From assembly GCA_002005505.1 (NCBI GenBank), contig MVGU01001550.1, forward strand, positions 7,501 through 71,500: 64,000 nucleotides of DNA, read 5' to 3'. This stretch comes from Botryococcus braunii (taxonomy: Eukaryota; Chlorophyta; Trebouxiophyceae). Both the position numbers and the translations under genes were made by a program. This document shows, one piece after another, positions 1 to 64,000 of this stretch. Positions within the stretch are counted from its first letter, which is position 1, and every line of letters starts with the position of its first letter. The notes under the pieces were generated by a model. It saw only the letters and a program-made list of their open reading frames with translations, had not been told where the DNA came from and did not search any database.

Positions 1-249
1 GAGATAGAGGACATCCATTCAATTTACCTCAAGCTGCGCCGCAACGCAACGACGCAGAAAACTATGATCCTCAGAGATCAGGCTGCAAGTTAATGAAATC
101 TTGAATTGTCTAGATGAAAGACACAAGGCAGGTACCAGTACATTATAAAGTAGGATTTGCCTCTGACAGTGAGCTGCAATTTACAATCCAACATAGCCCC
201 TGGCACACCCACACACAAGCGGCAGGGAGGAGGGGAGGGCGGGAGAGGG

Positions 250-404
<155 letters not shown>

Positions 405-432
405 ATGCGGGGCGAAGAAATGAGGGCTTACC

Positions 433-3050
433 TTATTCACATAATTGACTACTGATCCTGAAACTGCAAAGAGCTATAACTTCTGCCTCAGGAATATGCA
501 AGTACTTGGGCATTTACTTGTCCCCCATGGCATGCAATCCTTTCATTATGGTGGTTGCAGCAAAGTGTTTCAACTCCTGCAACCCACAGAGCTCTTGAAA
601 GTCCCATAGCGTCCATTTTTTGGAGTGGTTTGTCCAGCCAGGGGTACTGGAATATGTTGTCATACAAAAAGGGACTTGCATGTATGTGTTGGTCTGTGTG
701 AGGGGGGTTGAGAATGTAGAGAGAGACAGCGTGGGCCAAGAGTGCAAAATGACTAGCCCCTTTGAAGACCAAACAAGCTCTACCCATGTGGTAGAATGAG
801 TGCATAGAATTTCTAAACATTTCACTTCGGCTGCCTACCAAGTGTGGGTGCCCCCAACTGATGCCATGAGTTGCACCGTCAACTTGACCCAATAAGTATA
901 ACCTTAACACACGGGGGAGAGTGTAAAGGGGGTGCAAGACAAGGAGCAACAGACAGGGCTCTCCTTGACATGGGCTCATTGGCATGAATGTCAGGAGGTG
1001 GTAATGGCAAGGAGCTAGAACCAACCCACGTCAGTGAACAGAACACTATATGCCTGAATCTTCCAAAAGCAACAGCTTCTACCGCATGAGCCAGATAAAC
1101 AAAACTTCTGTGATGGGGAACAGCTCGCCTTATCTGCGGGCCCACAGACACGACAGGAGATTGGGACACCTTGTGAAAACGTACAAAGGTTTGAGGAAGA
1201 GTTAACTGCTTGCGCTTCCTTTCCCCGGATGTCATGGAGTTGTTTCGATTACATTTGTTGCAGCAAGAAGTGAACAAGCCCCTGCACACAACACCTTTGT
1301 GACTGCCCTGCATTGATTTCTAGAACAGTATTAGCACCATTACACGCCGCAACTCAAGACCATATTTACTCCGTAGCCTCCCATTAAAAGAAAATTCCAT
1401 GCGACGCCCCATGACAGAATTCTTTCGAAAGAGCAAGAGATCTAAAGCTGCCAACAGTAAAGTGATATACAAAGAGCAACAGAAACATACTGAGAGCAAC
1501 GCAACACGAAGCAAGGTGAACTCACCTTGAAACGCTATGGGGCCATGCGCGAGCATCGGAATGCAAATGAAGAGTCCCCGGCGTTCGGAGCAATGCAAGT
1601 GCCAACAGGCATAGAACGACCTGGGATAAAGCATGAGAGTGTTAGCCATGCCATGATATAAAGCTAAATGCTGACTGCGAACTAAACAAACGGCTGTATG
1701 CTTCCGACGGAGATTCTCAGGAGATTCGGTCCGAGTCAGCGTACTGCGCTACTATTTTTGTACATTAGGAGTTGTACAATCTTTGAGGGCAATACAATAA
1801 AACAGTCTTGAAGTACGAAATGTGTGACATACTAGATTATGACCTTCAATTGTAACTCCATCAACGGCAAAGGCCTTGACTTCAGGTCCTTGACGCATTA
1901 CCGACAAGGTGCGAGTGATTACCACGATTCTCACTCTCACACATGCTCACCCACACAATCTCCGACTGTTGATCTTTAGTCTACCCCACTTTGCACTGCC
2001 CCCTCGGTCTCTACCTGTTTGTATCTTATGGCATTAACTTATGCCTCTCCGCGTGGTCATTTGCTTCGTTCCTGAACACAGCTTTGCTGTAGAACTGGCT
2101 GAACAGGTGGAATGCTGGGCATTTTAGCTTAGTTTGCACCGTATCCGTTTACTCCCCCAAGAAAGCACGTACAATGCCTTATAACACACTTCATATTCGC
2201 AATTACCGTTGAATGAGGGCGTCTGAGCTTCTTGAGTGTGCCACATTGGAATTCCATTGAGTATTAGACCGTTTTAAGGATGTTCTGAAATGGTTCTGAA
2301 TTCCAATATCACAGGACAACGCCCACAAAATGGGCACAGCAGATCACAACTGCCATGTAACATGCAATGGGATGAGTAATGGACCCCAATCCGATAATTG
2401 CGCTGCATTACCTTTTAAAGTAGGCCTTTTGGGGACAACTCTTCACGCGTCTTAATTGGTCTGATCCGAACGCCCGATCTGAATCGAGTCGGAATCAGAA
2501 AACGCGATCGGAATAAGATCGGAGTAAGAGCGTTTTTTCTACTAGTGTTGCGGTATAAACCAATAGCACGTTCAGCATTGTGGTCCATCCCGCGTAACAA
2601 CGGGGGTTGATGCTGCTCACCTTGGGAAATCGAAGACGAAGATAGGCGTCGAAAATATCAGTGCCACAACAACTGCAAAAACAACAACCACGACAAAAGA
2701 GTCAGTCGCATCACTAGCAGGGCCTACTCTTCGCTTCAACCATCCGACATCTGGACAACATACGACTCTTGAAAGTCGACAACTGCACAATCTGACTTCT
2801 GGATATGTCGTACTGATTATCAGACAGAACAATCAAATCAAAAGAAAGGTAGCTACAGCAGAGTTCTCGCCGCAAAGGCGTAAAAACATTCGGGGAGTTC
2901 ACACCTGCCGTTGTTGCCAGCCATGCTATCCAGCTTGACGTCCACCATAGTGCGGCTGCCCAGCCCTCCATCATATCTGTCAATATTAACTTAAAGAATG
3001 CCCCCCGAGGTTGCGCGAGAGCGGCTAGTCGAGGGACCGAAGGACGTTTC
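433..3050 (-). other. Unassigned region with weak signs of a minus-strand spliced gene
   Basis: No known domain is recognised. On the minus strand there are three good splice-donor matches: TAAG|GTAAGC near 430, CAAG|GTGAGT near 1525 and CAAG|GTGAGC near 2620. Plausible acceptors occur near 1314 (TGCAG) and 1626 (CCCAG). The open frames 488-1024 and 879-1313 (minus) have a mixed amino-acid composition rather than a repeat-driven one. This could be a host gene in pieces or simple coincidence; no product can be named. Parts of the stretch (about 1950-2400) show nothing at all. Confidence 0.2.
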
Positions 3051-3188
3051 CGTAGGGATACGGGCGGTGATTGAAACGGCATATAACATTGAGGTTAATG
3101 GACTTTGAATGTTATCCCTGGGTATCCCTCGCTCGCCCGCGGTTATCCCTGGGTACGCGTCTCCATCGCTCAAAGTCATGCTATTGCT

Positions 3189-3296
3189 TCGAGAGATTAT
3201 CTTTCAGTCCTGTTGGTATCTTTTTATTGTCATTGGTGGAATTGCCACTATTACTCCTCTGAGGGAAAGGCACAAATAAATGATCTAACACAACAC
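3189..3296 (-). repeat. Copia A 3' LTR, truncated (U3 start only)
   Basis: Matches the right-hand end of the complete LTR at 44945-45637 from the CGAGAGATTATC motif onward, ending CTAACACAACA. The polypurine tract of A lies just to its right (minus-strand AAGGGGAAG). The rest of this LTR, to the left, is missing, and the flanking sequence around 3060-3188 is unrelated. Confidence 0.88.
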
Positions 3297-3313
3297 TTCC
3301 CCTTGCCTTTTCC

Positions 3314-6220
3314 TCACAGGAACTTAGCAAGTCCCAGTGAGTTACGATGACCCTGAAACACTAACTTAACTAGTGGCTTTGTAAAGATGTCAGCTATGTT
3401 TCTAGCAGACTGAACGTATTTGAAGTCAACCTGCCCCTTTGCAATAGCTTCACGTGCAAAATGACAGCTGATTGCAATGTGTTTCGTGTGTTTTGAATAC
3501 ACAGGATTCCTGAGGTGATTGATGCACCCTTGGTTATCACAATGAATTTTCACTATCCAAGGCCGTATTCCAATTTCTTCCAGGAATCCTCTCAACCAAT
3601 TAGCCTCCTTCACTACAGCACTAGCTGCCATGAACTCGGCCACTACTGTTGATGTGGCTACAGCAGATTGCTTCTTGCTTCCCCACACCATGGTTTGGAG
3701 GAGCTGTGGCCACAGCTCCTCCAAACACTGTAAGAACAAAGCCAGTGGTGGAAAACCCGTGATCTTGATCACCACCATAATCAGCATCTACATATCCCTC
3801 CAACTCTGTTTCTTTTCCACCAAGGATCAGAACCAGGTCTCGGGTACCCTTGAGATATTTCAGCACACGGACTGCCTCATTCCAGTGTGCTGTGGTAGGT
3901 GACATACGGTACCGCGACAACACTCCAACAGCCTGAGCTATATCAGGACGAGTTGTGTTTGCTATATACAGTAGAGATCCTACCAGCTCACAATATCGAT
4001 GCCCTGGAGGAAGTAAACTCCCAGCACCAATACTATTACTCCCATCCTTGGGAGCTGGCATCTGAGACATCACAAAATCTTTTGTCATTGGGGTATCTGG
4101 CCCAACTGACTCAAGATCTAGACCAAACTTCTCCACGAGTGCATCTATTTTGGGAATGCAACTCAAGGAGATCAACCCCTTTTCTCTATCCCTGGTCACC
4201 TGACATCCCAAGAAGTCTTTCACCTCTCCCAAATCATGAATGGTGAATTCCTTCTTGAGAAGTCCTTTCACCCTCTCAACCTCTGAGATTCCTTTGGACA
4301 CAATCAACAGATCATCAACATATATCAGCACATAAGATTTCCCACCATCCTCGGAGCATCTCACATACACACCAGCATCACTCATGCACACCTCATACCC
4401 CATGACCTCCAGCTTCTCATTCAGGGTTTTGTGCCATGCACGAGGAGCCTGCTTCAGCCCATACAGGGCCTTCTTTAAGCGACACACAGTGTTGCGATCA
4501 CCATTCTCAAAGCCTGAAGGTTGTGTGACGTACACTTCCTCCTCAAATTCTCCATTCAGGAAAGCAGTCTTGAAATCTACCTGATGAATTTCAAGACCCT
4601 CTCTGGCAGCGACTGCCAGTAATGCCCTCCTGGCACCATAACTGCTGGTTGGAGCAAATACCTCCATGACATCTACTCCAGGGATTTGCCTGCATCCCTG
4701 AGCTACCAATCTAGCCTTAAATCTCACCACATTTCCATGAGCATCCATCTTCACTGAGAAGATCCAATGCACAGGAATTACTTTGTGTCCATGAGGTCTT
4801 GGAACATACTCCATAACCTCATGGGTGTCAAGGGAATTCTGCTCTTCTTGCATGGCAGCCTTCCAGTATTCCCACTGTGGGGACATCTGAGCCTCTCTCA
4901 AACTAGAGGGAACATGAATCTTGCCAAATCTCACACCAGTGTGCTTCCCCTCGTCTCCCTGACTCTTTAGAGATTTGTTACTTACACCATCTGAACCCAC
5001 TACTCTTCTGCTGACACTCGCCGCACTACAGCTAGCAATTCTCTCATCAGTATCAGGGTTTTTTCTCATTCTTCTCTCTCTGGAGGACTCACACCGTGCA
5101 CTGCTCAGCTTAGTGCTCCTCACACTCACATCATCTTCCCAAGCACAGGTACCTCCCGAGGAGCTTTTGTAATTATGAGAATTTTCACACTGTCTGAGCT
5201 CCTGGTTCACCTCCATATTCTCACTCTTACATACCACTTGGGGCTCAGGCTCCAAGGGTCTCTCACAAGCAGCCGAGGAAGGACACTGTGTAATGCCTGG
5301 CTTCCCCTCATTCTCATATTGGGAGAGTCCGGAACTCTCACACGTTGCCACATCAGGATGTGAGCTCTCACCACTTACAGTATCCTCCCATGCACAGGTA
5401 CCTCTCAGCCTGCACTGGTAATTTGGTACACTCTCACATTGTCTGTGCAGCTGATTCACCTCCTCATCATGTCTCTTACATGGGTACTGGGAGGCAGTCC
5501 CAGTACTGCTCTCACATGCATTGCTGGCTGTCCCTGAGAAGTTGGAGAGGCACCTCTCAGGTGTGTGGCTGTCACCACTGTCCCTCCCCTGTACCCGTTG
5601 CAGGAGAAGGGAGCCAGCCTCTCTCAAGTCAGATTCATCCCTTACAAACATCTCATTCACTGGACAGGACCCTTCCATGCAACTCAGCTCCCCTGGACCA
5701 TTCTCAGCCAATCTGTGGCCACTCCTCTCACAGCACTAACATTCAGGACATTTCTCTCATGGTGAAGTCCCTGTGCCTGCACTTCCCCTGGTCCCAGTGA
5801 CGGTATGTCACTTTCAGTAATCCCCTCTTCTCCCTTGCTCTCTCCCACCTCCTGTGACAGCAGGAGTTCTTTGGTTTGAGTACGTTGCTCAAATCTTTGG
5901 GCTCCGGTTAAGCCACCAGAAGATAAATTAGGATTCTTCAGCGCTGCAGATCTCAGCAGCTCCTGTGCTCGCAGCATTTGTTGCTGTCGTTCGTTGTCAA
6001 AAGGAGTGCCACGAGCCAGCTCCAGTGCTGCTTCAATGGTCTGTCGGATTTCCTGCGGGTCTCCCTCTCTTTGGTGATCAGGCTCGGGCTCAGACTTCTC
6101 AGAGGATCCTGGGCCGTCTGGAACAAGGGCCGGCTGTGGATTAAAGGCTGGCTCTGCCTCGCAGTCTGCTTCCTGGGTATCTGCCTCAGTAGGACTCGGA
6201 CTCGGAGAGGTAACTGACAC
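3314..6220 (-). pseudogene. Copia A linker, reverse transcriptase and RNase H, degenerate
   Basis: The frame 5711-3621 holds a cysteine-rich linker, then a Copia reverse transcriptase (FKARLVAQGC, VYVTQPSGF, LYGLKQAPRAWHKTL, catalytic YVDD in LIYVDDLLIVS) and an RNase H start (GYVDADYGGD). It loses frame at a 34-bp perfect palindrome (3693-3726) inside the FGGAVVWGSKKQ motif. RNase H resumes in another frame down to 3314 (CDNQGCINHLRNP, ADIFTKPL). The linker N-terminus is in 5684-6220. It is about 85-90% like element E by eye. It is not functional. Confidence 0.93.
3693..3726. repeat. 34-bp perfect palindrome disrupting Copia A RNase H
   Basis: Reads GTTTGGAGGAGCTGTGG and then its exact reverse complement with no spacer. 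The right half is the normal element sequence (compare E near 60400), and the left half is an inverted extra copy. It causes the frame loss of A pol at this point. Confidence 0.95.
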
Positions 6221-6245
6221 AAGGAACTGACGGGAAACGTGGTTC

Positions 6246-7770
6246 TCAGAGGGACTGGGGCACTGGAACTCCAGGGATTGGGTTGGAAGGCACCCATGCC
6301 CACTCTGGTAGCTCCCCTGAGATGTTCCACAAAGACAACATCCCTACTCTCTCTCTCCATACCCCTCCACCCATGTATATGCGGTAGGTTTTGGAAGATG
6401 CAGAATATCCTGTGAGCATGCCTGGAGCCGTTTTCGGAGCAAAGACAGGTCTCTGCACGTCTGGTACGTGAACATAAGCCAGGCAGCCCCAAGTGCGCAG
6501 GAGTGAAACATCAGGCTTGTAACCCCAAAATAATTCAAGAGGAGTAAGGTTCCTGCCTGAACAAGGGCCCATATTGAGTAGGGTACAAGCTGTCTCGAGC
6601 GCCTCCTTCCATAGGGTTGGGCTTGCTGCTGCAAAGGCAAGGATAGTCTTGGTTCTCTACTTCAGCGTGCGGTTTGCTCGTTCAGCTACTCCATTTTGCT
6701 GTGGGGTGTAGGGGGTTGAAGTCTCCAGTTTAGTGCCCTGAGACGCACAGAACTCCTTGAATTTGGCGTTAATAAATTCTGTGCCCCGATCACATCTGAT
6801 GCACTTCATTGTAGTTTTCCTTTGGGTTTGCCAGTACACTAGGAGGTCTCTGACAGCAGCACTTATGGTATCTTTGGATTTTACCGGAATGACAGCTTTC
6901 CACTGTGAGGATTCATCCACCACTGTAACCCACAGATGTTCCCCAGTAATGGCTGCAGGAGTGATGGGACCCACTGTGTCAATGTGCACCCTGTCAAGAG
7001 GTTCAAGGGCACGTCTGCTGCTAATCCCGAATGAGGGTCTGGCTGTCTTTCCCTCGATACAAGCCTCACAGTGCACTGGACAATTATCACAGGGAAACAG
7101 GGAAGTGTCAATTCCAGTCACCAGTTCTTCCTTTGCAAGGCGCTGCATCCATGGTTCTCTGGGTGCCCCATCCTGCTGTGCCACAAGTAACGTCTGGAAC
7201 AGTTGTGGGACATGTTGCTGGGTTTTGAGGTCTTGGCTGCATTGGCAGTCAGTTTGGGGTGACTACTTCCCCTGACAGCCACTAATCAATGGATATAGTA
7301 CAGTCCCATTTCAGCAACAACAGAGACCCTCCAGCTGTTTGGACCACTGACATGCATGAATGCCCCAACACTGTCTGTGTGGAATACTACACCATCCCTC
7401 AAGGCAGCTGAAACTGACAGAATATTTGTACTGGCTGAAGGGACACACTGCACGTGGTGAATCCACAAAGGAATGCCTTGGGGGCTCAAAACACACACTG
7501 ATCCGGATGCAATAATGCTAGCAGTGGCATCAGAGGTGGCTAGATGCAAGGGAATTGGTTTGGAATGGACCGTGGGATTATGCAGTAAGGCTGGGTCATT
7601 TACAAGATGGACTGATGCTCCACTATCCACCAGCCAGGAATGCAGAGGGGGTTTGCGAGAAGTCTGGTCCAAGATATTATGGGACACTGCATAGGGCCTA
7701 CCTTCAGGTGGGGGAGGAGGAGGAGCAGGAGGTTGAAACCAGGCAGGGAAGGCATCTGTCTGAGGGTGAG
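6246..7770 (-). pseudogene. Copia A protease and integrase, degenerate
   Basis: From 7770 leftward this continues gag in frame into an aspartic protease (WLVDSGASVHLVND, active D-S-G). A TGA near 7287 follows GLYYIH, where element E reads through. The integrase zinc-binding region (LWHSRMGHP, then CPVHCEAC) has a frameshift at GHP. The catalytic core shows HIDTVGPI, CDRGTEFIN and PQQNGVAERANRTLK, followed by a stop where related copies read Glu. Further frameshifts scatter the GYKPDVSLLRTWG region (6246-6640). It is an inactive relic. Confidence 0.92.
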
Positions 7771-8498
7771 TGTACAATTCTGGGCGTAATGTTCCCTGTA
7801 TGTCCCGGCACGAAGGGTGTTAAGCTCGGTCGGGTCTCTTGCTGTGTGTAGGAGAGCAAGCAGAGCCCGACTATGTGTTGACACTTGTGGCAACTGATCA
7901 GAGATAAGCACCCGTAGTGCTCTTTCAGTCCCAAACAAGTCATTACATTGCTTCTTGCTCTCTCTCAACGCCAAGGAATTCAAACTACCTCTTCTACGCA
8001 TCGACAGATAGTCCGCATTACCATTGTTCGATGAGCCAAGCATTAGCAACATTCTAATACTCTTATCTAGACCTCTTCCTAATAAATTGTTCATACAAGT
8101 CACACTAGGATGCAGCACTTTACCTGTATGTCCCGGCATGAAGGGTGTTAAGCTCGGTCGGGTCTCTTGCTGTGTGTAGGAGAGCAAGCAGAGCCCGACT
8201 ATGTGTTGACACTTGTGGCAACTGATCAGAGATAAGCACCCGTAGTGCTCTTTCAGTCCCAAACAAGTGCCGAGCCCTGCATGCCGGCTGCTTATATCCT
8301 TTCTAGCAGGAACGCGTCAAATTGCATTACTCTCTTTCTCCTAGGTGTAATCAGTCTAGATCAATTATGGCAGAACTCTAGAGTTCTGCCATCCATTACT
8401 CAACCTCAGAGATTGTTCACAGTGATTGCTTTAGAGATGCCTGGCCACTATTACTCTTCTGAGGGAAAGTCACTAATTGTCCTTTCACTATTATAACA
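7771..8498 (-). repeat. Copia B 3' LTR (728 bp) with internal repeat and intron signals
   Basis: Begins TGTACAATTC and ends TATTATAACA. In transcript sense it contains U3, repeat copy 1 (8268-8124, 145 bp), a donor GTAAAG directly after copy 1, a spacer, copy 2 (7940-7796, 145 bp) ending ATACAG, and the tail GGAAC...TACA. The possible intron is 8123-7796 (328 bases, GT...AG). A TATAAG box (minus, 8296-8291) lies about 25 bp upstream of copy 1, which makes the start of copy 1 a likely transcription start. The polypurine tract is just outside (AAGGGGAAG on minus). Confidence 0.95.
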
Positions 8499-8516
8499 CT
8501 TCCCCTTGACTTTTCC

Positions 8517-8806
8517 TCACAAAAACTTGGCCAGTCCTAGAGCCTCACGATGGCCCTGAAATACCAGCCTTGTCAAAGGCTTGGTAAATATATCTGCCAC
8601 ATTCCTAGCAGAAGGAACGTATTTCACATCAACTTGCCCCAATGCAATAGCTTCCCGAGCAAAATGAAAGCTGATTGCAATGTGCTTGGTATGCTTAGAG
8701 AACACTGGATTTCTGAGATGATTGATGCATCCCTGATTATCACAGTGGATCTTCACAATCCATGGAGAAATACCAATTTCTTCCAGGAATCCCTTCATCC
8801 AATTGG
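8517..8806 (-). CDS. Copia B RNase H, C-terminal part (split by Gypsy C)
   Basis: The C-terminal end of Copia B pol: RNase H motifs CDNQGCINHLRNP and HIAISFHFAREAIALGQ, then the conserved ending ARNVADIFTKPL and the stop at 8517. The frame is broken at 8806 by the Gypsy C insertion inside the EANW motif and resumes in 15684-18497. The first residues of the longer open frame that runs into the Gypsy LTR are not part of this protein. Confidence 0.93.
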
Positions 8807-9105
8807 TGATACAGTAGAAACGGCCAAAGGATGCGAAAACAATGGTTACAAGTTGTTTGGGCTCCACCTCAGTACCCGTCCAGTCCGGCCCGGTCCTTCC
8901 TCTGCCAAAGCCTTATTCTATCCTGTTCTAAGTGTGTCCCTGTCTCCATCGCCAATGCGCCTTGTCAAGTAAGGGGTCACTCCCTTGGCGCGTGAAGTAG
9001 CCACTTCTTGGCGTGGAGGAACATAACTCACGAAGGGACCTTTATGGAGGTCCAAATCCTCGTGGTCCGGTCATTTTCCTATAACACGCGACTATTCCTG
9101 TTACA
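8807..9105 (-). repeat. Gypsy C 3' LTR (299 bp)
   Basis: Starts TGATACAGTAG and ends CCTGTTACA. I see no difference from the copy at 15385-15683. It is followed on the right by a C-rich tract (minus-strand polypurine GGGGGGGAGGG). Confidence 0.97.
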
Positions 9106-9694
9106 CCCTCCCCCCCTTAGCTTGGACGTCACGGCCAAGAGGGAGACTCACTCTAAACAACTACACTACGCACCTAACACACTTGGCAGAGGTACGGTCC
9201 TGTCACGTCCTGTCCGCGGGTACTAGTCTGGCGTCCCCAGCCCAAGCCAGACCCCTGTCCTGTCCTGTCTTGTCCAGCCCTGTCCGTATAACAATGTAAA
9301 ATCTGTCTTGTCCATACATAAATTCGCCCGTCCTGTCCAATAGGAATTCTACCCAACGGCAGTGGGGCCACCCATCTGCGTCGGGCGTTACGCTACAGCG
9401 CGAGCTAGCACGGATGTCGCGACATTACATGATTGACGTCCGAAACCTGACAAGGGTGAGCAGTCAACACCGCACGCACCCGAGGTAGACGACACCCTAC
9501 CTCGACGAGTCCTGTCCAGGGTGAGCGGTCATCACCGCACGCACCCGAGGCAGACACTCTACCCCGGTTACGTCCTATTCATTCGAGTGCGCTCTAGTAC
9601 TGGGATACCCCCAGGGTACACTCTAAGGGCCAAGCTTAGAGCTTCCAAGGTGGCCCAAGGACGCACCGAGGGGCCGACCCAACCTGCCAGAGCA
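9106..9694 (-). other. Gypsy C 3' untranslated region
   Basis: About 590 bp between the pol stop and the 3' LTR without a supported gene. It holds short CTGTC-type repeats (about 9236-9290) and two imperfect copies of a segment of roughly 35 bp containing ACCGCACGCACCCGAGG (about 9454-9486 and 9518-9552). No function can be assigned. Confidence 0.7.
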
Positions 9695-12600
9695 CTAAGC
9701 GCGCCTAGCGCGCTTCCGCTGCTTCTCAGCATTTTTACCACGTCCTTTACGTTTCTTGTCCACCTTTTCTTTTTGTTCCGGCCTGTGCTCCGTGGTTAAA
9801 TCCCAGTACCGCTGTAACGCCTCCCTGGCGTGTTCTAAGTTATCCTCTGGCTCCCAAGTATTATGAATATCCTGATACCCGGTCCACTTTACAAGATATT
9901 CTCGCGCAGTTTTTCGACCTCGTAACTTTCGTTCCCTATGAGCTAGCACAGCCTCGACCTCATACTCCTCTTCTCCATCAATAATCTCAGGTAGAGGAGG
10001 AGGTTGTACCGTCCCACCTTCCTTATAAGGCTTAAGCATAGAAACATGGAAGACATCATGAACCCTCAGAGTTTTTGGAAGCCTAATTCTGAAAGCTACC
10101 GATGATACCTCCTGGACGATGGGAAAAGGCCCAATAAACCGAGGTAAGAGTTTTCTTGTCCGAGTATGCTTGAATTTCAGATTCTTTGTTGAAAGGAGGA
10201 CAGGTTGGCCTATTTTTAAAATAGGAGCATCTTTTCTCCTCGCGTCCGCATATGCCTTCATGCGGTCCTGCGCAGCTTTGAGACATGTCCGCGCTCTTTC
10301 TAGATCCCATCTCATCCTTCGTACAAACTCTGCTGCTGCTGGTACATACTCACGTACAGAAGATGTCACACCTTCATAGACTTCCTGGAAGGGAATCGTG
10401 GGATCCTGACCGAAGGTCAATCTAAAGGGAGTAGTGTTGATTGATTGCTGAAAAGTGTTGTTGTAAGAAAATTCAGCTTCACACAAATGTTTATCCCAGT
10501 CGTTGTGTCTTCCAGTGACGTAATGACGCAAATAATCCTCCAAGATCCTATTAATTCGTTCCGTTTGACCGTCGGTCTGCGGATGAAACGCTGTAGATAG
10601 CGCAGAGCGACAACCGGTCAACCGAAAGAGCTCTTGACAGAAGCGACCCACCCACCTAGGATCTCTGTCTGATACAATGTGAGTGGGAAACCCATGCAAG
10701 GTGAAAACCCGGGTCCGTAACAGTTGAGCTATCACTTCTGCACTTGCGTCAGTGGTCGTCGGAGCGAAGTGCGCATACTTTGACAACCTATCAACAGCAA
10801 CCCAGATAGCGTCATATCCTTCCTTAGTTCTTGGCAGTCCAGTGATTAGGTCCATAGACATTGATTGCCACTTTCTGTCAGGTATTTCTAGAGGGTGTAG
10901 TAACCCTACAGGTAAGTGTGCTGGGGCTTTGACACGCTGACACGAGTCACATTGGGCCACAAAGTCAGCCACATCTGAGGCCATCCCTGGCCACCACCAG
11001 GAACGTTGAACTAATTCGAGGGTCCTGTCCCTGCCTGGATGACCAACTATAGGTGGTCCATGCAAATTTTCCAGGATTTCTCTACGAAGGTTACGTTCGA
11101 CACCGTCAGAACTCATATGGTGGGAGGGAACGTAAATGCGCGCACCGCGCTTCCACAAGCCACTATGGAAGCTTAACTTGCGGCGATTTTGTTTACGATG
11201 GAGCCAATCATCTATCTCATATGCCTCACTTAAAACCCTTCCCCATCCCCTCAACCCGTCCATCGGCGTGGGTAGGGTGGTGGAGTCTGCAGCCTCCCCA
11301 ACCCCCATCGCTCCTACTCCGACAGGGGGAGAGTGCTCCCCCAGGGGCCCTGCCCTAGCCTGAACCGACGCCTGAACCCCAGCCTGGGCCCGAGCTAGGG
11401 CTCGGACGTGGGCCCCGGCTAAGTGAGGACTCCTAGACAATGGGTCAGCAGGGTTAGTGGATCCCGGCGCATATTCCCATTGGATGTCGAATAACTGTAG
11501 AAACTCCGCCCAGCGCGCCCGTCTGGGTGAGAGTAGGGTTTGGGTTTGCAAAAAACTATTCGCGCGATGGTCCGTAACAACTGTGAAAGTTTGCCCTAAT
11601 AAGTAACACCTCCACTCCTTGAGGGCATACAACACACCTGCAAGCTCTTTCTCAGTTGTGGAATAATTGCGTTCGGCATTACTAAGCTTTTTACTGAAGT
11701 ATGCTACAGGTCTACCTTCTTGCAATAGTACTGCACCCACCCCATAGTCACTGGCATCTGAGATCACTTTGAAAGGCTTGCTACTGTCTGGGAGTGCTAG
11801 TACAGGAGCATTGGACAAAGTTTCTTTTAAACTTTGAAACGCGTGCTCTTCAGCTTCTCCCCACGTCCAAGGAACTTTGCCAGTGAGCCGGGTTAAGGGG
11901 GCCGCGAGCGTACTGTAACCCGGGACGAACTTGCGGAAGTAGTTGGCTAGTCCCAAGAATTGTCGTACGTGCGTGCTCCCCGTGGGTGTTGGCCAGTCCA
12001 CAATAGTCCGAACTTTGGCAGGGTCAACTTTGATGCCGTCGCGCCCCACGACATGTCCCAAATACCGCAACTCGTCAGCAAAAAACTCACACTTGGATAA
12101 TTTTGCATAAAGTTTTTCCTCTCTCAGCCGAGTAAGGATGCGAGTTAAGTGCTCTAAGTGCTGTTCCCTGGACTTGCTGTATACCAACAAATCATCTAGG
12201 TAAACCACAACAAAACCCTCTCGAATAAAATCATGAAACACACTGTTCATCAGTCTCTGAAACGTGGAGGGAGCATTCGTGAGACCAAAAGGAAGCACCA
12301 AAAATTCAAATGAACCTAAGGGTGTTCTAAAGGCGGTTTTGGGAACATCGGATTCATGTAATCGCACTTGATGGTAACCTGACAAGAGATCAAAAGAGGT
12401 AAAGAACTTTGAACCCTGCAGCTTGTCCAGAAGATCGTCTATCCGTGGCAACGGATATTTGTCCTTCCTTGTTAAGTTATTAACTGCCCTGTAATCTATA
12501 ACCATTCGGAATGTTCCGTCTTTCTTTCTCACAAACAATATGGGGCTACCATACGGTGATGCACTCGGCCTGATGAAACCCTGTGCTAGTAATTCCTCAA

Positions 12601-13840
12601 CCTGCCTCCGACACTCCGCCACTTCTGGTTCAGCCAACCTATACGTGGGGCGACAGGGCGGCGTATGGCCGGGTGTCATAGGTATAGTGTGCAAGATGCC
12701 CCTGTCTGGAGGTAAATCTGGCAATTTCTCTGGAAAAACATCCAAAAACTCTAACAACAATTGCTTCAAGTCTTGTGGCTTGTCAGTCATACCCTCAATA
12801 ACACGCCGGGAGTTTTCGTTTAAATCTAGGCCGGTGGCTCCGCTGTCTTCGTCCCAAGGATTATCCCCCTCTGTAGTTGCCACTGCAACCCTATGGAGAT
12901 AGTGTGTTGCACAAACTGAGTCCTGTCCACTCCTTGCCTCTCGCACAACCCCCCAAAACCCTGGACAACCCTTTCGCATAGCCCGCCTAGCTTGACCCTC
13001 ACTTATAACATTCACTTTTTGCGCCGGTAAGGTACCTCTTTCACTAGGGGGCAGCGGGTTGAGGAGTGTAATGTAGTGTGAGGAATGAGGCGGTTTAAGA
13101 TGAACTGCGCCATGATTGTAGTCAATTAAAGCTTTTCTTTCTTTCAGAAAATCCTCCCCAAGGATTAAGTCCACCCCATCCAACAGAGTTTCGCAGACAA
13201 TGAAATCCCTCTGTTCCACATATGTTTGAGATAAGTGCACCCTGAGCTTAGCTGTCCCCGCCGAGCGCATGGTCTGTCCATCTGCCAGCTGGACATCCAC
13301 ACACTTCTTTGACAGCCTCACTCCGAGAGTAGCTAGGAAGTCTAGTCTGACGAACGAGTGCGTCGCCCCGGTATCGACTAAAGCGACGCCCTTCACACCA
13401 GTACAGTTAACATGAAAAAGCATTGCTAAATGCCTATTTGAAAAAGCTTGAGCAAAAGATACGCTAAATTTGGGTCCGGCATGGTAAACTACATAGGAGT
13501 AGGGGACATCAGGTCCCTTGGTACCTTGCAGGATAACTCTCATGCCTTTTAGCCATGGGTACACTGCCTTGGATTTCGCCACTTTACTACCCATTAGAAA
13601 ACAAGCACTTAAATGTTTATTTGCTTGTTGCTCACGAGCGAAAGTGGATAAGGTGTCCTCCGCTTTACCTATAGGTACTGCAACAAATGTCGGTTTAGAC
13701 GTTCCATCGGGTAGGGTATTGTCAAAGGGGCCTCTAGAAAAAGAACAATGCAAAAACTCAGAACAACGTTGCTCGATAGAAGAATGAAAAGATTCCCAAG
13801 GAACAAAAGTGTGGAGGTTTCCTTCTCTAACTCCACTCAT
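9695..13840 (-). CDS. pol: Gypsy C Pol: protease, RT, RNase H, integrase, chromodomain
   Basis: A 1381-residue polyprotein. Protease active site VDTGATHSF lies at about residues 155-163. Reverse transcriptase begins near 420 ([19 protein letters not shown]) with catalytic YLDD near 552 (VVVYLDDLLVYS). RNase H follows (VISDASDYGVGAVL). The integrase has a zinc-binding region (GHPGRDRT...CDSCQRVKA) and a core with VDRLSKYAHF and AFHPQTDGQTERINR. A chromodomain is near the end (EYLVKWTGYQDIHNTWEPE), which in this family directs integration to modified chromatin. The tail is Lys/Arg rich. The ATG overlaps the gag stop by four bases (ATGA), suggesting reinitiation or a -1 frameshift. No break is seen. 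Confidence 0.97.
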   Translation of the reverse strand: MSGVREGNLHTFVPWESFHSSIEQRCSEFLHCSFSRGPFDNTLPDGTSKPTFVAVPIGKAEDTLSTFAREQQANKHLSACFLMGSKVAKSKAVYPWLKGMRVILQGTKGPDVPYSYVVYHAGPKFSVSFAQAFSNRHLAMLFHVNCTGVKGVALVDTGATHSFVRLDFLATLGVRLSKKCVDVQLADGQTMRSAGTAKLRVHLSQTYVEQRDFIVCETLLDGVDLILGEDFLKERKALIDYNHGAVHLKPPHSSHYITLLNPLPPSERGTLPAQKVNVISEGQARRAMRKGCPGFWGVVREARSGQDSVCATHYLHRVAVATTEGDNPWDEDSGATGLDLNENSRRVIEGMTDKPQDLKQLLLEFLDVFPEKLPDLPPDRGILHTIPMTPGHTPPCRPTYRLAEPEVAECRRQVEELLAQGFIRPSASPYGSPILFVRKKDGTFRMVIDYRAVNNLTRKDKYPLPRIDDLLDKLQGSKFFTSFDLLSGYHQVRLHESDVPKTAFRTPLGSFEFLVLPFGLTNAPSTFQRLMNSVFHDFIREGFVVVYLDDLLVYSKSREQHLEHLTRILTRLREEKLYAKLSKCEFFADELRYLGHVVGRDGIKVDPAKVRTIVDWPTPTGSTHVRQFLGLANYFRKFVPGYSTLAAPLTRLTGKVPWTWGEAEEHAFQSLKETLSNAPVLALPDSSKPFKVISDASDYGVGAVLLQEGRPVAYFSKKLSNAERNYSTTEKELAGVLYALKEWRCYLLGQTFTVVTDHRANSFLQTQTLLSPRRARWAEFLQLFDIQWEYAPGSTNPADPLSRSPHLAGAHVRALARAQAGVQASVQARAGPLGEHSPPVGVGAMGVGEAADSTTLPTPMDGLRGWGRVLSEAYEIDDWLHRKQNRRKLSFHSGLWKRGARIYVPSHHMSSDGVERNLRREILENLHGPPIVGHPGRDRTLELVQRSWWWPGMASDVADFVAQCDSCQRVKAPAHLPVGLLHPLEIPDRKWQSMSMDLITGLPRTKEGYDAIWVAVDRLSKYAHFAPTTTDASAEVIAQLLRTRVFTLHGFPTHIVSDRDPRWVGRFCQELFRLTGCRSALSTAFHPQTDGQTERINRILEDYLRHYVTGRHNDWDKHLCEAEFSYNNTFQQSINTTPFRLTFGQDPTIPFQEVYEGVTSSVREYVPAAAEFVRRMRWDLERARTCLKAAQDRMKAYADARRKDAPILKIGQPVLLSTKNLKFKHTRTRKLLPRFIGPFPIVQEVSSVAFRIRLPKTLRVHDVFHVSMLKPYKEGGTVQPPPLPEIIDGEEEYEVEAVLAHRERKLRGRKTAREYLVKWTGYQDIHNTWEPEDNLEHAREALQRYWDLTTEHRPEQKEKVDKKRKGRGKNAEKQRKRARRA

Positions 13841-15279
13841 GGCCTACCGCGTCCCCTTGCCCGGCCCCGTCCACGGCCCCGTCCTCTGATTCTCCGTCCC
13901 CGTCCGGCCCCACCCTGTGCTGTCCACCCTTGCATAGGGGCTGCTCCCACACCGAGGGACCTAAAGTTGTTGTGGCCCCCTCCTACCCGTCGCCGCAGCA
14001 AATCACCAGCCAAACCTGGAATTGGTGGAGCAGGCTGGTTTACCTCCTGTCTGGCCTTCACAATGTGTTGCAAGATGTCCCACTGTTGTTGATTAAGATA
14101 GGCGTTAGGGTCCTCTCTAAGTTTTTTGAGTGGGCAAAACCAAGATTCATGGCCAGGGGTATTGCACGCGTAACAGCTTCTGTTGAGGGGAAAGGCAACT
14201 CTAGTGTCCCTCCGATACTCGGGAGGTAAACCATCCCTGCGGGGATAAGGAGTCGCGCCTTGGATCGCGGCGACCGTGGCGAGCGGCGCAGGGTAACCAT
14301 GGGCCATCTGGATTGGCACTGCCACCATCGGTGCAGCTGCCATCATCCCAAATTCATGACTGTAGAAGGGGATTGTCCAGTCCTGTCCGACGCCAGCAAC
14401 GTGCGGTGCTGGGCCAACGGTGGCGGTTGCAATGCTTGAGTTAGGGCCCCCGGGGCCGGTTCTCAGTCTCTTTGCCTGTAAGGGCCCGCCCACCGCGGCA
14501 TCGTACCGTGTGAGTAAACTTATCAAGGCATCCAAATCATCAAAACCTTTGCCTGTTGTAGGGTTAATTGCTGAATATTTCTTTAAATCCTCACGTAGGC
14601 CTTTACGAAACCTATGGATTTTCTCCCCCATGGATAGGTCCCCACTGACTTCTACCTCTGCTAGCAAGGTTGTAAAGCGCTCAACATACTTCTCAACTGA
14701 TTCGTTGCCCTGATATACGGAATCAAGTTTATCCCTTGCCTTTGCAACCTTATCAGTGTTATCATAGACAGAAGACAACAGATCCCCAAAGAGAGCTAAA
14801 TCCACGACAGCACCTGGATTTTGCCTCATGTAAGCTGCTTTTTTGGTAAACCACACCTTTTTCACGCTCTTTCCTAAACAGCGCACTGCGTAATCAACCC
14901 TGAGGTTCGCGGGCACACCGGTGAGTTCACAATATGACCTCACATAGTCTAGGAATTGTTCGAGATCGTCCCTGCGTCCCTCGAATTTTTCCGGTAAATG
15001 CGTTCGAACTGTCGGGATTCTTGCCTGTGGGTTCGCGGGGTTTTGAGCCGCGACTTCAGCGTTTTCTGCCTGTTGTCGTAACTCAGCCAGTTCGGCAGCC
15101 ATTGCCGCTTCACGCCCCTCGGCCTCGGCCAAAGCAGCCTGCAGCTCTTCGACTTGTCGTCTAGCCATTTCTGAGCTGTCAGTGCTGGCGAGGCTCGGTG
15201 ACACAGGAAATCGAGAAAGTCCGGGTGGGGGCCCTAAACTCGGTGACCCGAGTCGTAGGCCCCTAAAAGCGCCACACAC
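13837..15279 (-). CDS. gag: Gypsy C Gag
   Basis: A 480-residue capsid/nucleocapsid protein. An inner Met near residue 38 (MARRQVEELQ) may be the real start, since it begins a heptad-like, probably coiled-coil stretch rich in Ala, Glu and Leu. The middle has the Ty3-type capsid region (HLPEKFEGRRDDLEQFLDYV, then VEKYVERFTTLL). A CCHC zinc knuckle follows (CYACNTPGHESWFC). The C-terminus is an Arg-Gly-rich RNA-binding tail. It packages the element RNA into particles. The stop overlaps the pol start as ATGA. Confidence 0.95.
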   Translation of the reverse strand: MCGAFRGLRLGSPSLGPPPGLSRFPVSPSLASTDSSEMARRQVEELQAALAEAEGREAAMAAELAELRQQAENAEVAAQNPANPQARIPTVRTHLPEKFEGRRDDLEQFLDYVRSYCELTGVPANLRVDYAVRCLGKSVKKVWFTKKAAYMRQNPGAVVDLALFGDLLSSVYDNTDKVAKARDKLDSVYQGNESVEKYVERFTTLLAEVEVSGDLSMGEKIHRFRKGLREDLKKYSAINPTTGKGFDDLDALISLLTRYDAAVGGPLQAKRLRTGPGGPNSSIATATVGPAPHVAGVGQDWTIPFYSHEFGMMAAAPMVAVPIQMAHGYPAPLATVAAIQGATPYPRRDGLPPEYRRDTRVAFPLNRSCYACNTPGHESWFCPLKKLREDPNAYLNQQQWDILQHIVKARQEVNQPAPPIPGLAGDLLRRRVGGGHNNFRSLGVGAAPMQGWTAQGGAGRGRRIRGRGRGRGRARGRGRP

Positions 15280-15371
15280 ACCACAACTAACCCAATCCGA
15301 ATCTATAGAATTCTCTGAAAAACTTCTTTGGGAAATTTTTTCAACGAGAGGAGCTCAAAATTTGGCCCCTC

Positions 15372-15383
15372 TCGCCGATACCA
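15372..15383 (-). promoter_or_regulatory. Gypsy C primer-binding site
   Basis: On the minus strand the sequence TGGTATCGGCGA lies one base after the 5' LTR. It begins with TGG, complementary to a tRNA CCA end. Gypsy F and H have the same 12 bases, so the three share a primer tRNA, whose identity I cannot determine. Confidence 0.85.
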
Positions 15384-15384
15384 G

Positions 15385-15683
15385 TGATACAGTAGAAACG
15401 GCCAAAGGATGCGAAAACAATGGTTACAAGTTGTTTGGGCTCCACCTCAGTACCCGTCCAGTCCGGCCCGGTCCTTCCTCTGCCAAAGCCTTATTCTATC
15501 CTGTTCTAAGTGTGTCCCTGTCTCCATCGCCAATGCGCCTTGTCAAGTAAGGGGTCACTCCCTTGGCGCGTGAAGTAGCCACTTCTTGGCGTGGAGGAAC
15601 ATAACTCACGAAGGGACCTTTATGGAGGTCCAAATCCTCGTGGTCCGGTCATTTTCCTATAACACGCGACTATTCCTGTTACA
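15385..15683 (-). repeat. Gypsy C 5' LTR (299 bp)
   Basis: The right-hand, promoter-side LTR of C. It looks identical to 8807-9105 and is followed by the second copy of the ATTGG target duplication at 15684-15688. Confidence 0.97.
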
Positions 15684-18497
15684 ATTGGCCTCTTTGATAG
15701 CTGCACTTGCCGCCATAAACTCAGCCTCTACAGTGGACGTGGCAACTGCAGACTGCTTCTTGCTTCCCCAAACTACAGCTCCTCCGAACACACGAATTAC
15801 ATAACCAGTAGTGGAAAACCGATGATCCTTATCACCACCATAATCTGCATCAACAAAACCCTCCAGCTCTGTATCCTTCCCTCCAAGGACCAGAACAAGA
15901 TCCCTGGTAGCCTTCAGATATTTCAGCACTCTGATGGCTTCATTCCAGTGAGCAGTAGTGGGAGTAATCCTGTACCTGGAAAGCACTCCCACAGCCTGGG
16001 AAATATCAGGCCTAGTGGTGTTGGCAATATACAACAGTGACCCAACCAGTTCACAATATCTGTGACCTGGTGGCAAGGGACTCCCAGCTCCAATGCTGGC
16101 ACTGTTGTCCTTAGACACAGGTTGCTGTGTGGCCACAAAATCCTTAGTCATAGGGGTGTCAGGCCCCACAGACTCCAGATCCAGCCCAAATTTCTCAACG
16201 AGTGCATCAATCTTGGGGATGCAGCTCAATGAAATCAACCCTTTTTCTCTATCTCTCATCACTTGGCAGCCCAAGAAATCTTTCACCTCTCCTAGATCAT
16301 GAATGGTGAATTCCTGCTTAAGCAACCCTTTCACTCTCTCAATATCACCCATGCCCTTGGAAACTATCAAGAGATCATCAACATAAATCAGCACAAAGGA
16401 TTTTCCTCCATCTACAGAACATTTCACACAGACACCAGCATCACTCTTGCACACCTCATACCCCATGGTATGTAGCTTCTCATTAAGGGTCTTATGCCAT
16501 GCCCTTGGAGCTTGCTTCAGGCCATACAGTGCCTTCTTCAAGCGACACACTGTGTTACCATCCCCATTTTCAAACCCAGGAGGTTGTGTGACATAGACCT
16601 CCTCCTCTAATTCACCATTTAAAAATGCAGTCTTGACATCCACCTGGTGAATTTCAAGACCCTCTTGTGCAGCCACTGACAGCAAGGCTCTCCTAGATCC
16701 ATAACTGCTGGTGGGAGCAAATACCTCCATTACATCCACTCCTGGAATTTGCCTACACCCTTGAGCCACTAGCCTAGCCTTGAACCTCAGCACATTACCA
16801 TGAGCATCCATTTTCACTGAGAAAATCCAGTGAACTGGGATTACTTTGTGACCACGAGGGGTTGGAACAAACTCCATCACCTCATGAGCATCTAAGGAGT
16901 TTTGCTCCTCCTGCATAGCAGCCTTCCAATATTCCCACTGTGGGGACTGCTGGGCCTCCTTTAGACTGGAAGGCACACTAATCTTCCCAAATCGCACCCC
17001 AGTGTGCTTCCCCTGATCTTTCTTACTCTCACTCTCACTGTCACCCACTACTCTTTCGCTGAATGTCGCTGCACTGCACGTGGGGACTGGGGGCAAAGGT
17101 CCAGATCTCCCCCTCTGCTCTTTCTCTCTCTTAGACTCACAGCTTGCCCTCTCAAGCTTGCTGCCAGACACTCTCACATCATCCTCCCAAACACAGGTAC
17201 CTCTCGGAAAGCTCTTGTAATTGGGGGAATTCTCACACTGTCCAGGCTTCCGATTCACCTCCTCAGACACACTCTCACATGGCTGACGGTTTGCAGTCCC
17301 GTCTGGACTCTCACAGGCATTTGAACCACTCTGCATTGCATGAGCTCTTGGTCTGTCTTGAGGCCGTGCCCATGTCTCTCTCTCTCTCTGTCTGCTCCCT
17401 GCTAGACATGAGCGCTGGGGCGCAGGCCCAGCAGCACACTCACATGCATGGCCCACACTTGCGTGGCTGGCACCACATTGTCCTTGGGCATCACGGATTG
17501 AATTCCCATCTCTAACATGTCTCTCAGGCACTGAGCAGGTCCCACCCATACAGCTCAGCTCGCTTGGACCATCTGCAGTCTGATCAGAGACTGCCCCCCT
17601 CTCATCTCTTACAAGTGAAGCAGGTCCCTCTGTGTCCTGACCCAATTCCTGCACTTCCCCTGGTCCCTGTGACTCTGTGTCACCTTCAGTCATCCCCTCT
17701 CGCTCACAGCTCTCTCCCTTATCCTGTGCCAGCAGGATATCTCTGGCCGCAGTTCGTTGCTCATAGCGTTGAGCCCGCGACAGTCCGTCCGGAGGCGGAA
17801 TGGTAGTTGCCGGATGAGTGTTACGCAGTGACTGCTGTGCTCGCTCTAATATCCGTTGGTGTTGCCCGCTGTCCGAACTTCCTCTCGCCAGTCGTTGAAT
17901 TGCGTCCAGAGCCCCGGACTGATCCAAGTCCGGCTGCTGTTCTCCCGTGCTTGTTTCAGGAGTCACATTGGGAATGCCCTCCTCTTGGGAAGGCTTCCCC
18001 TGACTAGCAGGCTCAGTTGCAGCCTGGTCAGAGGGTACTGGGGAGGAGCTGTCAGGTCTACTGCTGGAGCATGGGCTGCTGACAGTCTGATTCTGCGTGC
18101 TGCACTGTGGCACTGACACCACTGGGTTGCTGCTGTGCATTTGCCCTGGTAAGTCTTCAGGGTATGAGAACTGCTGAGGCTGGTCAGGGAGAGCTGCCAT
18201 TCCCACCCGAGTAGCTCCTCGAATGTGTTCCACAAATTGGACATCTCTGCTCTCTCTCCAGATCCCCCCTCCCATATAGACACGGTATGCCTTTGACACT
18301 GGAGAGTAACCAGTGAACATCCCAGCCACAGCCTTTGGTGCAAATGCCCCCCTCTGCTGATCAGGAACGTGCACAAATGTAAGGCATCCCCATGTGCGCA
18401 GCAAGGATACATCCGGTTTATATCCCATGAACATTTCACAGGGAGATAGGGGCCCATATTTAGGAGGGTGCAGGCTGTCTCCAGGGCTTCCTTCCAC
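15684..18497 (-). CDS. Copia B integrase end, linker, reverse transcriptase, RNase H
   Basis: Continues Copia B pol from the region GYKPDVSLLRTWG, through a cysteine-rich linker, to reverse transcriptase (FKARLVAQGC, LYGLKQAPRAWHKTL, YVDD in LIYVDDLLIVS) and RNase H (FVDADYGGD, VVWGSKKQSAVATSTVEAEF). It is cut at 15684 by Gypsy C inside KEANW and finishes at 8517-8806. The frame differs from the upstream part (17963-19939). A frameshift near 18450 with loss of a few codons separates the two. The linker has one copy of the GTCVWEDDV module. Confidence 0.95.
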
Positions 18498-19939
18498 ATA
18501 ACAGGGCTTGCTGCAGCAAAATTGAGGAGGGTCCTGGTGCGCTCCTTGAGGGTTCTGTTGGCTCTCTCAACAACTCCATTCTGCTGAGGGGTATATGGGG
18601 CAGATGTCTCCAGCTTAGTGCCCTGGGATGCACAAAATTCCTTGAACTTGGCATTTAAGAACTCTGTGCCTCTGTCAATGCGGATGCACTTCACTGTAGT
18701 TTCCTTCTCAGTTTGCCAATACAAAATTAGGTCTCTGACAACAGCTCCAATTACATCTTTTGACTTCACTGGCAGCACTGCCTTCCACCCAGATGCCTCA
18801 TCAGTTACAGTTACCCAAAAGCGTTCCCCAGTAATGGCTGCTGGTGATAAGGGGCCCACAGTGTCAATGTGGATTCTGTCAAGGGGTTTCTCAGCATGTC
18901 TAGAGCTTTCACCAAATGGGGGACGTGCATGCTTCCCCTCAATGCAAGCTTCACAGTACTTAGGACACTTTTCACAAGGGGACAATAAGGTGTCTAGGCC
19001 AGTAACCAGCTGCTCACTGCTCAGGCGTTTCATCCATGGATCTCCTGGGTGTCCCAATCTGCTGTGCCACAGGAAACGTTTGGCACAGTCATGGCTTTGA
19101 GCTGTGGAGCCTTTCTTCTTCAGAGCAGCTGTTACTGAATAAGGAACCTTCACTGGTGCTACTGGGAGGCAGTTATGGATATAATACAGGCCATTCTCTG
19201 GTTTCACAGGCATCTGCCAACCACTCGGTCCTGAGACAGCAGTGAATGCTCCCAGTCTATCTGTACTGAACCGGATTCCATCACGCAGAGCAGCAGATAC
19301 TGATAAAATATTGGTGGTGGCTGAGGGAACACACTGGACATGATGCAGCCACACTGGAACATGCTTAGAGGACATGAGACACACTGACCCAGTAGCAACA
19401 ATACCCCCAGTGGCATCAGATGTAGCGAGCAGCAGTGGAATAGGGTGGTCGTGTACTGTAGGGGCATGCAGCAGGGACAGGTTGTTCACAAGATGTACAG
19501 ACGCTCCACTGTCCACAAGCCACGACTGTTTGGACTGTTGGTGTTTACTGCCATCCAGCACATTATATGATACCACGTATGGCATACCTTCCGAGGGAGG
19601 AGAAGGTGGGCCTGGAGGAGGGTGCAGCAGTGGGAACGCTCCAGTGCCTGGGAATGCATGCTGCACGCTTGGAGGTGGCTGAGGTGCTCCAGGAAACTGC
19701 CCTTGGGGCCACATGGCAGCCAGTTGTAGTACAGCTGCCACCACATTGCGTTGTGTCTCTGCATCCCTTTTACGTTTGCGGCAGTCTCTCCAAAAATGGC
19801 CTTTCTTGTGGCAGTAGTTGCACGTGCCTCTCACTTCTCCCGTTGATTCTGTGTCTGCTGGCTGTCTGGAGGGAATGGCCCCGCTAGTAGAAGGGGCTGG
19901 GGCTGCCTCTAGTTGAGCAGGCATTGCTTTCATCACCAT
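17963..19939 (-). pseudogene. Copia B gag end, protease, integrase (frameshifted)
   Basis: Begins inside gag after an in-frame stop at 20018-20020. It shows a CCHC zinc knuckle (CNYCHKKGHFWRDC), an aspartic protease (WLVDSGASVHLVNN) and an integrase zinc region (LWHSRLGHPGDPWMKRL then CPKYCEAC). The integrase core shows HIDTVGPLSP, IDRGTEFLN and PQQNGVVERANRTLKERTRTLL. True homology ends near 18450 (LLNMGP), where a frameshift moves pol to the next frame. The rest of this open frame to 17963 is out of frame. Confidence 0.93.
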
Positions 19940-20017
19940 GGCAGGCTGTTCTCCATCATCGTTGTAGCCAGAAGCCTCTGCTGTGGTGGAAATGAGAGCT
20001 GCCAGCTGATCCAGGGG

Positions 20018-20635
20018 TTAAGCTACTGCAGTGGGTAGCAGCCCGGGAGGATTGGCTGCAGCTGGCAGTCCCTGCACTATCTGAGTGGCCACATGACCAT
20101 CCAAGAGGTCATGTCCATTGCGTTTCAAGCAGCTTTTGAGATTTATCATTCTGGACACATATTGAGAGATTGTTTCTCCACGTCTCATCCCTCTTGACAT
20201 TTCCTTCAGCCAGTCTGCATTGGCTTGAGTGTTGTAACCACCAACAAATTTCTTGCAAATGAACAGATATGCATCATATGCCGACGGCTTACTTGACAAT
20301 TCCCCTAACCATTCCTCTGGAACTGACTCATACAGCAGAAGCATTGCAGCCGCATTATGGATAGTCCCAGGCATGGCAGACTGAATGGCAGGAAAAGAAC
20401 CCTTAGCACTATTGGCCGCAGTAAAGGCATTGTCCCATACCACAAAATTTGTGCCATGACGATCCAGCTTAATATGCACCTTGACTTGGGTGGCTATGAC
20501 CTTGGGAAGTACATCTCCCTCACCCTTTGATGTACTGGGTGTACATGGCTGTCGTGTGGGGGACGATGTAGACGCCTCCTCTGTTGAGGGCTCCTCCTCT
20601 GATGGCTCCCTTGATTTAGATCTCTTCCTCGCCAT
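20018..20635 (-). pseudogene. gag: Copia B Gag, N-terminal part (premature stop)
   Basis: Starts MARKRSKSREP, with a Ser/Glu-rich N-terminus, then a Copia-type (UBN2-like) gag core with SVPEEWLGEL, ADWLKEMSRGMRRGETISQY and IVQGLPAA. The TAA at 20018-20020 replaces a codon that is Thr or similar in element A, and the same frame continues into 19939. Gag starts only 16 bases after the ORF0 stop. Confidence 0.92.
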
Positions 20636-20651
20636 GTTGCTCGACTGTCAC

Positions 20652-21177
20652 TCAGTCTTCGTTAGGTTCTGAACGCTGCGAGTCCCCGTCTTCGTCTCTG
20701 TTATCTGGGTCTGTGCACCACTCCTCTGGGCTGAATCCTTTTCTGCTGCCCAAAAGGGAAAGTAGGAAGTCCTCGTCAAGAGTGGCGAGAGCACACTCCA
20801 CTGCTGTGTAGGCTGCCCTTTCTTCCCAGTATTCGGGTTTGCTGGGTCCTCCGATCTGTTGTAGATGCCGTTCAAATAATGCTCGCGTGACGAAGCCTGG
20901 ATCCGCGTTGATGAATGAGCACTCCCACGCAGTTACTTTGTAGGCTGGGTATGCAGAGAATCGTCGTCTGAACCACTGAGGCTGTTCGACTTTACCTAGT
21001 CCGTACGCGCGGCTGACAAAATCCTTCACCAGGAATGCTCGTTCTTCTGGTGTTCTCGGTCCCGTATCTCCTCCAGCTCGCCTCAGGCTATCGTATGTAG
21101 GTGGTGAAGGAGGTGGGGGGTATAAAAGGTCTTTTACCGCCAGTCGACATCCTTCCGCTCTGCTTCGTTCGACCCAT
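20652..21177 (-). pseudogene. Copia B ORF0, extra reading frame upstream of gag
   Basis: An open frame between the primer-binding site and gag. The likely start ATG is at 21177-21175 (MGRTKQSGRM, basic). The frame shifts by one base in a run of six C near 21115-21120. The downstream part (read to 20652) is similar to ORF0 of A: RTPEERAFLVKDFV, then FSAYPAYKVTAWECSFIN, then DPGFVTRALF, and an acidic C-terminus. I do not recognise the domain. It is not gag, protease, integrase or reverse transcriptase. Similarity between A and B argues that it is a real protein of these elements. Confidence 0.75.
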
Positions 21178-21221
21178 CGTAGGCTCGGAACATACTTTCA
21201 GTTGCCCAGCTCAAGAGTTGG

Positions 21222-21234
21222 TGGGCCCATAACC
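21222..21234 (-). promoter_or_regulatory. Copia B primer-binding site (internal initiator tRNA-Met type)
   Basis: Minus-strand GGTTATGGGCCCA directly adjoins the 5' LTR. It is complementary to the anticodon-loop region of initiator tRNA-Met (CCCAUAACC). This is the half-tRNA priming known from Drosophila copia. Confidence 0.9.
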
Positions 21235-21962
21235 TGTACAATTCTGGGCGTAATGTTCCCTGTATGTCCCGGCACGAAGGGTGTTAAGCTCGGTCGAGTC
21301 TCTTGCTGTGTGTAGGAGAGCAAGCAGAGCCCGACTATGTGTTGACACTTGTGGCAACTGATCAGAGATAAGCACCCGTAGTGCTCTTTCAGTCCCAAAC
21401 AAGTCATTACATTGCTTCTTGCTCTCTCTCAACGCCAAGGAATTCAAACTACCTCTTCTACGCATCGACAGATAGTCCGCATTACCATCGTTCGATGAGC
21501 CAAGCATTAGCAACATTCTAATACTCTTATCTAGACCTCTTCCTAATCAATTGTTCATACAAGTCACACTAGGATGCAGCACTTTACCTGTATGTCCCGG
21601 CACGAAGGGTGTTAAGCTCGGTCGGGTCTCTTGCTATGTGTAGGAGAGCAAGAAGAGCCCGACTATGTGTTGACACTTGTGGCAACTGATCAGAGATAAG
21701 CACCCGTAGTTCTCTTTCAGTCCCAAACAAGTGCCGAGCCCTTCATGCCGGCTGCTTATATCCTTTCTAGCAGGAACGCGTCAAATTGCATTACTCTCTT
21801 TCTCCTAGGTGTAATCAGTCTAGATCAATTATGGCAGAACTCTAGAGTTCTGCCATCCATTACTCAACCAAAGAGATTGTTCACAGTGATTGCTTTAGAG
21901 ATGCCTGGCCACTATTACTCTTCTGAGGGAAAGTCACTAATTGTCCTTTCACTATTATAACA
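21235..21962 (-). repeat. Copia B 5' LTR (728 bp) with internal repeat and intron signals
   Basis: Same plan as the left copy. In transcript sense: copy 1 21732-21588, donor GTAAAG, copy 2 21404-21260, then a 25-base tail before the primer-binding site. The possible intron is 21587-21260 (328 bases). TATAAG (minus, 21760-21755) lies about 25 bp before copy 1. CTTAAC upstream of the ATACAG acceptor could serve as a branch point. Followed by GTGAG, the target duplication. Confidence 0.95.
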
Positions 21963-22931
21963 GTGAGCCATCTGAGCTGCAGGTGGGGGAAGACCTCCCA
22001 TTGGCGGCTGCCCCTGGGTCCACATACCCTGCAGCTGCTGCACTGCTGCCACAACGTTTCTTTGGGTCTCCTCATCTCTGCGCCTCTTGCGGCAATCCCT
22101 CCAATAGTGCCCCTTTTTATTGCAGTACTTGCACACTCCTCTGGCATCAGACTGTCCGGTTGAGGGTGAAGGGTTGGCTCCACTGGATGCTGCAGGGGGG
22201 CTGACTTTGTTGCTGCCCTGGGGAACAGCTAGGACTCGTGGCTGACGTGGGGCAGTCTCATCAAACCCCAGGGCGATGGCTGTGGTCCTCAGCAGGTCTG
22301 CCAGCTTGTTGAGTGGGGTCCCTACGGCTGTGGACAGGCTGCCGGTCTCCTTGGCTGTTTCAGGCAGACCCTGCACAATGAGGGTAGCTACATAGCTATC
22401 CATCAAAGGATGATTGTTTCTTTGCAGACATGATTTTAAATTGAGCATGCGACTGACATACTGTGAGATTGTTTCATCATGCTTCATACCCTGGTTCATC
22501 TCTTGTAGCCAGTCCATGTTTGCCTGAAGGTTGCAGCCACCAATGAACTTTTTGCTAACATATTCAAATGCATCATATGCTGAGGCAATTTCAGATAACT
22601 CTCCATGCCATTCTTCCGGCACAGATTCATACAGCAAAAGCAATGCAGCTGCATCATGCGTGGTGCCAGGCATTGCCTCCAGTACTGCAGGAAGGGAACC
22701 TTTTGCCTCATTTGCAGCTGTATAAGCATTACTCCAAATCATGATATTATGTCCACGCTCCTTCAGTTTAATGTGAACCTTCACTAGTGTGGGTAAGACC
22801 TTTGGCAACTCATGCCCTTCTCCCCTGGATGTACTGGGAGTGCACGGTTCTCTCACGGGTGTGGAGGTACTGGTTTCACTTGCAGAGGCAGACCCTCCAC
22901 TAGATGCCTGACTTTTCTTCTTGGTTGTCAT
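21963..22931 (-). CDS. gag: Copia A Gag (interrupted by element B)
   Basis: Starts MTTKKKSQASSGG with a Ser/Thr-rich leader, then a Copia-type gag core (KVHIKLKERGHNIMIWSNAY, SVPEEWHGEL, DETISQYVSRMLNLKSCLQ) and a zinc knuckle CKYCNKKGHYWRDC. It ends at QMAH, where B inserted. The frame continues at 7770 with PQTDAFPAWF and runs into protease, so gag and pol were one frame. No internal stop is seen in this part. Confidence 0.93.
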
Positions 22932-22982
22932 TTTTTACAAATCAGGGTATTGTTCACAGAAATTAGGAACGTTCCCACCCAT

Positions 22983-23430
22983 TCACGTCACAGTGTCTGC
23001 AAGCTCGGAATCTGTCTCCCAATCAGACTCGTCTCGAATGTCCTGAATCAAGCAATCTTGAAACACTTTTGGAGGAATCACTGCCAATGCTGCCTTAACT
23101 GACTGGTACGCTGAGTGTTCTGCAAATTCTTGTTCTCTGTTGATCCACTGCTGTGCTTTGCAATACTTTCGAAACTTCTCCCTTGTGAAAAATCCTGGAT
23201 TTAAATTAACAAAGGACACTTCCCAAGGAGTGAACTTGTAAGCAGGATACGTGGGGAATCTTGAGACAAACCACTCGGGCAGAGTAAGTGGACGTCCCGC
23301 GTAGAGGTGGAACACGAAGTCTTTCACGATGATTGCCCGTTCGTCTGGGGTGCGGTAGCCTTGCAGTCCTCCGTTTCTGATGCGATCGTTGTAAGAAGGA
23401 GGTCCGGTTCTCAGGTGGGCAGGAACGTTC
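22983..23430 (-). CDS. Copia A ORF0, main part (split by element D)
   Basis: The larger part of the extra frame upstream of gag. It shares with B the segments RTPDERAIIVKDFV and FPTYPAYKFTPWEVSFVN, then NPGFFTREKFRKY, and it ends in an acidic tail before the stop at 22983. The N-terminus is encoded at 44824-44878 on the far side of element D. Joined across the insertion the frame is open, giving roughly 165 residues. Gag starts about 50 bases downstream. No known domain is recognised, and its role in the element is unknown. Confidence 0.8.
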
Positions 23431-24124
23431 TGGTGAGTTCTGAACATTATTATTGAATGCCTTGTGCTTTAAGTGATCTTCATGTGTGCACTATTAGGAT
23501 ATGGGTCCATTGAGAACATAAGGTACCTTGAGACACGGCAGATTCTGGACGTTTTCGAACATAAGGTACAATCCTATCTAGATCACACGTTTGTCGGATG
23601 AACTCTTAAGGCTGCCCCACCGGAGTGAATACCAACTGGTTGTGAAAGATGCTGGGCATGACCAGATGCTAGTCTTGTCCAACAGTTGTGTGTGACACTC
23701 AGCAGACAGTCGTACGGACTGTAGCTGGAGTAACTTCGTCTATTGACGACCTGTCTGCTTTGTACAGGTACGGTGCGGCAGTGTGTGTTGTATCATTGTT
23801 GCTATTGTGAGAGTGAACAAGCTTAGTGTACCCTGTAGTCACTCAAACAGACAAGGGACAGTGACTTCAGGGAGTATAGGCATGTACTTGAATGTAGCCG
23901 TCTAGAGCCTTATCTAGTGATTGCTTGATCGGTGCTTGTGTACAAGATAATGATGTAACGGAACTGGTTGTGAAAGATGCTGGGCATGACCAGATGCTTG
24001 TCTTGTCCAACAGTTGTGTGTGACACTCAGCAGACAGTCGTACGGACTGTAGCTGGAGTAACTTCGTCTATTGACGACCTGTCTGCTTTGTACAGGGAAA
24101 GCCGATTGCCCATAACCTTTCACA
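23431..24124 (+). repeat. Copia D 5' LTR (694 bp) with internal repeat and intron signals
   Basis: Repeat copy 1 is 23634-23767 and copy 2 is 23962-24095, both 134 bp and nearly identical. Copy 1 ends TTTGTACAG|GTACGG (donor). Copy 2 ends TTTGTACAG|GGAAAG (acceptor, preceded by a pyrimidine-rich stretch). The possible intron is 23768-24095 (328 bases). The tail holds GCCCATAACC, which can pair with the adjoining primer-binding site. Compared with the right LTR it lacks 14 bp near 23530. Confidence 0.95.
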
Positions 24125-24137
24125 GGTTATGGGCCCA
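24125..24137 (+). promoter_or_regulatory. Copia D primer-binding site
   Basis: GGTTATGGGCCCA directly after the LTR, complementary to the initiator tRNA-Met anticodon region. Together with GCCCATAACC seven bases upstream it forms a perfect 10-bp stem. Confidence 0.92.
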
Positions 24138-24514
24138 CGCCCTTCCAGCTGAGCCAAGTAAAAGCAGGAGTGAAGGTCGTCTACGGATGGGTCAGACGTA
24201 AGCGTCAACAAAGGAGCTCGAGCATGGCGCAGCGGCGCAAGGGAACTCGAGTGTACCAGGACCATTATCTTACACACAGTTTACCTTTCTGGGAAATTCA
24301 TAATTGAAGTTTTAGCTGTGCTTTATCACTCATCGACGTTGTCTAGAAGCACTGAATGAGTCGGGCCGGACTCCGGCGCAAACTTCTGAGGGGAACATGT
24401 CTGCTACTACTGTGCAAGACTGGCTGGTAAATTTCCATGACATGGAGGGAATTGTAGGGTATTGCTGCATTCCAGAAGTTTATGAGTAAGTTTGGCTGGT
24501 GAAGTGACAATAGT
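24138..24514 (+). other. Copia D leader with ORF0 remnant
   Basis: Between the primer-binding site and gag, where A and B carry ORF0. A short frame starting MAQRRKGTR near 24223 has the same basic start style but stops after 27 codons. No similarity to the rest of ORF0 is seen, so this is probably a degenerate or replaced ORF0. Confidence 0.4.
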
Positions 24515-27500
24515 ATGACAAAAAGGGGCAAAGAAAAGGAAAGTAGCAGTGAAACAGCAATGTCTCAACCTGGAGAAGTCAGTGGGGCCACTCCAGGGCA
24601 GTCTATGACCGGGACACAATCAGCCACTGCAGAACCAAAGGTGGAGATTGACAAGGCAGCCTACATCCCCAATACCTCTAATTCAAAGATGACCGTCATG
24701 CTTGATGATGGAGGGCGCAATTTTGAATTTTGGTATGAAGCTTTGGAGGCGTGCGCATACACCAAGGGGGTCAGAGCAGCTTTGGAGAGGCCAATGCCAG
24801 GGTCGGTGGAGAACTCAGCCATCAAGCAGTGGCTGATCCAGTCAGTTCCAGTCATCTGGCATTCTCAGATCTCATGCCACAAAGCAGCGTTCGACTTCAT
24901 CACGTGGGTGAAGAACAGTCACACTGGAGGGAGCAACCAAGACATCAACCTTGAGTGGTACAAGGAAATGGAGCAGGGCATTAAGACAGGGGAGACACTC
25001 AAGGTCTACCCCTACAGAATGATGGATCTGGCTACAAGTCTCAGAAACAACGCGTTCATCCTCTTGGACCACAATGTTGGGGAGCTGATGGTGAAGGGCC
25101 TCCCTCCTGTGCTGAGGCTCGAGTCCCTGGAGGTTATGGCAACCGACAAGCCGCCATTGGAGCTGATTCAAAGAATCCTGCGCGCCGCAGCCAGCCGTGG
25201 GTACAAGGACCCACCTGCAGAGGGAACACCTCAGGCCATGGCAGCTGCAGCAGTGGCTGGTCCCTCTGGGGGGGTAGCCAGAGCGTCATCAAGCGCTGGA
25301 GCTGCACCAGGAGTGGGAGCAGTACCGGGAGTTGGAGCAGCACTACCAGCAAACGAACAGCCTCCCGCTGGCCCCTCTGCAACTACTTTTGGTGGCAGGG
25401 GGCGTGGACCTAGCAGGGCAAGAAGGCCCAGAGAGGAGCTTACATGCCACTTCTGCAAGGCAAAGGGCCACTTCATGACTGACTGCGGACCGCTCAGGCA
25501 GCTGCAGGCTCTGCATCAAAACATGCAAGCGGCAAGCGTTGGGCCTACAGCTTACTGGGGCCAGGGAGGCCCACAGTCGTCTCCTCAAGCCTGGTGGGAC
25601 CATGGATCTGGCCGGGGTGGCCCGCCTTCATCCGCTTCCAGCCTTGGACCACCTTCAGCATATAACTATCAAACAAGTCAACACACGTTTCCGGGGTGGC
25701 ATTTACCACCTCCACCCCCTCCTTCTGGTGAGGCGATGTTTATCTCTCTCAATGTGCTTGCCCCAACTTCGCATGGAGCTAGCAGCACATCTTGGTTAAT
25801 AGATAGTGGTGCCTCTGTGCATATAGTCAATGATCTCTCATTGCTCCATAATCCAGTTATGCATGGACAGCCTCTTCCTCTGCACTTGGCAACCTCAGAC
25901 GCCAAGGGAGGAATCATTGCATCTGGGTCTATATGCCTTGTGAATGCAAGGCACGAAGTATTCTGGCTGCACAATGTGCAGTGTGTTCCTTCTGCGCATA
26001 CCAACCTCATTTCAGTCACTGGTGCAATTCAGGATGGAGCATCTTTCCTGACTGACACTACAGGTGGTTACACAGCCATGAAGGGACCTGAAGGGTGGTG
26101 TGGAGATATCACCCGCGCACGAGGTCTGTTTTTTTTGGAGTTTGTTAGTCCTGTCAGAGGGCAGCAAGTTGGCTGCAGACATATTGATCACATGGCTGAG
26201 GCGTCTCATCTTAGGAAAGGACACGTGTGTAGCGAGAGATCTCTGTGGCATGCTAGGTTAGGTCATCCTGGTGCCAGCAGCATGCAGAGGTTCTCCAAGG
26301 AAGATCTGGTTACAGGAATCAATATCTCCCTTGCTCCCTGCTCTGAGTGCCCCAAGCACTGTGAATCGTGTATACAAGGGAAACACTCCAGACCTCCTTT
26401 CCCTGTATCTTCCAGGCCTGCACATAACCCACTCGATAGAGTCCATGTGGATACTGTGGGTCCCATATCACCTCCTGCCATCACAGGTGAACGATATTGG
26501 GTCACTGTAGTGGATGAAAGTTCACACCAAGTTGCCTCCCTGCCTGTGAAGTCAAAGGATTGCATCCCAAAGGCTGTGAGAGACCTGCTCCGTTTCTGGC
26601 AGACCCAACGAGGCACGGTTGTGAAGTGTGTGAGGACTGACAGGGGTTCAGAGTTCCTGAACCAGCAATTCAAAGAGTTTTGTGCTCAGCAGGGCACTAA
26701 GATGGAGTCCTCAGCGCCCCACACGCCTCAGCAGAATGGGGTGGTGGAGTGGATGAATAGGACCCTGAAGGAGCGAACAAGGACTCTGTTGGTCCATGCT
26801 GCAGCAGACCCTTCCCTTTGGAAGGAGGCGCTTGAGACAGCTACCCTCCTCTACAATGTGGGTCCTACTTCAGGCAGGTCCCTGACCCCCATGGAATTAT
26901 TCTTTGGTGCCAAACCTGATGTGTCTGTGCTGCGCACGTTTGGCTGTGTAGCCCATGTGCACATTCCCAGTGGCCAAAGGTCTGTTTTTGGGCCCAAGAC
27001 CATCCCTGGGATGTTTACTGGTTATTGTCCCCAGTCTAAAGCGTATCGTGTGTACGTGGGGAATGGAGTGTGGAAGGAGAGTAGGGACGTCAGCTTTATC
27101 GAGCACTTGAGGGGGGCTGAGAGAGTGGGTCTATCAAAGGTCCAGCCTGGGTCTGTCTATGATTCCAGGATATCACCCCCCCTTGGCAGTGAGAATCTGG
27201 CAACGCCTCAAGCAATTCCCTCTGCTGCTCCACCCACGTTCTGGGATGAGGAGGATGACCATGGAGTGGAGACGCTTTCCACTGGGGCTCCTGGGACCTC
27301 TGGACTTTGTGCTGGGGATCAGTCTGGAGACGGGACCATAGCAGCACATGACCAAGGAACCCCCACCAGCCTGGATTCTACTGTTGGGACCCCAGAACCA
27401 TCTCAGCACTCGTGGTCGGTGCTTGAGCATATGCAGAATCTGGCCAAGGGGGGTGTAGAAACTCAATCCCAGGTAGAAAAAATGCAGAAGGTACAAGAGG

Positions 27501-28087
27501 GGTTGCGAATGCAGGGGAAGTCACAAATTCCCCTTCCTCCAGGGACCACCCTTACAAGGGAGCAGCGTTATGTACAGCGCGTGGCTAGGAGAGAGCATTC
27601 TGACATCCCATTGCATGCCCCTGACCCACGTCAGGCAATTGTGAGTGAGCCAAACATGGTTGGTCTCCCTGATATGCAGGGGCAGGTTGAGACAGTCGAG
27701 GCTATGTTCGGTGCGAATGTAAGAGATGAGAGTAGTGGGTTAGACATGCCAGCAGTAGGGGAAGCTGGTGCCCAATCCCAGTCACTGGCTAGTCATGCTT
27801 ATGGTGTGCAGGCTGACATTGTAGGCGCAGCTCAGGCAAGTCTGGGTAGTGTGCCCAAGTGTGAGTCCAGGAGAGAGAGAGAGCTGCTGCTCCCCTCTGC
27901 ATTGCGGAAGGTGCGAGAATGTAAGGGTGCTGCACATGAGTCCAGTAGTCAAGGAGAGAGAGAGAGACTTGAGAAGGAATCAGATAATCCCGGCAGTACT
28001 GCCCAGTCCCAGCATAAGGTACATAATGTACCTTATTCTGGCAACCAGGGAGAGAGAGAGAGAGAGAGAAGGGAACAGCACCAGTAA
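24515..28087 (+). pseudogene. Copia D gag-protease-integrase polyprotein (frameshifted at end)
   Basis: A single frame of about 1190 codons. Gag core: SVPVIWHSQIS, EWYKEMEQGIKTGETL, LMVKGLPP. Then an Ala/Gly/Pro-rich stretch, zinc knuckle CHFCKAKGHFMTDC and protease WLIDSGASVHIVND. The integrase has LWHARLGHPGASSMQRF with CSECPKHCESC, core HVDTVGPISP, TDRGSEFLN and PQQNGVVEWMNRTLKERTRTLL. The frame is lost at a GA repeat around 28050-28075, after which pol continues one frame over. Residues after that point (RERERREQHQ) are not genuine. Confidence 0.95.
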
Positions 28088-29669
28088 GGCTGACAGCCCT
28101 GCTGCACCACAGCATAAGGTACAGAGTGTACCTTCTGTCAGGTTGGGAAAACTTCACGTGCCCTCAAACTTGAGGGAAGCCCAGCGCTCACCTCAGTGGG
28201 AGTTTTGGCAGCAGGCAATGCAAGAGGAGATGGAGTCTTTAGACACCCATGAGGTTATGCAGTATGTGGAAAGACCCCATGGGCAGAAAGTTATCCCTGT
28301 TCATTGGATTTCTTCTACAAAAAACGATGCACATGGGAATGTCACTCGGTTTAAAGCAAGATTGGTTGCCCAGGGTTGCAGACAGATTCCTGGTATAGAT
28401 GTTGGTGAGGTTTTTGCACCTACCAGCAGCTATGGTGCTAGGAGAGCTGTGCTGGCAGTGGCTGCCACACAAAATCTTGAGATCCACCAAGTGGATATCA
28501 AGACAGCTTTTCTCAATGGGGAGTTGGAGGAAGAGGTCTATGTGACCCAACCACCAGGATTTGAGAATGGCAACACGAGAGTTGTGTGCAAGCTCAGGAA
28601 GGCACTCTACGGTCTTAAACAAGCCCCACGGGGTTGGCACAAGACCTTGAGCGACAAGTTGAGCGTGATGGGGTATAGTGTGTGCAAGAGCGACGCTGGG
28701 GTATACATCAGGAGGGCCCCTGATGGTAATCTGTCGTTTATTCTTGTTTATGTCGATGATCTTCTCATAGTTGCCAGAGTGGTTGCAGAGATTGAGTAGG
28801 GAAAAGAGTTATTGAAGAAGGATTTCACCATCCATGATTTGGGAGAGGTGAATGATTTCCTGGGGTGTCAGGTCCTACGCAATAGAGTTCAGGGCACTAT
28901 TTCCATGAGTTGCACTCCCAAGATTGATGCTCTTGTGGAGAAGTTTGGCGTTGCTGATGATGGGCGTGTGGTTGATACCCCCAAGTCCAAGGACTTCGTG
29001 GCTAGCAGCAGACCCGAGTCCTCAGATGGTATGTCACATGGGGCTGGTACCCCTCTGCCACCTGGTCATCGATACTGCGAGTTAATTGGATCGTTGCTAT
29101 ACATAGCCAATACGACCCGGCCTGACATTTCTCAGGCTGTTGGAGTGTTGTCAAGGTATAGAATGACACCCACTACCTCACACTGGAATGAGGCCATTCG
29201 AGTGCTGAAGTACTTGAGAGATACCAGAGAGTTAGCTCTTACTCTGGGTGGAAAGGGCCCTGAGCTAGAAGGCTATGTTGATGCCGACTATGCTGGGGAC
29301 CTGGACCACAGGTATTCCACCACTGGCTATGTTCTATCAGTCTATGGTAGTGCCGTGGTTTGGGGAAGCAAGAAGCAGAGCTCAGTTGCTACCTCAACTG
29401 TGCAAGCTGAGTTTATGGCAGCTGGCCGTATTGTGAAGGAAGCCAACTGGCTAAGGGGCTTCTTGGAAGAGATAGGGGCTGCACCTTGGAGGGTCAAAAT
29501 TTTCTGTGACAACCAAGGATGCATTTCTAATTTACGGAACCCCCTGTATTCCAAATTCACAAAGCACGTTGCAGTAAGCTTCCACTACGCTAGGGAAGCT
29601 ATGGCACTTGGGCAGGTAGATATCCTCTATGTGGAATCTGCTCGCAATGTGGCTGACATTATGACCAAG
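28088..29669 (+). pseudogene. Copia D reverse transcriptase and RNase H (stop codon, interrupted)
   Basis: Reverse transcriptase with KVIPVHWI, FKARLVAQGC, LYGLKQAPRGWHKTL and catalytic YVDD (LVYVDDLLIVA). A TAG at 28797-28799 replaces a residue just after AEIE; related copies read Arg there. The same frame continues with KKDFTIHDLGEV, RNase H (YVDADYAGD, VVWGSKKQSSVATSTVQAEF) and ends at ADIMTK, where Gypsy F inserted. The last codons are at 44028-44095. Confidence 0.94.
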
Positions 29670-29858
29670 TGTAGTATCTTGCTTGTCTCAAGTTCGTGTG
29701 AGAATGACCTCACACAGGTGCGACCCGTCTGATTGCACCCCGCCAGCCAAGCTGGCCAGATTACGTAATGAGGTCATCGTACCCCGCTCTCCGATCACGC
29801 GCTATCGGCTCGATGCCGATCGGCTCCCTAACGGACCCCTTTCGCTCGGATCGTTACA
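29670..29858 (-). repeat. Gypsy F 3' LTR (189 bp)
   Basis: Begins TGTAGTATC and ends GGATCGTTACA. Followed by a C-rich tract that is the minus-strand polypurine tract GGTGGGGGAGGG. Confidence 0.96.
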
Positions 29859-30478
29859 CCCTCCCCCACCTAGGCTCAAGCCGTCTCGGATTGAGGGGGA
29901 TGCACTCCCACACAGGAAGCACTACAGTCAAGCGTGTAACACGGCCCGACCAGCCACCTTCGCAGGGAGCCCTACAGACAAGAGTCCCATACCTCTTGCC
30001 CAGCCACCCGCCACCCTAGTCCCAGCAGACTAGTGGTAACGACAATCCACACCCATGCTCATTTGGACTGCCCGCGGAGCACTCCCGGAAGTACAACCTC
30101 CGTCACCAGAAATCCATCTGGCTAATCAAGCTATTGGGGGTTTCACTGACCATCACCATAGCGCTTAGAGTACATGGTTACTCTAGAGTCACAACCCACC
30201 ATCAGCAGAGACTCTCAGACACCGAGTCCAGGACCCGGGGTGCACCATGCCCTTGAGACTATCTGAGGTGCTACTAAGTCCGCAGTGAACGGAATAGGGC
30301 CCTTCCACATGGCATAGCCAGGGACAGGGAGGAGCTATTGAGTAGGACGACATGTTGAACAACGCAACCACTTCGCCTCTAACGAGGGATGTCCCGTCGA
30401 CTGGACATGTGGATCGAATGCCACGACCCCCGAAGTGACAACAGCCCGACTCAAGGCCATTTGTGTGTCTCCTGGGTC
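29859..30478 (-). other. Gypsy F 3' untranslated region
   Basis: About 620 bp between the 3' LTR and the pol stop. No supported gene or repeat is seen. Confidence 0.6.
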
Positions 30479-33400
30479 CTAGCCCGTCTTGACCCGTGCC
30501 CAATACTCCTTCAACGCCCCAGGGGCATTCCGCAAGTTCGCCTCTGATTCCCACGTGTCATGTTCAGGGGAGTATCCCACCCACCGAACCAGGAACTCAT
30601 ACGAGCGGCGAGCCTTCCGGTGGTGAAGAATTTTCTCCACCTCGTACTCGTCCTCCCCTTCCAGCACCTCAGCAGGTGGTGGTGGTTGGACACTGCCATC
30701 CCGGCGGTATCGTTCCAGCCGTGACACATGGAACACGTCATGTATCCTCCAGCGTGCCGGGAGGATCAACTCATAGGAGTTGCCTCCAACAGACTTGGCA
30801 ATTTGGAACGGCCCGACCCACCGAGGCAACAGCTTCGGTGTGCCCTCTTTGAACCGTAGGTTCTTAGCCGACAACAGGACCCAATCTCCTGGAGCGAACG
30901 TGACATCCTTACGCTTCGTGTTAGCGTAACGTGCCTGGCGTTCCGTCGCAATGCGATGTGTGCGCCGAGCTTCTGCCACTAAACGCTGAATGCGTTGGAC
31001 AAAGCTCGAGGCAGCCGGGACCCTGAACTCTGGCAGCACCGATACTGGTAGGTACGGGTGATGACCATAGTTCAACATGAACGGCGTGAAGCCTGTGCTG
31101 GAGTGCTCTGCATTGTTGATAGCAAACTCAGCACACGACAGCTTCTCGTCCCAGTCAGTCTGTGACTTAGACACATACATGCGGAGCATGTCCTCAAGAA
31201 CACGGTTCACACGCTCTGTCTGCCCATCCGTCTGAGGATGATACGCCGTGGACATGGCCTGCTTGGTCCCAAGCATCCGACACAAGGCTCGAGTGAAGTG
31301 GCTCGTGAACAGGGGATCCCTGTCAGACACCACTTTTCTAGGCACTCCGTGGAGCTTCCAAATGTGATCCACAAACAGCTTCGCTGTCTGCTCAGCAGTC
31401 GCCGTGGTCTGCGAAGCCACCAAATGGACCATCTTCGTAAGCTTGTCCACCACCACCAGGATGGCATCATGCCCATCTGTGGTGCGAGGCAACTGGGTGA
31501 TGAAGTCCATGGTCACCGTGTCCCACGGTTTATGCGGAAGCTCAAGGGGATGCAACAGCCCCGAAGGCTTTGCATGCCTTGCCTTGTTCTTCTGGCAGAG
31601 GTGACAGTGAGTCACGTACTGCGTCACATCCTGTGTCATCGTCGGCCACCAATAATGGCGGGCAACCAACTTCAGGGTTTTGTTCACACCTTGGTGTCCA
31701 GCATACGGGCTATCATGCATTTCATCCATAAGGTGGGATCTAAGCCCAAATGCATGCGGCACAACAATCTTTCCTTCGTGTAACAGGAAGCCGTCGTGTG
31801 CGACCAGAGGCGCCACATTGCTAGGTTCCTTGAACCAAAGGTCTTCCTGTTAACCACGCACAAACTTGTCCTTCCACGTCATGCCCTCTCCCCCACCTGA
31901 AGGAGGCCTAGACTCGTGTCCCATACCACGAGCCTCTGCAGCCAAGGGAGTACCCTGTGCCCGGGTAACGGCGCAAATGACATCCCGAAGGGAGCGATTT
32001 GGAAGACAAGGGGGACCCTCCGAAACGTATGAACGAGTGGAACGAACCACAACCGCGTTCACCAATGAGTTGGGAGGTGGATATCCCACCGGCGTGCGGC
32101 TCAGCGCATCGGCAACCACATTTGAGGCACCCGCCATATGTTCCCATGTGAAATGGAACCGGGAGAGAAACTCTGCCCAACGTGTCTGGCGGCGGCTCAA
32201 CTGTGCCACAGTATCAAGGTAGGTAATAGCCTTGGGGTCAGTGACCACGCGGAACTCCGGCCCACCTTCAAGGTAACAGCGCCACACCGTTAAGGCGTGA
32301 ACCACTGCTAGCAGCTCTTGCTCCCCAGTAGGATAATTGATTTCTGCCGGTGTGAGGCGACGACTCTCAAAGGCAATGGGGCGGCCCTCTTGATATAAGA
32401 CGGCCCCAAGACCTGCCAGTGAGGCATCCGTATGCACCTCAAACGGCTTAGAGAAATCCGGGAAAGCCAAGCACGGAGCTTGAGTCAAAGCCTGCTTAAT
32501 AGCATCAAAGGCTTGCTGACACGAGCTCTTCCAGTCCCAAAGGACACCCTTGCGAGTCATGCCATGCAGGGGCATGGCCAGCCTTGCAAAGTCCTTAATG
32601 AACTTACGGAAGTATGTTGCCAATCCAAGAAAGGATCGCAACTCCGTTAAGCACGTGGGCTTAGGCCAATTGTAGACTGCAGCAGTCGTGCGTGGATCAA
32701 CCTGCACGCCCTCAGAAGAGACAATATGGCCCAAGGAAGCCACTTCAGACTTAGCGAAGGAGCACTTCTTATGTTTGCATAGAGCTGATGCTCTCGAAGA
32801 AGCTCCAACACTTGCCGCAAATGCTGGCAATGCTCCTCTGGTGTCTTACTGTAGATGAGGATGTCATCTAAGTACACCAGGACAAACTTATGCAGATACG
32901 GCCGGAATATTGTATTCATTGCCGTCTGAAAAGTTGCCGGCGCGTTCGTCAATCCGAACGGCAAGACACGCCAGTGAAACAATCCGTCGGGTGTACGAAA
33001 GGCAGTCTTAGGTACATCCTCGTCGGATATCCGGATCTGATGGTACCCTGATGTCAAGTCCAGACTTGTAAACAAGGTCGCACCTTGAAGCTGATCCAGT
33101 GCATCATCAATGCGTGGCATTGGGTACTTGTTCTTGACGGTGAGTTTGTTCAGTGCGCGATAATCTATGACCATCCGCAAACCCCCGTCCTTCTTCTGGA
33201 CAAACAGGATCGGTGCACCGTAAGGAGAAGTCGAAGGTTCTATGAACTTCTTCTCTAGGAGCAGCTTCACCTGCCTCTCAGCTTCCATCACCTCCGAACG
33301 AGACAGTCGGTAGAAGGGTCGTGATGGAGGCTTCGCGTGTGGATCAATCAGAGGGATTGTGTGAGAAACCCCAGGACGGTCAGGGGGAAGCCCTGGCACG

Positions 33401-34032
33401 TCTTCAGGGAAGACATCTGCAAACTCTTGTAGCAAAGAGTGCACACTCACAGGTACTTCCACAAGCGATGCTTCAGAAGACAGCAATTGCGTTACAGATG
33501 ATAAGAACGTTTTACACCCCGCGCGCGCAAGACGCTTGGCCTGTACCATCGTTATGACTAACTTCTTTACATCTGTACAATCAGAGTCAGTCATGGCGAT
33601 GTTGTCCTTACATCGTAACCGAAAGGGCTTACCCTTCCTAGTGTACCCAGTGACACATTTGTCATCGAAGTTCACACTAGCACGAGCTCTGGTCAACCAT
33701 TGCTGCCCTAACAACACATCCCACTCACAGGAGTGAACATGCATCACTGTACAAGTTACAGCAGCAAAACGGTAACCCTGGATCGTCACAGAGATTGTAA
33801 CATGCCCAAGATGATCAACTTCCAGGCCATTGGCCATTTGCAACACTGCCTTCTCCGTGGGTGACTCTATTTGTAGACCAAGTCGATCCGCGAGCGCTGC
33901 ACTGATGATGTTGCAGCTAGCTCCAGAGTCAGCCAATACCTGGCAGTGCACGCCTTGCACCTGGCCACCAAAAATCATAGTCAGCTTTTGCACCTCAGCA
34001 TCTGGGTGGAAAGCATTAGCTATAATCTGCAT
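30479..34032 (-). pseudogene. pol: Gypsy F Pol (one frameshift, one stop)
   Basis: Three collinear frames: 34032-32647 (protease ADSGASCNI, reverse transcriptase [23 protein letters not shown] in [11 protein letters not shown]), 32830-31850 (RNase H, VHTDASLAGLGAVLY) and 31816-30479. The last has integrase GHQGVNKT...CHLCQKNKA, VDKLTKMVHL and AYHPQTDGQTERVNR, then a chromodomain YEFLVRWVGYSPEHDTWE. One base is missing near 32775-32785 after LYANI. A TAA at 31850-31852 interrupts an otherwise continuous frame. Both breaks inactivate it. Confidence 0.95.
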
Positions 34033-34074
34033 TGGACTTACATCAGCCCCCGCTTGGTCTGAAGGCCCATACCT

Positions 34075-35087
34075 TCAGGAAGCAGGTGCCTTGCCCTTGC
34101 CCTTGTCGTGGGCATCAGGCTTCTTGCAGAACTTGGCCGTGTGGCCCAGTTCCCCGCACTTGTAGCAGCGGCCTTCGCGCTTCATCCTCGCTGCATACGC
34201 GTTGGGCTGCGTGCCCGAAGGCCCAGCACCAGATCCATTCGAGCCCGGAGGCTTCCCAAAGGCAGCGCGCTTAGGAGGTGGAATAGCATCCCCGTCTGCC
34301 AGGCGCTTGCCCTTGATCAAGGCCTTCAGCTCTTGAGTCTCCTTCTCGCTCGCTGCACCCGGCAACATACGCAAGAAGGATTCAGCTTCCTTGGCAGCTT
34401 GAACAACAATGTCAAGGTTACCAAGCTCGTTACGAACGAGTGAATCTCTTGTTAAAACCTCCAAAATGTTTGGTTTTAACCCCGCCCTAAAGTAGGCACA
34501 AGCTTCAGGGCCCGAGATAGGATACTTGACAGCTTCAACCATGATAGCACGAAACATAGCATGGTAAGCTGCCACGGACTTAGTCTGCCTCAATCGCGCC
34601 AACCGTGGACGCACAGTATTTTCTACTTCCACTTCAACAAAATGAGCGAGAAGAGAAGTCTTGAAAACGGCAAAGTCCTTCACATCCTTTCCCTGAACAG
34701 AAAGGGACCTTTTAAGGAGCGCCCATTCCTTAGCGGCTCGGCCAGTAAGGCAAAGGGACGCGTGGGACACTAATTCATCATCACGAAGGCCCAAAATACA
34801 CGAATAATCGTCAAATTGACCGAGCCAAGTGATTATGTCAGTCCCCTCCTTTTCCCCATTAAACAACGGAGCCGGTGGGCGCCGAAAGGGCCCACGTGAA
34901 GGTTCAGTTGTTCTCTTCGCATTGAATTCTGAATTCAACACGTCAACGGAAGGACCAGAAGTGGGGTGCCCACCTGCAACGCGTTGAGTCAGCACCGCAA
35001 CTTCGGCCTCCAACATATCCACGCGATCCTCCGTACGACCCACGGAAGAATCCGTATCGAGCTCGGCAGCGATGAAGTACAACTGCC
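34075..35087 (-). CDS. gag: Gypsy F Gag, C-terminal part
   Basis: The gag core after a short heptad-like segment (DRVDMLEAEVAVLTQ): RRPPAPLFNGEKEG, ITWLGQFDDYS, LTGRAAKEWALLK, ARLRQTKSVAAYHAMFR. Then the zinc knuckle CYKCGELGHTAKFC and a Lys-rich tail. The frame begins at the G insertion. Across it, the upstream frame (ending LEYETRV at 43307) joins in phase to WQLYFIAAELD. Confidence 0.92.
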
Positions 35088-35334
35088 AAATTCCATTGCC
35101 ACGGGAGGGCTAGTAAACCCCCAAAAGGATTGACTAATGGCGAACAAGCACGTGACTCCAGATCACGAATGGACAATCAAGGATATTTCAGGTGAAACAA
35201 CGGGGGAACAGGCTAGGTGATATAGAAAACCAAAGGATAGGATTCAAACAAGCAACTGAGGAAACCATTAGGTGGGTCCCTCCCTCTTGACTGATATACC
35301 CGGGGGACGGGTGGCTCTACGCACCTTCATTGGT
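35088..35334. repeat. Element G repeat A1
   Basis: A 247-bp left terminal repeat starting AAATTCCATTGCC and ending CCTTCATTGGT. It matches A2 at 42915-43161. Confidence 0.95.
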
Positions 35335-35392
35335 GTTAGTGGCCGTCGCCACTGGTTTTGGTAATATAAGACGATATTGCGAGTTTCGAAGC

Positions 35393-36037
35393 ATGGAGTT
35401 TGGTGCCAGAGCACCTGGGAGGTTTTCAGGGCAGTTCGAAGCCTGGGCAGCGAACTTAGAGGCCCCAGACGAGCTTGGGGTGCAAGCCCCGCCGAGTAAG
35501 ACGTTATGTAGCGTGCTGTTAAGCAGGGAGGGAACCCCACATAAGCTTTACGAGGTGGCAGCGGTTCATTTCGGCGACATTGATGCTCTGACGCAAAACC
35601 AGTTTGTAAAGTTAGTCTGTAAGACGGCGGTTCGGTCCCCAGGGGACGCTCCGCACACTGTGGTTGTGGTGCATACTAGTCTGGTCAGCGCAGGTCGCGA
35701 ATACTCTGAAGCTGTGCTTAAAAACCCAGATGCAGTAGCACAGTTTGATCCTGAGAGGGTACTATTGACTCCTCCATCAATATTCGATAGGCTAGACCGG
35801 GTTTTTGTCACGAAGATAGAACCGCCGGCAGTGTGGGTGGGATACAGCGCACAGATTGCCAGGCAAAGTCTTGGTTCGCCGCCAGCGAAGATAGCAAAAA
35901 AGATAAAATCCAAAGAGAAAATCGAAGGCCCAAGCAAGAGATCAAGAAGCCGCTCAAGCAGTGCGTCTTCGTCACAGTCCGAAGAGGACAGAAAGAAACC
36001 TCGAACTGAAGCAGAGAAAGTGGCCCAAGCCAACAAG
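35393..36037 (+). CDS. Element G first ORF, exon 1 (gag-like)
   Basis: 215 codons from MEFGARAPGRF to an exact GTAAGT donor at 36038. The N-terminal half looks folded (LYEVAAVHFGDIDALTQ, FVKLVCKTAVRSPGD). The C-terminus is basic and Ser/Arg rich (KRSRSRSSSASSSQSEED). The position before RT and the basic tail fit a DIRS-type gag, but I see no diagnostic domain. Exon 2 is probably 36118-36196, after an 80-base intron ending TGTGCAG. Confidence 0.65.
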
Positions 36038-36117
36038 GTAAGTTATTGTTAAACACGGCAATTTCGGTTGGCTGAGGATTGTGTTATTTTGGCCCAAGGG
36101 CATGATTGATTGTGCAG

Positions 36118-36196
36118 CTGCAAGAAGTTAAACCTGTGTGGCATGCTAACGCTGTGAGACCTATCCAGGGGAGCAAGGGACCTGAAGTGTGCAAAA
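36118..36196 (+). CDS. Element G first ORF, probable exon 2
   Basis: Acceptor TTGTGCAG, in phase 0 with exon 1. It encodes LQEVKPVWHANAVRP and ends at donor AAAA|GTAAGG. The next exon is not resolved. Confidence 0.5.
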
Positions 36197-36473
36197 GTAA
36201 GGATAGAATTAGTGGTCGTGAGCGGTGAGTGTCGAGAGAGAGAGGTAAACCAGGTTAGCTAAGTAAGGGAGGCATATCCCTTGGAGAGGGGGGAGGAAAA
36301 ACGGTGCTGCGAGGGCAGGGCAGCAGCGTGTGCCAAAAGGGGAGTGGAGTAGCTTACAGAAAGGATGGGGCTGGAGGGCAAAGACCAGCCAGGGGACTTG
36401 AGCTGGGAAGGGTGGGCTGTGACCCTGGAGGTAAAGGTATAAGACGGTGCTGCCAGGTAGGGGCAGCGGGAGA

Positions 36474-36680
36474 TGCCCAAGGGGGCTGGATCCTCGTGGA
36501 GAGAGGATGGAACTGGATAATAAGGTGCCCAAGGGGGCTGGATCCTCGTGGAGAGGGGATGGAACTGGATGGTAAGGTGCCCAAGGGGGCTGGATCCTCG
36601 TGGAGAGAGGATGGAACTGGATGGTAAGGTGCCCAAAGGGGCTGGATCCTCGTGGAGAGAGGTTGGAGCTGGATGGGATT
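36474..36680. repeat. 52-bp minisatellite, four copies
   Basis: Four near-identical 52-bp units beginning TGCCCAAGGGGGCTGGATCC, in what is probably intronic sequence of element G. Confidence 0.93.
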
Positions 36681-37189
36681 GGACCAGCAAGGCAAACGGA
36701 AGCAGGGAGGTTGATTAAGACAGAGCAGCCCTTGTGAACTAGGTAGGCTTAGCACACAACTGTACAGCAAATTTAAGGCCCAGTGACGTTGGTTATTGAA
36801 CACACATAGATGTACTTGCAGTCACATAACCACATAAAGAATGTAGGTGTTGATACGTGGTTGAAAAATCCTGGCGTTTAACCAGCAAGACAGCCAGTAC
36901 AAGGTCTTGACATAAGGTACAAAAAAAAAAAAAAAAAAATAAGGTACAGTGAAGGTAAGTGATACTGCTATGCTGGATTACAAACAGGCGCGCTGTACAG
37001 AAATACACATAGAGGTGGTTGAAGATCACAGTCACCAACTCCTCAATAAAGCTAGTGAGGAGGGGTGCCAGGGGTTGGGCAGGTTAGATGGTAACAAGGC
37101 AAGGAATAGCAGAAGGGACCAGCTAGGTGCTGGCATCTGCTATGGCAGTGCAATGGAGGCTGAGGTAAGCCAGGGGCGCAGGGCAGCGC

Positions 37190-37471
37190 CAGGGACAAAA
37201 TCAAGGCCTTGGAGGAGAGAGTGGCACCAGCTACTAAGAACGAGAATAGAGAGAGATGGCGGGAGCTGGCCAGGAGGGCAGCAGAACTGCGACAGGACTG
37301 CAGTAAGGCTTACAGGAAGACGGAAAGGGGCGCGACGGACCTGTACAAGAAGGCGCTGGTACTGGCTGCAGATGAGCTCAAGCAGGGCAAGAACCTGGTC
37401 AATGGAGAATATGCAGACTTGTCGATAGAGGCCTGGTTTTCAGATATGAAGAAGCTTGAAGCCAAGGAAAA
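37190..37471 (+). CDS. Element G internal exon, probable
   Basis: An open stretch with a helical, charged composition (ENRERWRELARRAAELRQD, ADELKQGKNLVNGEYADL) ending EAKEK at an exact GTAAGT donor (37472). The 5' boundary is uncertain, and a link to exon 2 could not be phased. Confidence 0.45.
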
Positions 37472-37531
37472 GGTAAGTGATTAGCCAGCCACGGGATAGT
37501 GCGCAAGTTTCAGAAGTCTGCTAGGTTAAGA

Positions 37532-37533
<2 letters not shown>

Positions 37534-37597
<64 letters not shown>

Positions 37598-37606
37598 GGG
37601 GGGGGG
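37534..37606. repeat. (GA)n microsatellite and G run in element G intron
   Basis: About 60 bp of GA repeat followed by a run of G. Confidence 0.95.
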
Positions 37607-38308
37607 TTTCAGAACTATGCAGGCCAGAACAACGTTTCCACAAAATTCATGCACGTTTATATCCGTGTGATTAATTTTTAAATGAAGCCAGTGGTGAGGC
37701 TGGAGGAATGACTCTCTACGTTGGGCGTCGCACTTAGACAAAAGGTTGCATCTGCAGGCGGTCTAGAAGGTGGTAGCTCAGGTAGTAGAGAGCTGCAAGG
37801 AAGCAACCTCATACAATTTTCTCTATGGTAGCAAGCGTCCACAGACACTTAGGAATTATGGGAGTGCAGATACAACAGCAATGCCAGAGTTGCAGGTTAA
37901 TAGGCTGGATGGGCTAAGAGGGCAAGCAGTAGGAAGGTCAAGAGCACATGAGGGGGTATAACTGGGAAAGTCACACCGGTTGGTGCAGGGTAAAAAATGT
38001 CATTTAGCATGCAGGGGTGAGAAAAACCTTGGCTGCAAAGGCTGGGATGAGGAGGTTGGCTGGCTGGTGCAAGGCAGGTGACTGGAGCCCCTAGGGGCTA
38101 AGGGAAGGGCGCGCTAAACATGACTGCTTGCGACCAGAGGGACACTTGGGTTTATTGTATTTGAAAAACATAGTTAGTTGTAGGGGAAGTGGGCACAGAG
38201 GCAAGCGAGTGGGGTCCGGACGGTGGACGATCGTGAGAGAGAGTCGGTGGGGAGACCTCTCGGATTCCCACGGATAAGGAAGGTTGGCAATGGGTGCAAG
38301 GATGCAAG

Positions 38309-38767
38309 GCTAAGGAAAGAAATATGGTACAAGAATGGCGCGGGATGCAGGCTGGAGAGATAATTGGCTTGCTGGACTACTTGTTCGCCGAACACTGGGA
38401 GCTGCACTGCGCCCAGTTAAGGAAGCTGGCCTCAGAAGCTGGGAAGGAACAATTTGCAGCTCAACTGCTGGCGGTAAACGTTCAACGTACCGCATCCGTG
38501 CCAAGCTACATACCCAACTACAGGCCACCGGCAGGGAGAGGCCGTGGATTCCCGGCGGGTGGGAGAGCACGCAAGGAATTGTTTAAAGGAGGGTACGACC
38601 TTACCCATTATCCCAATGCCAAGCCAGAGCCCACACACTGCTGCAGGGGCTGGTGGCTGGATGGAGAATGTAATGCCACTGCAGGGATAGAGGGTTGCAA
38701 ATTTCAGCATGCCCCTGCCCACAGAGGTCAGGGGATGGCATCTACGAGTGCCCAGCCAAGGTTATAA
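38309..38767 (+). CDS. Element G zinc-finger exon (gag C-terminus?)
   Basis: An open frame with LLDYLFAEHWELHCAQLR, a Gly/Arg/Pro patch (RPPAGRGRGFPAGGRAR) and a CCCH-like finger: Cys-X8-Cys-X8-Cys-X3-His within CRGWWLDGECNATAGIEG plus CKFQH. This suggests an RNA-binding nucleocapsid function. It stops at 38767, overlapping the RT frame, which begins in a different phase. The acceptor is taken as GATGCAAG. Confidence 0.55.
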   Translation, partial: AKERNMVQEWRGMQAGEIIGLLDYLFAEHWELHCAQLRKLASEAGKEQFAAQLLAVNVQRTASVPSYIPNYRPPAGRGRGFPAGGRARKELFKGGYDLTHYPNAKPEPTHCCRGWWLDGECNATAGIEGCKFQHAPAHRGQGMASTSAQPRL

Positions 38768-38784
38768 AAGGTGAGCGAGTGTCA

Positions 38785-41232
38785 ATGGGAGATTTGGAGG
38801 TTGGAAAACCTGGCTGGAGGGAGGCAGGTTGGGCAGAAGCAGCAGGGCAGCATGCTGGGACTGGCAGTGAGCAGGGGCAAACGCCACAAGTTGCCAGATG
38901 CGCAACAGGGCTTGCCAGGGGCCTACCAAAGATAGATGTTGAATGGGAAGAGGTGCAGCATGCGTTAAGAGCGTGGCAGGAGGAAGGCGTGTCTGCAGGT
39001 GAAGGGCCTGAGCTTAGATCTCCACGCCTACTAGCGCAGGAGTGGGACAGGGCTTTAAAAGACGAAGAGTTTGTGGCAGGGGTACCCAATAGTCGGCTAA
39101 AAGCCTGGGAGAGGTATTTCGTGTGGGCACAAGGGCAGGCGCCTTTGACTGCTGAACAGCAGAAAGTGCTGAACTGGCTAAGGCACGGGATCAAGCTGGA
39201 ATGGGTAGGGGCAGATTCCAAGACACAGTCGGAACATCCTAGGTATCAAGATAGGAAACAGCAAGTGGTAGAATTACTAAAGACCACACTGCCAGGGCAA
39301 GGGCAAAGGGTCCGAGAGCTGCTGCAGGGAGACAGGCCTGGGAAGGTACAGTTTGCTAATAGAAATTCGGTTGAGCTGCATGCAGAGTTTGTCAAGGCGT
39401 CTTTAGAAGACTTACTGCAAACAGGGGCATTAATGGAAGTCACAGGCGACAAAGTACAGGTGTGCAGTGGGCTGGGGGTGGTGGAAAATAGAAAGGGCAA
39501 GTTGCGTCTGATTCTGGACGCTAGGTATATTAACCTGTTTGATAAATATGTCAGTTTCACGTATGAAAAACTGACTGACGTGCCACAGTATGCCAGGCCG
39601 GGAGACTGGCTGTGTCTCACAGATTTCAAAGCAGGTTACCATCATTTCAGGGTGCACAAGGAGGATCAAAAGTACCTGGGTTTGAGTTTTCAAGGAAAAT
39701 TTTTTGTGTTTACTGTGTTACCATTTGGTTTGTCTTCTGCATGCAGAACCTACACAAGGTTCATGCTACAGGTGTATGCTCCTCTCAGGGAGAGAGGCCT
39801 CAGGATGACCACGTTTGTGGATGATGCAATTTTCCTGGCTGCTAGTCACATACAGGGGTGGATGGGCATGAGGGCACTGCTGTTGCTGTTAACGTATTTG
39901 GGTTTTTGCTTGTCCAGGAGCAAGTGTGTGTCAGAACCAGCCAAGAAAGGGCAGTATCTTGGCTTGATAGTGGACTTAGAGGAACAAGCTTTCAAGGTGC
40001 CCCAAGACAAAGCAGAGTTCATTTTGGAGGAAATAGGCAAGGCTAGGACAGCTGGGGGTACCAAGAGGGACATGGCAAGGTTGGCAGGCATGTTAGTGAG
40101 TGTGGCCCCTGCAGTACGGCTAGCCCCCTTATACATCAGGAGGTTGTTTCAAGCCATGGGGGAGCTCCGGGAATGGGGAGAGAGCTTGACAGAGGAGTTA
40201 GCAACGTTAACGGAAGAAGATTTGCTGTATTGGGTGGAGGCTTTAGAAAGGCAGAAGGGCAAGCCATGGAGACAGGAGGGACCAGTCTTCGTGTGCTATG
40301 GGGATGCATCTGCTAGGGGTTATGGGGGTTTCTCAGAAGAGTTGCTGCTGCAACCCATGCAGGAGAGTTTCACAGCAGAGGAACAGGAGCTCATGAGCAA
40401 GGGGGCACTGTCTTCTTGTCACAGGGAGGTGAAGAATATATGCCTATTGGTCAGGACATGCATTAGAGCCAACACGGACAAGCTGCGGGGGGCGGTGCTG
40501 TTGGTATTCTGCGACAATCAGGGTGCAGTGTCTAATGTTAATAGCATGAATGGTAAGACTCACACCCTCAAAGAGCTAAGGCTGATGTTTGAGGCTGCAG
40601 CTGAGGTAGGTGTGGAAGTGAGGGCCCAGTGGGTACCAAGAGACACTCCTGAAATCCAGGTGGCTGACCTGCTGTCTAGGTGTGATGATGCAAGTGACTT
40701 TGCACTAGATAGGGGTATATATACACAGATATGTAAGACAGGTCTGCCAGAAGGAGGCATATGGGGTTTTCCCACAGGGGATTGCTTTGCAGGAACAGTA
40801 GACAAGTTCCACCAAGTGAAAAGGTATTTTACAAGGTACCCTGCTGCAGAGGGTATGGGGGCAGATGCACTGGTCATGCCCTGGAGTTTACTAGACCCCA
40901 CAGATGGCACACCTCTGCTGTGGGTATTCCCACCCAGAGAGTGCCTCAGGGAGGTAATAGCCAAAGTAGCACAAGAAAGAAAAAACTGCATACTGGTGGT
41001 ATGCAATAGACCAGCCAAGTGGAAGACTTGGCTGCTCCATTTGCCAGTCAGGGCAGAAACGACGGTTCCCCCCAGAAAGCACATGTTTGTGTTAGGTTCT
41101 CGTTTCCCACCTCACATGCTGCAGGATGGAGACTATCAGTGTCACCTGACTTGCAGCTTGATATTGTTTGAGAAGCCCAGAAGGCCAGCCTCTGTCACAG
41201 GGGCCAAGCGTAAAAGGGCAGGCACAGGCTGA
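38785..41232 (+). CDS. Element G reverse transcriptase-RNase H with C-terminal MT-like domain
   Basis: The open frame runs from 38695, and MGDLEVGKPG at 38785 is the likely start if unspliced (about 815 residues). DIRS-type RT: RLILDARYINL, CLTDFKAGYHHFRV (first catalytic Asp), VLPFGLSSACRTYTR and FVDD (MTTFVDDAIFL). RNase H follows (CYGDASARGYGGF, FCDNQGAVSNVNS). The C-terminal part (GDCFAGTVDKFHQVKRYF, then WVFPPRECLREVI) resembles the methyltransferase-like region of DIRS elements. The stop is five bases from the stop of the facing recombinase gene. No break is seen. Confidence 0.92.
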   Translation: MGDLEVGKPGWREAGWAEAAGQHAGTGSEQGQTPQVARCATGLARGLPKIDVEWEEVQHALRAWQEEGVSAGEGPELRSPRLLAQEWDRALKDEEFVAGVPNSRLKAWERYFVWAQGQAPLTAEQQKVLNWLRHGIKLEWVGADSKTQSEHPRYQDRKQQVVELLKTTLPGQGQRVRELLQGDRPGKVQFANRNSVELHAEFVKASLEDLLQTGALMEVTGDKVQVCSGLGVVENRKGKLRLILDARYINLFDKYVSFTYEKLTDVPQYARPGDWLCLTDFKAGYHHFRVHKEDQKYLGLSFQGKFFVFTVLPFGLSSACRTYTRFMLQVYAPLRERGLRMTTFVDDAIFLAASHIQGWMGMRALLLLLTYLGFCLSRSKCVSEPAKKGQYLGLIVDLEEQAFKVPQDKAEFILEEIGKARTAGGTKRDMARLAGMLVSVAPAVRLAPLYIRRLFQAMGELREWGESLTEELATLTEEDLLYWVEALERQKGKPWRQEGPVFVCYGDASARGYGGFSEELLLQPMQESFTAEEQELMSKGALSSCHREVKNICLLVRTCIRANTDKLRGAVLLVFCDNQGAVSNVNSMNGKTHTLKELRLMFEAAAEVGVEVRAQWVPRDTPEIQVADLLSRCDDASDFALDRGIYTQICKTGLPEGGIWGFPTGDCFAGTVDKFHQVKRYFTRYPAAEGMGADALVMPWSLLDPTDGTPLLWVFPPRECLREVIAKVAQERKNCILVVCNRPAKWKTWLLHLPVRAETTVPPRKHMFVLGSRFPPHMLQDGDYQCHLTCSLILFEKPRRPASVTGAKRKRAGTG

Positions 41233-41237
41233 GCACG

Positions 41238-42719
41238 TCAGGTTAGGCGAACCTTTTTGTTAGGACGTTTCCCCTTAGGCAGCTTAGGGGGCAAGTGACG
41301 GGTTGGGTCGATGTAGCGTTTGGTCACGCTGGGCGTTTTGATTTGAGCGAGGCGGCCCAAAGCCTCCAGAGTCTGACCTTGCTGGTCGTGATGCTGGAGG
41401 GAGCCTCGCCTGCTCCCATGCAAGGTGGCGTGGTAGGGGATGTTGGCAGCTGTAAAATGGAAGTCGATGTCTTCTTCGAAAGCAGCCACGCTGAGGCTGC
41501 GTTCTATGAAATGGTCCTTATTGGAGGACAAGGGGCGGCAAAGAAACTGGGTGATGGGGTGACCCAGTGCGGCAGACTGGACCAGCAAGGCATGGAGACG
41601 CTGGATTGGGCAGAGGGGGTCATCTTTGCGAGTGATGATCATCACCTCAGGGTGCAGGTTGTGCTTGATTTCTAGGGCCTTAAATAAGACTACCCCGCCG
41701 AGAGGAATCAGCAGGGAGGGGTACAAGCTGGGCCCAGCAGGCGTCCCTGCACAGGCCGACAGAATGTGAGCATGAAAAAAAAAAAAAAAAAAAAAAAGAA
41801 GGGGGCATGAAGAGAGAGAGAGAGGACATGAAGCAGAGACCCAAGGGGGGAATGGAGGAGTAGCTGACAAAGTGGGGGGGGGGACATACCAGAAGTTAGC
41901 CACAGGTCATCCAAGCACCAGGAGACAGCAGTAGCCCCACGCGAGCATGTTTCCCACAAAATTGTCATGGTGAAGGCATCTCGGTGCAGGCGGAGCAAGG
42001 GGACGCCGGTGGTGGTGCTGATGCGAATATCCAAGCGTGCCATGACTTGCTGCAGGTCTGACAAGCTCCAGGGGTGAGCTGACTGGGGATTATAACCCAA
42101 GTGGGCCAGCCAGCGGGTGTAGCCAGTGGCCCACTCTGCCACGTCTAAAGAACGCACAGGATTGCCTGCAACATATAATTTGTACATCACTTACACGTTT
42201 ACAAAACGGTTACACGTTTAGTCAAACCCATGCACACAGTTTCCATCAGGTAGCAAAGCTTCATGCTAGTATTGGGGACATTGACAGCCTACCTCGACCA
42301 CGGAGAGGGTCCCAGTTGCCATGGGTGGTGGCATAGCGGTCAAACTCAGTGGCCAGGAAAGACAATAGGCAGCGCATGCTAACCGGCGCAGCAAGGTCCA
42401 AGCCTTGATGTTTATATCTACCGCAGGTGGTGGCCCACAAGGTCATGTAGACTTTGATGTCTTGAGGGGTCCCTTGGAGGGCATGGCGGCCAGTGTCACT
42501 CATGAACTCACAGAATTTATCGAAGGCACTGATCTTCTTCTGCATGGTGGCCCCCTTGACTGCTAGCAGCTGGATGGAGTTGGCCCTGGTGAGCCACTGG
42601 AAGTACTGGTCAGCAGCTGTAGCACTCAGGGGAGGGCCAGTGTGGCAGGGGATTTGGCGGCCCAGGAGCAAGGTGTCAGCCATGCCTAGGAGTCCTGGGG
42701 ACCCTATGATGGCTGCCAA
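41238..42719 (-). CDS. Element G tyrosine recombinase, three exons
   Basis: Minus-strand exons 42719-42293, 42165-41890 and 41746-41238. Introns of 127 and 143 bases have donors GTAGGC and GTATGT and acceptors TTGCAG and GTGCAG. All junctions are in phase (1212 nt, 403 residues). Tyrosine-recombinase signatures are an Arg in LWETCSRGATAVSW, the His-X-X-Arg box in YHATLHGSRRGS and the C-terminal nucleophile Tyr in TKRYIDP. The N-terminal exon resembles a core-binding domain (KKISAFDKFCEFM). It would integrate circular DNA copies. It faces RT tail to tail. The first Met could instead be MADTLLLG near 42680. Confidence 0.9.
41776..41797. repeat. Poly(A) run in recombinase intron 2
   Basis: A homopolymer in the middle of intron 2. 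On the minus strand it is a T tract upstream of the acceptor. Confidence 0.9.
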
Positions 42720-42787
42720 GGGGGATCCTGCATGCTGCAGGACAGCCAGCTAGTCAGCAGGCTGCCAGTTGGGGGAACTGGGAAGGT

Positions 42788-43306
42788 GGATGGTCTGGTG
42801 GAAAATTACTCACCAGCTTAGGGTTCCCAAGCCCTAATACCACCATATAAAGGTCAGTCAACCGGGAGTAAACCCAAATGGTGTAAGCGGATTGGCACGC
42901 AAAAGGTTCGTGGGAAATTCCATTGCCACGGGAGGGCTAGTAAACCCCCAAAAGGATTGACTAATGGCGAACAAGCACGTGACTCCAGATCACGAATGGA
43001 CAATCAAGGATATTTCAGGTGAAACAACGGGGGAACAGGCTAGGTGATATAGAAAACCAAAGGATAGGATTCAAACAAGCAACTGAGGAAACCATTAGGT
43101 GGGTCCCTCCCTCTTGACTGATATACCCGGGGGACGGGTGGCTCTACGCACCTTCATTGGTCCCGCCCGCCCACCCGGATGGTCTGGTGGAAAATTACTC
43201 ACCAGCTTAGGGTTCCCAAGCCCTAATACCACCATATAAAGGTCAGTCAACCGGGAGTAAACCCAAATGGTGTAAGCGGATTGGCACGCAAAAGGTTCGT
43301 GGGAAA
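42788..43306. repeat. Element G repeats B1-A2-B2
   Basis: B1 42788-42917, A2 42915-43161 (sharing AAA with B1), a 15-bp C-rich linker 43162-43176, and B2 43177-43306. This is the split-direct-repeat layout A1-genes-B1-A2-B2. Confidence 0.95.
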
Positions 43307-43793
43307 CTCTCGTTTCGTATTCCAGTTTCGCCGTCGCGAGCCTCTGCATTTCGGCAAAATGCGCCACCGAGTCGAAACCCGGCTTAAAGCCGCCCTCTCC
43401 AGTTACCTGGAGGTGCAGCTGCGTCGACAGCTTCGCTAAGTGAACCTCGACCGGCTCAAGCTTCTCGAAATAGTCACCGATTTCACGAACCAGTTGCTGC
43501 GTAGCGATCTCGGCACTAGGAAGTGCTTGGATCTCTACGAGCTTCTGTTTCGTGAAAGCGCGACAATTTTCGTAGCTCAAGCCGTTCGAAAGGTCCGGGA
43601 CTCGGGGATTTTTCCTGGCCCAAGTGGGCCACGAGTCGTCCCAAACCGTCCCAATAGCACACCTCCTCGTAGGAGGCACGGTTACAAATGTATTTCGCAA
43701 CCCCTGCGGCACTTCGACAAGTGTCCGGAGTGCCATCGCAAACCCCAGGTTTACGACCACGGACCCCAGGTCCGTAAAACACACAAGATACAC
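43307..43793 (-). CDS. gag: Gypsy F Gag, N-terminal part
   Basis: The frame runs leftward into element G. The likely start is MALRTLVEVPQGL, near residue 20 of the longer frame. It includes LVREIGDYFEKLEPVEVHLA and LATAKLEYETRV, the latter ending exactly at the G insertion. Beyond 43306 the open frame reads element G sequence and is not gag. Confidence 0.8.
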
Positions 43794-43824
43794 GAGAAAT
43801 CGAAAACCCCAGGTTTTAGAATTC

Positions 43825-43836
43825 TCGCCGATACCA
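43825..43836 (-). promoter_or_regulatory. Gypsy F primer-binding site
   Basis: Minus-strand TGGTATCGGCGA two bases after the 5' LTR, identical to the sites of C and H. Confidence 0.85.
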
Positions 43837-43838
43837 AA

Positions 43839-44027
43839 TGTAGTATCTTGCTTGTCTCAAGTTCGTGTGAGAATGACCTCACACAGGTGCGACCCGTCTG
43901 ATTGCACCCCGCCAGCCAAGCTGGCCAGATTACGTAATGAGGTCATCGTACCCCGCTCTCCGATCACGCGCTATCGGCTCGATGCCGATCGGCTCCCTAA
44001 CGGACCCCTTTCGCTCGGACCGTTACA
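43839..44027 (-). repeat. Gypsy F 5' LTR (189 bp)
   Basis: Matches 29670-29858 with one T/C difference near the end. Followed by CCAAG, the second copy of the target duplication. Confidence 0.96.
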
Positions 44028-44095
44028 CCAAGCCACTTGCCAAGCCCGTGTTTGTTGGTCATCGTGATTCACTAGGTTTGAGAAGATACACATAA
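44028..44095 (+). CDS. Copia D pol, last codons
   Basis: Resumes RNase H after Gypsy F with PLAKPVFVGHRDSLGLRRYT and a TAA stop. The polypurine tract GCAAGGGGAAG follows at about 44105-44115. Confidence 0.9.
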
Positions 44096-44115
44096 AGCAT
44101 GCAGGCAAGGGGAAG

Positions 44116-44823
44116 TGTTGAGTTCTGAACATTACTATTGAATGCCTTGTGCTTTAAGTGATCTTCATGTGTGCACTATTAGGATATGGGTCCATTGAGA
44201 ACATAAGGTACCTTGATCAATGTCTCATGAGACACGGCAGATTCTGGACGTTTTCGAACATAAGGTACAATCCTATCTAGATCACACGTTTGTCGGATGA
44301 ACTCTTAAGGCTGCCCCACCGGAGTGAATACCAACTGGTTGTGAAAGATGCTGGGCATGACCAGATGCTAGTCTTGTCCAACAGTTGTGTGTGACACTCA
44401 GCAGACAGTCGTACGGACTGTAGCTGGAGTAACTTCGTCTATTGACGACCTGTCGGCTTTGTACAGGTACGGTGCGGCAGTGTGTGTTGTATCATTGTTG
44501 CTATTGTGAGAGTGAACAAGCTTAGTGTACCCTGTAGTCACTCAAACAGACAAGGGACAGTGACTTCAGGGAGTATAGGCATGTACTTGAATGTAGCCGT
44601 CTAGAGCCTTATCTAGTGATTGCTTGATCGGTGCTTGTGTACAAGATAATGATGTAACGGAACTGGTTGTGAAAGATGCTGGGCATGACCAGATGCTAGT
44701 CTTGTCCAACAGTTGTGTGTGACACTCAGCAGACAGTCGTACGGACTGTAGCTGGAGTAACTTCGTCTATTGACGACCTGTCTGCTTTGTACAGGGAAAG
44801 CCGATTGCCCATAACCTTTCACA
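44116..44823 (+). repeat. Copia D 3' LTR (708 bp) with internal repeat
   Basis: Starts TGTTGAGTTC. Repeat copy 1 is 44333-44466, followed by donor GTACGG. Copy 2 is 44661-44794, followed by GGAAAG. The tail ends CTTTCACA, and the flank CGTTT belongs to element A. Confidence 0.95.
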
Positions 44824-44878
44824 CGTTTAAGCATGTCGTCTTACGAGCCGTCTGCTTTGCCTTCCTCTTCCTGGCCAT
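44824..44878 (-). CDS. Copia A ORF0, N-terminal piece
   Basis: Starts at ATG 44878-44876 with the basic sequence MARKRKAKQTARKTT. It is cut by element D and continues in frame at 23425-22983. Confidence 0.8.
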
Positions 44879-44931
44879 TCAGCTTTAGCTCCCTCCGGTT
44901 GTAGAGCCACCCACACTCAACGGATGAGTGG

Positions 44932-44944
44932 TGGGCCCATAACC
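44932..44944 (-). promoter_or_regulatory. Copia A primer-binding site
   Basis: Minus-strand GGTTATGGGCCCA directly next to the 5' LTR. The LTR tail holds GCCCATAACC five bases away and can pair with it. Confidence 0.9.
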
Positions 44945-45637
44945 TGTTAGGTTATGGGCTGGGCGTATTCCTCTGTGGTGGCAGCACGGAGGGTGTTAGT
45001 TACGGTCCTCTCTACTTGTTCGTTGTGAAGCAGAGCCAAGGACATTAACAATACAGGACTGATTGGTGACGTTAAGTAAACACCCGACATGCTTGTGAAG
45101 TCCCAATCAAGTGAATTACAAGCTGCTCTCTCGTTCTCTCATAACAACGGAATTCAAACTGCCCTAATCAGTTCTCACTCTGATAAGAACAAGCTCATTG
45201 TCCGATGCTTAGAACGTCAAGCCCATACACCTAACATGATATTCTAAAGGTTTACAGAGCCTCATATGTTCTATTCAGTTCACCATTACGTTACCTGTGT
45301 GGTGGCAGCACGGAGGGTGTTAGTTACGGTCCTCTCTACTTGTTCGTTTTGAAGTAGAGCCAAGGACATTAACAATACAGGACTGATTGGTGACGTTAAG
45401 TAAACACCCGACGTGCTTGTGAAGTCCCAATCAAGTGCCTGACCAACTCGAGCAGCCACCACTACCTTCTTGCAACAAACGTGTCTGTAACTTGCGTTAT
45501 GTTTATCCACTTTCAAACACATGCTAACTACCGAGAGATTATCTTTCCGTCCTGTTGGTATCTTATTGTTGTCACTGGCGGAATTGCCACTATTACTCCT
45601 CTGAGGGAAAGGCACAAATAAATAATCTAACACAACA
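44945..45637 (-). repeat. Copia A 5' LTR (693 bp) with internal repeat and intron signals
   Basis: Starts TGTTAGGTTATGGG and ends CTAACACAACA. In transcript sense: copy 1 45436-45295 (142 bp) ending CCACACAG|GTAACG, and copy 2 45112-44973 (140 bp) ending CCACCACAG|AGGAAT. The possible intron is 45294-44973 (322 bases). ACTAAC about 25 bases before the acceptor is a good branch-point match. Confidence 0.95.
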
Positions 45638-45894
45638 GTTACCGAAGGGGGGACGCGATTAAGGGGGGGGGGGGAGATGTAACGGTCTCCTCGTATTGCT
45701 GTAGTCATAGCTTCCGCCTGTGACATGTGGGGATTCTACTCGTTACCCGTTACAAGTGCTCCACCGGCTCTTAGCGGGATATTCCTAGGTGGCTCCTATG
45801 TACCTCCTATCGGGGGGTACTCGCCCGAGCCTATGGAGGGAAGCCTATGGAGGGGAGAGTAATCTTACTTGTAATGCGCTCCGTGTCTCAATTA
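45638..45894 (+). other. Short flank with possible Gypsy LTR relic
   Basis: A purine run (AAGGGGGG...AGA) is followed by TGTAACGG at 45678, and CCGTTACA ends at 45754. This looks like the polypurine tract and a 77-bp deleted LTR of a plus-strand Gypsy element. There is no target duplication and it is uncertain. Confidence 0.3.
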
Positions 45895-46740
45895 TTATTC
45901 CCTTTCTCTTCCCTTGCATTGCTGAGTACTACACCTGCAGCCCTGCAAAAACAAGTGGCACAGAGTATCGTCAGAAAATGCATTAGGGACCTTTGCTCTA
46001 AGCGCATTAAACGTGGCAATATATGTCCTCATGTCATGTTTGCCCTGCGAAACATTCAGCAGCTGCTCCAGGTGCCTTTTGTGCAGCTCCACAAGCCTAA
46101 AAGCCACTGTCAAAGCTGACACAAAATCCCTCCACGTCCCAAAGGCTGATAAACTCCCTGAGGCAATCAAATTAAACTGCCCAGTCCACCAGTCAAGAGC
46201 CTTCCCACGCAAAAACATCGATGCTACCTCCACTGCACGAGTAGTACCGAGATCTACACCGTATGCTCTCAGATACATTTCACACTGCATCACCCAGGGA
46301 TCTAACTTCATAGCATCTCCCTCGTACACAGGTGGGTCAGGGAATTTGAGGGATGGCTTCCCTGAATTGGCCGGAACAAAGGCCGGTGCCGGAATGACCG
46401 TTGGCACAGGCTGTGTCACGACAACATGTGTAGGCTGCGCTAAGACACGCTGAATCACTCTCTCAAATCCATCAATAAGGCTCTGAGTAGCTGCATCGGG
46501 AGGAGCACTCGACGGAACACCAAATCCGACCCCAACAGCCTCCGCGGGGAGAGCTCCGATAGCCACCAAATGCCTAATCATGCGACTTGGATCTACATCT
46601 GAAAGATCGACTTCCTCATCAACAAAGGGATCTACAGGTGGATCTGGTTCGACATGGCCTGGACTAGGTGCACGTGCTCTGGATCCCGAACGGGGATGCC
46701 GAGACATTACAAATCCGAAAGGAAAAGAAACGCACCACAA
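45895..46740 (-). pseudogene. gag: Gypsy H Gag fragment
   Basis: The likely start is MSRHPRSGSRARAPS, about 11 codons into the frame. The gag core shows FPDPPVYEGDAMKLDPWVMQ, FLRGKALDWWTGQ, WRDFVSALTVAFRLVE and MRTYIATFNALRAKVP. The frame runs out near 45895 without a zinc knuckle or pol. It is the 5' stub of a minus-strand Gypsy element whose remainder is lost. Confidence 0.88.
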
Positions 46741-46764
46741 ACAATCGACAAGGAACTAGCCTTG

Positions 46765-46776
46765 TCGCCGATACCA
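46765..46776 (-). promoter_or_regulatory. Gypsy H primer-binding site
   Basis: Minus-strand TGGTATCGGCGA one base after the LTR, the same as in C and F. Confidence 0.82.
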
Positions 46777-46777
46777 C

Positions 46778-47037
46778 TGTAGCGATAACTGAGCGGAAGA
46801 GGTTTTATGAGACAGTGAGACAGTTCGTGGTGTGCACGGAAAGAGTGTTACATGATTGATTCGCAGGTCCACTCTTAAACCCTGGATGGATTGAATGTAC
46901 ACTATACTGCCACAGACGTGTAGTCGGGCAACCGAGCGAACTACCTGAGCGAGGTTGTACCGCGAATCCAGATCACATGGCAAGTCATAGAGCAATGCCA
47001 AGGACCACTAGAGCATTATACCCTAGGAAATGCTACA
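46778..47037 (-). repeat. Gypsy H 5' LTR (about 260 bp)
   Basis: Bounded by TGTAGC and its inverse GCTACA and followed on the inside by the primer-binding site. No second LTR is present, so the right boundary rests on the inverted ends only. Confidence 0.7.
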
Positions 47038-47142
47038 GATGGCCACCAATGTACACGGTCACACTCCAGTACACGACACAGACACAAAGAGTCTGATCAG
47101 CAAGTTACTAATAATGGGAAAAAAGGGCCCGCGGGGAACCGG

Positions 47143-48055
<913 letters not shown>

Positions 48056-48111
48056 GCGACTTTGTTTTGAACATTTCTAGATAGATGTCTTTCCCTGCAC
48101 ATGAGGGGAGG

Positions 48112-48982
48112 TGTTGGAAAAATGGACACTAACATGTATACCTTAGGTATTTGTGTGACATGTTGGGTCATTTCATATTAGCATGTTTGTGAGCTACATC
48201 CATCATTAAAAGGCTTTATAATACTTAAAATACATATAAACAATAAATTATAGTTGTTCTGTACTGGGTTGCACTTGTGGTGTGTGGTACTTCAATGATA
48301 AATGACACTCACACCGTTTCATAGGGGCCATGGTACAAAATCGGCCTGTTTTCTGCCAAGTTTCGAATAAGGTACACTCGGCCCGGATCTCATCGATCGT
48401 GAGACTTTAGTACTGTGGCTCTTGGTGTTTGATCCGAGCCTCGTATTGGTTGTGAGTTAAAGTTCCGAGTCACTTAGATTGGAGACTATCTTCGATCGAG
48501 ATCCGTACTGTTCATCGACGACCATGTCGAATCATAGAGGTACATTGAAATTCCAATGCATAGTAGTGAGGCATGCAAACTTGATCGTGCCCATACGCTT
48601 TCAAGATCTGGAGTTGCAAACCTGTCAGGAGGCTTATAAATATGTAGTCTCCATGGTTAGTATAAATAGGAAGTGCTCTTACAGGCCAGTTAGTTCTGAG
48701 TGCCCTTATCAGACTCCTGTGCCGTTTGCTTGGTCGTGTTTCGTCCACTTCTGCAAGCTTTTGTTTGAGCACAGTTCACCAACTCTAAAGAGTGTGATTC
48801 ACAGGTAATTGCAACATCATTAGTTAGCTGTTATTGTAACTAGTTCTGAGTGCCCTTATCAGACTCCTGTGCCGTTTGCATGGTCATGTTTCGTCCACTT
48901 CTACAAGCTTTTGTTTGAGCACAGTTCACCAACTCTAAAGAGTGTGAGTCACAGGGATCAATATCTAACTTCAAATTCTGCA
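48112..48982 (+). repeat. Copia I 3' LTR with internal repeat and intron signals
   Basis: Starts TGTTGGAAAAATGG after a purine tract (GAGGGGAGG). The end at TTCTGCA is tentative. Copy 1 is 48691-48804, ending TTCACAG|GTAATT. Copy 2 is 48841-48954, ending GTCACAG|GGATCA. The possible intron is 48805-48954 (150 bases). A TATAAATAG box at 48661-48669 lies 30 bp before copy 1. Confidence 0.8.
48661..48669 (+). promoter_or_regulatory. TATA box of Copia I LTR
   Basis: TATAAATAG 30 bp upstream of the start of repeat copy 1, which is the expected TATA-to-start spacing. Confidence 0.6.
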
Positions 48983-50200
48983 AAGTTTATAATGATGATG
49001 CCATTTGCGTAAAAGACAGATCTTGCAAGCACGAAAGGGACCATTTAATGCCTTCCGTGGCAGGAAAAGGGGAATCCCTAACAAGCAGTACCCATGTTAC
49101 GGGTGGGAATAACTTATTTCGGGGGGTGCACCCATGTGCTGTAATGACTTAAATCACGATTTAAGTCGCGATGTGTGTCTCGTGACTGTTCACGTGAACC
49201 TGACCCGTTTGTCAAGGCGATCACGTGAGCAGCTGTCTCGGTGGCCATGGATAGCCCGCTTGAGTGGCTGTCCTGGCATTTTGGACGCCTGGGACGGACA
49301 TTTTAGATTTTCTACGCGCCTTGAATGCTTGTGACGTTCATCTAAAAGCTATATGTGGCAATGATGTGCTATTTGAGCGAGGAGAATAGTCGTTTTGTTC
49401 AGGTATCCTTTGCTTGAGGTTATATTGTGTGCAGGAGGGTTCAGCCTTGTTGCAGCCGACAAAGCGGCAACAGACACTGACCTGTTAACAAGAGGTAATA
49501 GTTAGGAGTGAGAGCCTGTGTTACAACTCCCTTCGTACATCTGTCGTAGCTTTAGATCCAAGTCAAGGAGCACGATACTCTGTATAGATGTCGATGTACT
49601 TGCTTGCGTGAAGTCATTTGTACTCAAGTTTATATTTGTCCTGTGTAAAAGGCAAACATCTCAGTTTTTGTTGCTTGTAACCTGGCGATCATCGACTTTT
49701 GGGCGCTAAGTGAGCTTGGTTGTCGTGCGCACCAGGTCCTGACGCTCCGTTTAAACTCTAACTGTGTGTTGGTGGTTGAGGCTAGAACACTGTACCTACC
49801 ACTGATCACCGTGTGTTTGAGCGTTTTGTATCTTAATTATATTATTGAGACTCCTCTAGGGGTTTCCGAGGGCCGCTGTCACTGTTTTGACACCGCTTAG
49901 ATTAATTTTAATGCTGTGTACGTTTTTTTTTTGATGGAAATTGGCTGTTTTTGGAAGTCGTGAACTGTCTTGCAACTTTCCGAGTTCAGCGGGGTAAGCC
50001 GTGCAACTTTCCGAGTTCAGCGGGGTAAGCCGTGCGGGTGAAAGATCTTGCACGTCTGCATTAGAACACTTATATGAGTACGTTAGTCGTGGGAAATGCC
50101 AGGTTGTTTCGTGTGGGCAAGACCGTTTGAGAGGATATTATTACACACATATGATTGATTTTCAGTGAGTAGAGCATTTTTTTAAAGAATAACTAGCATG
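48983..50200. other. No gene recognised
   Basis: Mixed sequence, probably host. The only structure seen is a 31-bp tandem duplication at about 49972-50033 (TGCAACTTTCCGAGTTCAGC...). Confidence 0.5.
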
Positions 50201-50332
50201 TCTTTTAGTTGCCCTTTCCCTCTTACAATCCCTTTGCCCCTCGGCCCCCAGTAGCACTCGATGGGGTGACACCGCATCTTCTTGGCAATGTCCCAAGCCG
50301 TTTTCTTAAGACGCCCTTTTGTTTTAAGTCCA

Positions 50333-50700
50333 TGACATGGGTTTCAGGGAGAAGTTCCGAGGAGCCTCCGCGGCTTTCCCCGCAGGGCCCCATGGGGCAG
50401 TCGTCCTCACGGTCGCTGGAAGCATGGCAAGAAGGTGCGGCTCAGATACTGAAGGGCGCTCAGGCCATTCTGGCCGCTCAGGCCGCTGACCCCCCGTCCA
50501 CTTTGCGCCGTCAGCGAGAGGCAAGAGGACATCCCTCCCTGTTCACAAGTTGTCGTGAGGTTGTCCACCCATCACCACCAGTGATAGGGTGTAAGGTGTG
50601 TGCGGGTCAGCGCCGCCAGTTCTCGAGACCCATCTCATTGCTCTGCATTGTGTGTGCATTGCCCATCCATTGCCAAGCAGTTATGTGGGTTAACCTTTGA
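50333..50700 (+). CDS. Possible 5' exon of the B3 gene
   Basis: An open frame from MTWVSGRSSEEP with an Ala/Gln-rich segment (WQEGAAQILKGAQAILAAQA) of plausible protein composition. No domain or supported splice link was found. It lies on the same strand upstream of the B3 exons. Confidence 0.25.
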
Positions 50701-51283
50701 GAAGAACACCTCAATCCTCTGCGTTGCATGTGCACTATGCATCCAATAATGCAATTTTTAAGGGGTCAAAACCGGAGGGTACAAGCAAGGGAGGATTAGC
50801 TGGACTTGAGTGCATTCCCATGCCCTTGTGTCGATTGTGTTGACGTCTCAATTGCCACCTTTTTTAACAGTAAATTTCGGTTTCAACCCCAGAGCGAAGG
50901 TGACTTCACTTTGTGGGGGGTTTTGTTTGTGTGGGGGGGGGGGGGGGGGGGGGACGCATCTTGGGTATGGATCGCATGAGCTCACTGCATGTGGGCTTTT
51001 TGATTTTCTAGCTCTTGTGGCTCATGCTTGCTGTGGCGGCTCTTCATTGCGCACTGTTGTAGTTGAACGAATTACACAGTGGTTGGCCCTGCGTCATACA
51101 GTTTTGTTCCTGGTGGAGTCTCCAACCTTGAAAACAACGCCAGTCCTGCATAGTATTGGATCCAGGTTCTCCAGCCCGTCTTCCTTTACTGGTAAAGTTT
51201 GCCTGGTCGAGCATTCTGCTAAGAAGTGCCTTTACTCCCTTCTTCCGTTTGCCATAAGGTGGCGGAGTGCTTGTTAAAGTGGA

Positions 51284-51560
51284 GATGGCGGTGGGGCTGC
51301 AGCGACTTAACCCTTTTTTTATGGAATTAGTCGCAAAGTTACTATTAGACGACCAAGCCGAAGGTAAGGAGGGATCCTCTTTACCTGAGGGACCTGGGGA
51401 AGTGCTGCGAGATTCAAGAGCACCGCAGTTGCCTAGTGGAGGCTTTCTTTCGGAAGTTTTCCAAACTCCTCAGTTAAAGCTCAGACGCCACCCCGAAGTG
51501 CTCACCCCATCCTTTTCGCCCTTCGAAGTCACCCGATGTGTGTCATTTCCTTTGCGCGCG
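51284..51560 (+). CDS. Possible internal exon of the B3 gene
   Basis: Starts MAVGLQRLNPFFMELVAK, then DDQAEGKEGSSLPEGPGE and SGGFLSEVFQTPQLKLRRH. Composition is protein-like, but it runs into G-rich and GT-rich low-complexity DNA. Boundaries are not determined. Confidence 0.3.
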
Positions 51561-51714
51561 CGCGCGCGCTCGTGTCTGTGTGTGTGTGTGTGTGGGGGGG
51601 GGGGGGGGATTCTAACCATTATTTCAGATGGGGGGGGATTCTAAGCATTATTTCAGAGGGGGGTTTAGGTAAGAGAGGGGGCAAAGACAGCTCTGTGTGT
51701 CTGGGCTTGTACAG

Positions 51715-51979
51715 GGGATGCGCCTCTTGTAAGTGTAAAACGGACCATAAAGAATCCGAAGTGCCTCGGATGTCTTGGTTTTAAAAAGGGAATGGTTGAG
51801 GACCTGTTACCGCCAGGGCCAGGCAGCGCAGCTGATCCAGTAAGCCCTAACGCATGTGCCGATAACCAAGCGTCCCTGTCCAAAGATAAAGTGTTAAGTT
51901 TAAAAAGGGCAGCAGAAAGGGAAGACCAACCTGGGCATGTACGCTTACAAATTGAGATGTTGAATGCAAGCAATCTCTG
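51715..51979 (+). CDS. Possible internal exon of the B3 gene
   Basis: Follows the acceptor TTGTACAG. It is open through DAPLVSVKRTIKNPKCLGC, then MVEDLLPPGPGSAADP and LSLKRAAEREDQPGHVRLQ, up to a possible donor CTG|GTGTGG. It does not join in phase to the B3 exon at 52172 with the boundaries I can see. Confidence 0.35.
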
Positions 51980-52171
51980 GTGTGGGGGAATGGGGAGGTG
52001 CATGAATATTTATGTTTTGAAAGGAAGGGCTTCCACCCACTGCTCCCTCTTCCCCACCCTTGCTCCCCCCCCCCTTTCTCGTCCCCCCTTTCAGTCTGTT
52101 TGCGCCAAGCTGAAGGGTGCGGAGGGTGACTTTGAAAGCCTTGGGAAGAAACTGGATGATGTTGGTGGCAG

Positions 52172-52580
52172 GTGACGGATGATGACATTGTGGAGCCGAC
52201 GGACGAGTACCGGGTCCTCTTCGAGCACTACGTGGTCCTTGTGGACAAAAATGGATACGAGTGGGATATGACTTACCAGTGCTACGCATGGAAGGGTCGA
52301 CGCCATTTTGAGCTCAGAACTGGCTGGAACTTGTTTACCGCGATACATGGTGTTGAGATAGGTGAGCGCCCATCTCGCTGGGCTCTCCCCACCTCACAAC
52401 TACACGCCTGCCTCTCCTCCTCCCCCCCCCCCCCCCCACAAAGAAAAAAGGTCATATGCGTATTCTAGAGCAAGTCTTTTGCCCATCTGCTTGCAAATGC
52501 CGAGTGCGGAGCTAGCCGAGCACAACACTGTGTGTGATGTGTGTGCGTGCATCTGTGCATGTGTAATATGTGCGCATGTG

Positions 52581-52642
<62 letters not shown>

Positions 52643-53302
52643 TTTCTTGGGGGGGGGGGTTGCAGTTGTGGGTGAGTGGGTGGGATGGGGGGGGGGGGCG
52701 GGGCCCTCTTGTAGGGTCGGGGGTTTGCATGTATCTGTTCAAGCACTTGCTTGTGTTTGCCTCTTCTGGCACTTTGTTACTGGTGAAGACAGGCTGCGGC
52801 TTTCCTTTTGAATTGGGCTGTGGAATGCTGGATTGTCTCTGTTGTCTCATTGAATGGTCAGATTTTTTAGGCTATACATTGTCTTTGGGTGGTTATAATT
52901 GCATGTTCATATTTTGGGGGGGGGGGGGGGGGGGGGTAGAAAGTTTTGTCCCCCCCCCCCCCCTGGCGGCGTACATCGACTAAGGAACCAACCCCTGCAA
53001 GGTGCAGTGCCCCCATCAGTTGTGGGTTTGGTTTTGCTAGCCAGCCTTAGATCTGTTTGGCCTATCTGGGATAGGCCGGCTAATTACAGCCTTTGGGGGC
53101 CTGCGTTGTAGGGGACGCAATTGTATTTGAACGCTGGGGGCAAGACCGCTTCAAATTGAGGATCAGGATAGAGAAAGCAGAGGGGAAGTCTGACAAGCCT
53201 TTACGAGGGCCTGAGGAGGAGGAGGAGAAGGATTTGCCGGAAGATGAGCCCCACGATCAAGTCACTTCAGTCCAGAAGAAAAAAAAACGCCGTAAAAATT
53301 GA
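52172..53302 (+). CDS. B3 DNA-binding domain gene, last two exons
   Basis: Exons 52172-52361 and 53112-53302, with a 750-base intron (GTGAGC...TTGTAG) joining in phase to give VEIGDAIVFERW. The protein shows the C-terminal two thirds of a plant B3 domain: VLVDKNGYEWDMTYQCYAW, RHFELRTGWNLFTAIHGVEI, GDAIVFERWGQDRFKLRIRI. B3 domains bind DNA in plant and algal transcription factors. The tail is acidic (EEEEEKDLPEDEP), then basic (KKKKRRKN), a likely nuclear signal. The start of the domain must lie in an upstream exon that I could not connect. TGA codons block simple extension past 52172. Confidence 0.75.
52582..52641. repeat. (GT)n microsatellite in B3 intron
   Basis: About 60 bp of GT repeat. 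Several runs of ten or more G or C lie nearby (about 52650, 52690, 52915-52960). Confidence 0.97.
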
Positions 53303-55015
53303 GGAGGCATGCCCTGAGTCATATTGACACCCCTTACGTTCAGGCTTAGCTTTAGACAAACCTTATTTAGCTTGGGGATGGCGTGTCGGGGGGAGAGGAG
53401 CTAGGCATGGGGCTGTCAGCGAGTTTGACTGTAGTGTCGCTTGTTAGGCTAAGCTGTCTAAGGTAGGCGGGTGCGCACGCGCGTAAGTTTGTGTGCATGC
53501 TGCCAATCCCTTGGTGCCGATCCCTTGATGTGTACCTGCACTTCCGCTTGTGTCCTACTCGCATCGCTGTGGTCTATGTTTCGCACCCCTCCCCCCCTTG
53601 GTGTGTATGTGCAATTATGGTTGTAGAGTTTGATGGCTGTTGTGTGTACTTAACAATCCTATTGTGTAGTAGATGGAACAGCTTGCCAGCTTGAGAGCAT
53701 TCCAATATGATACCCAACTGGGCGGTTGGGAGTGCACACACGGGCATATCGAAATTATTGGATATAATTTTTGGAGCATCACACAACTGCTGTTGCCCAC
53801 AGCTGCATCTGTGCAAGCATCACTATATTTGCCCACTTGAGTTTACCAGGTTTTGCCAGATTCTTTGACCTTACGAACTTATTTGTGAGGTTTTGGACCA
53901 TTGAACTTTCAAGACTTGTCCAGCTCTCCCGCCAAACTCTCCTGCTTGTCGGTCTCCCTGCCGAATTTGTAAGCAAATGCAAATCTGGTTGCAATCAACC
54001 TGCTGATGACACTTGAACTTGCCGCCACATTTTCCTTTCTTCTGCCACCTGTAATTTCTGGTATTGCTGGCGGGGAAGTTTTGGCTCAAACATTGGGATT
54101 TTGCGGGTAGTGTGCTGGATTGTGCTACCAACTGGAAGTTTCAATTGCTGTCTGCGTTAAAAGCCAGATCTTCTGCAAAGTGCTGTGCTTTGCTTACACC
54201 TGTGGGCTGGCTGTGCAGATATTGACCGCAGTACTGGGGACACTGCGTGGTTGACATGGAGATCTGTTGAGTGCCAGCATTGTTTTGAATATCAGGAGTT
54301 TTGTGGAAATATTTTGCTCATTTCCTGAAGAACACTTTCCAATCTCAAAGGGGAGTTAGTGCTATGGGATACCGAGTTATTCACAAGTGGGGCACCTCAG
54401 CTTGCCAGTGAAAATGTACAATGCTGGAACAGTACGCTGTTGTTCCTTGCCAATCTGAAGCAATTACAAGTAACTGTGCGAACGGCAGGGAGTTGTGTGG
54501 CAGCGGCTGTGTTACGAAAAGCCTACGGCCACCCAGATGGATGTGAAGAAAATTACACGATATACTTGATGATGTTCAGTCTGGGTGGGTAAGTCATTGC
54601 TATTTCTGTGGCCAGTTGCTTGTTAGGCATGCTGTACGTTTGGTGTCAGTTGCAGTAGGTAGGTCTGTAAGATTTTTGGACTAAGAGGAGTGGGTTGTTC
54701 CTCCGAGGAGAGAAGGAACTATATCGGTATTTTTAATGCAAATTTATGCAGTGGTATTCGTCCATTTACTCACTTGGACTGATCATAAATAATATCAGTG
54801 GGATTTGCTCGCTAATAATGAGGGCGGGATCGTGAGTGAACGTAAACAATGTTTTCAGAACAGCAAAGTTCTACTGTTGCTCATTCGAACAAATGAATTC
54901 AGTAATTGGGCAGTGGATAAGGAGGCTTTTTGGTGCAGTTTGGTGGTTAGGGATTTAAGTTCGAACATTTTTTTTCATTTGAAACCGTTGAGCGAGGAGC
55001 TCAGGAAACTCAACC
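53303..55015. other. No gene recognised
   Basis: Sequence downstream of the B3 gene, presumably its 3' untranslated region and intergenic DNA. Short open frames have no recognisable content. Confidence 0.5.
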
Positions 55016-55980
55016 TTTTAAACCATAGCAAACACACACCCAACCTATCCACATATGTGAACGTACCGACTGCTCTCTTATCAGGGCGCCCTTGGCCCTC
55101 AGCAGTCCCAGGAGTTTAACGGCTACTCCGAACCGATCTGCACAATATGTGGTTCATCAGAGATCTTAACAATATAGTTATTTAACCAGCAGGAGCTTGC
55201 TTGTTAACCGTGTCTGTACTCACCGCTCATAACGTTACTGCAGTGTGTAACTCTCAACACACAAATAGCCTTACTGTTCTTCCAACAGTAACAAACAAGC
55301 AATGCAACTCCTGCAACACAAACACATATAATGCTTCATTATCAACCAAGACATCAGCATGCATGTGCTTGAACCCTGCGATCGCAGCCACCCGCCCGCG
55401 ACCGTTACTCTTGCCACCGATCCCATGCTTACCTGTATTGTAATGAGTGAGATAGCCGTTTATCAAGCAGTCACTCAATACAGAGCAAACACTTATCAGC
55501 TTGGAGCTCGAACCTAGATGTATTCCACATCCAATCGACTGCCAAGCTCTCTCGCGATCTGACGTTTCTATGCTTCCTCATCGTAACCGGCGGTAATGGT
55601 ACAGTTCCGTTCGAGAAGCCGTACCGTACTGCATGGCCACATAAACAACCCTGACTTGGCCCTATGCCAACGTGTAGCCCTGCAGCTGCACCAGGGATCC
55701 CAAACTTATACACGTGTACACACTCAATGCAGTCTTTACTTCGTGACCACACCGTCACTAGTACAAACCTGTACTGCGTGGAGGTCACTATATGATCAAC
55801 CTGACTGATCACCATACATTACCCTAGATACGCAATCAGGCGCATCTTCTTCCTTGTACTGCACACGTGGAGAAGTTCAAGTTATACAATGTTTCCTAAA
55901 GTTTGATAAACTGATAGCGCCCTTGTATCTAAGTACGTTTGCCGTCACGTATCTATACGTACCTATCAGTTTATACAACA
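55016..55980 (-). repeat. Copia J-family LTR, inverted and truncated (J')
   Basis: The reverse complement starts TGTTGTATAAACTG and follows the J LTR through U3, exon 1, intron 1, exon 2, intron 2, exon 3 and part of intron 3, where it stops. It is diverged by many substitutions, but the splice sites are kept (GTAAGC...TTGCAG and GTGAGT...GTGCAG). It lies head to head with the J 5' LTR. Confidence 0.88.
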
Positions 55981-55983
55981 CAC

Positions 55984-56071
<88 letters not shown>
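55981..56071. repeat. (AC)n microsatellite between two inverted LTRs
   Basis: About 90 bp of AC repeat forming the centre of a roughly 2-kb imperfect palindrome. Confidence 0.97.
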
Positions 56072-56514
56072 TGTTGTATAAACTGATAGGTACGTATAGA
56101 TACGTGATGGCAAACGTACTAGATACAGGGAAGCTATCAGTTTGTCAAGAGGTTTTAGGAAACATTGTATAACTTGAACTTCTCCATGTGTGGAGTACAA
56201 GTAAGAAGATGCGCCTGATTGCGTGTCTAAGGGTAATGTATTATGTTCAGTTAGGTTGATCATATAGTGACCTCCATGCAGTACAGGTCTTGTACTAGTG
56301 ACGGTAAGGTCACAAGGTAAAGACTCCATTGAGTGTGTACACGTGTATAAGTATGAGATCCCTGGTGCAGCTATAGAGCTACACGTTGGCATAGGGCCAA
56401 GTCAGGGTTGTTTATGTGGCCATGCAGTACGGTACAGCCTCTCGAAAGGAACTGTACCGTTACCGCGGTTACGATCAGAAGGCATAGAAACGCCAGTTCG
56501 CGAGCAAGCTTGGC

Positions 56515-57152
56515 AGTCGATGGGCTGTGGAATGCATCTGGGCTTCGAGCTCCAAGCTGAATAGTGTTTGCTCTGTATTGAAGGACTGCTTGATATACTG
56601 CTGTCACACTAATTTCAATACAGGTAAGCTAGCGATCGTTGGCAAGGATAACGGTCGCAGTCGTGTGGCTGCGATCGCAGGCGTTAAACACATGCATACT
56701 GATGTTTCTGCTGATAATGAAACATTACATGTGTCTTGTGTTGCAGGAGCTGCATTGCTTGTATGTTACTGTTGTGCGAACAGTAAGGCTATTTGTGTGT
56801 GACGAGTTACACACTGGTTATAGCGGTGAGTACAGATACGTATAACAAGCTTGCACCTGCTGGTTAAATAACTGTTTTGTTTTGATCTCTGATGATCCAC
56901 ATATTGTGCAGATTGGTTGGGAGTAGCCATTAAACTCCTGGGACTGCTGAAGGGCCAAGGGTGTCCTGATCGGAGAGCAGTCGGTACGTACACATATGTG
57001 GATAAGTTGCGTGTGTGTTATATGGTTTAGATATATTTTATGGACACTGATGAACCCACAAGTAAATCGTAACGCTCGGGTGCAGGCAGATATAGACGGC
57101 AGTGCGAGCACTGGTCTATATAGACATTGAGAGTACTTGGTGGTGTTCACAG
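56515..57152 (+). other. J LTR repeat copy 1, with three introns
   Basis: Exons 56515-56623, 56747-56825, 56912-56983 and 57086-57152. Introns are 56624-56746 (GTAAGC...TTGCAG, 123 bases), 56826-56911 (GTGAGT...GTGCAG, 86) and 56984-57085 (GTACGT...GTGCAG, 102). Exon boundaries are fixed by comparison with copy 2. Non-coding: no long frame crosses the exons. Confidence 0.93.
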
Positions 57153-57179
57153 GTAAGTATACGTAAACCATTTGTAACG

Positions 57180-57506
57180 AGTCGATGGGGTCTGGAATGC
57201 ATCTGGGCTTCGAGCTCCAAGCTGAATAGTGTTTGCTCTGTATTGAAGGACTGCTTGATATACTGCTGTCACACTCATTTCAATACAGGAGCTGCATTGC
57301 TTGTATGTTACTGTTGTGCGAACAGTAAGGCTATTTGTGTGTGACGAGTTACACACTGGTTATAGCGATTGGTTGGGAGTAGCCATTAAACTCCTGGGAC
57401 TGCTGAAGGGCCAAGGGTGTCCTGATCGGAGAGCAGTCGGCAGATATAGACTGCAGTGCGAGCACTGGTCTATATAGACATTGAGAGTACTTGGTGGTGT
57501 TCACAG
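57180..57506 (+). other. J LTR repeat copy 2, precisely spliced
   Basis: Segments 57180-57288, 57289-57367, 57368-57439 and 57440-57506 have exactly the lengths of the four exons of copy 1 (109, 79, 72 and 67 bases) and are nearly identical to them. All three introns are absent without scar. This is a cDNA copy of spliced RNA sitting inside an LTR. Confidence 0.95.
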
Positions 57507-57573
57507 GAAGTGATCCTCTGACGGCATACGTACCGCTTACAGTTACGGCATCCTCCAACTAATACACAACAAA

Positions 57574-57586
57574 GGTGCTGGGCCCA
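57574..57586 (+). promoter_or_regulatory. Copia J primer-binding site, variant
   Basis: GGTGCTGGGCCCA two bases after the LTR. It differs at two positions from the GGTTATGGGCCCA of A, B and D. Read on, it resembles the sense strand of initiator tRNA-Met rather than its complement. Confidence 0.55.
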
Positions 57587-57597
57587 CAACTTGCTGC

Positions 57598-58578
57598 ATG
57601 CCAGAGGAGGGAGTCATTGTGATCGAAGATACACCGGAAACAGAAGAGCAACGGACGCCGAGACCTTTCCCAACAACGAGAGGAAGAGGACTGCGACCTG
57701 CATTACGTCAACAGCATCCAAGAAGACCAGAATACTCAGAGTATCCCATTCCTTTTGTCAGGACTCACTTTGAAGTTCCTGACTATTTTGGAGACCCGGG
57801 TCTGTATATTCATATTGAGAGGCCTGGTGTTCCAAAGGGTCAATTTCAAAGGCCAAGTGTGCATCACCTAGACATTGTGCTGAACAATCTCCCTGATCCT
57901 GTTGAACGAGCAAACTACATATTTGTTAAGACTTGTGAAAGTGAAGAAGGGTCCGTCCTGTGTGGAGGAATTATATCAACGGCATTCTTGGCTGGTCTGA
58001 CACAGCCACGAGAGGAGCCCATTTTGGTCAAGTGGGAGGAATTGATTGTGTTCAGTGATCCCCTTGCTGATAGCCAGGTGCATGAGGTAGCAGAGCTATA
58101 CGGGAAGAGCCTTCCAAAAGAAGACTGGGAGGTGCACTATTTTCTGAAAGTGTGGAACCGTTTGCAGGAGTTATTTAAGCTAACTGCAGACGGGCCACGG
58201 GAAGGTTTTCCTTCGTTCTTTCTCAACAGAGCTATTGTTGAGGGAAGAGAGGGAACATGACAGGTACTCAGGTGGTACAGAGAATACCACGTGTATATCG
58301 AGCTGGTACAGTTCCAGTTCCGTTTACACCAAGGGCAGAGTAAGGCAGTATTTGACCGACTGCCATCATGGAGGGAGGTGGAGGAGCTGGGACTCAATCC
58401 GTTGCGGCTCCATCCGGATTACTTCCAGACCTACGAGGGGATCTCACGGGGGTGGCTGGAACCAGTGATGGGGTTACAGCGACTGACATGGGAAGAGATT
58501 CAGGAGTTGGAACAGCAGTGGCTAGGGGATCTGAGCCGGCCAGTACATCTGGCCGGGAAGATCCGACTAGTCCAGTGA
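57598..58578 (+). pseudogene. Copia J ORF0-position frame with in-frame TGA
   Basis: A frame starting 12 bases after the primer-binding site (MPEEGVIVIEDTPE). It includes FVRTHFEVPDYFGDPGLYI, RPSVHHLDIVLNNLPDPVE and EPILVKWEELIVFSDPLAD. A TGA at 58258-58260 is followed in the same frame by WYREYHVYIELVQFQFRL and LPSWREVEELGLNPLRLHP, to a stop at 58578. The reading before and after looks equally protein-like, so the TGA is probably a mutation. It has the same position as ORF0 of A and B, but I see no clear sequence similarity. Its 3' part overlaps gag. Confidence 0.65.
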
Positions 58579-59315
58579 ACTCCAGTCTGCAGGTCACCAC
58601 CTCCTTAGATAGACTGGGTTTTTCGTTGGACATCTGGAAACAAAATGTGTTCCATTGTGCCGTGAGCAGAAATGTGCTGGAATGCCTAAAAACGTCCATG
58701 CCGGGGACTAAAGGGGATGCAGTGGCACTGCATTTGTTGCTGCAAAAGGTTCCAGAAGTGTGGGCTCAGAAGGTGGCATTCGCTGAATCTGCAGCAGTGG
58801 CATTTAAATGGATTATGAGCCAGTTCCAAGGGGGAGCAAACTTGGAAATCAATGACCAATGGCTGGAGCTGTTGGACAGTGAAATGATGGGGAGTGAGGG
58901 CACGTTGAAAGAATATGTGGCTAGGAAAGAGTTGCTGGCAAAAAGACTGAACGATAACAACATGCCAGTAACGCAAACAAAACTCAAGAAGTCAATTCTG
59001 AAGTGCCTTCCGTGGCAGTTTGATGCTCATAAACCAAGTTTATCTTCTTCCACTGCTACATGCAATATTAACCAAACTTTGGCTGCCATAAGGGTGGTTG
59101 CAGAAACCATAGGTTTCAATGATCAGCAACCAAGGGCTCCAAGGGCGGCTGTTGTCCGCAAGCCGGGTCCGGCTGTCAGGCACGATAATCGGACGTGCTA
59201 TGAGTGTGGTGAGAGGGGGCACATTAAAATGAACTGCCCAAGACTTGTGCACCCTCCTAACCGAGGTAATCCACCCACTGGAGAAGAGGTAAATCCAAGG
59301 GCAGGGATGGCATCT
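58368..59315 (+). CDS. gag: Copia J Gag (interrupted by element E)
   Basis: Starts in another frame inside ORF0 (MEGGGGAGTQSV). The gag core shows RLGFSLDIWKQNVFHCAV, LLLQKVPEVWAQKVAF, IMSQFQGGANLEINDQWLE and LKKSILKCLPWQF. The zinc knuckle is CYECGERGHIKMNC. The frame is cut at 59315 by the Copia E LTR shortly after the zinc knuckle, so protease and pol are not in the window. Confidence 0.88.
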
Positions 59316-60005
59316 TGTTAGGTTATGGGCTTGGCGTATTCCTGTGCAGTGGCGGCACGGAGGGTGTGAGTCAAAGTTCGCTCTACTGTGTAACGAAGAG
59401 TAGAGTCTAGAACATGAACAATCAAGGACTGATTGGGCAACTTTAAGGAAACACCCGGAGTGCTTGTGAAGTCCCAAACAAGTATTACAATTGCTCACTT
59501 GCTCTCTCTTAACAACGGAATTCAAACTATCCTAACTGGTACGTACTCAGAAAGGATCAATCTCATTGTCCGATGATAAGATAGCCAAGCACATACACAT
59601 AACACGAAATATTAAGGTCAACAAAGCCTCAACTCTCCCAATCTATTCACCATCACGTTACCTGTGCAGTGGCGGCACGGAGGGTGTGAGTCAAAGTTCG
59701 CTCTACTGTGTGACGAAGAGTAGAGTCTAGAACATGAACAATCAAGGACTGATTGGGCAACTTTAAGGAAACACCCGGAGTGCTTGTGAAGTCCCAAACA
59801 AGTGCCTTGCCTCTCCGTGCCAGCACCACTACCTTCCTGCACTAAACGTGTCTGTAACTTGCGTTATCTTTATCTTCATTCAAATTGTTCCTAACCGCTA
59901 AGTCTTTGTAGTTTCGCCCATATTAGTCATTTATTATTGTCACTGACGGAATAGCCACTATTACTCCACTGAGGGAAAGGCATAAATAACTCATCCAATA
60001 TAACA
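59316..60005 (-). repeat. Copia E 3' LTR (690 bp) with internal repeat and intron signals
   Basis: Starts TGTTAGGTTATGGG and ends CCAATATAACA. In transcript sense: copy 1 59803-59662 (142 bp) ending CTGCACAG|GTAACG, and copy 2 59483-59342 (142 bp) ending CTGCACAG|GAATAC. The possible intron is 59661-59342 (320 bases). The tail holds GCCCATAACC, as in A and D. Confidence 0.95.
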
Positions 60006-60023
60006 CTTCCCCTTGCCTTTTCC

Positions 60024-63000
60024 TCACCAGAACTTGGCAAGACCCAGTGAGTTTCTATGACCCTGAAACACTAATCTTACTAGAGGTTTAGTGAAGATGT
60101 CAGCCACATTTCTGGCAGACTGAATGTATTTGAAGTCAACCTGCCCCTTTGCAATAGCTTCACGTGCAAAGTGACAGCTGATTGCAATGTGCTTGGTATG
60201 TTTAGAATACACTGGATTCCTGAGGTGATTGATGCACCCTTGGTTATCACAATGTATCTTCACTATCCAGGGAAACACACCAATTTCCTCTAGGAATCCC
60301 CTCAGCCAATTAGCTTCCTTCACAACAGCACTTGCTGCCATGAATTCTGCTTCTACTGTGGAAGTAGCCACAGCAGATTGCTTTTTACTTCCCCACACAA
60401 CTGCTCCTCCAAACACAGTGAGAACGAAGCCGGTGGTGGAGAAACGGTGGTCTTGATCCCCACCGTAATCAGCATCAACATATCCCTCCAACTCTGTTTC
60501 TTTTCCACCAAGGATCAGAACCAGGTCTCGGGTTCCCTTAAGATATTTCAACACACGGATTGCTTCATTCCAGTGTGCTGTTGTGGGTGACATCCTGTAC
60601 CTCGACAGAACTCCTACAGCCTGGGATATATCAGGACGAGTGGTGTTAGCTATGTAGAGTAGTGACCCTACTAACTCACAGTATCGATGACCAGGAGGCA
60701 GAACACTCCCAGCACCAATACTATCATTCCCATCCTTTGGTGCAGGCATCTGAGACATTACAAAATCTTTTGTCATTGGGGTATCGGGCCCAACTGACTC
60801 AAGATCAAGAACAAACTTCTCCACAAGTGCATCTATCTTAGGAATGCAACGCAGGGAGATTAACCCCTTCTCTCTATCTCTCATGACTTGACAACCTAAG
60901 AAATCCTTCACTTCCCCTAGATCGTGGATGGTGAATTCTTTCTTGAGAAGCTCTTTCACTCTCTCCACCTCTGACATGCCCTTGGATACAATCAAGAGAT
61001 CATCTACATAAATTAGCACGTAGGATTTACCCCCATCTTCAGAGCATCTCACATAAACTCCAGCATCACTCTTGCACACCTCATACCCCATGACTTCAAG
61101 TTTGTCATTAAGGGTTTTGTGCCAGGCACGTGGGGCCTGCTTTAGGCCATACAGTGCCTTTTTGAGTCGACACACGGTATTGCGATCACCATTCTCAAAT
61201 CCAAGAGGTTGCGTTACATACACTTCTTCCTCCAGCTCACCATTGAGAAAGGCTGTCTTAACATCTACCTGGTGAATCTCATAACCTTCCCTAGCAGCCA
61301 CAGCTAACAAGGTTCTCCTAGCTCCATAGCTGCTGGTTGGTGCAAAGACCTCCATGACATCTACTCCAGGAATTTGTCGACAACCCTGAGCAACCAATCT
61401 TGCCTTGAATCTCAACACATTGCCATGTGCATCCATTTTCACTGAGAAAATCCAGTGAACTGGTATTACCTTATGCCCATGAGGTCTGGGAACATATTCC
61501 ATAACCTCATGGGTGTCTAATGAATTCTGCTCTTCTTGCATAGCAGCCTTCCAGTATTCCCACTGAGGAGACATCTGAGCTTCTCTTAAATTAGAGGGAA
61601 CATGGATTTTACCAAATCTAACACCAGTGTGCTTCCCCTCCTCTCTCTTACCCTTTGGAGAATCGTTGGTTGCACCCTCAGAACCCACTACTCTTCCACT
61701 GACACTCGCCGCACTACAGCTAGCTTTTCTCTCAGTGGTATCAGAGCTTTCTCTCATGCTTCTCTCTCTCTTGGATTCGCACCTCGCACTGCTCAACTTG
61801 TTGCCTCGCACGCTCACATCTTCCTCCCAAACACAGGTACCTCCCGGGAAGCATCCATAGTCCGGAGGTTTCTCACATTGTCTGAGCTTCCGGTTCACCT
61901 CCACATCCACACTCTTACACATCCTCTCAAGCTCAGGCTCTTGAGGGCTCTCACAGGCAGAGGGAGGTGGGCTCTGGTCGCCCCTTTCCTTCCCCTCCCT
62001 TTCTTGACTTGTATGTCTCTGACTTCTACGTTGTGTCACAAGAGACTGTGACCTCAAATCCCTGACATCCTTCTCCCATACATAGGTACCTCTCAGGCTG
62101 CACTTGTAATTCGGTGGTACCACACATTGTCCGTGCACCTGATTCACCTCCTCTTCTCGGCTCTCACACAAGTACTGGGATGCTGACCCAGTACTGCTCG
62201 CACAGACATTTCTGGCTGTTTCCGAGAGAGTGGAATGACTCTTCTCAGGACTGTGGCTGTCACCACCTTCCCCTACCAGTCCACGCCACTGATGGGGAGA
62301 GCCAGATGTTTCCACACAAGTCTCACCACTGACATGAAGCTCATTCACTGGACAGGACCCACCCGTGCAACTCAGCTCCCTGGGACCATTTGCAGTCATG
62401 ATTGTGGCTGCCCCCCTCTCATCACTAACATGAAAATCAGGGCTCTCAGACTGGCACCCATCTATCTGCACTTCCCCTGGTCCCTGTGACTGTGTGTCAC
62501 TTTCTGTTAGCCCCACTTTGTCTCTGCTCTCTCCCACCTCCTGTGACAGCAGGAGTTCTCTTGCAAGTGTTCGTTGCTCATGCCTCTGGGCTCTTGTTAG
62601 CCCATCAGCAGCCAAATTGGAATTTTCCAGGCTGGTCGGTCTGAGAGACTCTTGAGCTCGAATCAGTTGTTGCTGTAGTCCAGAGTCCGAATGAGTGCCG
62701 CGGGCCAGGTCCAGAGCTGCTTCGATGGTCCTTCGGATCTCCGCGGGAGCAGTGGATCTCTGGGGGTCAGGCTGGGGCTCAGCCTTCCCAGAGGGTCCTG
62801 GACGTTCTGAGTCTGTGTCTTCCTGGGAAATATGTGGATGCACTGTCTCAACTGATGAGTCCTGGATCTCTGCCTCACTGTCGTCTCCACAGGATTCCTT
62901 AACTGGCTCTGGGTGCTGTTTGGTAGTGCTGGGTTCACAGGGAACAGGGGACAGAAATTCCTCAGACTGAGCAGGAGTCACACTGAGACCAACACGAGAG

Positions 63001-63116
63001 GCCCCTCTGAGATGCTCCACAAAGATGACATCTCTGCTCTCTCGCCATATACCCCCACCCATGTATATCCGATAGGCTTTGGAGGAGGCTGAATAACCGG
63101 TGAGCATTCCTGGCAC
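60024..63116 (-). CDS. pol: Copia E integrase end, linker, reverse transcriptase, RNase H
   Basis: About 1030 residues. After PGMLTGYSASSKAYRIYMGG comes an acidic linker with two cysteine modules (VNQVHGQC...GTYVWEKDV and VNRKLRQC...GTCVWEEDV). Reverse transcriptase follows (KVIPVHWIFSVKMDAHGN, FKARLVAQGC, LYGLKQAPRAWHKTL, YVDD), then RNase H (YVDADYGGD, VVWGSKKQSAVATSTVEAEF, CDNQGCINHLRNP) and the end ADIFTKPLVRLVFQGH. Reading is continuous in the same frame with 63141-63998 apart from a TAG at 63141-63143, so the protein was one polyprotein. Confidence 0.96.
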   Translation of the reverse strand: MPGMLTGYSASSKAYRIYMGGGIWRESRDVIFVEHLRGASRVGLSVTPAQSEEFLSPVPCEPSTTKQHPEPVKESCGDDSEAEIQDSSVETVHPHISQEDTDSERPGPSGKAEPQPDPQRSTAPAEIRRTIEAALDLARGTHSDSGLQQQLIRAQESLRPTSLENSNLAADGLTRAQRHEQRTLARELLLSQEVGESRDKVGLTESDTQSQGPGEVQIDGCQSESPDFHVSDERGAATIMTANGPRELSCTGGSCPVNELHVSGETCVETSGSPHQWRGLVGEGGDSHSPEKSHSTLSETARNVCASSTGSASQYLCESREEEVNQVHGQCVVPPNYKCSLRGTYVWEKDVRDLRSQSLVTQRRSQRHTSQEREGKERGDQSPPPSACESPQEPELERMCKSVDVEVNRKLRQCEKPPDYGCFPGGTCVWEEDVSVRGNKLSSARCESKRERSMRESSDTTERKASCSAASVSGRVVGSEGATNDSPKGKREEGKHTGVRFGKIHVPSNLREAQMSPQWEYWKAAMQEEQNSLDTHEVMEYVPRPHGHKVIPVHWIFSVKMDAHGNVLRFKARLVAQGCRQIPGVDVMEVFAPTSSYGARRTLLAVAAREGYEIHQVDVKTAFLNGELEEEVYVTQPLGFENGDRNTVCRLKKALYGLKQAPRAWHKTLNDKLEVMGYEVCKSDAGVYVRCSEDGGKSYVLIYVDDLLIVSKGMSEVERVKELLKKEFTIHDLGEVKDFLGCQVMRDREKGLISLRCIPKIDALVEKFVLDLESVGPDTPMTKDFVMSQMPAPKDGNDSIGAGSVLPPGHRYCELVGSLLYIANTTRPDISQAVGVLSRYRMSPTTAHWNEAIRVLKYLKGTRDLVLILGGKETELEGYVDADYGGDQDHRFSTTGFVLTVFGGAVVWGSKKQSAVATSTVEAEFMAASAVVKEANWLRGFLEEIGVFPWIVKIHCDNQGCINHLRNPVYSKHTKHIAISCHFAREAIAKGQVDFKYIQSARNVADIFTKPLVRLVFQGHRNSLGLAKFW

Positions 63117-63140
63117 AGTTTTTGGTGCAAAGACTGGCCT

Positions 63141-64000
63141 CTAGACATCTGGGATATGCACATATGCAAGGCAACCCCATGTGCGCAGGAGTGAGACATC
63201 AGGCTTATATCCCCAGAACAATTCAAAGGGGGTAAGGTCCCTGCCTGTGCTTGGGCCCATGTTAAGCAGGGTGCATGCTGTCTCCAGGGCTTCTTTCCAG
63301 AGGGTGGGACTGGCAGCAGCAAAGCTCAGGATAGTCCGGGTTCTTTCCTTCAGGGTTCGGTTGGCTCGTTCAGCTGCTCCATTCTGCTGTGGGGTGTATG
63401 GGGCAGAGGTCTCCAGCTTAGTCCCCTGGGAGGCACAGAACTCCTTGAACCGGGCATTAACAAATTCAGTTCCTCTGTCACATCTGACACACTTCACAGT
63501 GGTTTTTCGTTGCGTCTGCCAGTAAACAAGTAAGTCCCTGACAGCTGCACTGATGGTGTCTTTGGACTTTACTGGAATAACTGCTTTCCACTGAGAGGCT
63601 TCATCTAGTACAGTCACCCACAAACGTTCACCAGTAATGGCTGCAGGTGTAATAGGACCCACAGTATCTATGTGTACTCGATCCAGAGGTTCCAAGGCAG
63701 GTCTGGTACTGATTCCGAAAGAGGGTCTGGCAGTCTTTCCTTCAATACACGCTTCACAGTGTACCGGGCAATCAGTGCAGGGAGAGAGGGAGGTGTCAAT
63801 CCCAGTCACCAGGTTCTCCTTAGCAAGACGCTGCATCCACGTTTCTCCAGGGTGTCCCATTCTGCTATGCCACAAGTAACGTTTGGCACAGCTGTGTGAT
63901 AAGATACTGGATTTTAGCTGTTTGGTTGCACTGGCTGCATGTTTTGATGTGCTGGTTCCTCTCACTGCAACTACACTATGAATGTAGTACAGTCCCATCT
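63141..64000 (-). CDS. pol: Copia E integrase (partial, ends at TAG)
   Basis: Starts outside the window. Zinc-binding region LWHSRMGHPGETWMQRL then CPVHCEAC. Catalytic core with RVHIDTVGPITPAAITGE (first Asp), CDRGTEFVN (second Asp) and PQQNGAAERANRTLKERTRT (Glu). Then GYKPDVSLLRTWGCLAYVHI. The TAG at 63141-63143 stands where A has Gln (DVQRPVFAPKT). Confidence 0.95.
   Translation of the reverse strand, partial: MGLYYIHSVVAVRGTSTSKHAASATKQLKSSILSHSCAKRYLWHSRMGHPGETWMQRLAKENLVTGIDTSLSPCTDCPVHCEACIEGKTARPSFGISTRPALEPLDRVHIDTVGPITPAAITGERLWVTVLDEASQWKAVIPVKSKDTISAAVRDLLVYWQTQRKTTVKCVRCDRGTEFVNARFKEFCASQGTKLETSAPYTPQQNGAAERANRTLKERTRTILSFAAASPTLWKEALETACTLLNMGPSTGRDLTPFELFWGYKPDVSLLRTWGCLAYVHIPDV

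Follow-up and report, generated by a model that had tools for sequence, protein, structure and literature searches.

In element J, a retrotransposon of Botryococcus braunii classed as Ty1/copia from its domain order, the long terminal repeat (LTR) carries the same leader twice, once interrupted by three introns (copy 1) and once spliced (copy 2), and very probably the job of the R region is split between these two places in the LTR, with copy 2 being renewed by spliced strong-stop DNA. Reverse transcription of spliced RNA should erase introns; J appears to be copied through spliced RNA and yet to keep its introns, and its apparent means is a spliced leader copy held as the landing site for strand transfer. 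The structure is found in both LTRs of an element and is conserved across the family, the two copies change in concert and are nearly identical in young insertions, and the signals around them are conserved. The analysis thereby goes beyond a preliminary description of a single LTR: the duplicated leader is a family-wide trait, and the comparisons support a spliced copy that is renewed continually rather than made once.

Structure of the J LTR

The stretch of 64,000 nucleotides analysed here (the window, whose coordinates are used unless a contig is named) covers positions 7501-71500 of contig C517 in a 176-Mb assembly. The J LTR lies on the plus strand at 56072..57571; it is 1500 nt long, reads TGTTGT...ACAACA, and its limits are set by the 5-bp target-site duplications (TSDs), primer binding sites (PBSs) and polypurine tracts of its relatives. 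Its parts follow one another as U3, the three-intron leader, a 27-nt spacer, the spliced leader and a 65-nt tail. U3 (56072..56514), presumably the promoter part, contains a TATA-like CATAGAAA at 56483-56490, that is, at -32 to -25 relative to copy 1. Copy 1 consists of exon 1 (56515..56623, 109 nt), intron 1 (56624..56746, 123 nt, GTAAGC..TTGCAG), exon 2 (56747..56825, 79 nt), intron 2 (56826..56911, 86 nt, GTGAGT..GTGCAG), exon 3 (56912..56983, 72 nt), intron 3 (56984..57085, 102 nt, GTACGT..GTGCAG) and exon 4 (57086..57152, 67 nt). The preliminary description had given precisely this arrangement of four exons and three GT..AG introns of 123, 86 and 102 nt, and its coordinates are exact. Equally, its claim that the same exons of 109, 79, 72 and 67 nt recur 27 nt downstream, joined exactly, agrees with copy 2 (57180..57506, 327 nt), which reads E1E2E3E4 with 4/327 mismatches. 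Since copy 2 opens at the same base, A56515 is the predicted transcription start.

The spacer (57153..57179, 27 nt) begins with a 5' splice site sequence, GTAAGT, at 57153 and has TGTAA at 57173-57177. It thus looks like the start of a fourth intron, and it closes with a poly(A) signal; neither feature is in the preliminary description. Spacer and copy 2 together would make up intron 4 (57153..57506), GTAAGT..TCACAG followed by GAAGTG, and the first 10-20 nt of copy 2 would serve as the 3' R. A U5-like tail of 65 nt (57507..57571) extends to the LTR end, and the PBS, AAGGTGCTGGGCCCA (57572..57586), begins 65 nt past copy 2; the structure does lie inside an LTR and beside a PBS, as had been proposed. 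In some relatives the PBS is GGTTATGGGCCCA, namely in L016, L017, F2, F3 and F5, while the window's J and most J copies listed have GGTGCTGGGCCCA, a 2-nt difference near the primer 3' side. The GGTTATGGGCCCA form presumably fits half of the initiator tRNA, for which Drosophila copia offers a parallel.

The gag part of J (57598..59314, plus strand) is read in a frame from 57598 that has a stop at 58258-58260, and at about 59315, before pol, the element is interrupted by a nested minus-strand copia element. Head to head with J lies a related LTR, J' (55016..55980, minus strand), and nothing but an (AC)n run occupies the interval between them (55981-56071). J' had been said to keep the same splice sites: both sites of introns 1 and 2 and the donor of intron 3 are indeed there, the acceptor of intron 3 is not, and because J' ends inside that intron it shows neither exon 4 nor copy 2.

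Elsewhere in the assembly, elements are found with the whole structure in both LTRs and with 5-bp TSDs: L012 (CACCC), L013 (GGGAG), L014 (AAGAC), L015 (CATGA) and L017 (CTTAC). The purine tract AAAAGGGGAAGA stands upstream of the 3' LTR in J relatives. L011 has the structure in both LTRs as well, and since a polypurine tract precedes its first LTR, it is taken to belong to an array of the form LTR-internal-LTR, in which no TSD is to be expected. Regularly spaced same-strand J-type leaders occur on C735 (4743, 10411 and 16068; 5.66-5.67 kb apart) and C41 (398189-419017; 6.7-7.0 kb apart), a spacing as in LTR-internal-LTR-internal arrays.

Conservation across the family

Exact patterns searched in the 176-Mb genome show copy 1 exon 1 running into intron 1 at 131 places and into exon 2 at 3, and copy 2 exon 1 running into exon 2 at 73 places and into intron 1 at none. 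Backwards-pattern controls gave 0 in all four counts, against the 131 and 73 places, so that the matches are not due to chance; the counts are lower bounds, as diverged copies escape exact patterns. The expectation that other J LTRs would keep the introns in copy 1 and lack them in copy 2 is thus borne out, with intron 1 present in 0/73 second copies and absent from 3/134 first copies, plus one LTR found by BLAST, L003. The three intronless first copies belong to both LTRs of one element on C48 and to one LTR on C365. L003 reads U3-E1E2E3E4-tail, and no 3' LTR was found for it (none in L051).

Annotation covered 50 LTRs, leaving out repeats of other loci (L001, L002, L006-L008 and L021), and 49 of them pair a copy 1 that has one or more introns with a spliced copy 2, with damage in some cases. 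Of 148 aligned gap segments, 134 have GT..AG ends, and shifted alignments or altered ends account for the other 14; the view that the introns are old and conserved stands. The locus L020 (C563:37101-47000) has N at 5732/9900 bases. Among viral contigs, two stretches fit a pattern for related elements, and none was confirmed.

Concerted change and insertion age

The two copies were compared in 51 LTRs, 49 that passed the filters and two added, which are not independent, several being LTR pairs or duplicates of one insertion; the C84 pair (L039/L036) was dropped, L036 being truncated and its 17% distance due to misalignment. At the 45 sites where copy 1 varies between LTRs, 2227/2258 cells show the same state in the two copies of an LTR. 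Their distance averages 1.1% and reaches at most 4.3% across the subfamilies J, J' and J'', while exons of different subfamilies differ by 11% (J-J') or 16% (J-J''), and copies dealt at random give 6.4%, with a minimum of 4.9% in 10,000 shuffles. A 2-nt insertion adjoining the start (AGTCTCGATGG) is present in both copies in all six LTRs that have it. On the other side, only in 35/51 LTRs is no copy 1 closer to copy 2 than the one in the same LTR.

Divergence between the copies tracks insertion age roughly, with an imperfect fit. In L013, L014 and L017, whose LTR pairs show one difference each, there are no mismatches between copies in either LTR; L011, L012, L015 and C286, with LTR pairs 0.27-0.60% apart, have 0-4/327; and the C21 element, with its pair 2.58% apart, has 8/328 in the 5' LTR. 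The copies exceed the LTR pair in L012 (0.92%, 3/327 in each LTR, against 0.33%) and in one LTR of L011 (1.22% against 0.60%). At least one L012 copy difference predates the insertion, because it is present in both LTRs. From this rough tracking it follows that the copy pair is made around each insertion, that is, it is made, or made nearly identical, at or about one round before. Copy 2 is no fossil.

Signals at the spacer and at the tail boundary

The splice-like start of the spacer is GTAAAT in 44/51 LTRs, with GTAAGT in the window copy; GTAAAT is the weaker donor site, which is counted against the model. TGTAA ends 1, 2 or 4 nt upstream of copy 2 in 50/51 LTRs and occurs once in the window's J LTR. 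Searched across 50 LTRs, it stands at the spacer end in 49, and its 12 other occurrences are scattered, none recurrent. UGUAA is the poly(A) signal of chlorophytes, with a peak about 17 nt before the cleavage site as given in the accounts drawn on here (PMC1868727, PMC4701671), and from that distance cleavage is predicted within copy 2, some 10-20 nt from its start. At the end of copy 2 stands CACAG|G, which may act as a 3' splice site; the CAG of E4 would then be an exon end in copy 1 and an acceptor in copy 2. TATA-like boxes are found upstream of copy 1 in J (-32) and in two of the further families described below, F (-28) and X3 (-30); K, F5 and G showed none before copy 1, and none was found in the 45 nt upstream of copy 2 in any of the six LTRs.

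Some relatives have U3, copy 1, spacer and copy 2 in common with J and differ in tail and internal region; they look non-autonomous by their sequence. Seven of the nine other-tail LTRs (L037, L040, L042, L045, L047, L050 and L053), all with J-type leaders, were compared with L013; L025 and L062 were excluded for their J' and J'' leaders. In 7/7, identity to L013 drops at the E4|tail junction, from 96-99.5% in the 200 nt before it to 55-66% in the 66 nt that follow; the seven LTRs represent about five insertions, L047/L050 being an LTR pair and L040/L042 having the same flank. A boundary exactly at the splice junction would be the expected trace of copying copy 1 via RNA spliced to the tail of the respective element. 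All three frames of L047 contain stops over the first kilobase, and after the tails of L047 and L053 stops in three frames are seen with a remnant of the gag start.

Proposed replication cycle and alternatives

In the cycle that we propose, transcription would start at copy 1, introns 1-3 would be spliced, and the spacer donor would be spliced to the acceptor with which copy 2 ends, by which intron 4 is removed and the RNA 5' end becomes E1E2E3E4-tail-PBS. At the 3' LTR, the TGTAA of the spacer would set the RNA end about 10-20 nt into copy 2, so that U3, the intron-bearing copy 1, the spacer and the opening bases of E1 would be present at the 3' end. Strong-stop DNA of the minus strand, made from the spliced 5' end, would then land on the E1 bases adjoining the spacer, and the minus strand would be extended through the spacer, the intron-containing copy 1 and U3, giving a new LTR in which copy 1 still has its introns and copy 2 is newly made in spliced form. 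The first strand transfer would thus proceed as usual, and only the source of the two R copies would be new. In this cycle the start site, the splicing of the four introns, the 3' end and the landing and transfer step are inferred from sequence. The predicted start at 56515 and the predicted 3' end at about 57190 fall in different stretches of the LTR, unlike those of an LTR with a single R. With the acceptor of copy 2 downstream of the predicted cleavage, intron 4 would be protected but introns 1-3 would not; that the model gives no reason why introns 1-3 would be spliced at the RNA 5' end and yet kept at the 3' end is counted against it. As the preliminary description argued, loss of the three introns through spliced RNA and reverse transcription is upheld.

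It is hardly credible that a spliced leader was inserted once beside an ancestral copy 1 and that both have been passively inherited since, with splicing irrelevant today. A single event would account for the identical breakpoints in all subfamilies seen, but it predicts that the copies differ by no less than the subfamilies do (11-16%), whereas subfamily changes occur in both copies of the same LTR, the copies are identical in the three youngest elements, and the intron ends have remained GT..AG in 134/148 gap segments. The concerted pattern refutes passive inheritance unless some other process homogenises the copies. Such a process could be gene conversion or unequal crossing-over at the DNA level, keeping the copy 1 exons and copy 2 alike after a single origin of the spliced copy, and crossover-type products do exist (L046 and L049). 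This process would nevertheless have to reach all four of the short exons before insertion, in each lineage, and yet hardly ever move an intron in or out (0/73, 3/134), and it leaves unaccounted for the sharp E4|tail boundary, the TGTAA beside copy 2 and the recurrence of the plan in families whose leaders are dissimilar; we regard it as improbable.

Another reading retains the spliced RNA and makes its use rarer: most cycles would be conventional and start at copy 2, and copy 2 would be renewed through a side route, e.g., template switching between co-packaged RNAs. The C174 element, in which mixing between elements is confined to copy 2, speaks for such a route. Against it stand the TATA-like boxes, which J, F and X3 have about 30 nt upstream of copy 1 and none of the six LTRs has upstream of copy 2, as well as the identity of the copies in the youngest elements, and it is judged very unlikely.

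Exceptional elements

The LTRs of the C174 element are 0.38% apart over 1060 nt, and copy 1 is of the J type in both. Exons 1-2 of copy 2, in both LTRs, carry alleles of the L033/L034/L035/L039 type at 5/6 shared sites, at which nearly all other LTRs are concordant between copies; this pattern is what strand transfer between two packaged RNAs would make. The C174 tail is of the J type, that is, of the subfamily of copy 1, from which it follows that the second RNA was entered within the leader and that a second template switch is needed. At the sixth site (149), a base confined to copy 2 is also present in L033 and L035, so that a common parent is needed, and this, like the second switch, is counted against the model.

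In the C48 element both LTRs read U3-E1E2E3E4-tail without introns or spacer, with 1/840 positions differing. It is a normal insertion with the TSD CCTCC, a PBS and a purine tract, and therefore an LTR can be born intronless; such LTRs are rare in this genome. Intronless LTRs also lack the TGTAA spacer, which could be why they are rare. C48 is read as a slip product of strand transfer, and it is the sole intronless case used as support. Recombination between direct repeats could alternatively have given rise to C365, L003, L061 and even the ancestor of C48, and for L003, C365 and L061 slips of strand transfer and recombination fit equally. The spacer is kept in 0/4 spliced copy-1 LTRs examined; thus splicing at the RNA 3' end left no visible product. 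L061 (C255:37801-39900) contains two J'' LTRs in inverted orientation, their PBS ends turned towards each other across about 275 nt; in both, intron 2 is present and E3 is joined to E4, with intron 3, spacer and copy 2 missing, which looks like a palindromic insertion of an exon-3-altered variant.

Two LTRs with an additional segment, L046 and L049, were considered as cDNAs of partly spliced RNA in the slot of copy 2 and rejected, both fitting unequal crossing-over. The extra segment of L049 is in one LTR only; its 5' LTR, L052, is normal, the pair being 2.58% apart over U3 and copy 1. The second and third E3 of L049 are both 73 nt at 95%, the first being 72 nt at 100%, and L049 is the reciprocal of the L061 deletion. 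L046 is a solo LTR with an extra spliced unit, and its copies 2 and 3 have a change absent from L044, which has the same 12-nt flank and a copy 2 cut in exon 4; L044 and L046 look like a segmental duplicate. Since recombination between copies does occur at the DNA level in L046 and L049, some of the sharing could be gene conversion.

Relation to known elements

A CCHC zinc knuckle, integrase before RVT_2, TG..CA LTRs and a 5-bp TSD are features of Ty1/copia elements, and on these J is assigned to them. In the L014 ORF, Pfam places rve at 533-633 and RVT_2 at 943-1188, so that integrase is upstream of reverse transcriptase; the zinc knuckle (PF00098) is at 279-295 in the L014 ORFs with an E value of 2.3e-4, and TG..CA LTRs with a 5-bp TSD are found in L012, L013, L014, L015, L017, L046 and C48. 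No env family and no GIY-YIG family was detected in the three L014 ORFs scanned. Named relatives of the pol are from Tetradesmus, three Volvox species, an arachnid, an oomycete and a land plant; the assembly itself gives 35 chlorophyll a/b-binding matches. Unlike an ordinary Ty1/copia LTR, that of J holds the leader twice, with and without introns, and its start and poly(A) sites are predicted to be separated by splicing.

BARE is an LTR retrotransposon with a spliceosomal intron, and in Ogre and EVADE the unspliced RNA is the copied form. J would differ from the latter two in that its RNA is predicted to be copied after splicing, with the introns put back. Ogre and EVADE are intron-bearing LTR elements whose intron is said, in the source cited, to make subgenomic RNAs (PMC12786077). 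In foamy viruses the major splice donor is a part of R and precedes the poly(A) signal (PMC3694450). The J LTR resembles them in having a splice donor just before the poly(A) signal (GTAAGT at 57153 and TGTAA at 57173, both of predicted use), and a donor in this position could keep the 5' poly(A) site silent by way of U1. They are unlike J in that no duplicated spliced leader is described for them in the source cited and in the type of pol, that of J being RVT_2 of the copia type, neither spumaretroviral nor of the Penelope type. Penelope-like elements keep introns across transposition as J does, which the account cited ascribes to antisense or perhaps unspliced templates (PMC3846280); unlike J, they have pseudo-LTRs and other enzymes. 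Among the matches listed in open PMC text, as seen from titles and abstract openings, no description of this LTR plan was found.

If the proposed cycle is true, J provides a further solution to intron retention beside unspliced or antisense templates, splicing is a required step in the copying of an LTR element, and a start site and a poly(A) site are separated within one LTR.

The same plan in other repeat families

Seven further sites in the window, belonging to four families (K with F5, F, G and X3), carry a duplicated leader of 114-145 nt. GT follows the first leader, the second is followed by G after AG, TGTAA stands at the spacer end, and 1-4 differences separate the leader copies. The LTR of the nested copia element K is on the minus strand at 59341..59803, with copy 1 at 59803-59661, the spacer, and copy 2 at 59483-59341. 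The same donor, acceptor and TGTAA are found in the LTRs of family F (7792..8268, minus strand, and 21256-21732), family G (23634..24096, plus strand, and 44333-44795) and the K-related F5 (44970..45437, minus strand), and the plan recurs in the repeat family X3 (48691..48955, plus strand), which has TATAAATA as the TATA-like box before copy 1. F1/F2 and F3/F4 are LTR pairs. When the window is compared with itself, 8/10 local duplications of at least 100 nt, J and the seven others, have donor, acceptor and TGTAA; the two without this plan are 36471/36523 and 42788/43177.

Leader identity among K, F, G and X3 is 54-57% between K and F, which may be related by this measure, and 18-42%, i.e., background, in the other cross-family pairs. 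J is the member with three extra introns in its leader, which it probably restores in each cycle. That several families of one genome share the plan suggests that it has been overlooked and is not rare.

K, F and G adjoin copia pol frames. X3, with 391 first-look candidates, of which 40 were scored, and two same-strand pairs 4.1 and 4.4 kb apart, is guessed to be an LTR. The window regions 7771-21962 and 23431-44827 are nested, with far-apart copia LTR pairs (F and G, respectively) enclosing chromodomain Ty3-type frames.
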